NCBI GenBank assembly: GCA_022539475.1
Contig: VCMS01000050.1
Location: 62,001-126,000, forward strand
Direction of reading: 5' to 3'
Source: Gracilaria domingensis
Taxonomy: Eukaryota; Rhodophyta; Florideophyceae; Gracilariales; Gracilariaceae
Length of the DNA: 64,000 nt
The notes under the pieces are model-generated. The model was not told where the DNA came from and did no database searches. It saw only the letters and a list, made by a program, of their open reading frames with translations. The translations under genes were made by a program, and so were the position numbers. Each line of letters starts with the position of its first letter. The first letter of the stretch is position 1. This document shows, in pieces, positions 1-64,000 of this stretch.

Positions 1-164
1 GTCAAATCGCTTACTACAAACCATTCAAATATTGACTGTTCAATGAATGCATTTTAAATTTCATTTGAATAGTCGTCAAGCCAAGTCAACCAGAGCTGCT
101 ACATTCGCTGCTAAATAAGCCACATCGCCCTCAAAACATCCGGTTCGATCGCAGCAGAAGCTGC

Positions 165-350
165 AAACGCAACAAGCTGCCGGCGCTGCAGTAGTTACCA
201 GCGCCGCAGCAGCTGCCGGTGCCGCAGCAGCTGTCGACGCGACAGCAGTTGCCGGCGAAGGAGAAGCTGTCGGCGCTGCAACAGCTGTCAACCGCGACGC
301 AAATTTCGGCTCAACAGTAGCTACCTCCGCCGGGGCAACTTTCGGTAAGG
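165..350. repeat. Degenerate 18-bp tandem repeat, GC-rich
   Basis: An imperfect tandem array with an 18-bp period and a unit close to GCAGCAGCTGCCGGCGCC. Roughly ten units can be followed, and a few more appear near 455-530. Because 18 is a multiple of three, all frames read as low-complexity peptide: alanine-rich in one frame, and Gln-Gln-Leu-Pro/Ser hexapeptides in another. Stops occur in the frames checked, so I do not call a gene. It could be the remains of a repeat-bearing coding region. Confidence 0.6.
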
Positions 351-1091
351 CACTGGTTTAAGACCCTAGAGCCACAGCTGCCGCACTTAGCCGCCATCGC
401 TGCGGCCGTCTTCGGATGGCCTGCACTTACTACTGTCGATGTCGTAACAGCTTCTGACGCGCAGCAGCGGCTTGCGCCGAATCGGCTTTCGACGACACAG
501 CAGCCGCCGGTGCCGAAAGAGCTTTCTGCATGGCAATACCTACAAGCAGAGGACACGTGGTCGTCGCAACCGCCTATTGAAACGCCCACTGACTCTTTTC
601 ATCTTCCACAATCTTCCTGACGAACTCAGTACTAACTTCACAACGCTTTTGGAGCTGTTGATGCCCTCGGTTCAGTAACCGGGGCAGCCAAAGGGAAAAA
701 GCACGACACCGTAGAACTACTACAGTCACTGTGGCTACTTCCGCCGTGCAAAGCTCCGACGACGCCAGATCACCGCAGCACGCTTACATAGATCTCATTG
801 CCTCATGACAACAAATGGAAAACTTTTCCTCACTACTACTCTCATCTCGCTGGGGCTGCGTCTAAAGCAGATCCGTTAACGTCGTACTGGCGCGCTCTAG
901 TCGATGCATGGGGGACGTCATATGTGAACAAGACGGTGCACACTTTGTATACGACCCATCTGTTACGCCGTATCTCCATCTATTTGGCGCCAAGTATGCC
1001 ACCACATCTAAGGCGTCGGATGATCTGCTCGTTTGGAAGCCGCACCCAGGGCTGCGCATGTGTGAACAGTTCGTATCCGAGAATGTCTGCG
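351..1091. other. Unassigned DNA left of the MITE
   Basis: Only short ORFs are present. The best-looking one on the plus strand starts at 908 and has 63 codons of ordinary composition, but no recognised domain. It ends at the border of the MITE at 1092, so the MITE may have landed in an older reading frame. I see no RNA gene here. Confidence 0.3.
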
Positions 1092-1546
1092 CCCTGTGAG
1101 ATAAAGTGATGCGCGATGGATGTCCATCGGATGAAAGCTTGGGACATCTGTGGGACATCAGACGGATATTTTCTGCGCATCCAGGATATCCGAATGATAT
1201 GCCGTGGTACCCCCTTGAATGTGCCTAATTGATTCCCTTTAAATTTCCTTTGGATGTACAAAAACTATTCCAAAGATATTCATATGATGCACGAAGATAT
1301 GTGCAATGGATGTCCGGAAATCCAGGGTGTATCATTCGGACATCACTAAATCCAATGGACATCTCTTTGTACATCATATGCGTATCAGGTGGTTATCATT
1401 TGAATATACGTCATGCATCATCTGAGCATCATTTACGTTTATCATCTGCACATCTTAAGGAGATCAAATGGGCATCTTCAGGTTTCGTAATTCTAATATA
1501 GGTTATCTGGGGGATATCATCCGGACATCAATTCACCTTTCTGGGG
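1092..1546 (+). mobile_element. MITE copy 1 (about 455 bp)
   Basis: First of three copies of a roughly 450-bp non-coding element; the others are at 7483-7935 and 29045-29494 in the opposite orientation. One end reads CCCTGTGAGATAAAGTGATG. The other end, read inward, is CCCCAGAAAGGTGAATTGAT, giving an imperfect terminal inverted repeat of about 20 bp. The interior is built from many diverged short motifs such as GATGTCC, GATATCC and CATATGA. This copy is flanked by TGC on the right and by CTGCG on the left, so its target-site duplication is unclear, unlike copies 2 and 3. No coding capacity. Confidence 0.75.
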
Positions 1547-1746
1547 TGCATATGCTTCGTCTGAGTGATTTTGTGCAGGCAAGAAGTCTTTAGTCAGTCA
1601 GTCTACCTTCATATCCACCTTACGTGTTTTCCTGGAAAATTTATGTTTGAAGCAATTGGGGAAGATATAACTGATCGAAAAGAAATCGGCAACTACGCAC
1701 GACTCTTGCAGCGTCGATCAAAGCGATACATGGTCCGCGCGTATAA

Positions 1747-3064
1747 CTAGACATCAAACTGTTCGAATAACGCGATGTCCTCGACTTGACTAACACGCAT
1801 TGCATCGTGCAGAAGGTTATCTGCGAGTTCGTCAGCGGCAGTAAAAAGCTTCGAAATATGCTCTTTCCAGGAGCCATCCTTATTACAAGGAATATTTGAC
1901 GGCACGTCGTCAATATTGGAGTGAGGTAGAAGACAAATGTCGACAAAAGTCGAATCCATTCGGTTCCGCTTGCTACTCAACAGAGAGCCAGCTGCTCCAA
2001 AGTTCCTTTCAATCTGTGCTGAGGATGAGGGATGTTCTAAGATGGAGCGCGCAACAGGAGCAAGTCTTGGAAATTGTTTTGCCTTCGTACTGGACCAATC
2101 GAGCAGTTTCCTCGCCGGTAGATGACTAGGACGAACACGAGCCGTACTTAAAAAGCTTTGAATCTGGTTTTCAATTTCGTCGCCCAGTGTCAAAGGTGCA
2201 CTAGAATTATCTTCGTCAACGTCACCAAATTCCATGAAGTCCGACAGTCGATGTTGTTCATTTGATCTGGAGTTTGGAGCGGTGCGGTGGGTTCCACTAT
2301 TGTCTTCAGAAACGGCACGGACATTCGAATGTTCGATCGAAGAAGCAAAGTATACGGCATGTCAGAAACACGGCGGTAGACCTGCTGAAGGCGACAACTT
2401 CCATCTTCAGCACTCATGATGTGGTCCAAACAGCTAAGTTTGCGGGATGATGGATGAAATAATACATGGGTCTCTAATAGAATCGGTCTTTCCTCCGTAA
2501 AGAATCGCTTTTTAACAGCATCACCTGAAAATGACCGACTTACTTTCGAGATCTCACACAATGCGGCAGGTGCGACGGAAGCGTTTGAATGGAAACAAAC
2601 TTTGTAGTCAGCCAGTTCTGGGTCAAGGAGAGGCAGCTCATGATCGACATTCGTTCCAGTGCAGTATAGGCGACAAAGACCGAGAAATGCATCTACGCCT
2701 GCAGGGTAAGATATAGATTTGAGATTACAGGATATGGTCAGCAACTGGTAACATAAGTGAGAATAGCTCAAGAATTGCTCGGCGGTCAGAACGCAAAGAG
2801 AACTTTGACGAAACATGTAGTTCATAGTGCCTGATTAACGTGCTTCAAAATTTCAGAAATCTCTCCAACAGCCTCATGTTGAATGCCATCCGTGCGAAAC
2901 GTCCTGTAAAAGCTGAAGTGGGCGGGCGCCCAACTAAATTTCAAATATTGCCTTCTGCCAGTTACACTTGTTCAGATGTTCTACGACACGCTTAACATAC
3001 TTAATCAACGTCTTACTCATGACATTTTTTACTTTTCGGGAGTCAGCTGCCGTTACGAAGGCTT
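1747..3064 (-). pseudogene. hAT-superfamily transposase, decayed
   Basis: The 3' part (1747-2235) contains a typical hAT C-terminal dimerisation domain. It has a DW pair, FPRLAPVA, then HPSSSAQIERNFGAAG and a following KRNRM, which matches the family pattern of FP.L, SSA..ER.F..AG and R.R. Upstream, 2190-2825 in another frame reads as the middle of the transposase, including a KKRFF...HVLFHPSSRKL block. 2941-3064 in a third frame gives a further piece. At least two frame changes and several stops separate the parts, so this is a relic. It ends abruptly at the Gypsy-C LTR at 3065. hAT transposases cut and paste DNA with 8-bp target duplications; I found no terminal inverted repeats for this copy. 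Confidence 0.8.
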
Positions 3065-3598
3065 TCTTAGAACACTGGATCTGTGGTTGAGGACTTGGGT
3101 CGATGGTTGAGAACGTGAACGATGGTGCCTGCCGAGGAGAAGTCGAGCAGTCGACCATGGTTTATATGGAGAATAGGACCTTCGCAAATAACGTCGCTAA
3201 CGCAGATTTCTAGAATATCCCTCAAACTAACGTGTCTATGAGTACTGGCCCTTGCGTCGGAATTAGTAGAAACTTTGTGTAGAAATGAACAGTGGAGTCT
3301 TCTAGAAGCCTCTGAAAGTTCCTGCAACGTGTCTAATTGGAGAGGTTCCAGCAAGGCACCAAACTATGAAGTCAGTCATGACGTCAACTGACGAAGCGGA
3401 CATCACACGTTACATGTCTTGGTAACATGATGACAACAAATGTCAACAAAGACCCGGAGGATCATTAGGGTATGAAATCGGATCGTTAGATCAGGGGAAG
3501 TTTTAAAGAACGCATCGAAACATTGAATAACTAACTAGGAGCATAGCAATATAACAAATTCAAATAAAAACATGACCAGAATAAACGAAATCCTAACA
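3065..3598 (-). repeat. Gypsy-C 3' LTR
   Basis: 534 bp, matching 10309-10681 plus 21781-21941, which is the 5' LTR split by the Gypsy-B insertion. On the plus strand the right end is CTAACA. The left end is TCTTAGAAC, against TGTTAGAAC in the other copy. A reading frame of about 95 codons on the minus strand occurs in both LTRs (3067-3354 and 10311-10598), but it lies wholly inside the LTR and I do not treat it as a gene. Confidence 0.85.
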
Positions 3599-3613
3599 TC
3601 AATTCCCCCATTA
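3599..3613 (-). other. Gypsy-C polypurine tract
   Basis: On the minus strand the sequence just before the 3' LTR is AATGGGGGAATTGA, a purine-rich run abutting the TGTTAGG LTR start. This is where a second-strand primer is expected in LTR retrotransposons. Confidence 0.6.
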
Positions 3614-3633
3614 AGGACAGTCGTCCCGACTCG

Positions 3634-4146
3634 TTAGTTGTTGGGCGTACCATTCGGAATAGGATGATTCTCAAACTGTCCTGGAGGGTTAGGGAAGAGA
3701 ACCATATCAGAACGCGGTTCAAACGTTATGGAAAGGTCAGTAATATCTCCAACGTCCTCGATGTGTAGAATAGCACTTTCACTTGTATCCAAGAATGTAT
3801 CTCCGGGATCCGGCGGGAAGTGACCAAACTGAGATACCAGGTAAAAGAATAGGAATAAAACGAACTCTTCATGAATATCTTCAAGAGTGCCATCTTCATA
3901 AGCTATGAATAGCTTTCTTAGCATGATCGCATTCTCTGGGGTCAGAAATGGTCCTCGAACTTGCAGAGAGGCAAAGCATATATGACATGAGGCCCATGCA
4001 AGACGAAATCTTTCGAAAAGTTCATCGGTAATATCATCAAACCAGGTTAGCATCCACCGTCCGCCGAGAACTAAACGGCTGTAGAACTGACGTGCATTGT
4101 CGAGCTGCAGATTGTTCGCGATGTTCGGCTGTCCGTTGTTCGTCAT
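3634..4146 (-). CDS. Unknown ORF between chromodomain and 3' LTR of Gypsy-C
   Basis: An uninterrupted 170-codon frame from the first ATG at 4146; the frame is open to 4173 with a GTG. It lies on the same strand as gag-pol, starting 36 bp after the pol stop and ending about 20 bp before the polypurine tract. That is where env-like or other accessory genes sit in some LTR elements. The protein is acidic and rich in Phe, Leu and Trp, with a mid-protein stretch (FVLFLFFYLVSQF) that is hydrophobic but flanked by acidic residues. I see no signal peptide or known motif. It is intact while pol beside it is riddled with lesions. The tail is Pro/Asn-rich. Function unknown. Confidence 0.5.
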   Translation of the reverse strand: MTNNGQPNIANNLQLDNARQFYSRLVLGGRWMLTWFDDITDELFERFRLAWASCHICFASLQVRGPFLTPENAIMLRKLFIAYEDGTLEDIHEEFVLFLFFYLVSQFGHFPPDPGDTFLDTSESAILHIEDVGDITDLSITFEPRSDMVLFPNPPGQFENHPIPNGTPNN

Positions 4147-4181
4147 TGTTCGTGATGGCTGGCTACTCCGCACAGATATGT

Positions 4182-4607
4182 TCAGAGGTCGTGGCTCCTT
4201 TTATACTGCTCTAGGAGGTGATGACAGTTCTGGAGTTCGGAGTCAGGGAGCCACATGTTTTCGTGATCGGAATAGCCAAGCCATTTGACAAGGTATTCTG
4301 ACTTTCGTTTCCGTTTTCGATGATTAAGAATTGCTTATACTTCATATTCTTCTGTTCCGTCAGATAGTTCGATAGCTGCGGGCTTTGGCTCGGATTTCCT
4401 CATGATAGTGTCCTCGTAGTATCTTATGAGTAATTGACAGTGAAACACATCATGTATTTTTCCTTGCTTCATGACAGGTCCTATATCAAGTCGAAAGGTA
4501 ACTGGGCTCACTTGTTCAGAGATTATGAATGGACCACAGTACTTGATTCCCAACTTGTTTCGTGGGCCTGTTTCGTCCATCTTGAGCTTTTTAGTTGAAA
4601 GCATGAC
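4182..4607 (-). pseudogene. Gypsy-C integrase C-terminal region and chromodomain
   Basis: 4335-4604 encodes an integrase C-terminal module of the GPY/F kind, with the core GIKYCGPF, VTFRLDI and a closing HDVFHCQLL. A single in-frame TAA, at a position normally Glu, separates it from a chromodomain (about 4182-4335). The chromodomain shows an EYEV-stop-AILNHR start, the YLVKWLGY core and a final NMWLP...LLEQY helix. Chromodomains at the integrase C-terminus guide chromovirus insertion to marked chromatin. Apart from the one nonsense codon this segment reads cleanly, ending with a stop at 4182. Confidence 0.8.
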
Positions 4608-5640
4608 TTGGTCACTAACGTCTAAGTCGCAAGGCGTTCTTTTCTGATTCTAATACGTTTCAGAGTACTTGTTTATCTTGGTGATTTGGTTTCCTGCAAG
4701 CTTAACAGCCTCCGAGATACTTGTCAAAAAATCAGAAGCAGCTTGATTCTGGGAAGTAATTATATCCATTGGTAAAACGCGTGGTTCTTCCCCATATGTG
4801 AGAAAGAAGGGAGTAAATGACGTGATAGAACTCACCGAAGAGTTGTAAGCAACTTCAAATTGAATAAGATGCTTGTCCCAATTATTCTGTCTGTAATTGA
4901 CAAAACATCAGATCATTTCTTCGATCTTCTTATTCGTTACTTCGGTTTGGCCATCAGTCTGTGTGTGGTACGCTGATGATGGCTTCAACTCTTTGCCAAG
5001 TGATCGGAATACTTCCTTCCAGAACTTACTCATAAATATCGAATCTCTATCGGATACTATGGCATCGGAAAGTCCATGATGACGATAAATATTTTCGAGA
5101 TATAGCTGAGCTGTGTCGACAGCCGTAACATTCTTAGTTGTGGGTATGATACGTATAAGTTTCGAAAGGCGATCAACTACGACGTAAATGGCACTCTGTC
5201 CAGACTTGGTGCGTGGAAGTGGGGAAATGAAATCCATTGTGATCTGAGACCACTTCTTCAATGGAGGTTCTAAGGATTGCATATATCCATGTGGCTTCTT
5301 GGTAATTGGCTTCGTCTCTTGACACCTCTGGCATGTTTTCGTGTAGGTGTATACGTCTTTTCCGAGGGTCTTCCAAAAGTATGATTTCCAAATTCTTCTT
5401 AATGTCTTCTTAAATGCCATATGTCCTGACGAAGGGAGATAATGATTTTCAAATAAAATCTTAGTTCTGATTTCTCCACTCGGTACACACAGCTTATTCT
5501 TGAAGTAGAGAATATTTCATTTTCGTTCAATGGGGAGTTCAGGGTTGTTGTAAGCAGCAAAAAATTCGTTCTGATTCTTGTATCCTTCAGTGAATGCGCA
5601 CATATCCTTCTTAGATATTTCACCAATAAGAGATAAAGAG
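4608..5640 (-). pseudogene. Gypsy-C integrase, decayed
   Basis: The core is at 4908-5420. It shows a zinc-binding remnant CQRCQE, then WSQITMDFISPLP (first catalytic Asp), IVSDRDSIF (second Asp) and HTQTDGQTEVTNK (catalytic Glu). All three D,D,E residues are still present. 4650-4835 continues with the SFTPFFLTYGEEPR block that follows the core in Ty3/Gypsy integrases. Stops and frame changes at about 4640, 4900 and 5400-5520 break the protein, and the His-Cys domain upstream is only partly readable. Integrase would insert the cDNA into host DNA. Confidence 0.8.
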
Positions 5641-6310
5641 TTCAACTTGCTGGTTCTAGACATTGCTTCATCTAGTAGAGAGAGGTTACTAGCAAGCGGA
5701 TCTTCAGGATATCTCGAGAGAGCATCTGCAACTATGTTGGATTTTCCTTTGATTCGTTCAAAAGTGAAATCAAACTCAACGATCGTTTCGAGCCATCTTA
5801 CTTGACGTTGGGAAAGGTTTGGCTGTGTTTGCAGATAATTCAGTGGAAAATGATCTATACGCACTTTGAGCGTTGGCCATGTAAGTAGACTCTCCAAACT
5901 CTTAACGTGTCTAAAACTGCAAGAAGTTCTCGCTCGTGGGCGGCGTAGCGTTGCTCGGCTGGATTCAAGGTTCTTGAATGAAATGCAACAGGTCGGGCAA
6001 TACCGTTCTCTACTTGTTTCAATACTGCTCCTAGATCATACTGAGATGCGTTCGTGGTTACGATCATAGGCAGTTTTGGGTCAAAAGGACGGAGCAAAGG
6101 TGTACTCGAAACTGCTTCTTTCATATTTATGAAGGCGTTTTCTTGGTCCACTCCCCACTTGAATGGGTTCTTTTCACACAGAGCTGTTAGTGGTTTTGAT
6201 ATTTCGGAGCAGTTCTTAATAAAACGTCGGTGGTAATTAACAAGTCCAAGAAAAGTTTGAACGTCGGTCTTATTCTTCGGTGTTTCCCAATTTGTAATGG
6301 CTTTCACTTT
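5641..6310 (-). pseudogene. Gypsy-C RNase H domain, decayed
   Basis: 5855-6307 starts with the RT-RNase H connection (TFLGLVNYHRRFIKNC) and continues with ENAFINMKEAV, then MIVTTNASQYDLGAVL and the HSRTLNPAEQRY...ERELLAV block. The family signature is T-D-A-S; here it is T-N-A-S, so the first catalytic Asp has become Asn. 5517-5897 in another frame continues with DHFPLNYLQTQ and ends in NIVADALSRYP, the usual end of Ty3/Gypsy RNase H. One frame change and the Asp loss argue against activity. Confidence 0.8.
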
Positions 6311-6990
6311 TTGTTTCTCTACTGATATGCCGTCTGGTGTAACAAATGCCCGAGGTATTCAACTTCCTTCTTCAGAAATTCGCACTTTGAAATCTTCCCA
6401 TACAGCTTATGTGCGCGAAGTTGGTCGAATACTTTTCTAATGTGTTCCAAGTGCTCCTTAAAAATTTTTCTGTAAATCAGAATGTCTTCAAGGTACACTA
6501 GAACAAATTTATCCAAGTGATCTTTCAGTACATTGTTCATTAAGCTCATAAACATTGCGGGTGCGTTTGTGAGACCAAACGGTAAGACAAGAAACTCAAA
6601 GTGACCATACCTGGTTCTGAATGCAGTCAATGGAATGGAGGTATCCGAGAGTCTAATTTGGGGTAACCCCACATTAAATAGATTTTCGAAAATACTTTTG
6701 CGACACGAAGTTGCTCAAAAATATCATCAATCCTTGGAATAGGGTACCTGTTTTTGATGGTCAACTTATTGAGGTCTCGGTAATCAAGGCAAAGTCTTAG
6801 GCTTCCATCCTTCTTGGCTGCTAATAGAAGAGGTGCACCCCAAGGGCTTGAACTAGGTCGAATAAAACCTTGTTCCAAAAGTTCATTGAGTTGCTTCTTT
6901 AGCTCTTTCAACTCTTTATCTGACATTCGATATACGCTTTTCTTCTGAGGTGTTGCTTCAGGGGATATCTCAATATGAAAATCTTGTTCT
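6311..6990 (-). pseudogene. Gypsy-C reverse transcriptase, decayed
   Basis: Reads [34 protein letters not shown] and [11 protein letters not shown], then motif A as [10 protein letters not shown]. The invariant motif-A Asp is Tyr here (codon at 6678-6680). After a frame change, 6319-6672 continues with FLVLPFGLTNAPAMF (motif B) and motif C as VYLEDILIY at 6484-6495, where the family has YxDD. So one catalytic Asp is lost and another is Glu. The N-terminal part (6627-6926) and the remainder are in different frames. Confidence 0.85.
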
Positions 6991-8161
6991 CAGTGAGGGG
7001 GTAATTCTTTTCGTAATTTCTCTGAAAATAGGTCCTTGTATTCTTCAGCTAGTTCTTTGAGTTCATGATCATTCGCTGGTTCATAGGTTTCTTCTTTTGA
7101 AGGCCGAAGTGCTACAACATATACAGGTAGCTTCTTTCGAACTGACTTCTTGATTGTGTTCACAGAAATTAACTTCTCGTTGTTCTTAATGTGTGCCTTG
7201 ATGAAAATGGTTCTGGAGTTGTGAAAAAAAGAAATTTCATTGGTTCGGTGGTTGATATAGGGATTATATTCATATAGCCAGTCATTTCCTAAAATGACGT
7301 CATATCCGCATAATGCACATATCGCGAAGCGTTTCTTTTCTCGTAGTTCTTCAATCTGGATATCTACTCCATCTTCTCGGGTTTCTTGGAGCACAGTAAT
7401 GGAGCCGTTGGTCATTTTGGCTTCATACCAAGTGTCAATGGTTGGGACCTTCATTCTCTTGCATATGGCTCTGGACAGATAGCCCAGAGAGATGAATTGA
7501 TGTCCGGATGGTATCCTCCAGATAACCCATATTAGAATTATGAGACCTGAAGATGTCCATTTGATCTCATTAAGATGTCCATATGATATACGTAAATGAT
7601 GCTCAGATGATGCGTGAAGTATAACCAAATGATAACCGCCCGATATATATATGATGTAGGTAGAGATGTCCATTGGATTTTGTGATATCCAAGTGATGCA
7701 CTGTAGATTTCCTTACATCCATGGGACATATCTTTGTGCATCATATGAATATATTTGGAATAGGTTTTTACATTCAAAGGACATGTAAAGGATTTCAATT
7801 AGGCACATCCAAGGGGGTAGCATAGCATATTATTCGGATATCCTGGATGCGCAGAAGATATCTGATTGATATCCCATAGATGTCCCAAATTTTCATCCGA
7901 TTGACATCCATTGCGCATCACTTTATCTCACAGGGTAACTGATTTCGGAACCTTTTTCGAACACAGCCGTACATTTGCTGCCATTGATGAATACATGTGC
8001 AAGGAGTAACCAGAAGGGGTTTCAAATGGTGACGCTATACGTGAGGTAAGAAGTTTATGTCTTCCATTACTTGATATTTTTTTCTGGGGTACAATGGTTA
8101 TCTGCAGATTCAATGGGTACGTGAGTTGCTGGCTTAATCAATGGTTTTGTTTCAATGGAAT
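6991..8161 (-). pseudogene. Gypsy-C protease region, split by a MITE
   Basis: From right to left, 7936-8161 carries the N-terminal side of a retropepsin: VFINGSKCTAVF followed by EKGSEIS, where the family has Asp-Thr/Ser-Gly. The catalytic triplet is therefore lost. MITE copy 2 (7483-7935) follows directly. The frame resumes at 7482 with YLSRAICKRMKV, runs through a flap-like stretch, and ends with VILGNDWL, the usual ILG.DWL protease C-terminal motif. About 7000-7200 links to RT. Removing the MITE and one TA rejoins the frame as Ile-Ser-Tyr-Leu-Ser. Confidence 0.75.
7483..7935 (-). mobile_element. MITE copy 2, inserted in Gypsy-C protease
   Basis: 453 bp, related to 1092-1546 (inverted) and 29045-29494 (same orientation). 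Read on the plus strand it starts (G)CCCAGAGAGATGAATTGAT and ends CATCACTTTATCTCACAGGG. The ends pair imperfectly over about 20 bp. TA stands on both sides (agaTA|G...GGG|TAact), and the interrupted protease frame confirms that one TA was present before insertion. A TA duplication points to a Tc1/mariner-like source transposase, which is not present in the window. Confidence 0.8.
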
Positions 8162-9094
8162 TCAGTGAAGTGCAGTGGTGGTTCGGTGGAACTGACGTGG
8201 GCTCTTCGGATGACCCTGGAGACAGTTCCTCCGGGAGTTTTTTGGGCACTGTTTATCACGTGCCATATGTCCAGGTTGTCGACAGCGGAAACAGAGTCCC
8301 AGATTTCGACAGTTCTCTCGTTCTTCCTTGGTTAACTTCTTCAGGTTCATATTTCCAATATCCATGGGTACCGGTCCTTGAGATGATCCAGAGCCGCCAG
8401 GTTGCCTGCCAAATCACGCCTGTCCACCCCTTCGGAACGCAGATTCCACCCGCTCAGCGTCTTTCATGGCATCAGTCAAAGATTTGTACTCATTGGTGCA
8501 AAGATTTTTCCAGATATAGCTCTTCAAACCTCTGGTGTATCTGTCGATTTGCTCTCCTATACTGATGTGGGGGATCTCGAGCACAATCTTGAGAAAGCCA
8601 TCATTGAACTGTTGAACATCTTTGTACTGCTTCCACTTGCTTAGTTTGTCTCGAGCAAGTTTCTCTTTGTTGACAATAGTAAACCGTTTTTGAAGATTTT
8701 CAAAGAGTTCTTCAAGGGTTTGCAACTCCAGTCCGTTTCTTCGCTGGGCGAGAAACCACTCATGAGCAGCTCCACTGATGTAACAAAACGCAATCGTCAA
8801 TGCTTTTTCGTCGGGTGTCCCATCAAGAAAGTTGCAAATATGAGTGATCCAACTGTCAATGTTTTCCTTTCCAGTAAACGTTGGAGGCTTGTTGATCTTT
8901 GGATTCGTGGAGGGGCTGTCCTTATTGGCTAGGACACTGAGTGAGGTTTCGAGAGCGGATATCTTTGTTTGTGCTTCTTGCTTCAACAAATCCATCTGAG
9001 CACGTGTTTCTTCAAGCGCGCGAGCCATGCTTTGGATCATTTGGCCTCCACGCACCTGTGTGGGTGTACCTGGGTTTCCTTGAGAGGCCGTCAT
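8162..9094 (-). pseudogene. gag: Gypsy-C gag (capsid-like plus zinc knuckle)
   Basis: One frame with a single in-frame TGA near 8414. The frame is open from 9115 but the first ATG is at 9094. After an N-terminal coiled-coil-like stretch (MARALEETRAQMDLLKQEAQ) comes a retrotransposon gag domain: PPTFTGKENIDSWI, ISGAAHEWF, LFENLQKRF and FNDGFLKI. After the TGA (CGA to TGA), 8162-8365 gives PMDIGN and a zinc knuckle CFRCRQPGHMARDKQC, spaced C-x2-C-x4-H-x6-C rather than the usual final x4. Gag would form the particle and bind RNA. Confidence 0.8.
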
Positions 9095-9244
9095 GGTCTG
9101 AGTTGTACGAAACAAGAAACCTTTGAAATGGGCTAAAATAAGAGGGTTGCCAAAATAAATTGTCTAATTTTTTGAAAAGTGCAAATCAAGCCTGGCACTG
9201 CCACTTTAAAAAACTGCCATTTGCAGGTTGCAGGCAAGCAGTGC

Positions 9245-9325
9245 CGCGCGTCTGGCCTAGTGGGTAGGGTAGGCGGCGCGGGTGCGATTTCAGAGGTTCT
9301 AGGTTTTATTCCTTTCGCTGTAAGT
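9245..9325 (+). repeat. tRNA-like promoter sequence: SINE head or tRNA relic
   Basis: TGGCCTAGTGGGTA at about 9252 fits the polymerase III A box (TRGCNNAGYNGG). GGTTTTATTCC at about 9303 resembles the B box (GGTTCGANTCC) with two changes. The spacing of roughly 50 bp and the intervening AGAGGTTCTA recall tRNA-derived SINE heads. No cloverleaf with a convincing acceptor stem can be drawn, so a functional tRNA is unlikely. It lies between the zinc-finger ORF and gag of Gypsy-C and may be an insertion. Confidence 0.4.
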
Positions 9326-9550
9326 TGCAATTGAAGCCGGAGTGGTTCAATTAATATTTCTTCAGTTCAATTACAAAGCGTCAAGCGACTTGGAAGATAG
9401 CGAGCCCTGTACGGCGACTTCTTCCTTGACAATACTAAGTAATACGAACGTAGCGGAAACTGGAACACAACCACAAACGGTAGCTAAAAGCGCAGAACGA
9501 CCGATTCTTGGAAACTTTTGTCAACGCAACTTGTTTACGTTATATTTTAC

Positions 9551-10201
9551 TTAAAAGTAACGCTGTTGACGACGGTTTTCTTTCTTGACAGCTGTCTGAT
9601 GCTTGCGTCTACCTCGCTGATCCTCGTAATGCTTCCAGTTATTGAAAGAAAGGATACCACAATCGTAACAACCAGGTGGTGACCGCTTGTTGAGGACCTT
9701 GTTTCGGTATCGGCTACCAGACAAATGTTCTCGGAGTTGTACTCCGCTATTGAAACGGAGTTCACAATCGTCACACCTGGGGGTCTTAAGACGGTGTCGA
9801 AGGGTACGCTTGCGCTGCCTTTTGATCCGATCGGTGGCTACACAGAGGGTATGCACGTTCGCAGAGTCATTAATTGGCAGTCCCCTTCGCGGGGTAGCCT
9901 CGGTTGCCTCAGTATCCGATCGAATGCGTGACAAATGTGGGTCGTGAACACGAGTAGGATGTTGACGGGGAGGTGACGGCGGGGGAGACGAAGTATACGG
10001 TGTGGGTGAACTCGGTTCCAAATCGGAAAACCTTTTCAACACGGGGAGCTCAGCGGTGTTGACGGGGGATGGCGGCGGGGGCGGCGATGACGGCAGTTCG
10101 GTGGAAATATTCGTGATCGTGTAGAATGACGGCGATGAGGGCGGTACCTGGGATCGGTGTGTTGAGGTCACTGGAAACACCCAAAATGGGTCAGAAATCA
10201 A
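9551..10201 (-). CDS. Gypsy-C 5' accessory ORF with two U1-type zinc fingers
   Basis: A 216-codon open frame on the same strand as gag, lying between the primer-binding site and gag. The N-terminal half is Pro/Ser-rich and low in complexity. The C-terminal half is basic and carries two finger-like modules: CDDCELRFNSGVQLREHLSG followed by SRYRNK, and CYDCGILSFNNWKHYEDQRG followed by RRKH. Both match the U1/JAZ pattern C-x2-C...H...H, except that the first has Tyr for the last His. There is no ATG at the start; the frame begins after a TGA with CTG/TTG codons, so the original start is lost or lies elsewhere. Nucleic-acid binding is likely from the family. It could be an alternative first gag module or a captured gene. 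Confidence 0.5.
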   Translation of the reverse strand: MISDPFWVFPVTSTHRSQVPPSSPSFYTITNISTELPSSPPPPPSPVNTAELPVLKRFSDLEPSSPTPYTSSPPPSPPRQHPTRVHDPHLSRIRSDTEATEATPRRGLPINDSANVHTLCVATDRIKRQRKRTLRHRLKTPRCDDCELRFNSGVQLREHLSGSRYRNKVLNKRSPPGCYDCGILSFNNWKHYEDQRGRRKHQTAVKKENRRQQRYF

Positions 10202-10292
10202 CAGTCAGTAATGAGCTAGATGTCTGTGGCTCATCCAAACCTAGGGAGTTTTGTGTAGCAAAATCCACTAGGTCAAATGAGCGCAATACTTA

Positions 10293-10308
10293 CTTGCGAT
10301 GCTACCAA
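10293..10308 (-). other. Gypsy-C primer-binding site
   Basis: On the minus strand the 5' LTR ends ...CTAACA and is followed after one base by TGGTAGCATCGCAAG. This would pair with a tRNA ending CTTGCGATGCTACCA. Position and the TGG start fit a tRNA-primed minus-strand start. Confidence 0.65.
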
Positions 10309-10681
10309 TGTTAGAACACTGGATCGGTGGTTGAGGACTTGGGTCGATAGTTGAGAACGTGAACGATGGTGACTCCCGAAGAGAAGTCGGGCTGTCGACC
10401 AGGGTTTATATGGAGAATAGGACCTTCGAAAATAAGGTCGCTCACGCAGATGTCTAGAATATCCCTCAAACTAACGTGTCTATGAGTACTGGCCCTTGGG
10501 TTGGAATTAGTAGAAACTGTGCGTGGAAATCGACAGTGGAGTCTTCTAGAAGCTTCTAGAAGTTCCTGAAACGTGTCCAACTGGAGAGGTTCCAGCAAGG
10601 CAACAAACTATGAAGTCAGTCATGACGTCAACTGAGAAAGCAAACATCACATGTGACATATCTTCGTAATATTATGACAAC
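10309..10681 (-). repeat. Gypsy-C 5' LTR, part 1 (left of nested element)
   Basis: Matches the left two thirds of the LTR at 3065-3598. It stops at ACAAC, the target site used by Gypsy-B. The rest of this LTR continues at 21776. Confidence 0.85.
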
Positions 10682-11621
10682 TGTAGTGCAAACCCGGGGA
10701 CGGAAGAGGAACTCAAGGCGTTCGACTCCTTGCTCCTTGAAGGAGGTATACCCAGGGAATGAGCGCTCCGTGCACGGAGAATGGGGTGTAAGACCGCTCG
10801 TGCCTCGGGATATACCTCGGAGGTTGATGGGGAACAGGCTAGGTGAAGATCCGGAAACGGAGACGACCGTGGTGGACCGCACCAGCGGAGAGTGGAAACC
10901 CTAAGCAAAAAGGAAAAAAGAGGGAAAACCCAAATGAAACCCCCGGCGGGGCGTGCGAAAAGCGGCAACAGACCCGGCAGAGGGTGACGGAGACGTGTAT
11001 TCGCGGCAAAGATCTCTATACGGAGTTGGTACTTTTACCACTTGTGGTTGAGCAGGTATCTGCACAATGAAAGGTGTCCGAAGACGGAATTAGTCCCAGG
11101 TCAATGGCTACAAATGATCAGAATTACCTGAATGATCACGAGGGATGGCGCTAGAACGTATCATACGCGGTGACTCTCCGGGAGGAGTGGTGCACTTCGC
11201 GTAGGCGAAACTAGTCCAGAGCTGAACCCGGTTACCCTTTACTGAAGGTGGAGGTGACCGCGAGGTCACCTCCTATACCGTAATCGGTATATTAGTTAAA
11301 CTAAATTAAATAATCTAGTGCACACTTGTGCAAAGCCACAAACGTGGTGTACGTGACCAGCCAGCGTCAGCGGCGAGTAAATAATTCAACTATATAAACA
11401 ATTCCGCTGTGAATAGACCCAAATCAGACCACGTGTACCCACGACCACTCAATACCACGTGCCACACTATGGCCAGTCCAGCAGACATTCCGACATCCAC
11501 TCAACTCAGATTATCCCAGTTTTGGGCCAAGTTTCATACTTTTCTTTCCAAGGATCAAACCTCGACGCACGAGTTATGAGCATCATCAGTGCTGATACCG
11601 CGCTTCCGCGTTTTCTCTACA
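10682..11621 (-). repeat. Gypsy-B 3' LTR
   Basis: 940 bp, nearly identical to 20836-21775. It contains a perfect 10-bp hairpin at 11250-11273 (see separate entry) next to an AT-rich stretch. Confidence 0.9.
11250..11273 (-). promoter_or_regulatory. LTR hairpin with TCGC loop (Gypsy-B)
   Basis: On the sense (minus) strand: GGAGGTGACC, TCGC, GGTCACCTCC, a perfect 10-bp stem. An AT-rich, promoter-like block lies upstream and CAGTAAAG a few bases downstream. The same arrangement with another stem sequence is found in Gypsy-A. If transcription starts just after the AT-rich block, the hairpin would lie at the 5' end of the genomic RNA. The other LTR copy (21404-21427) has one unpaired position. 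Confidence 0.6.
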
Positions 11622-11634
11622 CATCCCCATCTTT
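11622..11634 (-). other. Gypsy-B polypurine tract
   Basis: The minus strand reads AAAGATGGGGATG directly before the TGTAGAG start of the 3' LTR, as expected for the plus-strand primer of an LTR element. Confidence 0.6.
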
Positions 11635-11679
11635 AACCTCGAGGTATTGCCGAGAACGGCCGGAACTTCCAATGCAGAA

Positions 11680-11690
11680 GAGTATAAATA
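11680..11690 (+). promoter_or_regulatory. TATA-like box for the antisense gene of Gypsy-B
   Basis: AGTATAAATAC lies just inside the 3' LTR border on the plus strand, about 150 bp before the conserved antisense coding block. Gypsy-A has GATATAAG at the matching place. The antisense gene would thus have its own promoter, independent of the LTR. Transcription start not determined. Confidence 0.45.
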
Positions 11691-11839
11691 CGTAAGCTGC
11701 GATGAGTCTTACCGACACCCCGGTACCTCGTCGCAACGAGCCTCACGGTTCTGCCGTAGGTTCTCCCGCAGTCACAGTGCGCTCCGACGACTCGGCTTAC
11801 CCAGACTCTTCTCAGATCGTTTCCGCGATGAATCCCTAA

Positions 11840-13522
11840 CAGGATAGTGACCAGCCTTCCAAGCATGGGGCGTCGAGCAACCCGACTCTCTCTGTTACCG
11901 CGACTGGGTATCTCGGCGACTTCGCCACAGCTCCTCTGTTACAGAGTCAAAGTCACACTCCGACACCGAATCCGGTCGACGTAGCTGCGTGGAACTCGGA
12001 GCATGCCGTGCCATTGCCAGCTACTCCAGGTGTCTGGATTGCGCGCGAGTCACTCTTGACACAGGATCCGAAAACGGACGGAAGTTGGACGTACTTCAGA
12101 GCTCCCTGGTTCCATCCGACTGCAGTACGCAACGTTGCATTACTCGATGCTGATAACGAGAACGGTTTGCTGCCTGGCGGCCTTCCTCGCGCCATGGTCG
12201 ACTCCTGTGATTGGAGGAACCGCGTGGCGGTGCCGACTCATCTTATCTCACGGCAGAGATGCGGTCGTCAATACGCGACGTTGGACTAAGCCCGAGCGGC
12301 AATTGCGCGGCTCGCGTACTTCCGTAAGGAGCGGGCCTCTTTTCCAGAGCTGATTACACCGTCGTACGGTTTCGACTTATCTCGCTTCCAAACGTACGGA
12401 GAAATTCAGTATGGCGCGAACCTTGCGAAGTTCTCAGCCTCAGCTGCCTTCCCTCAGTAAATGCCATCCGACATCCTCCTGTTTCACAGGCCTATCATTC
12501 GAGCGGAATTTCGCCATCTGCGACGTCCTTCTGGAGATGGGTCGTTCTTTTACAGGCTGCGGAATGAGCGCAAGCGAAGGTCCCGGTTCGGGTATCTGGT
12601 TCCATATCAGAACATCGAGGTTGAACGGTTGCGCCCGACGGCGTTAGCGGGGCGATTCCCGTCCCTTCCAGCGTGTTGGAGCATGTACGAAGTCCCTCGC
12701 GGTTGTTTCGCGGAACTCCCCGCCTGTATCTCGTACATGGGCTCGCGCATGCTTGCGAATCCCAACTCAGGGTATTGGATTCTTTTCATCGCTGAATGGG
12801 CGGGTCGCGTTGCCGTGTTCATGCTTTAGAAAGCCTATGATCAACACCGTGTTTGGTACATCCCGCCGAAGCTGCGGCTCTTCCTGAAGACGCTGGATCT
12901 CCATACCGCTCTGGGTTCAGAAGACAACGTTCTCGAGCTCGATTACCTCCTCGATCTCATCGAGAAGATCAATTGGGGTCCAGTTTCTCCGGAAAACGTC
13001 CCACGCGGGAGTAGGGCATCTCATGATCGTTCACCTAGGCGCAGGCATCCGGAAGCCGGGATTTTTGTCTATTACGACCCGTTGGAGGGTGTCGTGGTGT
13101 CACGCGATCAAGCGCATGCTCTGCGACAAATTTCTCGGGTTGTCCCGGAGGGTCACCCGGTTGGGTTCATGTTTTCCGATGATTACTATCCCTCAGCCAA
13201 CGAGGACGATCCAATGGTGGATGATACGGTTGAGAACCAGGCGCTGATCGGTCAGCCGTATGGGACGGTAGCCAATCCAGAAGCTGGAGCGGGCAATTTG
13301 CCTGTGGCCCCCACGGGTTGGGGTGTAGACCCTTCCCAGGGAAACATCGATCTTCGGGCCATCGCGATGCGTAATCAGCTCCTGAACTTCGGAGTACCGG
13401 TCCCACCGGGCATGTTTGAACTCGGCCAGTTGATGGTGCTGGGTTCGCAGACATTTACGAGTCCTTCTCAAGGTGGTCCGTCGAACACGGGGGGCGCGGG
13501 ACCCTCGACGGGTTTACCGTGA
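11840..13522 (+). pseudogene. Antisense accessory gene of Gypsy-B (conserved with Gypsy-A)
   Basis: About 560 codons in one unbroken frame register on the strand opposite gag-pol, interrupted only by TAA at 12287, TAA at 12458 and TAG at 12827. It aligns along its length with the Gypsy-A antisense gene. Shared blocks include RAPWFHPTAV / LAPWFHPTAV, CDWRNRVAVP / WDWRTRIAIP, ELITPSYGF / QFLITPGMD, YGEIQYG / RGEISYC, RPIIRAEFRHL / RPILRAEFRYL, FGYLVPYQN / FGYFAPYQN, ILFIAEWAGR / SVFISE-stop-AVR, KAYDQHR / EAYDQCR and DDPMVDDTVEN / GDPMVDNQPEN. The second half of the C-terminal region is less conserved. A TAA at 11837 precedes the block, and no ATG follows until well inside it. It is convergent with pol. 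No known domain recognised; function unknown. Confidence 0.7.
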
Positions 13523-13940
13523 GCCCAAGAATGGGACGACCTCGCTTGAGTGAGTGCGGACGGCGCAATGTTGGAGACCAACAACCCAACTAGTGGTATA
13601 ACTTCTGTCATAGAATGAACCGAAAGTCACTAACTTCTTGCTTCTTAACCGGATTCCGGTATTCTTGTTCTTCCTTCTTCATCGATTCCGATTACTGCTC
13701 TTCCAGAGATCCTTCTCCCTGAGTAACCATGCGTCTTCGCATCCATTCACATTATATCTGCGTTAATTCGCGTTGGACCGTAAGACGGTAGTTCGCTAAG
13801 TCCGGCGTCCGTGACCCGGAATACTTCTTTTTCGTCATCCCTTGGGATTCCTCCCCACAGGGATTCTTCTATCCTTAACCAGCTACCAAATCATCCCGCG
13901 AGCGGGCCAGTCGGTTGAAAACGGCAGGGAAGCCTTGTGC
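13523..13940. other. Spacer between convergent antisense gene and pol of Gypsy-B
   Basis: About 420 bp without a supported reading frame. It probably holds the 3' untranslated ends of both convergent genes. The matching spacer in Gypsy-A is 38850-39239. Confidence 0.5.
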
Positions 13941-14192
13941 TTAGCCTCCCTGGGCCGAATCCAAGTCTGGAGGGTAAGCTAAGTCCTTGCGTCGATAATA
14001 GGTGATGACCTTGGACCGGGCTAGGTGTTCAGTTGGTTCCCAAGGGTCCTCATTAGGAGCGTATCCGTACCAACGGACCTGATAAAGCACTTCCTCGTCT
14101 TTCACGACATGGCGCACTATGCGGTCTATCACAAATTCCTGTGAATACCCTTCCCGGTTGAGGGTCTTTGTGGGCTGCTGAGCCATTCTCAT
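13941..14192 (-). pseudogene. Gypsy-B pol C-terminal chromodomain
   Basis: An 83-codon frame whose core reads YSQEFVIDRIVRHVV, EVLYQVRWYGY, DPWEPTEHL and ITYYRRK. This is a classical chromodomain: an aromatic cage position, the V-R/K-W-x-G-Y strand and the WEP.E.L turn. It is followed by a short Pro/Asp tail and a stop. It belongs to the end of the pol polyprotein but is now separated from integrase by about 880 bp of degenerate linker with stops. Chromodomains direct integration to chromatin marks. Confidence 0.85.
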
Positions 14193-15074
14193 TGAAATTG
14201 GCAGCCTTGAGGGGCCTTATAGAGATCTAGGAGCTCCCTCGGAGATGCCTTCCACGCCATGGAGTTCGTTCTCGATATGCGAGCTTCGCAGGAGTCGCCC
14301 GTTGCGGCGATACTATAACTCGTGAATCACGCGCTCTCTTCCCAAGGTGAGAGTGTCTCTTGAAAGCTCTCGAGCAGTCTAGGTCCGCGGTTGAACGTGG
14401 ATAGCCCTCGCTAGGGAGATCGTCGAGTAGTAGCGCTCCCGATTGACCGGTCTTTCGACTTTACCATGGTGACCGTTCTGCTGAAGAGGCATGTAAATCG
14501 CACTCCCTATGCAGGGCGGCGGTTCGCGCGGCCACGGGCCATGTGCCATCGTTTCCCATTGGTGAGGCTCCACGATCTGGCACATCTGACGACAGTACGC
14601 CGTGTCCGGCCGTCCACGTGGATGCGGCTGACAACCACTCATTAAGAGTCACCACACATTGCTGTGCCCCCGCGCTGCACGCGTTTGACATGATTATTTC
14701 CCCAAAATCGGGGAGATGCGCTCGCGCACATTTGCGGATGCGGTGCAACCTCAAAACCGAGCCCTCACTCTCCACGCGACGTGGTTGTACTCCTCGGAGT
14801 GTTACTTCACAAAAACTTCAAGTCCTATAAGGAAACCATTGAAATGGTCCTTTCTCAAACCCACTCACACATGAGTTAACTCAGGCCAATTCTGGTTCGC
14901 TTCGCAGCGTCAATTTTCCGCGTAAGACGGTTGATCCGGATCAGCGGATACTGTTTTCACAGTACCTTTCTCCTTCAAGACGCGATGGCGTGACGTTGAG
15001 GCGTGCGACTTTCCAGATTGGGGTACAGTATCTGCGAATCGCTGAACTTCTCGGGAACGAGTGTTAACACTTTC
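14193..15074 (-). pseudogene. Degenerate linker between integrase tail and chromodomain, Gypsy-B
   Basis: In Gypsy-A this interval codes for a long low-complexity Pro/Ala/Ser/Glu-rich linker. Here only short broken frames on both strands remain, with no motif. I see no separate gene. Confidence 0.45.
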
Positions 15075-15779
15075 TCATGTCTTTACAGTGGTGGATGCGT
15101 TTCCGTTGCGAAGCTCGCCAGCGTTGGCAACTAGATCTCGCAAATCTCCAGTGGGAGTCACTGTGCTAGCAGTTGGCGCAAAAGTTCCAGGAAGCAGAGA
15201 ACCGGACGGCACCGGGGTGACGACAGAAGTGCTTGCAGTTGCTGCATTTCCCTCCCCCTCTCTATGTGACTGTACGGTCTCCATGAGGAGATGGAAAGGC
15301 GGGGTAACCCTTGTATTCACTCGTGTAAAGCGATTTGGGTTATTCCAAGTTAAAGTAGATGAGTCTCTGAGGTCAGAGTCCTCTACGTTCGGTAGATCCG
15401 ATAAACCTTGATCCGGGTGCGCAAGAATTGCAGGGCGCGACAAAGCGTCTGCTGATTGCAGCTCGTCCTGTAGCGTAGGATCCCCTGATCGGGTACTGGC
15501 AGCCGACGGTTGTTCGTCGTCCGGAGGCGGAGCTAGAACCACGCGGTCTCGCGAGATGCGTTCGTGCTGATCGTCTATGTCGAGAACGACGGTGTCGGGC
15601 GCGACGGAGATAACACAATACGGTCCATCCGCGATGGGAGACAGCTTATGTCGACGTTCCTTCTCAGGATTATAATATTCCTTTCGGACGCAAACGAAGT
15701 CATTAGCCTTGACCACAGGCGGCTTACCGCGGAGTCGGACATCAAAATTCTTCTTGAAAGCAAGTTTAGCCTTCTCCAT
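15075..15779 (-). pseudogene. Gypsy-B integrase C-terminal tail
   Basis: A 234-codon frame beginning in the integrase tail: KNFDVRLRGKPPVVKANDFV, then RKEYYNPEKERRHKLSPIAD and GPYCVISVA, a GPY/F-type module. It matches Gypsy-A 37133 onward. The rest is a Ser/Thr/Pro-rich linker. It overlaps the end of the integrase core frame at 15766-15779, marking a frame change. The tail of Ty3/Gypsy integrase binds DNA. Confidence 0.75.
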
Positions 15780-16440
15780 GGCTTTCCGGGCAACTGGGAA
15801 AATTTTTGTTTAACCAGTTCTTCCAGGTACTCCTGTACGCCCGAGGTGACGGAATAGTAGACAACAACGTCTGTTGAGCTTCAATTGCTACCAGAGGCGG
15901 TATTCTCGAAAGAACGAGCTTAAACGGCGATAACGATGTGACCCGATGTACCTGGGTATTATACGCATATGTAATTGCGTGAGTGTACAGGTCCCAATCC
16001 TTTGGGTGATCCGCTACGTAGGATCTTAATGCGTTAAGCATAGTACGATTAAATCGTTCTACCTGCCCATTACACTGGGGATGATAGGTTGTAGTAAACA
16101 AATTCTTGATATCCAAGATGCGACAAACGTCCTGAAAGAACTTCGCAGCAAGTTGCGAGCCATTGTCTAATAACAGATGAACGGGCGGTCCGTATACAAA
16201 GACCCAATGCGTTACAAACGCTTCAGCGACCGCGGCCGTAGTAATCCGTTTCAACGGAACAGTTCGTACGAGTTTCGAAAACCTGTCGGTAATAACCGGG
16301 AGATATCTGTTACCTCGGGCAGTCCGAATTAGTTCACCAAGAATGTCGATAGCGACAAACTCTAGAGAAGCGGAAGCTGGGAACAACGTCAGTTTTTTTT
16401 AAAGTCGTCTTAGTTTGACGTTGTTCTTGGCGCATTCTGT
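15766..16440 (-). pseudogene. Gypsy-B integrase catalytic core
   Basis: 206 codons containing LEFVAIDILGEL (first catalytic Asp), VHLLLDNGSQLAAKF (second) and HPQCNGQVERFNRTM (Glu), then YAYNTQVHRVTSLSPF. The catalytic triad is intact, unlike in Gypsy-A, where the first Asp is Gly. The His-Cys domain lies just upstream in the neighbouring frame; a frame change at about 16390 separates them. Confidence 0.85.
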
Positions 16441-17251
16441 GCAGGAGCGGCTTACTGCGTAGCAGTCGAAAGCAATAGCGGGGCAATAGAAATCTACGGA
16501 GGGTTAGGTACAACTTCCTGCCACCAGGGTGAGCTCCTAGCTTCACATAATGCGAGATGTGGAGGAATCTCCGTTGTAAGGAGTGAGGAACGACAATTCG
16601 AGGACGTTTTTCGACACTTCTGACAAGGGATTCCTGATCGTTGTTGAGAAAGGGTAGCTTAAAACCCCCGTTGAGGCGGGCCCTTATCTGCGTACAGAAA
16701 GGATCCTCTTGTTGTTCACGTGTCAGTCTTTCAGTCGTAATGGGCTCAAATGAACCAGGCGGTGGTTCAGCCGGTTGTGCGGCGAGAATATCGTCGCAAA
16801 CGTCTTTCGAAATCTCGGTCTCCTGTTCCAGGTCCTCCATCATGAAGCATTGTATTTCATCGTCGACGACTGAGTCTGTTCCACTAGAAGTTTTCAAACG
16901 AGAGAGTGCGTCGCCCTGCAAGTTCAGGGTTCCCTTCTTGTACCTGGCATCGAAGTCAAATTCCAATAGACGCAGGCACCACCTCATAAGACGACCCGAG
17001 GGCTCGGAGATCTCCATGAGCCACCGGAGGGCCGAATGATCGGTACGCATCCAGAAATGGGTTCCCATGAGATAGGGTCTTAGCGTGGTTAACGCCCAGA
17101 CAACGGGGAGACATTCTTTCTCAGAGACTGAGTAGTTGCGTTCGTGCACGTTCAGAGAACGAGACCAATATCCGATTGGACGGCACTCGCTTTCTTCCGA
17201 GACTTGAAACAATGCACAACCAACTTGGTACTTACTGGCGTCAGTATCCAC
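16334..17251 (-). pseudogene. Gypsy-B RNase H and integrase zinc-binding region
   Basis: 305 codons. RNase H begins MDTDASKYQVGCALFQ with the catalytic Asp kept, followed by IGYWSRSLNVHERNYS, SEKECLPVVWAL and RTDHSALRWL, and ends with GDALSRL. Then comes an acidic linker and the integrase H2C2 region (LHISHYVKLGAHPGGRKLYL), which runs out of frame near 16440. The last 50 codons are probably frame-shifted nonsense. Confidence 0.85.
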
Positions 17252-18460
17252 TTCATAAGGAAGCCCGGGAGTGGGTAACGCTAAGATAGGCGGTGACGTA
17301 ACAGCGTCGACTAGCGACGAAAAAGCAGATGCTTCCGCATCGGCAAAGGGGTCCAGTTTGACTGGTTGTGTCCTTTTCGAAGGAGCGTGTGGAGAGGAGC
17401 TGCGGTATCAGCAACGTTCGGCACAAAGCGACGGTAAACGTTACGCAGTCCAAGAAATGAGCGGAGTTCCGTTTGAGTCGTCGGATTTTTCGCGTCTTTT
17501 AACGACTTCACTCGTACTTCGTCGATCGAGAGCTGTGCGGGCCGGATAATATGACCAAGATATTTCACCGAGTCGGCAAGGAACTCACATTTCTTGAGTT
17601 TCAGGGTAAAACCTGCGTCCTGCAAAACCTGCATTACTTACCTCACATGGGCGATATGATCCTCTAGGTTGCTGGAAAACACGACGATATCGTCCAAGTA
17701 TACCAAACACGTTTTCTACTTGAATCTGGCTAGCAGAATGTCGAATTCCAGCTGAAACGTAACGGGAGCATTCGCCAATCCGAAAGGCATCCGTTTAAAG
17801 CGGTATAAGCATTGATAGCATACAAACGCGGTTTTGTCGCAGTCTTCCTTCCTGATTCGAACCTGCCAGTAACCCCAATTGGCATCGAGGGCTGTAAACA
17901 CTCTTGCGTTGCCAAGCGAGTCGATGTACTCATCCATCCGGCGTATCGGATATACGTCTTTGACGGTAACGGCGTTGAGTCGCCTGTGCTCGATACAAAA
18001 TCGCCACGATCCATCCGATTTCGGAACAAGTACAACGGGCAATGCTCATGGTGACTGAGCGGGCTCAATTACGTCAGCACGTAGCATCTTCTCGACTTGA
18101 GATTTCTCCTTTTCCCGAGCCTTCGGGCCGGCCCGATAAGGGTGTTGCGCAATAGGGCGAGTGTCTGGGAGAAGATCTATACGGTGTTCCGTAATTCCAA
18201 TCGTTCCAAGTGAACCATTCCATATGGGAGTAAAATCTCGGAGCATATCCCTTAACTTCTCTCGATGAGGCGCTGGGACGTGATCCAGATTCAGCTTCTC
18301 CAACTCCTCGACAGGATCTATCTGGTCTCTACCAGGCGGTAGCGCTTTCTTAACCGAGGTGAACTGTTGTTGGTGACCCGAATTAACCATGTGCACTTCG
18401 GCGGGGACAGCATCATCCGACGCTGCGAAAGTTTCCATTTCTCTCTCCCCCTGGTTAGGG
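17252..18460 (-). pseudogene. Gypsy-B reverse transcriptase, decayed
   Basis: The upstream part (18046-18460) reads LNLDHVPAPHREKLRDMLRD, TPIWNGSLG and the HRIDLLPDTRPIAQHPYRAG entry block. A TGA replaces the expected Trp at 18046. 17716-18042 gives VPKSDGSWRFCIEHRRLNAV, FTALDANWGYWQV (motif A, Asp kept) and MPFGLANAPVTFQ. A stop, then VYLDDIVVF (motif C intact, about 17690-17705), a further stop, and 17311-17634 with KKCEF, YLGHIIRP and SFLGLRNVYRRF. The active-site residues survive but at least three nonsense codons do not allow a product. Confidence 0.85.
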
Positions 18461-20497
18461 TCAGATACAACGAGAACCTTGGACATGGGTATTCTCGTTT
18501 TTACGATCGCCTTCGGATGTGGGAGAACTGAGCCCAGTACTTGATGTTTGACGAGCCACTGAGTGCTTTTGCCAAAGCGGATTCCGAGGTTCCTCGTTTC
18601 GAACGTTCTGTCCTGTAATAGGAATGCCATACTCGCCCTTCTGCTCTTCATACGATTGAATCGGAACTCGAGCTTTGTCAGCTGGCGACAGCGACTCGTA
18701 AAACCCAATAACTTTCGACAACTCCCGAGTGGGAAGCATACACACCGGGGAGATGGGCCCGTGTCGGTAACATAGATGACAGATGGTCGTTGTCGACTTG
18801 TCGATAAATCGATTACCATATGTCCGACGTTGCGCTCTCGTATCAATCCATCCCGGACGGGAATTGCGAGATCCACTCGACCCATAAGCGAGTGGTGCTG
18901 CTGGCACCCTCGTTCCTCCCACGTAAAGTGTTGGGTCACCTTGCGAGGTTAGAGTTGGAGTCGATGGTAGATCTGAGGACCCGTACGAATCGGGAATACT
19001 TGCAATGAAGTGCACATTATCCTGATCCGGGTTCACGGAGTTTCCACGATGGAGGGAGTGTGAATGAGACGACTCATCGACGAGTAGAGCCCTCGAACGG
19101 CGGGATTTTGCCGGACGGCGCGCTCGAAGAGCATCGCCTTCCGCTTGGGCGTACTGGACCAATTCCAGATAGGTTAGCCGTCGCTTCTCTTCGCGATATC
19201 GCGCCACCAGGGTTCTGATCGTCAGATCCAATCCATCCACGAACATCGTGCATCTTTCCTGAGCGGAATAAACGTTACCACAGCGATGAAACGCTTTATT
19301 CAAACGGGTTCAAAAAGCCGTTTCTTGCTCTTCAGGCTTCTGTTTCGTGTCTCGTAGAGCGAGAGTCGCGTTTTGAATCGCGGTACCAGTTACATACGAC
19401 CTGAGGAGTTATTGGACCGCTTCCGGCCAGCATGAAACACCCCCCTCGGACGCACGAGATGAACCTCGCACCGAGTTGAAATTGTCTTCGGCCATACCTG
19501 TAAGAAAGTAGGGTAAAGCGAGAAACGCTTGAGCCTCGTTCATACCGAGTACATCGACTTCCTACACAAAGCGGGCAAGGAAATCGAGAACCATGATTGA
19601 ATCTTCGCCACCGAAGTTCTTCGTGAACACGATGTTGAGTCGCTTAATATGGTCTCTCACCTTACCGGTGCTCCGTGAATCACGGTCAGACGACGAGTCG
19701 TCCAATCGATAATACCTATACGATAACACCTTCCTGTAGAGGAGATTAGTTGGTTACAACTCCTTGAGTCTCAAGTGACGTCTGCCCTTTTCGCGGGAGC
19801 GAATCACTCCTTGAGTGGCATATGTCGCTTTCGACTTCGTTCCACGAGATCGACGTCGATGCCGGTTACGGCCCTCCTCGATTCCCGACGAGCTGGAGGC
19901 GGATGATTTCGCGGAGCGAACACTAGAATTAGAACTAGATCGACCTCGATGCCGGTTACGGCCCTCCTCGATTCCCGACGAGCTGGAGGGGGATGATTTC
20001 GCCGAGCGAACACTAGAATTAGAACTAGACGAATCCGAGTCATAACGGAGTTCCTTTTTATACTTCCGATTCCGGCGAACCGGGACCGGTGAGTCGAGCG
20101 CTTAGAACCTTCGCCTTCGGCCACCGTTCGCGTTATCCATCGAAAGGATATCTTCCATAGTGGACAAACGAACCGTTAGACGGTCACCCTCCGTTCGTAA
20201 CTCCCGAATGGAGAATTGATAAGCTTCAACAAAGGCAGCTGGGACACCCATAGTTTCCAAAATGGAATTCACGTCTTGACGTAAGACACGAATGTCATTG
20301 GAGGCATCTCTGAATCCGGCTTTACCAAGCTTCTTTCTGAGATACTGCAGATCCTCGAACAAAGAGTTTTGCGCGAGCTGACTGACACGCAGTTGAGCCT
20401 CGAGGTACGAGTATCCAGGGGTTTCAACCACATCGTCTGGTCTCTCCATGGCCGGAGTACCCGTAACGGGCGGAGCTCCTACCGTAGAAGCGGCCAT
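18461..20497 (-). pseudogene. gag: Gypsy-B gag, decayed and lacking the protease segment
   Basis: 20102-20497 is the N-terminal part: a coiled-coil region with LRVSQLAQNSLFEDLQYL and VLRQDVNSILETMGVPAAFV, the counterpart of VNSVLECIGRPAAFV in Gypsy-A. 18461-19303 holds MNKAFHRCGNVYSAQERCTM, VARYREEKRRLTYLELV, then a finger-like CHLCYRHGPISPVC (C-x2-C-x2-H-x6-C) and FYESLSPADKARV. Directly after this the sequence joins the region that follows protease in Gypsy-A (WLVKHQVLGSVLPHP). The retropepsin with its DTGA motif is therefore missing, probably by deletion. Confidence 0.75.
19856..20035 (-). repeat. 90-bp direct repeat inside Gypsy-B gag
   Basis: Two nearly identical 90-bp units (19856-19945 and 19946-20035), in frame, each coding a 30-residue Ser/Arg-rich unit with NSSVRSAKSSPSSSSG. 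Gypsy-A has a single related Ser-rich region, so the duplication is specific to this copy or family. Confidence 0.75.
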
Positions 20498-20817
20498 AGG
20501 TCCCGACGTGACTGAGGAAGCTCTCCGGGGTTACGGGACCTGTACATTTTCAGGTGACCTTGGGAGTACGGAATCGCGAGAACGCGGAGGCCTAGGCGGA
20601 GGCACCCCAGCATCTCTGGGAAACCCGTTCCGAGAATTCGGAGCAGGTGGCGCCATACTGGACCACGGTCTACCGAACAATGGCAAGGTCAAATATACAA
20701 CGAGAAATCTCGATACTGCAAAGAGTAAACAACCCACCAACACAACTGGAGTTTTCACTGCCCAACCAGTGTGTTCTCACCGCTGAGATTCCTTACAAGA
20801 ATCAATTCAAACCCGTT

Positions 20818-20833
20818 TTATATCGGAAGACCA
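20818..20833 (-). other. Gypsy-B primer-binding site
   Basis: On the minus strand, two bases after the LTR end (...TTGCACTACA), the sequence TGGTCTTCCGATATAA begins. Gypsy-A has TGGTCTCCCGAAG at the same place, so both would use a tRNA ending TCGGRAGACCA. Confidence 0.65.
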
Positions 20834-20835
20834 CT

Positions 20836-21775
20836 TGTAGTGCAAACCCGGGGACGGGAGAGACACTCAAGGCGTTCGACTCCTTGCTCCCTGAGGGAGG
20901 TATACCCAGGGAATGAGCGCTCCGTGCACGGAGAATGAGGTGTAAGACCGCTCGTGCCTCGGGATATACCTCGGAGGTTGATGGGGAACAGGCTAGGTGA
21001 AGATCCGGAAACGGAGACGACCGTGGTGGGCCGCACCAGCGGACAGTGGAAACCCTAAGCAAAAAGGAAAAAAGAGGGAAAACCCAAATGAAACCCCCGG
21101 CGGGGCGTGCGAAAAGCGGCAACAGACCCGGCAGAGGGTGACGGAGACGTGTATTCGCGGCAAAGATCTCTATACGGAGTAGGTACTTTTACCACTTGTG
21201 GTTGAGCAGGTATCTGCACAATGAAAGGTGTCCGAAGACGGAATTAGCCCCAGGTCAATGGCTACAAATGATCAGAATTACCTGAATGATCACGAGGGAT
21301 GGCGCTAGAATGTACCATACGCGGTGACTCTCCGGGAGGAGTGGTGCACTTCGCGTAGGCGAAACTAGTCCAGAGCTGAACCCGGTTACCCTTTACTAAA
21401 GGTGGAGGTGGCCGCGAGGTCACCTCCTATACCGTAACCGGTATATTAGTTAAACTAAATTAAATAATCTAGTGCACACTTGTGCAAAGCCACAAACGTG
21501 GTGTACGTGACCAGCCCGCGTCAGCGGCCAGTAAATAATTCGACTCTATAAACAATTCCGCTGTGAATAGACCCAAATCAGACCACGTGTACCCACGACC
21601 ACTCAATACCACGTGCCACACTATGGCCAGTCCAGCAGACATTTCGACATCCAGTCACCTCAAGTTATCCCAGTTTTGGGCCAAGTTTGATACTTTCTTT
21701 CCCTAAGATCAAACCTCGGCGCACGAGTTATGAGCATCATCAGTGCTGATAACGCGCTTCCGCGCTCGCTCTACA
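20836..21775 (-). repeat. Gypsy-B 5' LTR
   Basis: 940 bp, with the same borders as 10682-11621. It differs from it at scattered single bases, including one in the hairpin stem (21404-21427), consistent with age. Confidence 0.9.
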
Positions 21776-21941
21776 ACAGCTAATGTCCAACAAAGACTCT
21801 GAGGATCATTAGGGTATCAAATTGGATGGCTAGATGACAGGGAATTCAAATAACGCATCAAAACCTTAAATAACCAAATAAAAGCATAGCAATATAACAA
21901 AGTCAAATAAAAACAAGACCAGAATTAACGAAATCCTAACA
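21776..21941 (-). repeat. Gypsy-C 5' LTR, part 2 (right of nested element)
   Basis: Continues the LTR begun at 10309. It matches 3433-3598 and ends CTAACA at 21941. The first five bases (ACAGC) are the second copy of the Gypsy-B target site. Confidence 0.8.
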
Positions 21942-22059
21942 CATTACCACTAAAGCTTTATTTAAAACAGGAGTCTCCGAGAAGTTAAGAACCCATCGGA
22001 AACGTTTGTGAACACTTCGAGGAGCACTATTTCCGCTACCGAGAGAGTCGTTTCTATAT

Positions 22060-22890
22060 GTGAAAGTCAGTCTTTCATATTCTCCTCCACCTGTCGACTC
22101 ACATGAAGAGATACAGCCCTCTCATAAGTCTTTTCCAGTTCTGGGTCGAAGAATACATTGGTTGGACAATGGAAACGCTTACGATCGACACAGAGCTGCC
22201 CAGTTAATGTTCCAAGGAGCTGGTTTCTCGGAGTCATTGAAACTTGTGACAAGACGTGTGTCAATCGTTAAGGATTCTCTATTTTCTCAAGTCGCTGAGC
22301 TTGGAGGTTTCCAATTGCGTGGCCCGTTTCTGTCAATGTATCTACGAGACATTTCTAATGGAAATTTGAGGTTGAAGCAGATGTTTTCGGATTATCTTCG
22401 GAGAAAGTTCAAAGGAATATGGGATGAAGTCGCTAGAAACGTTGCTCAGAGGGTCAGTACCTGTGTCTTCAGTGCTCGAATTCGGTTCTTTGTGGGAACT
22501 GACACGCAAAAGACCTCCGTTTTTCTAAGCCTTGGCGGTTCGTTGCAAAGAAAGCGGAGATTCAAGAGCATGCCACTTTGTTGCTGAAGAAATGGATGAT
22601 AGATTACGGCGAACTCCCCTGCTTAATCGATGTGAACCTTTCTAATTCGACGCTGGATCAATCTCATCCTTGGCTTTCCCGGTACAATCTTGGTGTTTTT
22701 GACTGGACAAACGCTTTGAGAGTTGGCGCCCGGGGACAGTTGTATTGCGACGGAAGATTGGAAAATGCTTTTCAGCGATCTATGATACAGAATGTAAGCA
22801 TTGCCAGAAGCTTGATTGGAGTTGTGCCTCACAGAGTTCCTCAAAGGAAGGGGGAGCGGTACGAAACTGAGGGCATATTTCAGGGATGAT
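22060..22890 (+). pseudogene. Unknown protein gene, frame-shifted
   Basis: A frame with coding-like composition runs from 22060 (GTG; the true start is not clear) for about 150 codons, including LGRRIHWLDNGNAYDRHRAA, LFSQVAELGGFQLRGPFL and LRRKFKGIWDEVARNVAQR. A frame change near 22450-22560 moves it into a second frame (22540-22890) with ATLLLKKWMIDYGELPCLID, SRYNLGVFDWTNALRVGARG and a stop. Near the junction a Cys cluster CLQCSNSVLC is readable in the alternative frame. I recognise no family. It may be a transposon-encoded protein or a captured gene. Confidence 0.35.
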
Positions 22891-23329
22891 CACGCTCGTA
22901 TTGAAGGGATTCTGTTTCCGAATAGGCCATCCGCAGATGGTGTCAACCGTCGTCTGATGTGTGCCATTGCTCGAGATAGCAACTAAAAACCATGAATAAA
23001 GATAGAAAAAATGAGTGCAGAGACCGAGACTGCATTATGTGCACGGGGTGTTTACGGATGTTTCGCATCCTAAGATGAGTACATACGTGGACTACAATCG
23101 GGCTGTTACGTCTTACAATTCTAGACCGTTAGAAGCGTTCATGCACGGGACTTTTGTAGGAGCCCTAGAGGGCTCGCACGGGTGCCCTACATACAGAAAT
23201 GTCCTTTGTACGCACCGCATTGCAATCAGTATCAGTTCAGTAAATTGTTCCCTGATCTAGACGTATCTACGCTACTATCTTTCTACCAGAGACTGTTCGG
23301 AAATTCTCTCGATTTTCACCTTTCAATCT
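22891..23329. other. Unassigned
   Basis: Only short frames. At about 22991 a plus-strand ATG gives a short Cys-rich peptide (NECRDRDCIMCTGC) before a stop. I cannot assign it. Confidence 0.25.
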
Positions 23330-23848
23330 TCAACTGCGCCAACTAAGAACGGAGTGAGGGATATCGAGACTTAGATTTGGAATGCTGTCCAAATACATAT
23401 TGACATGCGCATAGATGCACGAGAACCGTGGATCATCCTCTCCGGTCGGCGCAAGAGAATGAGCCTCCTTTATTGATATACCACGTGCCCCCAGAACATC
23501 ATCAACTCCGGATATAGAAACAGAGGTTGATATGAGCTTATCTTGCACGTTCGAACCTTCTTCGTCGCGGAAGAGACAGTTCAGCATTTTCGCGAACTCA
23601 GATGAAGCCATTGATACGCGATCATCTTCTTTCAGAAGTGATGTCGAATTATCTTCCTTTGTATGATCAGAATCTAAATCGTTTTCGTCTTCCTCATGAG
23701 TATTAAATACGGTATTGTCCATATTGGAGACGACAATAAGTTCCCCAATCGGTTTTTTCAGTGATGTAGGGAAATACCGCCGAAGTTTCCCATTTGAGAA
23801 AATCTTTTGCACTTCGAACCACTTGTGTTCAGCATTGCATCTGTTCAA
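23330..23848 (-). CDS. Hypothetical ORF, 172 codons
   Basis: An uninterrupted minus-strand frame that opens after a TAA near 23876 and uses TTG at 23848, with no ATG at its start. The N-terminal part is basic (FEVQKIFSNGKLRRYFPTSL), the middle very acidic (HEEDENDLDSDHTKEDN), and the end mixed. No known domain. It may be an exon or a piece of a longer decayed protein; nothing around it identifies the source. Confidence 0.3.
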   Translation of the reverse strand: MNRCNAEHKWFEVQKIFSNGKLRRYFPTSLKKPIGELIVVSNMDNTVFNTHEEDENDLDSDHTKEDNSTSLLKEDDRVSMASSEFAKMLNCLFRDEEGSNVQDKLISTSVSISGVDDVLGARGISIKEAHSLAPTGEDDPRFSCIYAHVNMYLDSIPNLSLDIPHSVLSWRS

Positions 23849-24192
23849 CGCTCTGAAAAGCGTAATATTATGAGCTTAGAGCAGATGAACCGCTAGTGAT
23901 TTCTTACTGATATACCGATAAAGCACCTGTCGCATTGATGGCTAATGTAGACTTCCAGACCAAGAAGCAAATCCAAAGTGACATGCGAAGATTCAACCAT
24001 TTTCTGAGGTGCGGCCACGTACGAAAGCGAAAAAAAATGAGCAGCCCATGACTGAGGGCATCTTTTCCTTGCTAGCAAAGACAGCTTCCGAAGCATCACT
24101 AGACTGACCTCCACTGATGAAGTTCTCTTGAGGTAGATGTGTTTACAACGCCCGTTGAGATCCCTAAGAGATTCAGGTTTTGTCCGAGAGTG
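23849..24192. other. Unassigned
   Basis: No supported feature; only short frames on both strands. Confidence 0.3.
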
Positions 24193-24315
24193 ATTGATGG
24201 GTGTGCAACGGGTTTACTTAGAAAATGGAGATTCATTTCCGTGGTGCGCAGCGCGCGAGCATGGAGCAGATTGCAATTCTGAAGACCCAATTTTCTAAGT
24301 AAACTCGTGCAAACC
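24193..24315. repeat. Small foldback repeat, copy 1
   Basis: About 120 bp whose ends are inverted copies of each other: GGGTTTACTTAGAAAATGG on the left and CCAATTTTCTAAGTAAACTC on the right, with a centre of about 75 bp. A second copy lies at 30316-30425 with the same ends (GGGTTTATTTAGAAGATTGG / CCAATTTTCTAAATAAACCC) and a related centre. The arms changed together (ACTT/AAGT against ATTT/AAAT), so pairing is kept. Probably a tiny foldback or MITE-type element. Confidence 0.6.
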
Positions 24316-25676
24316 TCGTATTTTCCGTTCTGAATCTACTAGGGAGAAGAAATTCCACTTTTGAACTCAATACAGATCGGAAACCTTCCATTCGTGTTGA
24401 TTGAAATTGAGACCTGTCCACGATAACAAGACTGTCACGGTGGAACGAGAACGACATTACTAGAGTTCGAATAAAGACACGGCAGTGAAATAAGTGTAGC
24501 GCGATCTGGAGGTAACCTTGACTCCAGATAAAACCTTCCGTCATTTAATATTCATTTACTTTTCTGTATCTAAGTACTTTGTTGTAGATGGTCAAGGCAT
24601 TTCCAATGGATGAAATGTTTTAGAAAAATTGTTTTCAGAAAATTTTCAGTAGATTTTAATGGCATTGAAGACATAATGACGCACGATCTGGCTTAATGAT
24701 AATAGACCGAACAAGAAATGAAAATTCTATGATATTCGAATTACCTTTGACGGCACGAGTTTTGCCTGGGGACATATAGTCAAGGGGTCACGTTATCGTA
24801 CTTAAAACGAGAAGTGTAGGACATGCGACAGGGAATTATGCGTGACGATCTAGCACAAATTTAGCGGGAGAAAGATTGCGCCGGAAACTCTCACATGGGA
24901 CGCCTCATTTGTTTCCCCCGAATTCTCGTCTCCGATTGTGTAAGTATCCCGTAGATGTAATGAAACTGCCGAGAAATTGGAATCGATAAACAGGGAACGT
25001 GCATGAATAAATAAGAGATTTGAACAACAAGAGATATGCTACACCAACTATTGCTGGGCCAGATTTCGATGGAGTCAAGCTGAAAGCAATGAAAGCCGCT
25101 TATGAATACTGCCAATAAATGAGATTAAAGACCAAATACTCACGCTCATGTAGACTTAGAGATCATTTGAAGACAGAGCAAATATTCTTAGCTCCAAGGT
25201 ACCTTCCCGTGACAATAATGTACATCTTTAGGGCTCTAAAGATTCACTAAAATTTTGGATGAATTTTAAAGTCGTTTCATTAACCCAAAAACTTTATTTC
25301 GCCACTGGTATAGTTTTGTGCATTTCAGAAAAGAGCTGCGGTTTTCTTTCACTCTTTCTACGAGCCTCTTGTCCTTTTCCATCCATTCTACGGATTCCGC
25401 TTGAGTTGACACATCACTTGTTTCTTTTATTGATTCGTTTCCTTCAGCGAGCATCGAAACCAGATCACCATCATCCTGGTTATATGCAGCTCCATTGGTA
25501 CAATTATGAAAGACTCTACATTGCCGAAAGATGCGCTTGTCAAGTACACCCTCTTTGTCAAGTACTACCCGCAATGTATTCTATATCGTCGATTATATAG
25601 TTCGTGCCAGAAGAATTGCGAGACTTTGGATTGACTGTGCCGCGTCTTTTCTCTCAGTAGCCTCCTCCAAGGCGGC
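24316..25676. other. Unassigned, AT-rich
   Basis: No recognised gene. A minus-strand frame at 25266-25574 (102 codons, Glu/Lys-rich) and overlapping plus-strand frames exist, but none has a recognisable motif. Confidence 0.3.
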
Positions 25677-27439
25677 TTAAAGCTGTGGATCCTGCATCAA
25701 CGTCCCCATTACATTGTCATACTGGTAGCTTGCAATCCTGATTCTAATCGAAAATGGAGGAAGACATCTAAGAATATCTGCCTCTGGATGCGTTGCATTC
25801 GCAGCTTCTTCAGCTCCATATATCTGTTCGGTAGGGCCTTCGAAATCCTCCGATGAATTTCCAATCTTACGTCCATTTCCATGCTGATAGTATTCATCAC
25901 GTAAGCATCTATAAAGCTTTACAGATTGCATCTCTGCGTCATCTCCCGATCGCCTACCGCTCAGCACCGTTCTTTCTGCATTGTTGTTCTTTCGCCCATC
26001 CATTACCTTTAATGGTTTCGTTTCGGTTCTCGTGTGGCGTGAAGGCGTCTGTTTAATTGGAAGTTCGTTCTTCAAGGCAGGGCGGCTCGTCTCCACGACG
26101 AGATCATCTTCCCTTTCTGGATCGTCCTCGCAAAAAAAGATGTTACTGCCCACTGCTTTCTTTCTGTTCTTCTCAAATTCGAAGATTCCATGCTCTTTTG
26201 CAGTCTTTTAATTGCTGGGAGAGCGGCACAGCGTATAAAAAGGCTTTCATTAATCATTAAAAAGAATAGTACTTCAAACTCATATCAATGAACTATTGTC
26301 AATTACTCACCACCTTCCCCAAACGTCAATGAGAAATAGTTCATCGCCATTTCCACACCAACCTCATAGTCTTCCTGTAATATCATGACTTTAACATCCT
26401 CTAGCATCTCTATCGAAGTATTCATTAGACGAGAGAGATGCTGTAGAACCACATCTTCAGACCAATTTTCGCCAATTTTCTTCTTCCTGAACTTCTCTAT
26501 CATAGAAGTCGTGAAGCTACTCCTCAAATTCAAACGTAATCGTACTAAAATCAGCAGCCCATATTGCACATGAAGGCTGGAAAAGCTCTCTTAACCAGAC
26601 GAGGAGGTTGATACTTCTCATCCTGCGTATGTAGCAACAACCGCGTATCTTTATCATCAATGTCTTCCTCCAAGATTTCAGAGTGGGCTAGGATAATCGG
26701 CCTGACTACCTCAATGTAAAATGTACTAATCGGCTTCAAATCAGACGGAAGCATTACCTCAGGAGAGCGAAAGTCTCGCGGACGCTTTTGGATCCATGTT
26801 GGCAACGAAAAATAACTGCGGAACTGAGACTTTTTCATGCTTTTCAGTTCCAACGCCGTTGGCACCCATAGATTTTTATACGCTTCTAAACACTGTCCTC
26901 CGCCCTCCATCATGATTGCGGCCAACCAGTTTATTCTGCTCTTCTGCGCAAGGTTCCTTTTGCCATTGTACATCAACTTTCGAAAACCCTCCAAGTTCTC
27001 CTGGCACTTGCCATGAAACGTCTTCATTATGTACCGTAAGATATAAACGGCAATCCTATATCCTTTTGCCACTTCTGCGTCTTTCACGAGGCAAACCGCT
27101 TCTTCCTGGAAATCTAGAAGGAGTTGCTTTTACTTTTCTTTCGGCGCTCGAGCTCGGCAATTTGCCTGGAACTAGTTGAGAGTTTGGATGAGTCTCTTCA
27201 AATTCCTTTGCTGCTCTCGCTCGGTACGGTCTTTTAACCCTTTTGACCGGAAAATCTCTTATGTCCATTGAAAAAGAGGTAAAAAGAGCCAATGAAATTC
27301 CGGACGCGAGTTGAACTTGGTGGTTCCCATCGCCTCTTATATTGATTGATGTGCACAGTAGTTCGAGAGACGTGCAATGGCGCAAGCTGAACCATAATGA
27401 TTTGGATTTCATGAACTCTAGTGAGGTATCTACTGCCAA
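25677..27439 (-). pseudogene. Series of minus-strand ORFs, unknown protein(s)
   Basis: Four successive frames with coding-like composition and little spacing: 27056-27439, 26551-27087 (open upstream to about 27180), 26303-26569 and 25677-26153. The second reads VCLVKDAEVAKGYRIAVYIL, then INWLAAIMMEGGGQCLEAYK and PSDLKPISTFYIEVVRPIIL. It passes with a one-base frame change into the third (FRKKKIGENWSEDVVLQHLS). The fourth is acidic (FFCEDDPEREDDLVVETSRP). The pattern suggests one protein of perhaps 450-500 residues broken by frameshifts, or a gene with introns. I recognise no family. Confidence 0.35.
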
Positions 27440-27534
27440 ACTGGCTCAGCGTAGTCCGCACTTCAACATTACTGTTCTCTCCTTGTGCTACAATACTCTC
27501 GTGAGCTTCCTGTTATACAAATCTTTTCACGATT

Positions 27535-27768
27535 ATGAACTATCTTCAGCAAGTCGAACAACCGGCCTCTCGAAACGATTTAACAACATCAGTGTCCATT
27601 CCAGTTTTCACACCTTTCAACGAAGACGTGTCTTGCGAAAACTGCGACGGTACTCCGTGCTACTGTGTGCAACACGGTTCGGATATTGTCGCGAACGCCA
27701 TGGTAGAGTTCCCAACCTCTTCGACAGCTGTCTCTTACAATAATCAAGCACGTAAGCACGCATACTAA
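27535..27768 (+). CDS. Small Cys-rich ORF, 77 codons
   Basis: ATG at 27535, uninterrupted. The centre reads VSCENCDGTPCYCVQHGSDI, a C-x2-C-x4-C-x-C cluster that could bind metal. The flanks are polar. It lies 520 bp from the piggyBac-type relic and on the opposite strand, so it might belong to the same transposon, but I cannot show this. No ribosomal or other known family recognised. Confidence 0.3.
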   Translation: MNYLQQVEQPASRNDLTTSVSIPVFTPFNEDVSCENCDGTPCYCVQHGSDIVANAMVEFPTSSTAVSYNNQARKHAY

Positions 27769-28284
27769 ATATTTGTGTTCGACCACTTTAGTCTTCTCCG
27801 CAAGAATAATCGAGTCCGGATACCGCACTGCGTCATGCACAAAATTCGAAACGTTTGGCCGGATGCTGAAGGCCCGTATATTGGATTCAAAGAACAAGAG
27901 TTTACTTCTTGAACAAGACATTTGCGCTTGATAAAGTGGCGGTGGAGCAATTGGGCCTTTGAGCTCTCTCTTTCGAAGCGAAAACCCTTTGGGCTTGCAT
28001 GAAAGCTTTATACACTACCGGACGAGTGTGAAGAATATTTTTCCTGCTACGATAGAATTAGAAACAGCTCACGTGGAAACCATGTTTGAATGAGGTAGAA
28101 GAATATATAGTATATCCGATGCTTCTCTTTTCACTCAGAACATTCCATAGCACGCAGCGAAAGCTCCTCCTCCCTTCCCTTTCAAGAAGAAATTGTTCTC
28201 CATTTATCAATCAATTTGCAGGCTTATCATCATTCTGGACGTTACAGGAGGAAGCAGGCTGTGGAGAGTGACACAGCGTTGGTT

Positions 28285-28970
28285 CTAAAGAACATAGTCT
28301 TCGAGCAGCTGTAAAACTATCCGATACTTCATAGCTGTATAAACAAAAAGTACTTCTCCAAGGCACATGATGGCATCCAACAAAGCATGCGAGTTCAGAA
28401 CGCTGGTGTCTATAAAAGATGTGAGGAAGCTCATAGTGACTCGTCTTTCTCTCCGGAAGATCGCGCACTTAGATCGAATATTTTTATATTTATCCATGCC
28501 ATTCATGAAGAGGATGTAAGTAACAACAACCAAAATGCGGACGTGAAAGATTGTACGGCACATCGACTCCTTCCTCGTCCAGCGCGGCAATGGTGCCAGT
28601 CCATGTACACACTTTACGGCATGATCATTGAGGGGGTGAATAGATATCCTTGGGGTATCCGTTAAGTCACTATTGTAGAAGAAAACCCCGGTTCGGTCTT
28701 TGAACACTACAAACCCCGATTTACTTTTCATATAAAAACAAGGGCCTGTGGGTCTTTTGAATACAGTGTTTTCGTCCACGAAGCGAACGCCAACTCGTAC
28801 GGCAAGAGTGGCAGCCTTCCGTGCAAAATGTTCCAGGAGTTGGCAATTATGCTACAATGGATCTGAAAGCCGCACTTCAGGTTCGTAGTCGTCATGAAGT
28901 CGTAGTGAGGGCTTTATTACATAAACGCATATCTTCCCATTACTTTCTTGAAAAACAGGGCCCCAAGTAG
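28285..28970 (-). pseudogene. piggyBac-type transposase fragment (C-terminal part)
   Basis: The intact frame 28285-28779 reads ENTVFKRPTGPCFYMKSKSG, VFFYNSDLTDTP, VKCVHGLAPLPRWTRKE, then VVVTYILFMNGMDKYKNIRS and RRERRVTMSFLTSFIDTSVL. The order (short strands, a G-L-A...R..R.E block, then Y..FMNGMD.. followed by W/V-T-M-S-F-L...D....N) fits the piggyBac DDE domain around its last catalytic Asp. The frame is open a little further upstream to about 28970 with one stop. The N-terminal two thirds and the Cys-rich tail are missing. piggyBac elements insert at TTAA; no ends were found. Confidence 0.6.
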
Positions 28971-29044
28971 GTCAGGCAAAGACCAGTAGTCTCACAGACG
29001 GTGTGGAAGATGCAAGGAAGTTGCGAGCTGTAGACTAATTAGTA

Positions 29045-29494
29045 CGCAGAGAGGTGAATTGATGACCGGATGATATCCCCCAGATAACCCATAATAGAAT
29101 TACGAACCCTGAAGATGTCCATATGATCTCTTTAAGATGTCCATATGATATACGTAAATGATGCGCAGATGATGCATGAAGTATATCCAAAGTATAAAAA
29201 TCTGATACGCATATTATGTACGAAGAGATGTCTTATGGATTTTGGGATGTACGAATGATGCACCTGGATTTACGGACATCCATTGGACATATCTTCGCGC
29301 ATCATATGAATATCTTTGGAATAGTTTTTGTACATCCAAAGGACATGTAAAGTGTATCAATTAGGCGCATCCAACGAGGTACCATGGCATATCATTTGGA
29401 TATCCTGGATGCGCAGAACATATCCGACTGACATCCCATAGATGTCCCAAAGTTTCATGCGATAGACATCCGTAGCGCATCACTTCTCACAGGG
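29045..29494 (-). mobile_element. MITE copy 3
   Basis: 450 bp, same orientation as copy 2. Begins CGCAGAGAGGTGAATTGATG and ends CTTCTCACAGGG. Flanked by TA on both sides (agTA|CGC...GGG|TAag), like copy 2. Interior as in the other copies. Confidence 0.75.
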
Positions 29495-29537
29495 TAAGCT
29501 ATGCGTGTAGCTCCTCCATACGTATCCAGGCGGAAAA

Positions 29538-29762
29538 CCTGGAGTGCTTTTGTTATATGGATTTCATTCACGCTCCAAGAAGAATTATTTAGGTTCTCCG
29601 TTAATTGATTCAAAACCCATTTTATTGCATTTCTATTGAAAGATTGCAAGCCAAAAAATTTGACGGGAAATTGGCATTGGAAAGATGTTTGAATATTACG
29701 AAAATATCGCTACTTATAGAAACCTGATTGAAAAGCTAATGACGGAAAATTCCGTCTGGGAT
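29538..29762 (+). repeat. Dispersed repeat, copy 1
   Basis: About 220 bp, strongly similar to 52655-52880 in the same orientation (shared runs such as TTAGGTTCTCCGTTAAT and TTGGCATTGGAAAGAT). The two copies lie on either side of the Gypsy-A tandem. A 91-codon plus-strand ORF at 29685-29960 starts inside it but is not conserved in the second copy, so I do not call a gene. Confidence 0.6.
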
Positions 29763-30315
29763 AGTGGTGTCATTCGTCGACCTTGGTTTATGATTTCTTT
29801 ACTAGTCCAAGCTCTGACACGATTTAGATATGACTCATTCAGGAACAAACTGAACATACCTAGTCTTTTGTTGGGCGCAAAGGCTCGTCTTATGAGTGCT
29901 TCTTTTGACAAGTGCAGTCCGCTGTTCTCTCTCCACTTTGCACAATACGGGACGGTTTGATATCACTTCTTCTCTTCCGCAGCGCCTATAGCTGTAACCA
30001 CGAATTCATCTTCGTCGTCCTCGTTCCAATAAAATTCTTCGACACTTTCAAAGTAGCATTCAATGAGATTTGATGTAGAGCGAGTTTCGTTTCTGTTTCC
30101 CAGGCCTCCAGAATGAGACACCTCTATTTGTGGAATGAAGGTGGGACAGAATCGCTCGCGGAATGAACTTCGGATGGGCCCAAAAGGTTCTTAGAAGGCG
30201 AGACTTTGGGCGGTTACATCTGCACTCTCAATTTTTGCATCTACCTGGCAACAAAAGCGAATGTAATTGGAGCAGCAAAATCCCCAGCAAAATCAAAAGG
30301 AAAAATACCGGTTGT

Positions 30316-30425
30316 GCATGGGTTTATTTAGAAGATTGGGTGTTCGGAATTGCAATCTAATCCATGAGTCCGCCCTGCACGCCCGGTAAATGAACACCAA
30401 TTTTCTAAATAAACCCGTGAGCGCC
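30316..30425. repeat. Small foldback repeat, copy 2
   Basis: Counterpart of 24193-24315. The ends pair almost perfectly over 20 bp (GGGTTTATTTAGAAGATTGG with CCAATTTTCTAAATAAACCC). Confidence 0.6.
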
Positions 30426-30861
30426 CCGTACTCACCCTTGAACAAAAGATGATTCTCATAGAGCATTACGTGAGACTGGCGCAAATTCTGATGTCCTCCG
30501 CCATGCATAATTGCCCAGCTCTTCCCGTCACCTCTCCTAAGCTGTTGCCTTAAAAGGTATAGTGTCCTTCTCTACACTGTCGTACTGCTTCAAGCGCCAC
30601 ATGACGACAAATTCCCGCCGGTCCCCTATGTAACAGAGCGGTGCAGAGGCGCGCAGAGAGATTGGAAGGTGGGACAAAGAGAACGTTCAAGGAACACTGC
30701 ACGTGGAAGTCGGTGCGGATCCAAAGACGAGGGTGAGGATGAGACGTAAACGAATGTGAATCTTTTCACGAATACGAATCAGTACATACGGTCGTAGAAC
30801 AATTAGATGTTCTGCTTCACTTGATACTTCAACATAACAACGGTAGAAAAATACGGATAAT
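30426..30861. other. Unassigned flank of the tandem
   Basis: No supported gene. It ends at ATAAT, which may be the left target-site copy of the Gypsy-A array (right side ATAAA). Confidence 0.3.
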
Positions 30862-31601
30862 TGTAGTGCAACGCTCATCTGTGAGGAATTTCGCTGGACT
30901 TTGTCATAATTCCCGTTCACAGGTTTGCCTGGTACACACCAGTATATGACTAGTAGTAACTAGTGGTTGCCATCGAGAAAGTTTGTACACGTGGCACACG
31001 CTGGAGCTGATCGGAGGTTGGCCACTACACGTGGGCGTTTGCCGCAATTAGTGGGATGTTTATTTAATATTATTTATTAATTTTAGTGAGGACACTACTT
31101 AGTGCGACGGCGTCGCCGCCGTCGCACCAGTAAAGTGCCCCAACCAGGGTGATCCGACTTCAAGGATCTTGGCTCTAGCCACTCTCGCCTTCGGCGGTGC
31201 ACAACTTCTTATCGGAGGGACTCCCCGTTGTCACGGTGCGGCTATCCACCCTGCTTCCCCGCAGAACCCAACTTTGGGAGTGTTTCACCTAGGTTGTTTG
31301 TGTTCGACCCTGTATAGGGAATACCCCGGCGATACGCCGTACCTCTCTTATCCCTCTCTCTTTTCCCCTCTATTTTCCTTTCCCCACTCTGTGGTTTCGT
31401 CCGTCTTTCGCGGCTGCTACACTCACGCGAGAGTCACCCTTCCCTACTCAACTCTCAACGCCCCGTCTTGACGTTCTGGCCCCGGTCTTACACCTGGCTA
31501 GTCGCGCCGGTCCAGAGAGGCTCCGTTCACTGGGTTGCCCTCAGTAGAGGAAGATCCTGAACATCTTCGTGGTGTTTCCTGCTCGCAGGCATTGCACTAC
31601 A
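30862..31601 (+). repeat. Gypsy-A LTR 1
   Basis: 740 bp. It differs from LTRs 2 and 3 at many positions, while those two are almost the same as each other. It contains an AT-rich promoter-like block at about 31058-31085, a perfect hairpin at 31102-31127 and AGTAAA right after it. A 100-codon ORF inside the LTR (31169-31471) is repeated in all three LTRs but has no other support. Confidence 0.9.
31102..31127 (+). promoter_or_regulatory. LTR hairpin with TCGC loop (Gypsy-A; also 41454-41479 and 51806-51831)
   Basis: GTGCGACGGCG, TCGC, CGCCGTCGCAC: a perfect 11-bp stem with a 4-base loop. About 20 bases upstream is an AT-rich run (TTTAATATTATTTATTAA), and directly downstream is CAGTAAAG. Gypsy-B and the solo LTR have the same layout with unrelated stem sequences. 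It could be a structured 5' end of the genomic RNA or a processing signal. Confidence 0.65.
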
Positions 31602-33437
31602 AAGTGGTCTCCCGAAGTAGAAGACAGGAAGTTTGACGCACTTTTGTGTACCCTCTTTGAGGTTGGTTTTCTTTTGGAAGTTCCCCTGTATCGGTTGGAT
31701 TGGATACCGGTGTCTCGGGAGCCCTCCGATGCGGAGCCTGCGATCACCCGCAGTCGTTCCACCAACGGTAGTAATCCGACGGAAGGTCGGCCTCCTTCGA
31801 AAATACCAGTTCGCCCTGGATCGACCCTAGGTAACAGGCCGTCCTCGCGGACGTCTAACCCGCCCGCGCGCCGGACATTTTCTTTTTCACGGTTAATCCC
31901 TCCCACTGATGGGATTGCTCCGGCATGTTCCGTTGCCGAACCGACTCCTGCCGGGCAGGTCAAGGCTACCGCCGAAGCGCCTCAGTCCCGTCGGGAAAGG
32001 GTTGACAGTCCCCAGGGTACAACCCTGGAAGATGAGGTTCGCATGCTGCGAGCTGCTCACAATTACCTTATGGGATCCCATGAATCCCTCGCGGGAGAAG
32101 TCCGGACTCTCCGGGAAGAAGTTCGCACATTTCCTCTGAAGGATGTCGCAGAGGATCTCCGTATCCTACGGTCTGATGTCAACTCCGTGCTGGAATGCAT
32201 TGGACGACCCGCTGCCTTCGTGAAAGGAATTGAGACCCGATTCAATCGGATTCGAAGCCGTCTGGAGACGTTGGAGAAGGCCGCTATAGCGGAACTTGCC
32301 ACTCCCGCGGAGCCGGTTGAAGTGTTGCATCGCGACAAGAACACCGGTCGAGGCAAACCTCGCCGCAGGGGGCAGGTCAAGGAGGACAATCAGTACTCCG
32401 ACTCGGACTCGAGTTCGTCAGAAGTCGCACCGGATGTTCCGGATGGTTCGGATTCATCCGATTCCTTATCCGACAATGGTCGTACAGGGCACTCATCACG
32501 CTCTAAGCGGTCATCGGCCACCCAAGGTGTTGTTCGTATCCAGTTCAAAGGACGGGAGCACTCCGGGCTGAAGGAGCTGAAGCCGACGAACCCGATGTAT
32601 CCGAAGTTACTTTCATACCGGTACTACCGTTTGGAGGATTCCTCATTGGATCGCACACCCCATGGGACGGGTAAGGTGAAGGACTGCATCCGCCGTATGC
32701 AGCTCTCACTGCGTAACCAGACATTTTCTGGAGGCGACCCAGTCCTGGTGCTTGATTCGCTCGCCCGTTTTGTGGCGGAGGCCGATGTTCTCGGGATGAA
32801 CGAAGACCAGGCCTACATTGCGTAACGGTACTTCTTACGGGGAGTGGACGAAGACCAGTTCAAATCTGTAAGAGGGTCATCTCGTGCTTCCGAAGGAGGG
32901 GTTACGTGCTGGCCGGAAGCGATCCAGTACTTGCTGCACTCGTACGCCACCAACGATGCAATCGGCACGGCCATCCTGGCAACCCGGGACACCCGTCAGA
33001 AGTCTGGAGAGGGGGAAACCGATTATTCGGTACGCCTGAACAAGGCTTTCCATCGTTTTGGTAATGTCTACCCCGCAGGGGAACGTTGTACGATGTTCGT
33101 CGACGGCCGCGACTCGGCCATCAAGACCTTGGTCGCCCGCTATCGCAAGGATAAGCGGAAGATCACCTACTCACCCACGGTGAACTATGAAGCTTTGACT
33201 CCGGAGGAGAAGGAAACCGTCCGTATGAGGTCGTACTTGCGTGCAAAGACGGACTTCTCTCACGCTGTCGCAGCACCACCGCCGCAGCGGAATGTCCAAG
33301 CACCACCTGTGCATCCAAACCTTCGGCCTGTTGCCGAGCCCCATACTGCTAACGCGGGACCCGGCGGCCAGCGAACACAAACACTCGTCGCCGAGGAACC
33401 TGAGCAGCCGCCGGAGGCGGAAGTTCAAGGAAGCTGA
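31569..33437 (+). pseudogene. gag: Gypsy-A gag, copy 1
   Basis: One frame of 623 codons with a single TAA at 32823. The first ATG (31569) lies inside the LTR, 33 bp before its end, and the next in-frame ATG is codon 159, so the real start is uncertain. The N-terminal third is Pro/Arg/Ser-rich. Residues 150-260 look like coiled coil, with the DVNSVLECIGRPAAFVKG block. A Ser/Asp-rich stretch follows (SDSDSSSSEVAPDVPDGSDS), then the capsid-like part (LKPTNPMYPKLLSYRYYRLE, PVLVLDSLARFVAEADVLGM; after the stop, PEAIQYLLHSYATN, LNKAFHRFGNVYPAGERCTM). The zinc-finger segment seen in Gypsy-B is absent, apparently deleted. The end overlaps the next frame (33241-33588), which could have allowed frameshifting into pol. 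Confidence 0.75.
31605..31621 (+). other. Gypsy-A primer-binding site
   Basis: TGGTCTCCCGAAGTAGA begins three bases after the LTR end; in copy 2 it is at 41957. It is shared in its first bases with Gypsy-B, so the primer tRNA is probably the same. Confidence 0.65.
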
Positions 33438-33624
33438 ACGAGGGAGTCTCCCTTTCGGGAGAGGCGTCCTCAGATTGAGGCTGTTGACGCCCGAGGCGTC
33501 GTTGCCTCGCTCCCCGGTGAACGTTCTCTCGAGGAAAGACGCTGCAGACGCGGATTCGGAGCACTTCAGTGTTCAGCTTCGACCGTGAATAAGGGTAAGG
33601 AATAACCAGATCCCGGACCGAATC

Positions 33625-36117
33625 ATGGTGATGGCCAAGCGAAACTATAAGGTGTACGCTGACCCTGGCTTGAGCCCCCAGTTTATGGTGCGTTACCTGA
33701 ATGTACTAGACACAGGTGCAGGTCCAAACGTCATCTTGGAGTCCCTCCTCACACCGCAATTGCGGGAACGTATCCGCCGCAGCATGCTTTCTGATGTCGC
33801 TGACGCGAATAACAACCCGTTAAAAACGGTGGGAAGAATCGACTTAGTCGTGCGTTTGGGAACTTTCGTGGTGAGGGTCGACTTCATCGTTTGTCGGTCA
33901 TTGGCTGCCCCAGTCATTTTGGGTTGCGATTACTGCGACAGGTTTGTCGATGCAATCAGGCCCCGCCTCAGGCGTGTAGAACTCGACGATGGTTCTTCGG
34001 TACCGATCGTTCGTCGTCCGCTGAAGCGGTCATCGCGGAAGCAAGTTCCACTCCCTGCTGCGCAGGTCCCGGCACCGGCGTCGCGCGAGTCTACCAAGCT
34101 CCGCGTCGCTTCGTCGATTCGCATTCGGCCTGAGTCCCAAGTAATGGTGTCAGTGAATTCCCGCCAGCACGGTCTTCGGGTTATTGAACCACTTACCTCG
34201 TTGTACGAGAACTGCCAACTCGCTGTTGCGAATGGTGTTGTGCAGATCACACCGGATACTCCGTTTCGGATACTCGTTGCCGATCTTGGCAGCAACCCCC
34301 AGTATCTGGTGAAGAACCAAGTCATTGGGCCTGTGACACTGCACCCACTCGCGATGGTTCCGACGAAGATGACAGCTGCCGATGTCCTCGGACTAGTTAC
34401 CTCCGAAGAGGACGTCCCTCCATCTGAGGAGGGGGAGGGAGCTGCAGTTCCTGCTGTTTTCGCGGGTACCAATACCGTCGTAACGGAGAAGAAACTGACT
34501 GACTCAGACACAAACCCTGTGTCAGGGACAGAAGAGCGTAAGCCCACGAGCTACGACAAGGTTGACCCCTTGAAGACGCTCGAGAAACTTGATCTCGGTC
34601 ATGTACCGGAGTCGCACCGTGAACATCTAAGAGACATGATACGGGAGTTTACCCCAATGTGGGATGGCTCTCTTGGAGAGATAAATGCAACGGAACACCG
34701 TATCGATTTGTTACCGAACACGCGTCCGGTTTCACAACCCCCTTATAGGGCAGGACCAAAAGCTCGGCAAGAAGAACAGTTCCATGGGGACAAGATGCTC
34801 CGCGCAGGTGTCATCGAACACGCTCAATCGCCGTGGGCATCCCCAATGGTACTGGGTCTCAAGGCCGACGGAACCTGGAGGTTCTGTGTCGACTATCGCC
34901 GGCTCAATGCCGTGACGGTAAGAGAAGCTTACCCAATCCCTCGTATGGACGAGTGTATCGATTCGCTCGGTGACGCTACCGTGTTCACGGCATTGGATGC
35001 CAATTGGGAATACTGGCAAGTCCCCGTCAGGGAGGAAGACCGCTATAAGAGTGCGTTCGTGTGCTACTCGGGCTCCTACCTCTTCAACCGGGTGCCTTTT
35101 GGCCTAACCAACGCGCCCGCTACTTTTCAGCGTGCCATCGACATCTTGTTGAGCCGCTTCAAGTGGCGGACCTGTCTCGTCTACCTTGAAGACATCATCG
35201 TGTTTTCCAGTAATCTGGACGATCATCTCACCCATATCAGGAACGTGATGGCCACTCTGCGTGATGCAGGAATAACACTCAAGTTGAGGAAGTGTGAAAT
35301 CTTCACCGACACCATCAAGTATCTTGGACACATCATCCGTCCAGGACGGCTGACGATCGAGGAAGCTCGTGTCAAGTCACTCGCCAAGTCGAAGGAACCG
35401 CGAACCCAAACGGAATTACACTCCTTCCTAGGGCTGGTCAACGTCTACAGACGGTTTGTACGGAACTTTTCGGATCCCTTTAACGCTCTCATGCGAAAGG
35501 TTCAGCCACCGAAACTGGACCCCTTCACGCCCGCACAAGCGGAAGTATTCAACGCCTTGAAGAAGGGTGTTACATCAGCACCTATTCTATCGTTACCAAA
35601 ACCGAGATTGCCGTTCTCCGTGGACACGGACTCGAGCTACTACCAAGTAGACTGTGCGCTGTTACAAACCACTCTTGAGGGAGAATGGAAACCCATAGGG
35701 TACTGGTCACGTTCGCTGAACGTTCATGAACGGAACAACTCCTTTCGGAAAAAGAGTGCCTTGCAGTCGTATGGGCATTATCCACCCTCCGTCTCTATCT
35801 AATAGGTGTGCACTTCACCGTGTAAACGAATCATTACTCGTTGTGGTGGTTGATGAATATCTCTGACCCATCAGGCCGCCTTATGCGGTGGAGGCTGCGC
35901 CTAGCGGAATTCGACTTCGACGTCGTATACAGAAAAGGGACCCTGAACACCCAGGCGGACGCGCTGTTACGCTTACCCACGAATGGGGAAACTCTGGTCG
36001 TGGAGGTCGATGATATTCCTTGCTTCGTCGTCGACAATGATGAACCGGAACCCCTGGAGTGGCGGCTCGACGACTGGCTAGATGACTGGGACGATATGGA
36101 CGCTGAGTTTGATTAAC
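33625..36117 (+). pseudogene. pol: Gypsy-A protease, reverse transcriptase and RNase H, copy 1
   Basis: 725 open codons from 33625. Protease has LDTGAGPNVILESLL with the catalytic DTG, and VILGCDYCDRF. RT begins HRIDLLPNTRPVSQPPYRAG and shows WRFCVDYRRLNAVTV, FTALDANWEYWQV (motif A kept) and VPFGLTNAPATFQ. Motif C reads VYLEDIIVF (35182-35193), with Glu where the family has the first Asp of YxDD. The connection (SFLGLVNVYRRFV) and RNase H (SVDTDSSYYQVDCALLQ, GYWSRSLNVHERN) follow. A frame change at about 35745, plus a TAA in the original frame near 35823, disable RNase H. Its end, with DVVYRKGTLNTQADALLRL, is in 35841-36116. Confidence 0.85.
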
Positions 36118-36164
36118 TCCTTGTTGCAGGCAAAGCCGAGGCTGTAAAGCCCCTACCGGGAAAT

Positions 36165-37100
36165 TTGGTACCAGTATCACCGGAAGAAATGATCCGAGGA
36201 CAACATGGAGACCCGTTCTGCATCACGATCTGTGCCCGACTTAACGGTGGAGCCACCTTCCCAGTCGAGGTCAAAAACATCGGTTACCTTGTAAAGACAG
36301 TCGAGTCACACCCACAAGTTGTGGTACCACACCCCTTGCAGACGAGGATCCTACACTTTTCGCATTACGCAAAGTTAGGTGGTCACGCAGGTGGAAGAAA
36401 GTTGTACCTCACCTCGAGGAGAGATTTCTACTGGCCCGCCATGGCGGTGGATTGTTACGCTACGGTACGCTTCTGTGCCGATTGCGCGAGAAATCGCGTG
36501 AAACTCCGAAAGAATTCGAAGAAAGTGAAACTATTCCCTGCTAGGGTGTCGCTTGAATTGGTGGCAATCGGTATTCTCGGACCATTTATTACCACTCGGA
36601 GAGGAAATAAGTTCCTTCTCGTTATCAGGATCGGTTCTTGAAACTGTTTCTGACAGTACCTCTAAAGAGGATCACCACGTTCACAGTCGCGCAGGCGTTC
36701 GGCACGCACTGGATCTTCGTGTACGGTCCTCCTGTGGAGTTGTTATCCGATAACGGAAACCAATTCGCATCCCGGTTCTCCCAGGATGTATGTCGCATCA
36801 TGGACGGGGAGAACCTCTTCACGAGCACTTACCATCCCCAATGTAATGGGCAAGTTGAAGGGTACAACCGTACGATGCTGGCATATCTTCCTTCTTACGT
36901 TGCTGACCACCCAAAAACCTGGGACGTATACACCGACGCGTGAACCTTTGCGTACAACACGCAGGTACACAGGACTACTGGTGTTTCCCCATTCGAACTG
37001 GTTTTGTCACGGACACCCCCGCCATTGGGGTTAGGATCGCAAGCTACCTTGTGCAATTTTTCATCTGTGGGTGATTATCGTTAACAATGGAAGGCTTCGC
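36165..37100 (+). pseudogene. Gypsy-A integrase, copy 1
   Basis: 36165-36641 contains the zinc-binding domain (LHFSHYAKLGGHAGGRKLYL ... CADCARNR) and the start of the core, LELVAIGILGPF. The Gly codon at 36570-36572 stands where Gypsy-B and the family have the first catalytic Asp. A frame change follows at about 36630, and 36638-36943 continues with LFLTVPLKRITTFTVAQAFG, VELLSDNGNQFASRF (second Asp) and YHPQCNGQVEGYNRTM (Glu). A TGA at 36941 interrupts TFAYNTQVHRTTGVSPF. The Asp loss by itself should abolish strand transfer. Confidence 0.85.
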
Positions 37101-37132
37101 TAACGAAGTCAGTATCGGCTGCCCGGAAATCG

Positions 37133-38613
37133 ATGGCGAAATCCCAAGCAGCTTACAAGCGTGATTTTGATGCTCGCTTGCGAGGAAGAACCCCCGAACC
37201 ACTTACTGCGGGCAACCATGTCTTCGTACGGAAGGAATACTACAACTCTGAGAAGGGCAAACGTCATAAGCTCTCGCCTGTGGTGGATGGACCTTATAAG
37301 GTAATCTCGGTCGCACAGGCAACTGTGGTGGTCGAGAGCGCTGACGCGCATGAACGGATCTCGTGCGACCGCGTGGTATTGACCCCTCCACCCTCGTCTG
37401 AGGTTGCCCCGACTGGTACAGAGCCCATGTCTACGGAGTCAGAAACGCCGGTAACACCGGAAACAAATGTGGTGACAAGACCCTCCGTCCGGCCCCACCC
37501 CCACCGAGGCCTTACAGACCTCCCGATAGAGTCGGCCCCTCCGACTGTGTCCGAAAATGATCGCCAACATGGCACCCCGTTTCTGTCCCAGCGCTGGGTT
37601 CACCTCCCCGCGATGCGGGACATTAAAGTACTCACCACGCCGCTCCATTTAAGGAGGGGGAGGAGGGTATCAGGTCTGCTGAGAGTTCCTTGCCGACGTC
37701 GCGTCGTGAGGACAACCGTGAAGCACGGACTGTACGGAGCTCTCTGGATGTTCCGGCCTGTGGGCGGGCTTCGCCTCCGCAACGCATGCTCACTCGCCAG
37801 ACACACAGCTGCGTTGCCGGGAAGTCTACACTGTCGCCAGATAAGAACACTCACGCAGAAGCGGATTCGGTTAAGTCAACAGAGCCTCGTGGCCTACCAG
37901 CCGCGCTGGGCGAAGCGAAGTCGAAGGATGCCGTCGGCACTAAGCCGAAGACGTCGGAAGGAAGCCCCACTGGGGTAAGCGCAGCGACATCGCGGCCCAC
38001 CGCGCAACGCGACGCAGAACAACCAGAAAGCTTGGGAAATACTGCGGAGCAGGCACGAGTTGAGGGAAGAAAAGAACCGAGTGACTCGGCAGAAACCAGG
38101 AGTACAGCCGTGGGAATGCCGAACACTCCGGGAAGAGTTCACGTCATGGACGGTACAGCACCAAATACTGGAAAGAAAATGTCCGCGCAAGTGCAGCCGC
38201 ACGCCGAGATCGCGAGATCGGAGCCCGCCGGCGGTGCCGATAACCCCATTAACCCGGAAGTAACCGTTCAGAACGGAAATTCGAGCAACGAATCTCAAGG
38301 GCCAACTGCGCAGCCGCTGGAGGACACCTGTAGCAGGGCGGCAGTTCTCCCGAGGGAGCTTGACAGCCAACCGTCGCTACGATCACGTGCACGCACGGTT
38401 GTAAAGCCACCCGAGGTGGAGCCTCCCGCCGCAAGCGGTGAGCACGCAGCTCCGCCAACACCGCCGAAGCGGAAGGACACACGCCGGCTGGCGGTACGCA
38501 ACGACTTTCCGAACGCTCCTCCCAGGAGGAAACTTGCGACGCAAAGCCAGGGGCGCGCTGTTACCCCGTCACGGGAACAGTTACCCCGCAAGGGTTGTCG
38601 ACCGATGAAATAA
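37133..38613 (+). pseudogene. Gypsy-A integrase tail and low-complexity linker, copy 1
   Basis: 37133-37978 starts with the integrase tail: RDFDARLRGRTPEPLTAGNH, VFVRKEYYNSEKGKRHKLSP and DGPYKVISVAQATVVV (GPY/F-like). It continues into Pro/Thr-rich sequence. 37690-38613, in another frame and 307 codons long, is a highly polar Ala/Pro/Ser/Glu/Arg-rich sequence without domains, most likely an unstructured linker to the chromodomain. The real path between frames is unclear because of indels. In Gypsy-B the same interval is more decayed. Confidence 0.6.
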
Positions 38614-38849
38614 CCATAACACGGCAAGGCCGGCAGGTATACGTTCAAGAGTACATCGTCGACCGAATAATTGGCCACACCTGGGACCAGGATGGCATTT
38701 TACAATACCACGTCCGCTGGTACGGCTATGGACCATCGTGGAATACTGACGAACCCATCGAGCACCTACCGCGCTCGAAGGCCCTACAGTACCACCGCAA
38801 CGCGGGAACGGCCACACCAGCGACGCTGGACAACGCCCAAGTGGGATAA
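38595..38849 (+). pseudogene. Gypsy-A chromodomain, copy 1
   Basis: 84 codons, opening with TTG at 38595 in a frame different from the linker. Core VYVQEYIVDRIIGHTWDQDG, ILQYHVRWYGYGPSW, DEPIEHLPRSKALQYHRN. The strand V-R-W-Y-G-Y and the EP.EHL turn are typical, and it aligns with Gypsy-B 13941-14192. It ends pol. Confidence 0.8.
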
Positions 38850-39239
38850 GGTTGCGTAGCAACGGACGGATAACATGTTGGTAACACACGTCGTGCGACG
38901 GGAATTGACCCCATACCACCTTGGTGGGATGTCCGCCGCATTGACGGTTTAACCGGCTCGCGCCGTGTAAACACCGATTTTCGGAACGAAGGCTCATGCC
39001 TGAGGGTTTTTCGTCCAGCTCGCTGGTAAAGGCATTACGGCCACACCATGAGCATGGTTTTTCCCCTCGGGAGGGTGCGTTTTTCGCAGCGCATCGCATC
39101 GCGTTAGTCGCTGTGCGGGAAAAGAAAGAAGACACCGTCGAAGACGTGTATGAAGCAAAGGATCATTTATCTCAAAGCTATACTACTGTGAGCAGGTAAT
39201 TACCCACGCATGGGGAAGCTCGGCTGCGAATTTCTGGCG
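38850..39239. other. Spacer between convergent pol and antisense gene (copy 1)
   Basis: 390 bp without a supported gene; overlapping frames on both strands lack motifs. The same spacer in copy 2 is 49202-49591. It may hold the 3' ends and polyadenylation signals of both genes. Confidence 0.45.
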
Positions 39240-40907
39240 TTAGCCATCGCCCTCATCCTGAGGAGGCATACCGCCGAGGCGTTGAGCTAAGGAGTCTGCT
39301 ATAGCGGTGACGTCGCCAGAGGCTGCGCTTGCACCTAAGCCCGCGCCGCGGAGGAAGCGAGCGATAATCGCACCTTCGTTGACACCCGAAGGCGGGAGAT
39401 GAGCTGCAGCAGCCGCAGCCGCAGGAGCCGGCTGAGCCGGAATCGGAACCGGTGTGGGTACTGGAATGGGATCCGGAGCGGGGGCGACGAAGTCAGCTGC
39501 CGAGGCGGAGCCGACAACCGGAGCAGGGCCGGCGTTCTCCCCTGCAGGGGTTGCGTCAACTTCTTCGATCATCTCGACCTCGTCGCCTCCCGTGTTCTCG
39601 GGCTGATTGTCCACCATTGGATCTCCCCCGAGGCACTCTCGGTAATACTCATCAGAGTTCACGAACCCAGTTGGGTGATCGGCCGGCACGCGCCGGGGAG
39701 CAGAACGGAGCTCACCCGCTTCCTCACCGGTAATCTCCCGATAATCCCGCGGGTCGAAGAAGACAAAATCGCCTACGTGAGCGGTATTTCTCTCCAGACC
39801 TGGGCCGTAACCATCCGAGTTTGGGGAATCACCACGACCACTCTGAGACAGAGGCACCTGGGTCCAGTCGACACTATCGATATAATCGAGAAGGCTCAGC
39901 ACCTCGTCGTCGTTGGCGCGACCCCCGAGGTTGACTTCCAAGTCCAAATTTCTAATGGCCGCCCGCACGCCGGGAGGGATGAACCCCAGTCGACACTGGT
40001 CGTATGCCTCAGCGAGGGTAAATGCCTCGGTGCGGACAGCTCACTCGGAGATGAAAACCGACCACAACCCAGTTCTGGGATCTGTGAGCAGGTATGACCC
40101 TAAGTAGGTTAATACCGGGGGTAGCTCGATGTAGCACCCCCGGCACGCTTCGAGGTAACTACACCACTCTGGCAGAGGTACATACCGACCCTGTCGGTGC
40201 GCAGCCGCGATATGGCGGATCTTCACGTTCTGATACGGAGCGAAGTACCCAAATTGGGATCGAGACTGCCTCTCATGACGGATGAGGTTCTGAGGGACGT
40301 TAGACCGCGAACAGCGGGGGAGGTATCGAAACTCAGCCCGAAGAATCGGTCTTGTCCAGCACATAGCTTCCTGCCGTGCGACGGGCATTCCTGGCCAGGC
40401 GAAGGTTTCCAACTCCGCTAGGCGGTCGCAGTAACTAATTTCCCCGCGGGTGCGGTAAAACGCTACATGGTAGTCCATCCCTGGCGTGATCAGGAACTGG
40501 AAGGGCGCCCGGCCTTGCCGTTTGTAAGCCACCATGACAAAGTTGACATGGGCTTCTTCCCGGGATTTCCGGTTCTCTCGTGCAACCTGAAACACAGGAA
40601 TCGCGATGCGCGTACGCCAATCCCACGAAGTGGTCACCATTGCTGGGAGATCGCCTGGAAGGATGATGCGCTCGTCGCCATACTTAGTGATGAGGCTTTC
40701 GTTGAACACCGCAGTCGGGTGGAACCATGGCGCGAGCCGGAGACGTCTCGCATGTCGCTGGTTTGCCTGGTTGATCCCTACAAGATAGTTGAAGGACGGC
40801 CAGACCACACCTGGGTGAAACCCGAGAACGGGACCCGCGAGAGCGGCATGCTGTGCGGAGGATCCAGCGGCGTTGTTCGATTGCCACTCGGACGGGTCGG
40901 AGCCCTG
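39240..40907 (-). pseudogene. Antisense accessory gene of Gypsy-A, copy 1
   Basis: About 555 codons in one frame on the strand opposite gag-pol, between the chromodomain and the 3' LTR, with one TGA (40041-40043) where Gypsy-B has TGG (Trp in FIAEW). It aligns with 11840-13522 from the start (QGSDPSEW / QDSDQPSK) through LAPWFHPTAV, WDWRTRIAIP, LITPGMD, RPILRAEFRYL, SRSQFGYFAPYQN, CRGCYIELPPVLTYLGSYLL, EAYDQCR, VNSDEYY and DPMVDNQPEN. The C-terminal 100 residues are Pro/Ala-rich. A TAA at 40908 precedes the block, and no ATG follows it until the VTTSWDW region. The frame before the TAA is open from 41177. No known domain. Its conservation in register between diverged families indicates past selection on the protein. 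Confidence 0.75.
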
Positions 40908-41144
40908 TTAAGGGAGCAGTACGGAGCGGAATCCGGTGAAGCCCCCTTGGGGGAACGGTGGTTGGTTCGGAGGCTGGTTCGGTGGAACGCCACTCAGAGT
41001 GAGGTCTAGTTCCGGTGTCGGAGAAAAATTGACCGCAGGAGCGAGATCGCATTCGGTAATCTGAGGAGGGCTACCGCAGGAGCAGGGAGCACATCGTTGA
41101 CGGAAGAAGGAGAACAATATACGGGAGGACCGGGGAGCGCCGCA

Positions 41145-41152
41145 CTTATATC
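41145..41152 (-). promoter_or_regulatory. TATA-like box for the antisense gene of Gypsy-A
   Basis: The minus strand reads GAGATATAAGTGCGG about 60 bp inside the 3' LTR border, 240 bp before the conserved coding block. Position matches the TATAAATA in Gypsy-B. In copy 2 it lies at 51497-51504. Confidence 0.45.
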
Positions 41153-41200
41153 TCTTTTGCCCGACGCCGTCCTGCACTCTTCGAGGTTTTACTGCTGCAC

Positions 41201-41213
41201 AAGGAGGGGAAGA
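41201..41213 (+). other. Gypsy-A polypurine tract
   Basis: AAGGAGGGGAAGA directly before the LTR start at 41214; repeated at 51553-51565 in copy 2. Confidence 0.7.
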
Positions 41214-41953
41214 TGTAGTGCAACGCTCATCTATGAGGAATTTCGCTGGACTTTGTCATAATTCCCGTTCACAGGTTTGCCTAGTACACACCAGTATATG
41301 ACTAGTAGTAACTAGTGGATGCCATCGAGAAAGTTTGTACACGTGGCACAAGCTGGAGCTGATCGGAGGTTGGCCACTACACGTGGGCGTTTGCCGCAAT
41401 TAGTGGGATGTTTATTTAATATTATTTATTAATTTTAGTGAGGACACTACTTAGTGCGACGGCGTCGCCGCCGTCGCACCAGTAAAGTGCCCCAACCAGG
41501 GTGATCCGACTTCAAGGATCTTGGCTCTAGCCACTCTCGCCTTCGGCGGTGCACAACTTCTTATCGGAGGGACTCCCCGTTGTCACGGTGCGGCTATCCA
41601 CCCTGCTTCCCCGCAGAACCCAACTTTGGGAGTGTTTCACCTAGGTTGTTTGTGTTCGACCCTGTATAGGGAATACCCCGGCGATACGCCGTACCTCTCT
41701 TATCCCTCTCTCTTTTCCCCTCTATTTTCCTTTCCCCACTCTGTGGTTTCGTCCGTCTTTCGCGGCTGCTACACTCACGCGAGAGTCACCCTTCCCTACT
41801 CAACTCTCAACGCCCCGTCTTGACGGTCTGGCACCGGTCTTACACCCGGATAGTCGCGCCAGTCCCGAGAGGCTCTGTTCACTGGGTTGCCTTCAGTAGA
41901 GGAAGATCCCGAACATCTTCGTGGTCTTTCCTGCTTGCAGGCATTGCACTACA
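41214..41953 (+). repeat. Gypsy-A LTR 2 (shared by both copies)
   Basis: 740 bp; 3' LTR of copy 1 and 5' LTR of copy 2. It shares nearly all its variants with LTR 3 and not with LTR 1 (for example CGGTCTGGCACCGG against CGTTCTGGCCCCGG near the end). Confidence 0.9.
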
Positions 41954-43789
41954 AAGTGGTCTCCCGAAGTAGAAGACAGGAAGTTTGACGCACTTTTGTG
42001 TACCCTCTTTGAGGTTGGTTTTCTTTTGGAAGTTCCCCTGTATCGGTTGGATTGGATACCGGTGTCTCGGGAGCCCTCCGATGCGGAGCCTGCGATCACC
42101 CGCAGTCGTTCCACCAACGGTAGTAATCCGACGGAAGGTCGGCCTCCTTCGAAAATACCAGTTCGCCCTGGATCGACCCTAGGTAACAGGCCGTCCTCGC
42201 GGACGTCTAACCCGCCCGCGCGCCGGACATTTTCTTTTTCACCGTTAATCCCTCCCACTGATGGGATTGCTCCGGCATGTTCCGTTGCCGAACCGACTCC
42301 TGCCGGGCAGGTCAAGGCTACCGCCGAAGCGCCTCAGTCCCGTCGGGAAAGGGTTGACAGTCCCCAGGGTACAACCCTGGAAGATGAGGTTCGCATGCTG
42401 CGAGCTGCTCACAATTACCTTATGGGATCCCATGAATCCCTCGCGGGAGAAGTCCGGACTCTCCGGGAAGAAGTTCGCACATTTCCTCTGAAGGATGTCG
42501 CAGAGGATCTCCGTATCCTACGGTCTGATGTCAACTCCGTGCTGGAATGCATTGGACGACCCGCTGCCTTCGTGAAAGGAATTGAGACCCGATTCAATCG
42601 GATTCGAAGCCGTCTGGAGACGTTGGAGAAGGCCGCTATAGCGGAACTTGCCACTCCCGCGGAGCCGGTTGAAGTGTTGCATCGCGACAAGAACACCGGT
42701 CGAGGCAAACCTCGCCGCAGGGGGCAGGTCAAGGAGGACAATCAGTACTCCGACTCGGACTCGAGTTCGTCAGAAGTCGCACCGGATGTTCCGGATGGTT
42801 CGGATTCATCCGATTCCTTATCCGACAATGGTCGTACAGGGCACTCATCACGCTCTAAGCGGTCATCGGCCACCCAAGGTGTTGTTCGTATCCAGTTCAA
42901 AGGACGGGAGCACTCCGGGCTGAAGGAGCTGAAGCCGACGAACCCGATGTATCCGAAGTTACTTTCATACCGGTACTACCGTTTGGAGGATTCCTCATTG
43001 GATCGCACACCCCATGGGACGGGTAAGGTGAAGGACTGCATCCGCCGTATGCAGCTCTCACTGCGTAACCAGACATTTTCTGGAGGCGACCCAGTCCTGG
43101 TGCTTGATTCGCTCGCCCGTTTTGTGGCGGAGGCCGATGTTCTCGGGATGAACGAAGACCAGGCCTACATTGCGTAACGGTACTTCTTACGGGGAGTGGA
43201 CGAAGACCAGTTCAAATCTGTAAGAGGGTCATCTCGTGCTTCCGAAGGAGGGGTTACGTGCTGGCCGGAAGCGATCCAGTACTTGCTGCACTCGTACGCC
43301 ACCAACGATGCAATCGGCACGGCCATCCTGGCAACCCGGGACACCCGTCAGAAGTCTGGAGAGGGGGAAACCGATTATTCGGTACGCCTGAACAAGGCTT
43401 TCCATCGTTTTGGTAATGTCTACCCCGCAGGGGAACGTTGTACGATGTTCGTCGACGGCCGCGACTCGGCCATCAAGACCTTGGTCGCCCGCTATCGCAA
43501 GGATAAGCGGAAGATCACCTACTCACCCACGGTGAACTATGAAGCTTTGACTCCGGAGGAGAAGGAAACCGTCCGTATGAGGTCGTACTTGCGTGCAAAG
43601 ACGGACTTCTCTCACGCTGTCGCAGCACCACCGCCGCAGCGGAATGTCCAAGCACCACCTGTGCATCCAAACCTTCGGCCTGTTGCCGAGCCCCATACTG
43701 CTAACGCGGGACCCGGCGGCCAGCGAACACAAACACTCGTCGCCGAGGAACCTGAGCAGCCGCCGGAGGCGGAAGTTCAAGGAAGCTGA
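41921..43789 (+). pseudogene. gag: Gypsy-A gag, copy 2
   Basis: Same frame and same single TAA (43175-43177) as copy 1. Amino-acid differences are few: Arg to Cys at residue 6, inside the LTR, and Arg to Pro at about residue 108. As in copy 1, the zinc-finger segment is missing and the first ATG lies in the LTR. Confidence 0.75.
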
Positions 43790-43976
43790 ACGAGGGAGTC
43801 TCCCTTTCGGGAGAGGCGTCCTCAGATTGAGGCTGTTGACGCCCGAGGCGTCGTTGCCTCGCTCCCCGGTGAACGTTCTCTCGAGGAAAGACGCTGCAGA
43901 CGCGGATTCGGAGCACTTCAGTGTTCAGCTTCGACCGTGAATAAGGGTAAGGAATAACCAGATCCCGGACCGAATC

Positions 43977-46469
43977 ATGGTGATGGCCAAGCGAAACTAT
44001 AAGGTGTACGCTGACCCTGGCTTGAGCCCCCAGTTTATGGTGCGTTACCTGAATGTACTAGACACAGGTGCAGGTCCAAACGTCATCTTGGAGTCCCTCC
44101 TCACACCGCAATTGCGGGAACGTATCCGCCGCAGCATGCTTTCTGATGTCGCTGACGCGAATAACAACCCGTTAAAAACGGTGGGAAGAATCGACTTAGT
44201 CGTGCGTTTGGGAACTTTCGTGGTGAGGGTCGACTTCATCCTTTGTCGGTCATTGGCTGCCCCAGTCATTTTGGGTTGCGATTACTGCGACAGGTTTGTC
44301 GATGCAATCAGGCCCCGCCTCAGGCATGTAGAACTCGACGATGGTTCTTCGGTACCGATCGTTCGTCGTCCGCTGAAGCGGTCATCGCGGAAGCAAGTTC
44401 CACTCCCTGCTGCGCAGGTCCCGGCACCGGCGTCGCGCGAGTCTACCAAGCTCCGCGTCGCTTCGTCGATTCGCATTCGGCCTGAGTCCCAAGTAATGGT
44501 GTCAGTGAATTCCCGCCAGCACGGTCTTCGGGTTATTGAACCACTTACCTCGTTGTACGAGAACTGCCAACTCGCTGTTGCGAATGGTGTTGTGCAGATC
44601 ACACCGGATACTCCGTTTCGGATACTCGTTGCCGATCTTGGCAGCAACCCCCAGTATCTGGTGAAGAACCAAGTCATTGGGCCTGTGACACTGCACCCAC
44701 TCGCGATGGTTCCGACGAAGATGACAGCTGCCGATGTCCTCGGACTAGTTACCTCCGAAGAGGACGTCCCTCCATCTGAGGAGGGGGAGGGAGCTGCAGT
44801 TCCTGCTGTTTTCGCGGGTACCAATACCGTCGTAACGGAGAAGAAACTGACTGACTCGGACACAAACCCTGTGTCAGGGACAGAAGAGCGTAAGCCCACG
44901 AGCTACGACAAGGTTGACCCCTTGAAGACGCTCGAGAAACTTGATCTCGGTCATGTACCGGAGTCGCACCGTGAACATCTAAGAGACATGATACGGGAGT
45001 TTACCCCAATGTGGGATGGCTCTCTTGGAGAGATAAATGCAACGGAACACCGTATCGATTTGTTACCGAACACGCGTCCGGTTTCACAACCCCCTTATAG
45101 GGCAGGACCAAAAGCTCGGCAAGAAGAACAGTTCCATGGGGACAAGATGCTCCGCGCAGGTGTCATCGAACACGCTCAATCGCCGTGGGCATCCCCAATG
45201 GTACTGGGTCTCAAGGCCGACGGAACCTGGAGGTTCTGTGTCGACTATCGCCGGCTCAATGCCGTGACGGTAAGAGAAGCTTACCCAATCCCTCGTATGG
45301 ACGAGTGTATCGATTCGCTCGGTGACGCTACCGTGTTCACGGCATTGGATGCCAATTGGGAATACTGGCAAGTCCCCGTCAGGGAGGAAGACCGCTATAA
45401 GACTGCGTTCGTGTGCTACTCGGGCTCCTACCTCTTCAACCGGGTGCCTTTTGGCCTAACCAACGCGCCCGCTACTTTTCAGCGTGCCATCGACATCTTG
45501 TTGAGCCGCTTCAAGTGGCGGACCTGTCTCGTCTACCTTGAAGACATCATCGTGTTTTCCAGTAATCTGGACGATCATCTCACCCATATCAGGAACGTGA
45601 TGGCCACTCTGCGTGATGCAGGAATAACACTCAAGTTGAGGAAGTGTGAAATCTTCACCGACACCATCAAGTATCTTGGACACATCATCCGTCCAGGACG
45701 GCTGACGATCGAGGAAGCTCGTGTCAAGTCACTCGCCAAGTCGAAGGAACCGCGAACCCAAACGGAATTACACTCCTTCCTAGGGCTGGTCAACGTCTAC
45801 AGACGGTTTGTACGGAACTTTTCGGATCCCTTTAACGCTCTCATGCGAAAGGTTCAGCCACCGAAACTGGACCCCTTCACGCCCGCACAAGCGGAAGTAT
45901 TCAACGCCTTGAAGAAGGGTGTTACATCAGCACCTATTCTATCGTTACCAAAACCGAGATTGCCGTTCTCCGTGGACACGGACTCGAGCTACTACCAAGT
46001 AGACTGTGCGCTGTTACAAACCACTCTTGAGGGAGAATGGAAACCCATAGGGTACTGGTCACGTTCGCTGAACGTTCATGAACGGAACAACTCCTTTCGG
46101 AAAAAGAGTGCCTTGCAGTCGTATGGGCATTATCCACCCTCCGTCTCTATCTGATAGGTGTGCACTTCACCGTGTAAACGAATCATTACTCGTTGTGGTG
46201 GTTGATGAATATCTCTGACCCATCAGGTCGCCTTATGCGGTGGAGGCTGCGCCTAGCGGAATTCGACTTCGACGTCGTATACAGAAAAGGGACCCTGAAC
46301 ACCCAGGCGGACGCGCTGTTACGCTTACCCACGAATGGGGAAACTCTGGTCGTGGAGGTCGATGATATTCCTTGCTTCGTCGTCGACAATGATGAACCGG
46401 AACCCCTGGAGTGGCGGCTTGACGACTGGCTAGATGACTGGGACGATATGGACGCTGAGTTTGATTAAC
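43977..46469 (+). pseudogene. pol: Gypsy-A protease, reverse transcriptase and RNase H, copy 2
   Basis: 725 open codons, as in copy 1, with three replacements visible: Val to Leu before CRSLAAP, Arg to His in RPRLRHVEL, and Ser to Thr in DRYKTAFVCY. Thr also stands there in Gypsy-B (DKTAFVCY), so copy 1 carries the derived state. DTGA is kept, YLED is at 45534-45545, and the RNase H frame change is shared. Confidence 0.85.
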
Positions 46470-46516
46470 TCCTTGTTGCAGGCAAAGCCGAGGCTGTAAA
46501 GCCCCTACCGGGAAAT

Positions 46517-47452
46517 TTGGTACCAGTATCACCGGAAGAAATGATCCGAGGACAACATGGAGACCCGTTCTGCATCACGATCTGTGCCCGACTTAACGGT
46601 GGAGCCACCTTCCCAGTCGAGGTCAAAAACATCGGTTACCTTGTAAAGACAGTCGAGTCACACCCACAAGTTGTGGTACCACACCCCTTGCAGACGAGGA
46701 TCCTACACTTTTCGCATTACGCAAAGTTAGGTGGTCACGCAGGTGGAAGAAAGTTGTACCTCACCTCGAGGAGAGATTTCTACTGGCCCGCCATGGCGGT
46801 GGATTGTTACGCTACGGTACGCTTCTGTGCCGATTGCGCGAGAAATCGCGTGAAACTCCGAAAGAATTCGAAGAAAGTGAAACTATTCCCTGCTAGGGTG
46901 TCGCTTGAATTGGTGGCAATCGGTATTCTCGGACCATTTATTACCACTCGGAGAGGAAATAAGTTCCTTCTCGTTATCAGGATCGGTTCTTGAAACTGTT
47001 TCTGACAGTACCTCTAAAGAGGATCACCACGTTCACAGTCGCGCAGGCGTTCGGCACGCACTGGATCTTCGTGTACGGTCCTCCTGTGGAGTTGTTATCC
47101 GATAACGGAAACCAATTCGCATCCCGGTTCTCCCAGGATGTATGTCGCATCATGGACGGGGAGAACCTCTTCACGAGCACTTACCATCCCCAATGTAATG
47201 GGCAAGTTGAAGGGTACAACCGTACGATGCTGGCATATCTTCCTTCTTACGTTGCTGACCACCCAAAAACCTGGGACGTATACACCGACGCGTGAACCTT
47301 TGCGTACAACACGCAGGTACACAAGACTACTGGTGTTTCCCCATTCGAACTGGTTTTGTCACGGACACCCCCGCCATTGGGGTTAGGATCGCAAGCTACC
47401 TTGTGCAATTTTTCATCTGTGGGTGATTATCGTTAACAATGGAAGGCTTCGC
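46517..47452 (+). pseudogene. Gypsy-A integrase, copy 2
   Basis: As copy 1: zinc-binding domain, VAIGILGPF with Gly for the first catalytic Asp (46922-46924), a frame change at about 46982, the second Asp and Glu present, and the TGA at 47293 shared. Confidence 0.85.
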
Positions 47453-47484
47453 TAACGAAGTCAGTATCGGCTGCCCGGAAATCG

Positions 47485-48965
47485 ATGGCGAAATCCCAAG
47501 CAGCTTACAAGCGTGATTTTGATGCTCGCTTGCGAGGAAGAACCCCCGAACCACTTACTGCGGGCAACCATGTCTTCGTACGGAAGGAATACTACAACTC
47601 TGAGAAGGGCAAACGTCATAAGCTCTCGCCTGTGGTGGATGGACCTTATAAGGTAATCTCGGTCGCACAGGCAACTGTGGTGGTCGAGAGCGCTGACGCG
47701 CATGAACGGATCTCGTGCGACCGCGTGGTATTGACCCCTCCACCCTCGTCTGAGGTTGCCCCGACTGGTACAGAGCCCATGTCTACGGAGTCAGAAACGC
47801 CGGTAACACCGGAAACAAATGTGGTGACAAGACCCTCCGTCCGGCCCCACCCCCACCGAGGCCTTACAGACCTCCCGATAGAGTCGGCCCCTCCGACTGT
47901 GTCCGAAAATGATCGCCAACATGGCACCCCGTTTCTGTCCCAGCGCTGGGTTCACCTCCCCGCGATGCGGGACATTAAAGTACTCACCACGCCGCTCCAT
48001 TTAAGGAGGGGGAGGAGGGTATCAGGTCTGCTGAGAGTTCCTTGCCGACGTCGCGTCGTGAGGACAACCGTGAAGCACGGACTGTACGGAGCTCTCTGGA
48101 TGTTCCGGCCTGTGGGCGGGCTTCGCCTCCGCAACGCATGCTCACTCGCCAGACACACAGCTGCGTTGCCGGGAAGTCTACACTGTCGCCAGATAAGAAC
48201 ACTCACGCAGAAGCGGATTCGGTTAAGTCAACAGAGCCTCGTGGCCTACCAGCCGCGCTGGGCGAAGCGAAGTCGAAGGATGCCGTCGGCACTAAGCCGA
48301 AGACGTCGGAAGGAAGCCCCACTGGGGTAAGCGCAGCGACATCGCGGCCCACCGCGCAACGCGACGCAGAACAACCAGAAAGCTTGGGAAATACTGCGGA
48401 GCAGGCACGAGTTGAGGGAAGAAAAGAACCGAGTGACTCGGCAGAAACCAGGAGTACAGCCGTGGGAATGCCGAACACTCCGGGAAGAGTTCACGTCATG
48501 GACGGTACAGCACCAAATACTGGAAAGAAAATGTCCGCGCAAGTGCAGCCGCACGCCGAGATCGCGAGATCGGAGCCCGCCGGCGGTGCCGATAACCCCA
48601 TTAACCCGGAAGTAACCGTTCAGAACGGAAATTCGAGCAACGAATCTCAAGGGCCAACTGCGCAGCCGCTGGAGGACACCTGTAGCAGGGCGGCGGTTCT
48701 CCCGAGGGAGCTTGACAGCCAACCGTCGCTACGATCACGTGCACGCACGGTTGTAAAGCCACCCGAGGTGGAGCCTCCCGCCGCAAGCGGTGAGCACGCA
48801 GCTCCGCCAACACCGCCGAAGCGGAAGGACACACGCCGGCTGGCGGTACGCAACGACTTTCCGAACGCTCCTCCCAGGAGGAAACTTGCGACGCAAAGCC
48901 AGGGGCGCGCTGTTACCCCGTCACGGGAACAGTTACCCCGCAAGGGTTGTCGACCGATGAAATAA
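47485..48965 (+). pseudogene. Gypsy-A integrase tail and linker, copy 2
   Basis: Same two overlapping frames as copy 1 (47485-48330 and 48042-48965), translated almost without change. The low-complexity linker has no domain. Confidence 0.6.
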
Positions 48966-49201
48966 CCATAACACGGCAAGGCCGGCAGGTATACGTTCAA
49001 GAGTACATCGTCGACCGAATAATTGGCCACACCTGGGACCAGGATGGCATTTTACAATACCACGTCCGCTGGTACGGCTATGGACCATCGTGGAATACTG
49101 ACGAACCCATCGAGCACCTACCGCGCTCGAAGGCCCTACGGTACCACCGCAACGCGGGAACGGCCACACCAGCGACGCTGGACAACGCCCAAGTGGGATA
49201 A
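48947..49201 (+). pseudogene. Gypsy-A chromodomain, copy 2
   Basis: As copy 1, with one replacement (Gln to Arg in SKALRYHRN). Confidence 0.8.
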
Positions 49202-49591
49202 GGTTGCGTAGCAACGGACGGATAACATGTTGGTAACACACGTCGTGCGACGGGAATTGACCCCATACCACCTTGGTGGGATGTCCGCCGCATTGACGGT
49301 TCAACCGGCTCGCGCCGTGTAAACACCGATTTTCGGAACGAAGGCTCATGCCTGAGGGTTTTTCGTCCAGCTCGCTGGTAAGGGCATTACGGCCACACCA
49401 TGAGCATGGTTTTTCCCCTCGGGAGGGTGCGTTTTTCGCAGCGCATCGCATCGCGTTAGTCGCTGTGCGGGAAAAGAAAGAAGACACCGTCGAAGACGTG
49501 TATGAAGCAAAGGATCATTTATCTCAAAGCTATACTACTGTGAGCAGGTAATTACCCACGCATGGGAAAGCTCGGCTGCGAATTTCTGGCG

Positions 49592-51259
49592 TTAGCCATC
49601 GCCCTCATCCTGAGGAGGCATACCGCCGAGGCGTTGAGCTAAGGAGTCTGCTATAGCGGTGACGTCGCCAGAGGCTGCGCTTGCACCTAAGCCCGCGCCG
49701 CGGAGGAAGCGAGCGATAATCGCACCTTCGTTGACACCCGAAGGCGGGAGATGAGCTGCAGCAGCCGCAGCCGCAGGAGCCGGCTGAGCCGGAATCGGAA
49801 CCGGTGTGGGTACTGGAATGGGAACCGGAGCGGGGGCGACGAAGTCAGCTGCCGAGGCGGAGCCGACAACCGAAGCAGGGCCGGCGTTCTCCCCTGCAGG
49901 GGTTGCGTCAACTTCTTCGATCATCTCGACCTCGTCGCCTCCCGTGTTCTCGGGCTGATTGTCCACCATTGGATCTCCCCCGAGGCACTCTCGGTAATAC
50001 TCATCAGAGTTCACGAACCCAGTTGGGTGATCGGCCGGCACGCGCCGGGGAGCAGAACGGAGCTCACCCGCTTCCTCACCGGTAATCTCCCGATAATCCC
50101 GCGGGTCGAAGAAGACAAAATCGCCTACGTGAGCGGTATTTCTCTCCAGACCTGGGCCGTAACCATCCGAGTTTGGGGAATCACCACGACCACTCTGAGA
50201 CAGAGGCACCTGGGCCCAGTCGACACTATCGATATAATCGAGAAGGCTCAGCACCTCGTCGTCGTTGGCGCGACCCCCGAGGTTGACTTCCAAGTCCAAA
50301 TTTCTAATGGCCGCCCGCACGCCGGGAGGGATGAACCCCAGTCGACACTGGTCGTATGCCTCAGCGAGGGTAAATGCCTCGGTGCGGACAGCTCACTCGG
50401 AGATGAAAACCGACCACAACCCAGTTCTGGGATCTGTGAGCAGGTATGACCCTAAGTAGGTTAATACCGGGGGTAGCTCGATGTAGCACCCCCGGCACGC
50501 TTCGAGGTAACTACACCACTCTGGCAGAGGTACATACCGACCCTGTCGGTGCGCAGCCGCGATATGGCGGATCTTCACGTTCTGATACGGAGCGAAGTAC
50601 CCAAATTGGGATCGAGACTGCCTCTCATGACGGATGAGGTTCTGAGGGACGTTAGACCGCGAACAGCGGGGGAGGTATCGAAACTCAGCCCGAAGAATCG
50701 GTCTTGTCCAGCACATAGCTTCCTGCCGTGCGACGGGCATTCCTGGCCAGGCGAAGGTTTCCAACTCCGCTAGGCGGTCGCAGTAACTAATTTCCCCGCG
50801 GGTGCGGTAAAACGCTACATGGTAGTCCATCCCTGGCGTGATCAGGAACTGGAAGGGCGCCCGGCCTTGCCGTTTGTAAGCCACCATGACAAAGTTGACA
50901 TGGGCTTCTTCCCGGGATTTCCGGTTCTCTCGTGCAACCTGAAACACAGGAATCGCGATGCGCGTACGCCAATCCCACGAAGTGGTCACCATTGCTGGGA
51001 GATCGCCTGGAAGGATGATGCGCTCGTCGCCATACTTAGTGATGAGGCTTTCGTTGAACACCGCAGTCGGATGGAACCATGGCGCGAGCCGGAGACGTCT
51101 CGCATGTCGCTGGTTTGCCTGGTTGATCCCTACAAGATAGTTGAAGGACGGCCAGACCACACCTGGGTGAAACCCGAGAACGGGACCCGCGAGAGCGGCA
51201 TGCTGTGCGGAGGATCCAGCGGCGTTGTTCGATTGCCACTCGGACGGGTCGGAGCCCTG
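49592..51259 (-). pseudogene. Antisense accessory gene of Gypsy-A, copy 2
   Basis: Same frame, with the same TGA (50393-50395) and the same preceding TAA (51260) as copy 1. Differences: Thr to Ala in DWAQVPL, Pro to Ser in GPASVVG, Asp to Val in PAPVPIP. These fall mainly in the weakly conserved C-terminal region; the conserved blocks shared with Gypsy-B are unchanged. Confidence 0.75.
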
Positions 51260-51565
51260 TTAAGGGAGCAGTACGGAGCGGAATCCGGTGAAGCCCCCTT
51301 GGGGGAACGGTGGTTGGTTCGGAGGCTGGTTCGGTGGAACGCCACTCAGAGTGAGGTCTAGTTCCGGTGTCGGAGAAAAATTGACCGCAGGAGCGAGATC
51401 GCATTCGGTAATCTGAGGAGGGCTACCGCAGGAGCAGGGAGCACATCGTTGACGGAAGAAGGAGAACAATATACGGGAGGACCGGGGAGCGCCGCACTTA
51501 TATCTCTTTTGCCCGACGCCGTCCTGCACTCTTCGAGGTTTTACTGCTGCACAAGGAGGGGAAGA

Positions 51566-52305
51566 TGTAGTGCAACGCTCATCTATGAGGAATTTCGCTG
51601 GACTTTGTCATAATTCCCGTTCACAGGTTTGCCTAGTACACACCAGTATATGACTAGTAGTAACTAGTGGATGCCATCGAGAAAGTTTGTACACGTGGCA
51701 CAAGCTGGAGCTGATCGGAGGTTGGCCACTACACGTGGGCGTTTGCCGCAATTAGTGGGATGTTTATTTAATATTATTTATTAATTTTAGTGAGGACACT
51801 ACTTAGTGCGACGGCGTCGCCGCCGTCGCACCAGTAAAGTGCCCCAACCAGGGTGATCCGACTTCAAGGATCTTGGCTCTAGCCACTCTCGCCTTCGGCG
51901 GTGCACAACTTCTTATCGGAGGGACTCCCCGTTGTCACGGTGCGGCTATCCACCCTGCGTCCCCGCAGAACCCAACTTTGGGAGTGTTTCACCTAGGTTG
52001 TTTGTCTTCGACCCTGTATAGGGAATACCCCGGCGATACGCCGTACCTCTCTTATCCCTCTCTCTTTTCCCCTCTATTTTCCTTTCCCCACTCTGTGGTT
52101 TCGTCCGTCTTTCGCGGCTGCTACACTCACGCGAGAGTCACCCTTCCCTACTCAACTCTCAACGCCCCGTCTTGACGGTCTGGCACCGGTCTTACACCCG
52201 GATAGTCGCGCCAGTCCCGAGAGGCTCTGTTCACTGGGTTGCCTTCAGTAGAGGAAGATCCCGAACATCTTCGTGGTCTTTCCTGCTTGCAGGCATTGCA
52301 CTACA
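51566..52305 (+). repeat. Gypsy-A LTR 3
   Basis: 740 bp, right end of the tandem; followed by ATAAA. It has only a few private differences from LTR 2 (for example CTGCGTCCCC and TTGTCTTCG). Confidence 0.9.
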
Positions 52306-52991
52306 ATAAAAGCATAGGTATGCACTCGTGGTGTTTGAAGAACATGAACATGAAACAGTTACATGCGAGAAGAGTGGGCCCAGAAGGAGTGTGAAGAAAC
52401 CGGCATGGGAATGGTCACAACGCAGGTAGTTGAGAGTGGGCAAAGCCATGGAGTATCGCAGTCTATCGAAATGCGACAAAGTGTTTCACACGTCTACGGA
52501 AGCGCATCGGGGCAGAAAGAACCGCATAAAAGTCGACAGGTGGTCCTGAAGTGGGCATGAGTTCAAAGACGCGAAGAGTAAGAGAGGAATTTTACAACTG
52601 ACGGATCTTCACAAGGATTTTCCTTACGATTGGAGAGCCCAAGCGGAATAACTGGAGTGCGTCTGTCATTAAGACTTCATTCACGCTTCAAGAAGAATTT
52701 TTTAGGTTCTCCGTTAATTTATTAAAACGTCATTTTATTACAATACTATTGAGAGATTGCAAACCAAAACTTTTGACATGTAATTGGCATTGGAAAGATA
52801 TTGGAATATTACGAAAATATCACTACTTTAAGAAACCTGATTGAAAAGCTAATGAAGAAAAGTTCCGCCTGGGGAGACCAGCATGACAATATCGAAAAAG
52901 AGCCCTCCCAGACTTGCATGGCGGTTGCAAGCGAGGTTACTAGATGAAGACTGAATAGAAATCTACCTCCTGCTGTTTGGCAGTAATAGGT
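52306..52991. other. Flank with dispersed repeat copy 2 (52655-52880)
   Basis: 52655-52880 is the second copy of the repeat at 29538-29762, in the same orientation. No gene is supported in the rest. Confidence 0.5.
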
Positions 52992-53948
52992 TGTAGAGCA
53001 AAACCCCAGCGATGGGACTATCTCTCAAAGCCTTCGAATCCTTGCCCTCTTCAAGAGGTGAACTCAGTGGTGAGCCTTCCAAACACGGATAACGCGAGTG
53101 TAAGAGCGCCCCTGGTACGGAATATACTTAAGGAGGTTGGGGAAGAACGGGTTTGCATCCGGCAGTCTGGCGACAAGAAACGAAGTGGGAGGAGAAAAGG
53201 GTACCGTACAGCGCTATAAGCTCTAGGTAGAAAGGGAAAAATGAAGGGAAAAACCAAGGAGAAACCCTCGGCGGGGCTTACGAGAAGCGGCAACATAACC
53301 TACCACGAGTGACAGGTGTTTTGTATTACGCCCACACGGCAGGGGTCTCTATACAGAGTCGGGAGTTCTACCACTTGTAGTTAAGCAGATATCTGCATTT
53401 CAAAAATGTCCGAAGACGGAACAAGCCCGAGGGCGAGAGCCACAAACGATAGGAATTGCCTGAATGATCCCGAGGGATGAAGCTAGTCAGTACCGTACGC
53501 ACTAACAGTCCTGAGGGAGTGGTGCACTTCGCGCAGGCGAATCTAGTTCAGAGCCGAACTCGGTTTCCCTTTACTGAAGGTGGAGGTGACCTCCCATTCA
53601 CCTCTTGTACCGTAAAGGATAAATTAGTTAAACTAAATTAAATAATCTAGTGCACGCCTGAGCAGGTCCATACACGTATTTCACGTGACAACCAGCGGCA
53701 GCGCCAGTAAAATATCCGACAAATATTTCGGGACATGTGTAAACACACCCATTCCTCCACACGCGTACACGCGAGCAGCCCTAGTCCTTGCCACGTCATG
53801 GACGTCCGTAAAGTGCCATGCCTCACCAGCACCGAAAAGCATCCATTCATGGGCCAATGCTCAAACATTCCGAGTACCAGGAATCGTCCTTACCAAGGAC
53901 TTATGATTACCATTCCCTTTACTTCAGACGAGCACGTTTTGCTCTACA
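52992..53948 (-). repeat. Solo LTR related to Gypsy-B
   Basis: 957 bp with ends TGTAGAGCAAAA...TTTTGCTCTACA. It is similar along its length to the Gypsy-B LTR (for example TTAGTTAAACTAAATTAAAT and TCTAGTGCAC). The hairpin position (53583-53604) has a 7-bp stem GAGGTGA/TCACCTC with an 8-base loop, and CAGTAAAGGG follows on the sense strand. No internal region adjoins it. No clear 5-bp duplication: TAGGT on the left, GAAGG on the right. Confidence 0.7.
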
Positions 53949-55840
53949 GAAGGGTTAAAAATAGTCTGAGGTGCTTGTATCCTTCTGTATTCAGAACCGG
54001 ATAAATTACTTTGGTGATTAGTATTCTTGCCAAAAAGGGTGGAGGCCATCGTAAAGACTAGAAAAGAATAAAACATAACTCACTAATTTTGCTCGTACAG
54101 ACAGCCTAATGCTTAGCCGTCACCGCCAATGCCACATCAAAATGGCGTTTTCATTATTTATGCAACTGTATTTCCTTTTTGATTTTTAAGAATGATGTAA
54201 TTTAAAAAATAAAATTTAAGTAACTGCCAATTAGTTACTTAAATCTTCAAAAACCTATTGCCAACGATTTTTGTAGTGTATTGGCCCTTGAATGGAGAAG
54301 CACACAGGTGTTCTTCATATATTTTTGGTCCGTTGCCAGCTTCGTCTGACATTTTGCATAAGCAATGGATTCAGAGTTGTCTTAAAAAGGTCTAGGGGCT
54401 TAGCCGTCTCGCGATCAGTGGATCACCAACGCAACATCGAAGTGCTTCGACGCATGCAATGGGTACTGCTCCACGCAATCCAATATGTGCCGCTGATCCA
54501 TGTTCATGAACAACACATGTTCCACGTTCCTCGCACGCAACCCCGCAAGAAATACACTCGAAGCCTGGGCTCAGAACTGGAGGAAGCGTAGACATCGCAA
54601 ACGCAGAGCTACAGGGTCATTGATTCAGTGGAAGGCTCGCGCCTCGGCCATAGCGAAAGAAAAGGGACGAAGGAGAGCGGAACTGCTAGCCACTCTGGGC
54701 TACCTCCACTGTTTCCCGGGCTGACTTCAGGGCCAGCCTTTCTTTATTGTCGCCGTGCGGGCTGGCGAGGCTGCGCGAGGTCGCGAACTCACCCCGAGAG
54801 CATTGTCTGAGTCCTGGGTCAGCAAGGATGACGCAAGGACCTGGGCTAGTGAACAGGAAAGCGAGGCTACTGCCACATCCCACTCGTTGGCAGGGATTTG
54901 GTCAGACCGACTAATATCCCTGCCAAACAGTTGTAATGAAGAAAAGAACCGTTAGTTCTTCACAGCGAGGTGGTGCCACAACGGACACCAGAGACGGCTG
55001 GCGAATGGGCTGGATCGTAACGAATGTACAGCGCAGAACTGGCGCTGTCGTATAGAGCTTTTGCGGAATGCGTCGCTCCGGTATTTCAAGACCGCCGCAC
55101 AGCGCTGCTTTGTACACAAGCTTCCCGCGTCGTTCAACACTCTAGAGAATTCTCTCAGTCTATCGACTTTGCGAGGTGAGAGGCGGCGCTGGAGGCTGCA
55201 AAGTGTTGCGCAGACGTGCGATCGAGCGAAGAAGAAGCGAGCGCCTGGGAGCAGAAGTAGTACGCGCCGGGAAAAGCAGAAAGAAGTGGATCCGAACGTA
55301 AAAGTAAGAAGAAGAAGTTGGGACGCTTCTTAATGAACACTCGGTTGACGACAATGTCGATGCCATCAGAAAATCTTCCGACATCGAACTTGGATGCGAG
55401 CTGCTGGAGAAACTTTTGTGGGAAGGAGGCTGTCGCACGAATATCATGTCGTGGACCACTTTGTCTAGATTCAGGCGAATTTTGTATGATTCCCACCTGT
55501 GAAGCAAGGCATCTCTAAACTTGGGTACTTTTTGTCTGGCTTTGCTAAGATGGAATCCCTTTGGCCAGATGTTCCGTGATGTGCACTTTGGCCCCAAGAC
55601 TTGGGAGAATTCTTGACTGTTCTGTTGAACCTTGCTAGATGGAATGTATATTGGAACCTATTGTTAGTTGTAGTAGTACTCCACATGGTGGATCTGGCAC
55701 GTAGATATTTGTGCCATACCCGCTGGGAAGTATCTGGCATATACCTGAAATTGGGTTTCTTACGTGTACAAACCTCGGAAGGTGTGCACCGTAGTTGTCG
55801 GGTTACTGCAGTAGTAGTATATATGCTCGGGTGATCGCAC
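53949..55840. other. Unassigned decayed DNA
   Basis: No recognised gene. A 99-codon plus-strand frame at 54292-54591 has VLRRMQWVLLHAIQYVPLIH, which is vaguely like the RNase H end of a retroelement, but this is too weak to call. Frames at 55155-55597 and 55471-55890 have no motif. Confidence 0.3.
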
Positions 55841-56631
55841 CCTGGAGCCTCTAAGTAAATGTCCAGCTGAGGACGCTTTCTGCAGGCCAATTCTTGGTTC
55901 TAGTTCACTCAACCTTCGTAGGTTTACTCCCTTTCGGGCAAGTAGCCACGTGTGGTTCTTGCATAATTATCCATTCAGCATCAGTTAGGAACCCTACCAG
56001 GTATTTTTCTGTTATTTTTTCTCTTTTTTTGTTTCCGTTTCTTTCTGTTTCCTGTTCCGTTCTGTACACGGCATGTTCCTGTGAGGCAAAATTTTCTCTG
56101 TTATTTCCCCTGTTCTAGGTCTATATTCCGCCAGTGTATAGGGTATATCTTTTGGCATTGGCTTTCGTTGTCGCTCCGCCCGTCGGCCTTGTTCACTCCG
56201 CTTGGCGCGAGCCGTGGGCTCGCTCCTGGTCTCGGCTTTACTCTCTTGGAGTAACCCACCGTTCCGACAGTATCCCCTTGCATCCCTTTCTCGTGGGCTC
56301 ATTTAAGTGCACCATTATTGGTTTCGACCCCTTCTTCTCACTCAACTCTGTAGGTATATCCAAGCACCGTCTCCAGTCTTACAGCCGGCTCCGCGTACGA
56401 ACAGAGGGTTCTTCTGCTGAGTCTATCCCATCAAGGGAATGGGACTGGGACATCCTACTGGAGATTTCTCATCTCCTCTATCGCAGGGTTTTGCTCTACA
56501 CTACCATAGGAAGAGTTATGGTACGTTCGGTACGGTTAAGAAGCCTTGCTCGAAGCGCCACTCTTCTACACACAGTTGCCATAGCCGCTCAGATTCGACG
56601 AGCCCGTAAACTGGAGCTAGGAGCTTCCTGA
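55841..56631 (+). repeat. Old Gypsy-A-like LTR and gag remnant
   Basis: 55890-56010 resembles the Gypsy-A LTR from TTGGCTCTAGCCACTC onward; the translated frames agree in places (IHSASVRNPT against IHPASPQNPT). A 165-codon plus-strand frame (56134-56631) follows where gag would lie. Its DWDILLEISHLLYRRVLLY is loosely like the Gypsy-A gag start. Borders cannot be set. Confidence 0.4.
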
Positions 56632-56648
56632 CTACAGCATATCCCTCG

Positions 56649-57044
56649 TCAATAACTCCCATACCGCTTTTGCAGGCTGGAAGGAAATAAAATTATCACC
56701 CTTGTACTCCAGAGGAGCTGAAACAGTTTCAGAGCCTCACGGGAAAGGACATCGTGACCTAAAAGGATGGGCACTGACCCCCCGACGACATAGAAAGGCA
56801 GTTGAAACTTGAGTCCATTTTCGTCCTTGCCAGATAGCTTCCAAATGGAAAAGAATGGTTGCGCGTCCGTGCAGGACTCGCCAGAGTCATGCCAAAACGT
56901 GTCGCAATATGGCTGTTCGAGTGAAAGCTCAATTCCTAGAGAGCTGTAGAGATGGTAGATGATGGAGAGGTCACCAACGCTTCTTGGGCACCAAGGGTTT
57001 TTTCGGTGAGGCTTTCCTTCAATGGAGTGGTTGAAATCTACCAT
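56649..57044 (-). pseudogene. Retropepsin-like fragment
   Basis: A 131-codon frame on the minus strand. Its second half, WKLSGKDENGLKFQLPFYVV then GGSVPILLGHDVLSREALKL, fits the flap and C-terminal ILLG-D motif of retrotransposon aspartic proteases. The active-site DTG region is not visible, so this is a partial domain from an element opposite in orientation to the remnant on its left. Confidence 0.4.
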
Positions 57045-58249
57045 TAACCGTCTGAGTGCTAAAGACAGGCCGTTGAAGAATCAACCACTCTCTTTTTCGG
57101 TGTACAACAAACACTCAAATATAAGCAGGGATTTAATTTTGCCTTGGCCGATGGAAGTCTGATTAAATACAAAGTCAAGAAGGTAATCAAGAAGTGACCA
57201 CTGCGACACATTCAAATATTTAATCTGTTATGCCTAGGAAGGATAATATATCTGTACATGTGTGCTGGTTTGACGCGATAATGGGTGCTCCGTAGCAAGC
57301 TTGTCTTGGTTCCAAACGTGCAGGGTAATGGTCACAGCCGCTGGATAAATAGATATTTTTAACCTTATTATCAAGTAAAGTGTGCATGCTTCAAAACGCA
57401 TGGTCTCTGTGCGGGAAGTAACTTTTAAAGAGACTTATAGTTCTGAATTTTCGCCGCTTGCACATGACTTTTGTTCACGTTTTGGTAATCAAGTCTCATA
57501 AGTAGCCTCGTTAATTAATTTTACCACCTATAAGTGCACCATCCGTAGTCACAAATGATTGCATTTTTTTGTTTTTAATTGATAATATGGATACAATTTT
57601 CTGCCATAATATGAAAATTAAGCCGATTTTGCGGAGACCTATGATGGTTGTCACGAGTTAGTAAGACATTTTAGGGCTTGGTTTTGTGATTGTATACTGT
57701 CAAGCCAAGAAAAGGCAGAATAGAAACTTTCCCTGCCTTCAGGGAAACTTCCCTAACGTTCCCACAAGTGTGCACGTGGCACAGAACTTTACTAAAACTT
57801 TTGAATATGTTACAACAATGCACGTTGTAACTTCTTCGGTTTCTTATGCATTTTGAGGATCATATCGCAGAGAGAATACGTCTGACATCATATGCTTCTA
57901 TGAAAGAGCTTGTGGGCTTTCATTGAAGAAAAAAGCTCTTCCACCTCAAAGCATATGTCGTATTTCAAATACGACAATTGCTGTACACGACTGAAACTTT
58001 TTTCCGTGTAAACGCACTTTCTGCCTTCAACCCTGGACAAACTAAAGCCATTTCAAGTGGCCCACTAACCAATAAAAGAATAGCCTTGTTTAGGCTACGC
58101 GGAGCTTCGCGGATCAGACTTTCATCCGCTTGAAGTCTTACCGTTCCATCGAGGACGATCACTTTCGCCGTTTTGCATTCTGAGCTTAGAAAGACTCAAG
58201 TCTATCAAATCGTAAAGAAGTACGTCCACAACCCTTTCTACTCAATTTA
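57045..58249. other. AT-rich, no gene seen
   Basis: About 1.2 kb with only short frames on either strand; no repeat family or RNA gene recognised. Confidence 0.4.
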
Positions 58250-58922
58250 CAGAAACATTCTAACGTTTTCTATCCCCCCTTAGTGTCAAGAAGCTCTTTT
58301 CCGCGACTCTAAGAACGGATCCACTAGAGGATCATCTGCCTCGCGAACCAGACGTGTACACAACGGAATTATACACTGATGTCTGTGACTGTATTGCCAG
58401 ATTTTTCTGGGTTAATGTACCTAAGTACATTAACCCAGAGAAAAACTGATACGGAAGCTTCCGTTCGGTGTCGACAAACCCCCGTATCAGTATGTATACA
58501 AGCTCGTTACGGATGTATATCCATGGTTCGTTGAAAAACCAATCAACACGTTGGAAATCACCAGCATAGTTCAGTAGTACTCTCAGCGAATGTACGTTAC
58601 CAATGTGAAACATATTCGTCGTGTGATTTCTCAGAAGCGTTCAAAAGAGATTAAAATTTACATTAACTGTCTTCTCATGTCTAAGGAAAAAGTTGTATTG
58701 AATTTTGTGCTCCACATTACCCGTTCTGATGAGTTTAAGCTTTGTTTTGGATCAATAACTGTGTTTTACGAAGAGATCACTTACAACGTGTTTGCAGAGA
58801 TGCTGAAATCAACTATGAAGGAGTATATTCAACTGCAATTTGTTAATCATGTAGCTGGAGACTATTTCGTGGTGAACGAGCTTCTAGATGTGTTCTGTTC
58901 TAATCATGAAATTCAAAGATAA
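58250..58922 (+). pseudogene. Unknown protein gene, frame-shifted, C-terminal part
   Basis: Open frame from about 58263 to 58448 (LFSATLRTDPLEDHLPREPD, DCIARFFWVNVPKYINPEKN), then a frame change to 58446-58922 (LPFGVDKPPYQYVYKLVTDV, YPWFVEKPINTLEITSIV, a TAG at 58575). From ATG 58590, 110 intact codons follow (RRVISQKRSKEIKIYINCLL, FGSITVFYEEITYNVFAEML) to a stop at 58920. Composition is Lys/Ile/Tyr-rich, unlike the GC-rich elements. I recognise no family. Confidence 0.35.
58407..58438. repeat. Perfect 14-bp hairpin
   Basis: CTGGGTTAATGTAC, CTAA, GTACATTAACCCAG, extended imperfectly by a T-run on the left and GAGAAAAA on the right. It lies within the open frame of the decayed gene above, just before the frame change. 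It may be an insertion footprint or chance. Confidence 0.6.
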
Positions 58923-60110
58923 AGATATTATAAAATTTCTCGTATCATCAGTCATTTGATGTTAGAAGAGCTCGCGTGCAACACTGTCGATATTTATAAC
59001 GCCATGTACCGGCTCAGCTACGAAAACGTTACTTGTTCGGTCTTTGGAATATGAAAGTAACGTTTCCAGACACCTGGGGTCGCTGCCATAACAAGAACGA
59101 TCCTGATTATCCAGGGATACAAGCCGTAAGTTAAGCTTCTTATATTGTTTATTGCCTTTTCTATTAATCTAACTCATACGGTCACTTTTTTGCATTGAAG
59201 ATGAACTCTGATGAATGCTGACCCGTGTAACACCAGTTGAGTGAGCACAGGTACCACAGTGAAAAGTCCAAGAATCTGGATGGTAAACTGTCGTCTACCG
59301 AAGACTGTAGAAGTTTTGTACGTGCCTTTGCGCACGAGCAGTGGTTCAGCTATGGGCTGGAGGACAATGGCTGTCCAGCCTCGATGGGGTGACACAGATG
59401 ATGTGTCGCAGTACTTCAGTTGCCATGATGATTCCGGAGATTCGGCGCATTGCCACTCCGTGAACTGCTTCAGGGCGCTCATAGAGAGCAGACAGTTGAA
59501 GGGCTATGCCGAGGCTTGCATGAGGGAGCTGCTTAGCGAATATATCATCGCCGTACTGACACCACATGGCAATGCAGAGTTCGACGACGATGTGGGCTGC
59601 CGAATACCGGAGACAGCAATTCAACCCAAGGCGATTCCGACTCCTGCGTGATGAAAAACTGTGGGCCGGTTCGAACAGTGGGACAAAATCAACTAATCTT
59701 CTTTCTATGCAGTTTGGCGGGGCGATAAATAACATTGAGCTTGCCGAAGATGAGTTTTGCACTTCTTGAGGTATGTCGTGCGTCGATGAAACAGCTCAAT
59801 AATGCTGCACTGCTTTGTTTGCTTGTAGAGTAACTTTTGTGTAGAGCAAGCTTGTAAAACGCTGACAAGTCGCTTTTAAGTATACGGTGTATTGGTATCT
59901 GCTCGCAATCGTTATGCACATGATTATGGGGGAATGATAGCTCCATTTGAATAAACTTTGTTCTAAATTCAGGGGTCTCCGGCTCCCAGTCGATGTCCGA
60001 GCCCAGAAAAAGGCTGTAGTGCGCGCGGTGGCGAGCTGTTCTGCGGCGGACGAGACATGGTTCCGAAGCCGGCGACGCGCGGTTTGGTTTGCGACGGTTG
60101 CGCTGATGAA
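58923..60110. other. Unassigned
   Basis: Overlapping frames on both strands at 59174-59651 (102 codons minus, 136 codons plus) have ordinary composition. The minus one reads WQLKYCDTSSVSPHRGWTAI and QFTIQILGLFTVVPVLTQLV, the latter a possible membrane segment. No family recognised, and I cannot say which strand is coding, if either. Confidence 0.25.
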
Positions 60111-62144
60111 TGGTGACGGCCACTCATCCCATCGCTCAATCGCGACAAGGATCCGTTGGGATTTTCCCCGAACCTGAGCATGATAGTGTGTTCAGATGTC
60201 AACTATGTTTGGTACACCGGTCAACCCAAGCCAGTTGCTCAAGTCTTTTTCTCGCTAAAGAGCTGCCCTGCCATCGTTGGAGCTGATGTAAAATCGTTTG
60301 AGGACGACAAGTCAATTTTGTCCGCTTGGAGGGGCTTTGTACGCCTCACAGACCCAGACATCCTGACAGGATACACTATAGTCAACTTTGATCTTCCGTA
60401 TCTCCTGGACCGCGTTAAGGAACTGAAGCTTGGGGGTTTCCGTTCTTCGGACGCTTGCAATGAGCAAGAACCACCATGAGAAAAACGGGAATGAGTTCTT
60501 CTGCATTACGGACACACGAATGGAGGCCATTCTCCTTGCATGGTCAAGCCGTTTGTGACATGCTGCAACTAATCACTAGGCAATACAAGTTGAGGTTTTA
60601 ATCTCTGAGCTCGGTATCTTCTGAATTTCTTGGACACCAGAAGGAAGATGTCCACTGCAGTATTATTTCTGACGTGCAGAGAGGAGATGAGCAGACTCGA
60701 AGAAGACTAGAGTCATACTGCCTCAAAGATGCGTTGTTCCCCATAAAATTGATGGATAAGCTAATGGGAATGACGAACTACATGGAGATGGCACGAGTGA
60801 CAGGAATCCCTTTGGGTTGGCTCCTTTCTCGTGGGCATGTGATCATGGCCGTAAGCCTGTCAAATCGAACAAGTCATGCTGTGGATCTCCTTATACTTTG
60901 AAAACACAGGTAGGGGAGGCTGGCTCTGGCGACGGGCCCTAGTTCGAAGGAGCAACTGTCATCGAGTGACAGAAGCGGTATTATCGATATCCCAATGCCA
61001 CTCTTGATTTTGCATCCCTGTATCCTTCGAATACCATGGCTCACAACTTGTGCCAAATTATATTGATCCGCTAACAGCACTTGAGACATATGAGTCCCGA
61101 GGACTACATTACAAGCCCGAGTGGTTCTCTTCTCCTCAAGAAAGCCGTCAAGAAAGGAATCCCCACTAAAATATTGGAAGAGCTTCTTGTGGCGATGAAA
61201 AAGGCCAAGAATGATCTGAAAGAGGCCAAGGACCCCTTTCTCAAGTCCGTATTTAATAGCTGTCCGTTGGCTCTCATTCAGCAAATTCTGTCTGTGGTTT
61301 CACCGGTGCGTCGGTTGGAAAGCTTCCGTGTAGAGATATTTCTGCTTCCAATACTGCTTATGGACGCCAGATGATTGAAAGTATGGAAGCTGAAGCTGAA
61401 AAGCGGTACAAAGAAGCAACAGTGATATACGGCGCCACGGATTCCGTTCTGATCAAGTTTGTGGACTCTAAATCTTTGAAGGAAATCATGCGTGTGGGGG
61501 AGAAAGCCGCGGAAGCCATATCTCAAGTCTTCCCGAACCCCGTCGAACTGGAATTTGAGAGAGGTTACTATCCGTACCTGCTTATTAGCAAGAAGCGATA
61601 CGCGGGTTCACTGCGGACGAACACGAAGACCTTTTACAAAATGGATTGCAAAGGGGTAGAATCGGTTCGCCGGGATACTTGTCGACTTGTAACCAATGTT
61701 ATTTCCACATCTCTGGAACTTTTGCTGCAGAAACAAGATCTTTAGAAAGCACTTGCAATGTTCAAGCACACTATCTCCCACCTTCTACAGAACAGAATTG
61801 ACAAATCACTATTGGTTGTTTCAAAGGCGTTGACGAAGACTGACTATGAACCCAAGCAAGCCCATGTGACATTAGCGGAGAAAATGAAGAAACTAGATCC
61901 TGGCATAGCACTGTATTCGGGAGATGGTGTGCCATACGTCATTACTGATGGACCCAAAAATGAACCTGCATATTCTAGGGCAGAAGATCCACTCTATGTT
62001 CTTGAAAATAATGTACCAATCAACAACAGATATTACCTTGAAAACATGCTCAGGAAACTATTGGAGGCAACATCTGAACCTGTGATGGGAAGTAAGGTTT
62101 CTTCTTTGTTTCCGGAGAACATACGAGAACAGTTTCTGTCGTAA
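60111..62144 (+). pseudogene. DNA polymerase delta catalytic subunit, decayed copy
   Basis: Family B polymerase in broken frames. Exonuclease part: GIFPEPEHDSV, LKSCPAIVGADVKSFEDD and TGYTIVNFDLPYLLDRVKEL (Exo II). Then [37 protein letters not shown] and [20 protein letters not shown]. Polymerase motif A is [18 protein letters not shown]. Motif B (FNSCPLALIQQIL) is shifted away from the usual NSRQLALK..AN. Motif C reads YGATDSV at 61428-61445, where an active enzyme has YGDTDS. YYPYLLISKKRYAG, MDCKGVESVRRD, ALTKTDY, MKKLDPGIALYSGDGVPYVI and EDPLYVLENNVPI follow. Many stops and frame changes, missing pieces (ExoI, C-terminal Cys motifs) and the lost Asp show a pseudogene, assigned to delta from the overall match. 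Confidence 0.85.
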
Positions 62145-62269
62145 CATCCAGAAAGGGAGCTTTGATGAAGTACGCGAAAGTGAGGTTAAGTGTTAATGGC
62201 TGCGGCGTAAGACATCTCCGTCATAGCTGTGTTATGACGCGTCTTCAATGTTTGGCCGGGTTCTTTCCC

Positions 62270-62815
62270 TCGATTCTTCTCTTCAGAAGTGGTCATGTCA
62301 GGCTGTCAGGCAGTGCCACCCACAAGAAAAGAGGCTGCCACGAGAGCTCCGCTTTATTGTGCAGAGCTTCTGCACCCAGAATATCCAAGTCTAGAACGCA
62401 AAACGTCTCCTTCTCCAACACGGCGTTTACAGAGTCATACGATGTGCCATAGTACTGTCCATGAACATGAGCATACTCTACAAGCTTATCATGTCTTTAA
62501 ATTGGTTATGAGTAAGAACCCTGTAGTCCCGCTTTTCAAGCTCAATAAGACGTGGTTCCCGTGTCATCGTATGAGATACGCTCTACAAAAATTGTTGAGG
62601 AAATTCATCCATGAGCCTGTGTATCAAGGTCGACTTCCCGGCAGCCGAAGGTCAAGCAAATACAAAAACTGGTCTCGCTGCTGAGATTTCAGTCGATGAA
62701 CTATCCCCATCGTCTTGTTGCATCTTCTTAATCTGACGAGCTGCAAGAGCGGCTACGGTGCCCAAGATACTGGCATTTCCGATCCCAATCCGTGAACGTA
62801 CGTTCACAAATTTAT
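62270..62815 (-). pseudogene. Guanylate kinase, decayed copy
   Basis: Minus-strand translation gives PVFVFA-stop-PSAAGKSTLI (P-loop GPSxAGKST with the first Gly codon GGA turned into TGA at 62652-62654). HRLMDEFPQQF and SVSHTMTREPR (GMP-binding block) follow. After frame changes come VEYAHVHGQYYGTSYDSVNA and VLEKETFCVLDLDILGAEAL, matching the guanylate kinase order (EWAEVHGNYYGTS..., VLLDIDVQGA). The C-terminal R-loop region is not readable. Guanylate kinase phosphorylates GMP to GDP. It lies directly downstream of the AtpI-like relic on the same strand and convergent with the polymerase relic. Confidence 0.8.
62792..62807. promoter_or_regulatory. 16-bp perfect palindrome
   Basis: GTGAACGTACGTTCAC, at the junction between the AtpI-like and guanylate kinase relics. 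It could be a binding site from the old guanylate kinase promoter, or chance. Confidence 0.3.
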
Positions 62816-63210
62816 TATGGCACACGCAAGGAACGAAATCTTGTATGTGAGAAAGCGTAGAATGGCGGCAACCGCTTGCTGTCGATCAACAATACCCAAC
62901 ATCTCCGACGGGGACCTGGCCTGATTCAAAGTTGCGAGCAGCACAAACGGAAGAGGTGGCAAGGAAAATCGAAACGAAAGAATGCGGGAGAGAATGGTTG
63001 GAACACCAAAGTAATCCACGCTCGCTTGCAACATGGCGAGGTACGATACGGAAGTCGCAGCGCCATATGCATAGGATGCGCCCAAATTCTTTCCGAACAA
63101 GGCGGCGAAGGTACAACACCCGCAGTTGCGAGAGCAAGCGTACTGTTCAGAAGACTGGGCTTGAGTTTTTGATACTCGATGGCAGCACCTTCACGAGCTT
63201 CTTCGTTCAT
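62804..63210 (-). pseudogene. AtpI/CGL160-like membrane protein, decayed
   Basis: In two frames: EEAREGAAIEYQKLKPSLLN then STLALATAGV (63130-63210), and after a frame change at about 63100, FGKNLGASYAYGAATSVSYL, AMLQASVDYFG and a hydrophobic stretch ending RFLTYK (62804-63100). The succession Y..GA..S..YL..L..SVD, then hydrophobic segments and F.TYK, resembles the AtpI-like domain of plastid ATP-synthase assembly proteins of the CGL160 kind. Resemblance is by motif only. Part of the second frame may be shifted. Confidence 0.4.
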
Positions 63211-63763
63211 TGGGTTGACATAGGCGTATCCATCACGTACAATTGGAATGCGATATGCATCTTGGTCTGCGGCATAAGCAGCGTCACGAGCGACTCGGAG
63301 TTGTGCTACGTCAAACCCTTTGAGTTTTCTATTGCGAGCTGACTAGACAGCGGAAAGGTCAATGCGCAGTCGACGCATTTTGTGAACGTCAACGAGTACG
63401 CGTTGCGGAGCGTCACGCACGTTTTCCACCACACTTGCATTCTGTTTTCCAGCCCATTTTTCAGCGTACAGAATGACATCCCCCGGCTGCGGTCGATAAA
63501 TCCAGTACGAAAAAAGGGGATTGTCTCAAGCAAAAAGCAGATGAAACTTTTACAATGTTCTAATGACATACTTCATTCGAGCCAGTCCTTCTCGTGATAT
63601 CACAGGGAAAAAAAAGCTCAATTCACTCAGTTCATTTGCAAGTAAAAACGCACAAAGGAGTAGTGGAAAATATAACAGGTTCCTTGCTTCGTAATCTCGG
63701 CAAAGGCTTAATGTCGCTATTCGATGAATCGCGTAGCCCTTTGCTCTTCGAACAAAGCGAATA
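63211..63763. other. Unassigned
   Basis: No supported gene. The minus strand may contain the N-terminal part of the AtpI-like relic, but I cannot read it with confidence. Confidence 0.25.
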
Positions 63764-64000
63764 TCAGAGCATCTCCACCGCTTCAATGTTTGAGACAAAG
63801 TCATTCTGCCAATTCTCCAGTCCGTCCAATTCCAGCTCTTCCTGAACCTTGTTAACCTGATCTGATGAGATCATCTCATCATCGAGGAATTGCCAGTACA
63901 TCTCCCCATTCTTCGCTCCCTCAGACAAATTCCGGCTCATTGCTTCTTCCAGCCCACCAAAATCGTAACTGAAGGTATTCAGTGCCAGAAAGTTTCTTAA
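63764..64000 (-). CDS. Partial ORF running off the window edge
   Basis: 78 codons open from the right edge to a TGA at 63764-63766. It includes NTFSYDFGGLEEAMSRNLSE, GAKNGEMYWQFLDDEMISSD and VQEELELDGLENWQND. Acidic and helix-rich, with no stops, and probably the C-terminal end of a gene that starts beyond the window. Unlike its neighbours it shows no lesion in the visible part. Function unknown. Confidence 0.4.
   Translation of the reverse strand, partial: LRNFLALNTFSYDFGGLEEAMSRNLSEGAKNGEMYWQFLDDEMISSDQVNKVQEELELDGLENWQNDFVSNIEAVEML

Follow-up and report, generated by a model that had tools for sequence, protein, structure and literature searches.

An antisense gene under purifying selection in chromodomain-bearing Gypsy elements of red algae

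Introduction

Two Gypsy retroelements of the red alga Gracilaria domingensis, termed here Gypsy-A and Gypsy-B, each contain a long reading frame that runs opposite to gag-pol. Is this frame a gene of the element, and if so, what could its product do? Antisense genes in Gypsy elements have been described from plants and from a fungus, none with a settled function in the account consulted (PMC7264820). The window, by which we mean the whole stretch of 64,000 nucleotides that was analysed, lies on a contig of 382,288 bases (C50) in a genome of 77.9 Mb, and its relevant features are collected in Table 1.

Table 1. Coordinates of Gypsy-A and Gypsy-B features in the window
Feature	Position	Strand	Remarks
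LTR of Gypsy-B adjoining its antisense gene	10676..11621	-	partner about 20829-21775, 96% identical
TATA-like box TATAAATA, Gypsy-B	11683..11690	+	matrix match from nt 61 inside LTR edge
Antisense gene of Gypsy-B	11828..13522	+	stops at 11837, 12287, 12458, 12827
Protease/RT/RNase H frame of Gypsy-A	33625..35802	+	RVT_1 E 9.2e-31
Integrase zinc-binding part of Gypsy-A	36165..36641	+	Integrase_H2C2 E 5.9e-12
Chromodomain of Gypsy-A	38652..38780	+	PF00385 E 2.6e-9, above cut-off
Antisense gene, Gypsy-A copy 1, damaged	39240..40997	-	start codon lost; in-frame stops 40908-40910 and 40041-40043
Open frame facing antisense gene	39399..40097	+	plus-strand frames over gene without selection of their own
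TATA-like box, Gypsy-A copy 1	41145..41150	-	matrix match from nt 63 inside 3' LTR edge
Middle LTR of Gypsy-A array	41214..41953	+	740 nt; other LTRs start at 30862 and 51566
Antisense gene, Gypsy-A copy 2	49592..51349	-	same array, same two stops; upper end via 10352 offset
TATA-like box, Gypsy-A copy 2	51497..51502	-	via 10352 offset

Results

Damaged copies in the window

In Gypsy-A, three LTRs and two interiors follow one another head to tail (30862-52305), repeating every 10352 nt. The repeats differ by 36 mismatches over about 11 kb; such an array may be a product of unequal exchange or an assembly duplicate. An earlier note on the window had described an antisense frame at 39240-40907 (-) with a single internal TGA at 40041-40043, and the frame is present as described. 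A second antisense frame, at 49592-51259 (-), is identical to the first at 551 of 555 residues, and the two cannot be counted as independent because they are interiors of one three-LTR array and both stops are common to both. The length of 555-560 residues then given for the protein proved to be that of a fragment, as an in-frame TAA (40908-40910) directly precedes the frame and A no longer has the likely start codon. The Trp that the TGA was said to replace is invariant across 12 aligned sequences (A outside the set), but the site is occupied by Phe in P0009. The protein database entry for the window's antisense protein, FGB62_50g12, has a gene model that skips the TGA-bearing stretch. The frame at 39240-40907 (-) is thus what is left, in damaged form, of a genuine antisense gene that belongs to Gypsy elements with a chromodomain.

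The relative in Gypsy-B, on the plus strand at about 11828-13519, can be aligned with A across 387 query residues without a change of frame, at 39% identity (E 1e-73); the TAA, TAA and TAG attributed to it earlier all fall within this aligned part, and a further TAA is found near its start. Elsewhere the window contains a third, diverged Gypsy pol (4749-6983 (-), 28-36% identity to the A and B polyproteins), a segment at 53402-53689 that is 79% similar to part of the Gypsy-B LTR, and a dispersed repeat at 1092-1545, 7483-7935 and 29047-29485, the copies of which are 84-89% alike and occur in both orientations.

Family members and their host elements

With the last 266 residues as query, the genome yielded at least 146 matches, a lower bound obtained with 144 of 851 first-look candidates scored. 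Stop-free frames of exactly 651 codons (9) or 721 codons (22) make up 31 of the 146 among the matches listed. The loci studied, 33 extracted and eight from the genome search, are mostly best matches and thus a non-random sample; they include copies of the types designated C, D, B2 and E. Natural frames initiated by ATG comprise 644 codons in type C and 670-685 in type B2; that of the D copy L027 has 636.

That the gene runs against gag-pol and sits between pol and the 3' LTR had been proposed from the window, and it was confirmed with the genomic copies. When RT matches listed (131 of 2323 candidates scored) were paired with the 146 antisense matches listed, all 69 pairs with the gene at most 8 kb downstream of the RT had the two on opposite strands, at a distance of 3.44-4.01 kb in 67 pairs and of 4.4 and 6.0 kb in the others. 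In three more pairs the gene is upstream of the RT; one of these pairs has both on a single strand, and at least the pair in the window involves a neighbouring element. No downstream pair was assigned to 64 of the 131 RT and 77 of the 146 antisense matches, figures that carry little weight because they again refer to the matches listed. In L015, with pol closing at 3995 and the antisense frame at 4387, the two genes converge but do not overlap. RT, RNase H, integrase and a C-terminal chromodomain follow in order within one frame of this copy, the arrangement of chromovirus-type Ty3/Gypsy elements. The chromodomain (PF00385) scored above the Pfam cut-off in window A, L003, L015, L018 and L034, that is, in five of the five copies whose stretch was scanned in an open frame; a scan of the window frame 37690-38613 gave no chromodomain match because that frame stops before the domain. 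In Gracilariaceae, a clade of Ty3/Gypsy elements with a chromodomain has a second gene opposite gag-pol, in the interval between pol and the 3' LTR.

Selection on the antisense frame

Ratios of dN/dS were calculated by the Nei-Gojobori method from residue 60 onward. The window's own A/B pair gives 0.46 (95% 0.32-0.60) with dS near saturation, and for that reason the other genomic copies provide the stronger test. Between subfamilies the ratios range from 0.22 to 0.31, with upper 95% limits of 0.28-0.44: 0.22 for C/D (95% 0.17-0.28), 0.31 for C/A (0.23-0.44), 0.26 for D/A (0.20-0.33), 0.23 for B2/E (0.16-0.29) and 0.30 for C/B2 (0.19-0.39). Two pairs inside B2 gave 0.16 and 0.28. The two other frames of the same strand yielded 1.07-3.02 in eight comparisons and contain 8-25 stops, on which grounds a chance antisense frame was rejected. 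A plus-strand gene over the same stretch was likewise rejected, two of the opposite-strand frames standing at 0.89-3.60 and the third, at 0.30-0.47, mirroring wobble positions and interrupted by 17-25 stops per sequence. The earlier note had held the protein to be under selection. This view was upheld in the larger set, in which the ratios on the antisense strand are well below 1 rather than near it, and in which no overlapping plus-strand frame is better conserved than the antisense one. Comparisons of close copies gave a pooled ratio of 0.25 in B2 (28 pairs) and of 0.65 in type C (36 pairs), the latter as expected after insertion and by itself no evidence for selection; for pol, L015 against six other copies gave 0.15-0.89 in 13 aligned pieces of at least 150 residues. 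Overall, the ratios show that the antisense gene is under purifying selection.

These data also bear on the notion that an antisense RNA, either regulatory or feeding siRNA production, is what counts, with the open frame incidental. Convergent transcription would indeed yield double-stranded RNA, and non-coding antisense transcripts of retroelements are described in the source consulted (PMC7264820). However, the amino acids of just one frame are held by purifying selection, and many copies have long intact frames. This makes the notion very improbable, and the dN/dS ratios already largely refute a reading based on antisense RNA only.

Along the gene, C/D ratios are 0.81 at residues 1-56, 0.31 at 57-150, 0.10-0.17 at 151-450 and 0.27-0.31 in the rest, and the C/D changes within residues 1-56 are spread evenly over the codon positions (26, 27 and 30). 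The full 644-codon frame was rejected as the protein on this basis. Since the preceding C/D codons look neutral, the start was placed about 60 codons inside the longest C frame, probably at the Met at residue 60, and the N-terminus of P0009 resembles the peptide at this Met. The same start is less clear for B2, where an upstream one may be used: residues 1-56 give 0.45 in C/B2 and, on nine changes, 0.34 in one B2 pair. The proteins are likely to be about 585-630 residues long.

A TATA-like box at a fixed distance

The antisense strand was scanned inward from the LTR edge, within 140 nt, for matches to a TATA matrix, with one sequence for each of the families, which are related to one another. 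The best match starts at nucleotide 63 in C and window A, 61 in D, 62 in B2, 62 in E and 61 in window B, in spacers with an ungapped identity between families of 22-52%. None of 4000 rounds of dinucleotide shuffling placed all five best matches within 3 nt. The score of a single family was reached by 0.2% of shuffles for window B, 6.0% for C, 0.03% for D, 0.08% for B2 and 2.7% for E, those of C and E being modest. A TATA-like pattern is found at the corresponding place in 34 of the 34 locus rows whose LTR edge fits the pattern, a table restricted to such edges in which five rows duplicate another locus's place. In natural C copies, the position of the box at 41150-41145 is still covered by the longest open frame but precedes the codon at which translation probably starts. 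The claim that the gene has its own TATA-like box held up, five families sharing a spacing of 61-63 nt inward of the 3' LTR, and we infer, with good support, that the gene is transcribed independently from this box.

Exchange of the gene between element types

Comparison of L015 with other copies in 400-nt windows revealed a composite element. Along pol it shares 97-99% identity with the D copies L027 and L028 but 71-94% with the C copies L009, L013 and L016, its antisense gene is 94-98% identical to C and 61-83% to D, and two LTR windows are again closer to D (87-93%) than to C (69-86%). Diagnostic sites agree, with 467 of D and 3 of C before position 3950, 514 of C and 13 of D from 3950 to 6450, and 99 of D and 9 of C after 6450; the switch points lie at 3980-4146, just beyond the pol stop, and at 6476-6510, in U3. 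Typing was extended to 22 rows, of which 19 are genomic loci typed for both pol and gene. The combination of D-pol, C-gene and D-LTR occurs in eight of the 19 (L010, L011, L012, L014, L015, L020, L023, L025), C/C in another eight (L009, L013, L016, L018, L019, L021, L022, L024; L019 is only 89-90% identical to C, and L021 has no LTR match) and D/D in three (L027, L028, L039), and L017 and L026 combine a C-gene with a D-LTR, their pol being unreadable. We regard D-pol with C-gene as the recombinant form because window A and C agree in both modules (88% in pol, 89% in the gene). The antisense gene has thus been exchanged as a cassette together with its promoter and the PPT, and the rise of the recombinant form to at least eight copies suggests that a swapped antisense gene works with another pol.

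An exchange between families fits a trans-acting function, and a promoter outside the LTR could work while the LTR is silenced; both points would suit an anti-silencing protein directed against host methylation or small-RNA control. This is a narrower form of the explanation that we favor, that of an antisense accessory gene, and in the face of a protein with no link in sequence or fold to any known anti-silencing protein we consider it unlikely.

Relatives and possible origins

Protein searches, each covering about 5.8 billion proteins with about 8000 candidates scored, identified two relatives in Gracilariopsis chorda (P0003 and P0004, of 617 and 565 residues, annotated as hypothetical) and further database entries (P0002, P0005, P0007, P0008, P0009). 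BWQ96_03215 is an intact natural protein of G. chorda. Among the candidates scored, G. chorda was the only named species outside G. domingensis with relatives, and none were found among phages, viral contigs or prokaryotes, the last two searched by way of short peptide patterns. In a tree of 16 rows, nine from G. domingensis and some without a species label, the genus labels require three changes; with that proportion of unlabelled rows in mind, the tree points to several lineages of the family being older than the split of Gracilaria and Gracilariopsis. Identity to A drops in the same order for gene and RT, namely C, D, B2 and then window B.

Capture of a host gene, which may still serve a role taken from a cellular protein, is suggested by the layout: a gene in antisense that brings a TATA-like box along resembles a captured transcription unit. 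On the other hand, no homolog outside the elements was recognised among the candidates scored in these searches (surroundings were viewed in G. domingensis alone), and the tree places several lineages before the separation of the two genera, so that we hold a host origin to be improbable.

Properties of the predicted protein

The core of nine members contains 37-44 Arg, 0-11 Lys and 12-16 Trp, and the C-terminal part is acidic in eight of the nine and basic in P0008. That the protein has no recognised similarity to others, as noted earlier, is in keeping with a Pfam scan of the family frames, in which no family was matched apart from two sub-threshold matches in P0009; a PDB sequence search gave no match either. 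One of the former, to Ish1 (E 0.09), is the basis for a C-terminal helix pair recalling SAP/HeH motifs, which we do not claim. Structure prediction, proposed earlier as a check, was carried out with AlphaFold2 on 11 and 15 rows and gave no usable model or fold (mean pLDDT 35.5 and 40.3), and the best Foldseek match to the 15-row model had an E of 1.4.

The possibility of a structural protein, whether Env-like or a second, Gag- or capsid-like one, is raised by a position matching that of env in retroviruses and by a size that is about equal. It is nevertheless highly unlikely. For Env the strand is wrong, being antisense in 69 of 69 pairs among the matches listed, and in eight of nine members the mean hydropathy over 19 residues stays below 1.5 throughout (maxima 1.22-1.46; P0008 reaches 1.86). 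For Gag, the family profile compared with the window's 418-residue gag frame, a single gag sequence, gave an hhalign probability of 0.1%. Env and a second Gag were rejected on these three grounds.

Discussion

The explanation that best accommodates these observations, and which we consider probable as a whole, is that chromodomain elements of Gracilariaceae carry an antisense accessory gene read from its own TATA box. In this scheme, a box at a set distance of about 62 nt from the 3' LTR would direct transcription, and the product would have about 585-630 residues. Its N-terminus is rich in Pro and Ser; a core of ~350 residues follows, in which Arg and Trp are abundant and Lys is scarce, and the C-terminal part is acidic in most members. 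The protein might be a nuclear accessory factor that binds nucleic acids and acts in trans, either sustaining expression of the element or assisting the complex formed by its RNA or cDNA. This part of the proposal, which draws on analogy, is tentative and in our estimation has less in its favor than against it. Among known counterparts, GENE23 of Grande is reported to be nuclear (PMC7264820) and TRP28 is predicted to bind DNA (PMC11963269), to cite the portions of those reports consulted; in the red algal family, Pfam, PDB-sequence, AlphaFold2 and Foldseek analyses yielded no fold or homologous domain supporting nucleic-acid binding. A broader proposition is that a protein of new fold, a core promoter at a fixed distance from the PPT, and a cassette of gene, promoter, PPT and first part of U3 traded by recombination evolved independently in red algal chromodomain elements, which would suit a factor that acts in trans and perhaps counters silencing; we judge this to be only slightly less probable than its opposite.

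A search of the literature, with most subscription journals outside its coverage, retrieved no title or abstract describing this red algal gene. If an unrelated antisense gene is under selection in red algae, this would suggest that the gene layout arose more than once. In addition, the constant position of the TATA-like box and the swapping of the cassette make both an own promoter and trans action on other families concretely testable.

Position opposite gag-pol in many copies and conservation of the protein, the marks of an antisense additional ORF (aORF-3R), were both found here. Such antisense aORFs are known in plant Gypsy elements of the Tat/Retand group, including gene23 of Grande, RIRE2, and Retand with TRP28, according to the sections consulted (PMC7264820, PMC11963269). 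The red algal elements resemble them, as there described, in having a large gene opposite gag-pol, in the interval between pol and the 3' LTR, in most copies (PMC7264820, PMC11963269). In Grande, gene23 is reported to be transcribed from a promoter upstream of it (PMC7264820), the counterpart of which in red algae is a TATA-like box recognised by sequence alone. The two groups differ in that the red algal elements carry a chromodomain whereas Retand is described as a non-chromovirus (PMC7264820, PMC11963269), and in that the red algal proteins have no TRP28 match, Grande being compared by description and by the Pfam TRP28 model alone. The TRP28 domain (PF04195) had no Pfam match in the family frames scanned, and a whole-genome search for it gave no match, as was also the case in every control genome, so that this second negative carries no information. 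Set apart by this model and by the descriptions, the red algal protein is apparently unrelated to known antisense ORF proteins. A fixed TATA distance and cassette exchange are likewise absent from the Tat/Retand descriptions consulted (PMC7264820, PMC11963269). Among fungi, Boty of Botrytis cinerea is reported to carry the antisense gene brtn (PMC7264820, PMC8365987), a likeness in a Gypsy element that is drawn by description alone (PMC7264820). Retroviruses of the HTLV type, again likened by description alone, likewise have, at the 3' end of the element, an antisense gene with a promoter of its own; in the account consulted, however, the retroviral promoter is inside the 3' LTR (PMC7264820), whereas the red algal TATA-like box lies inside the element, adjoining the LTR.
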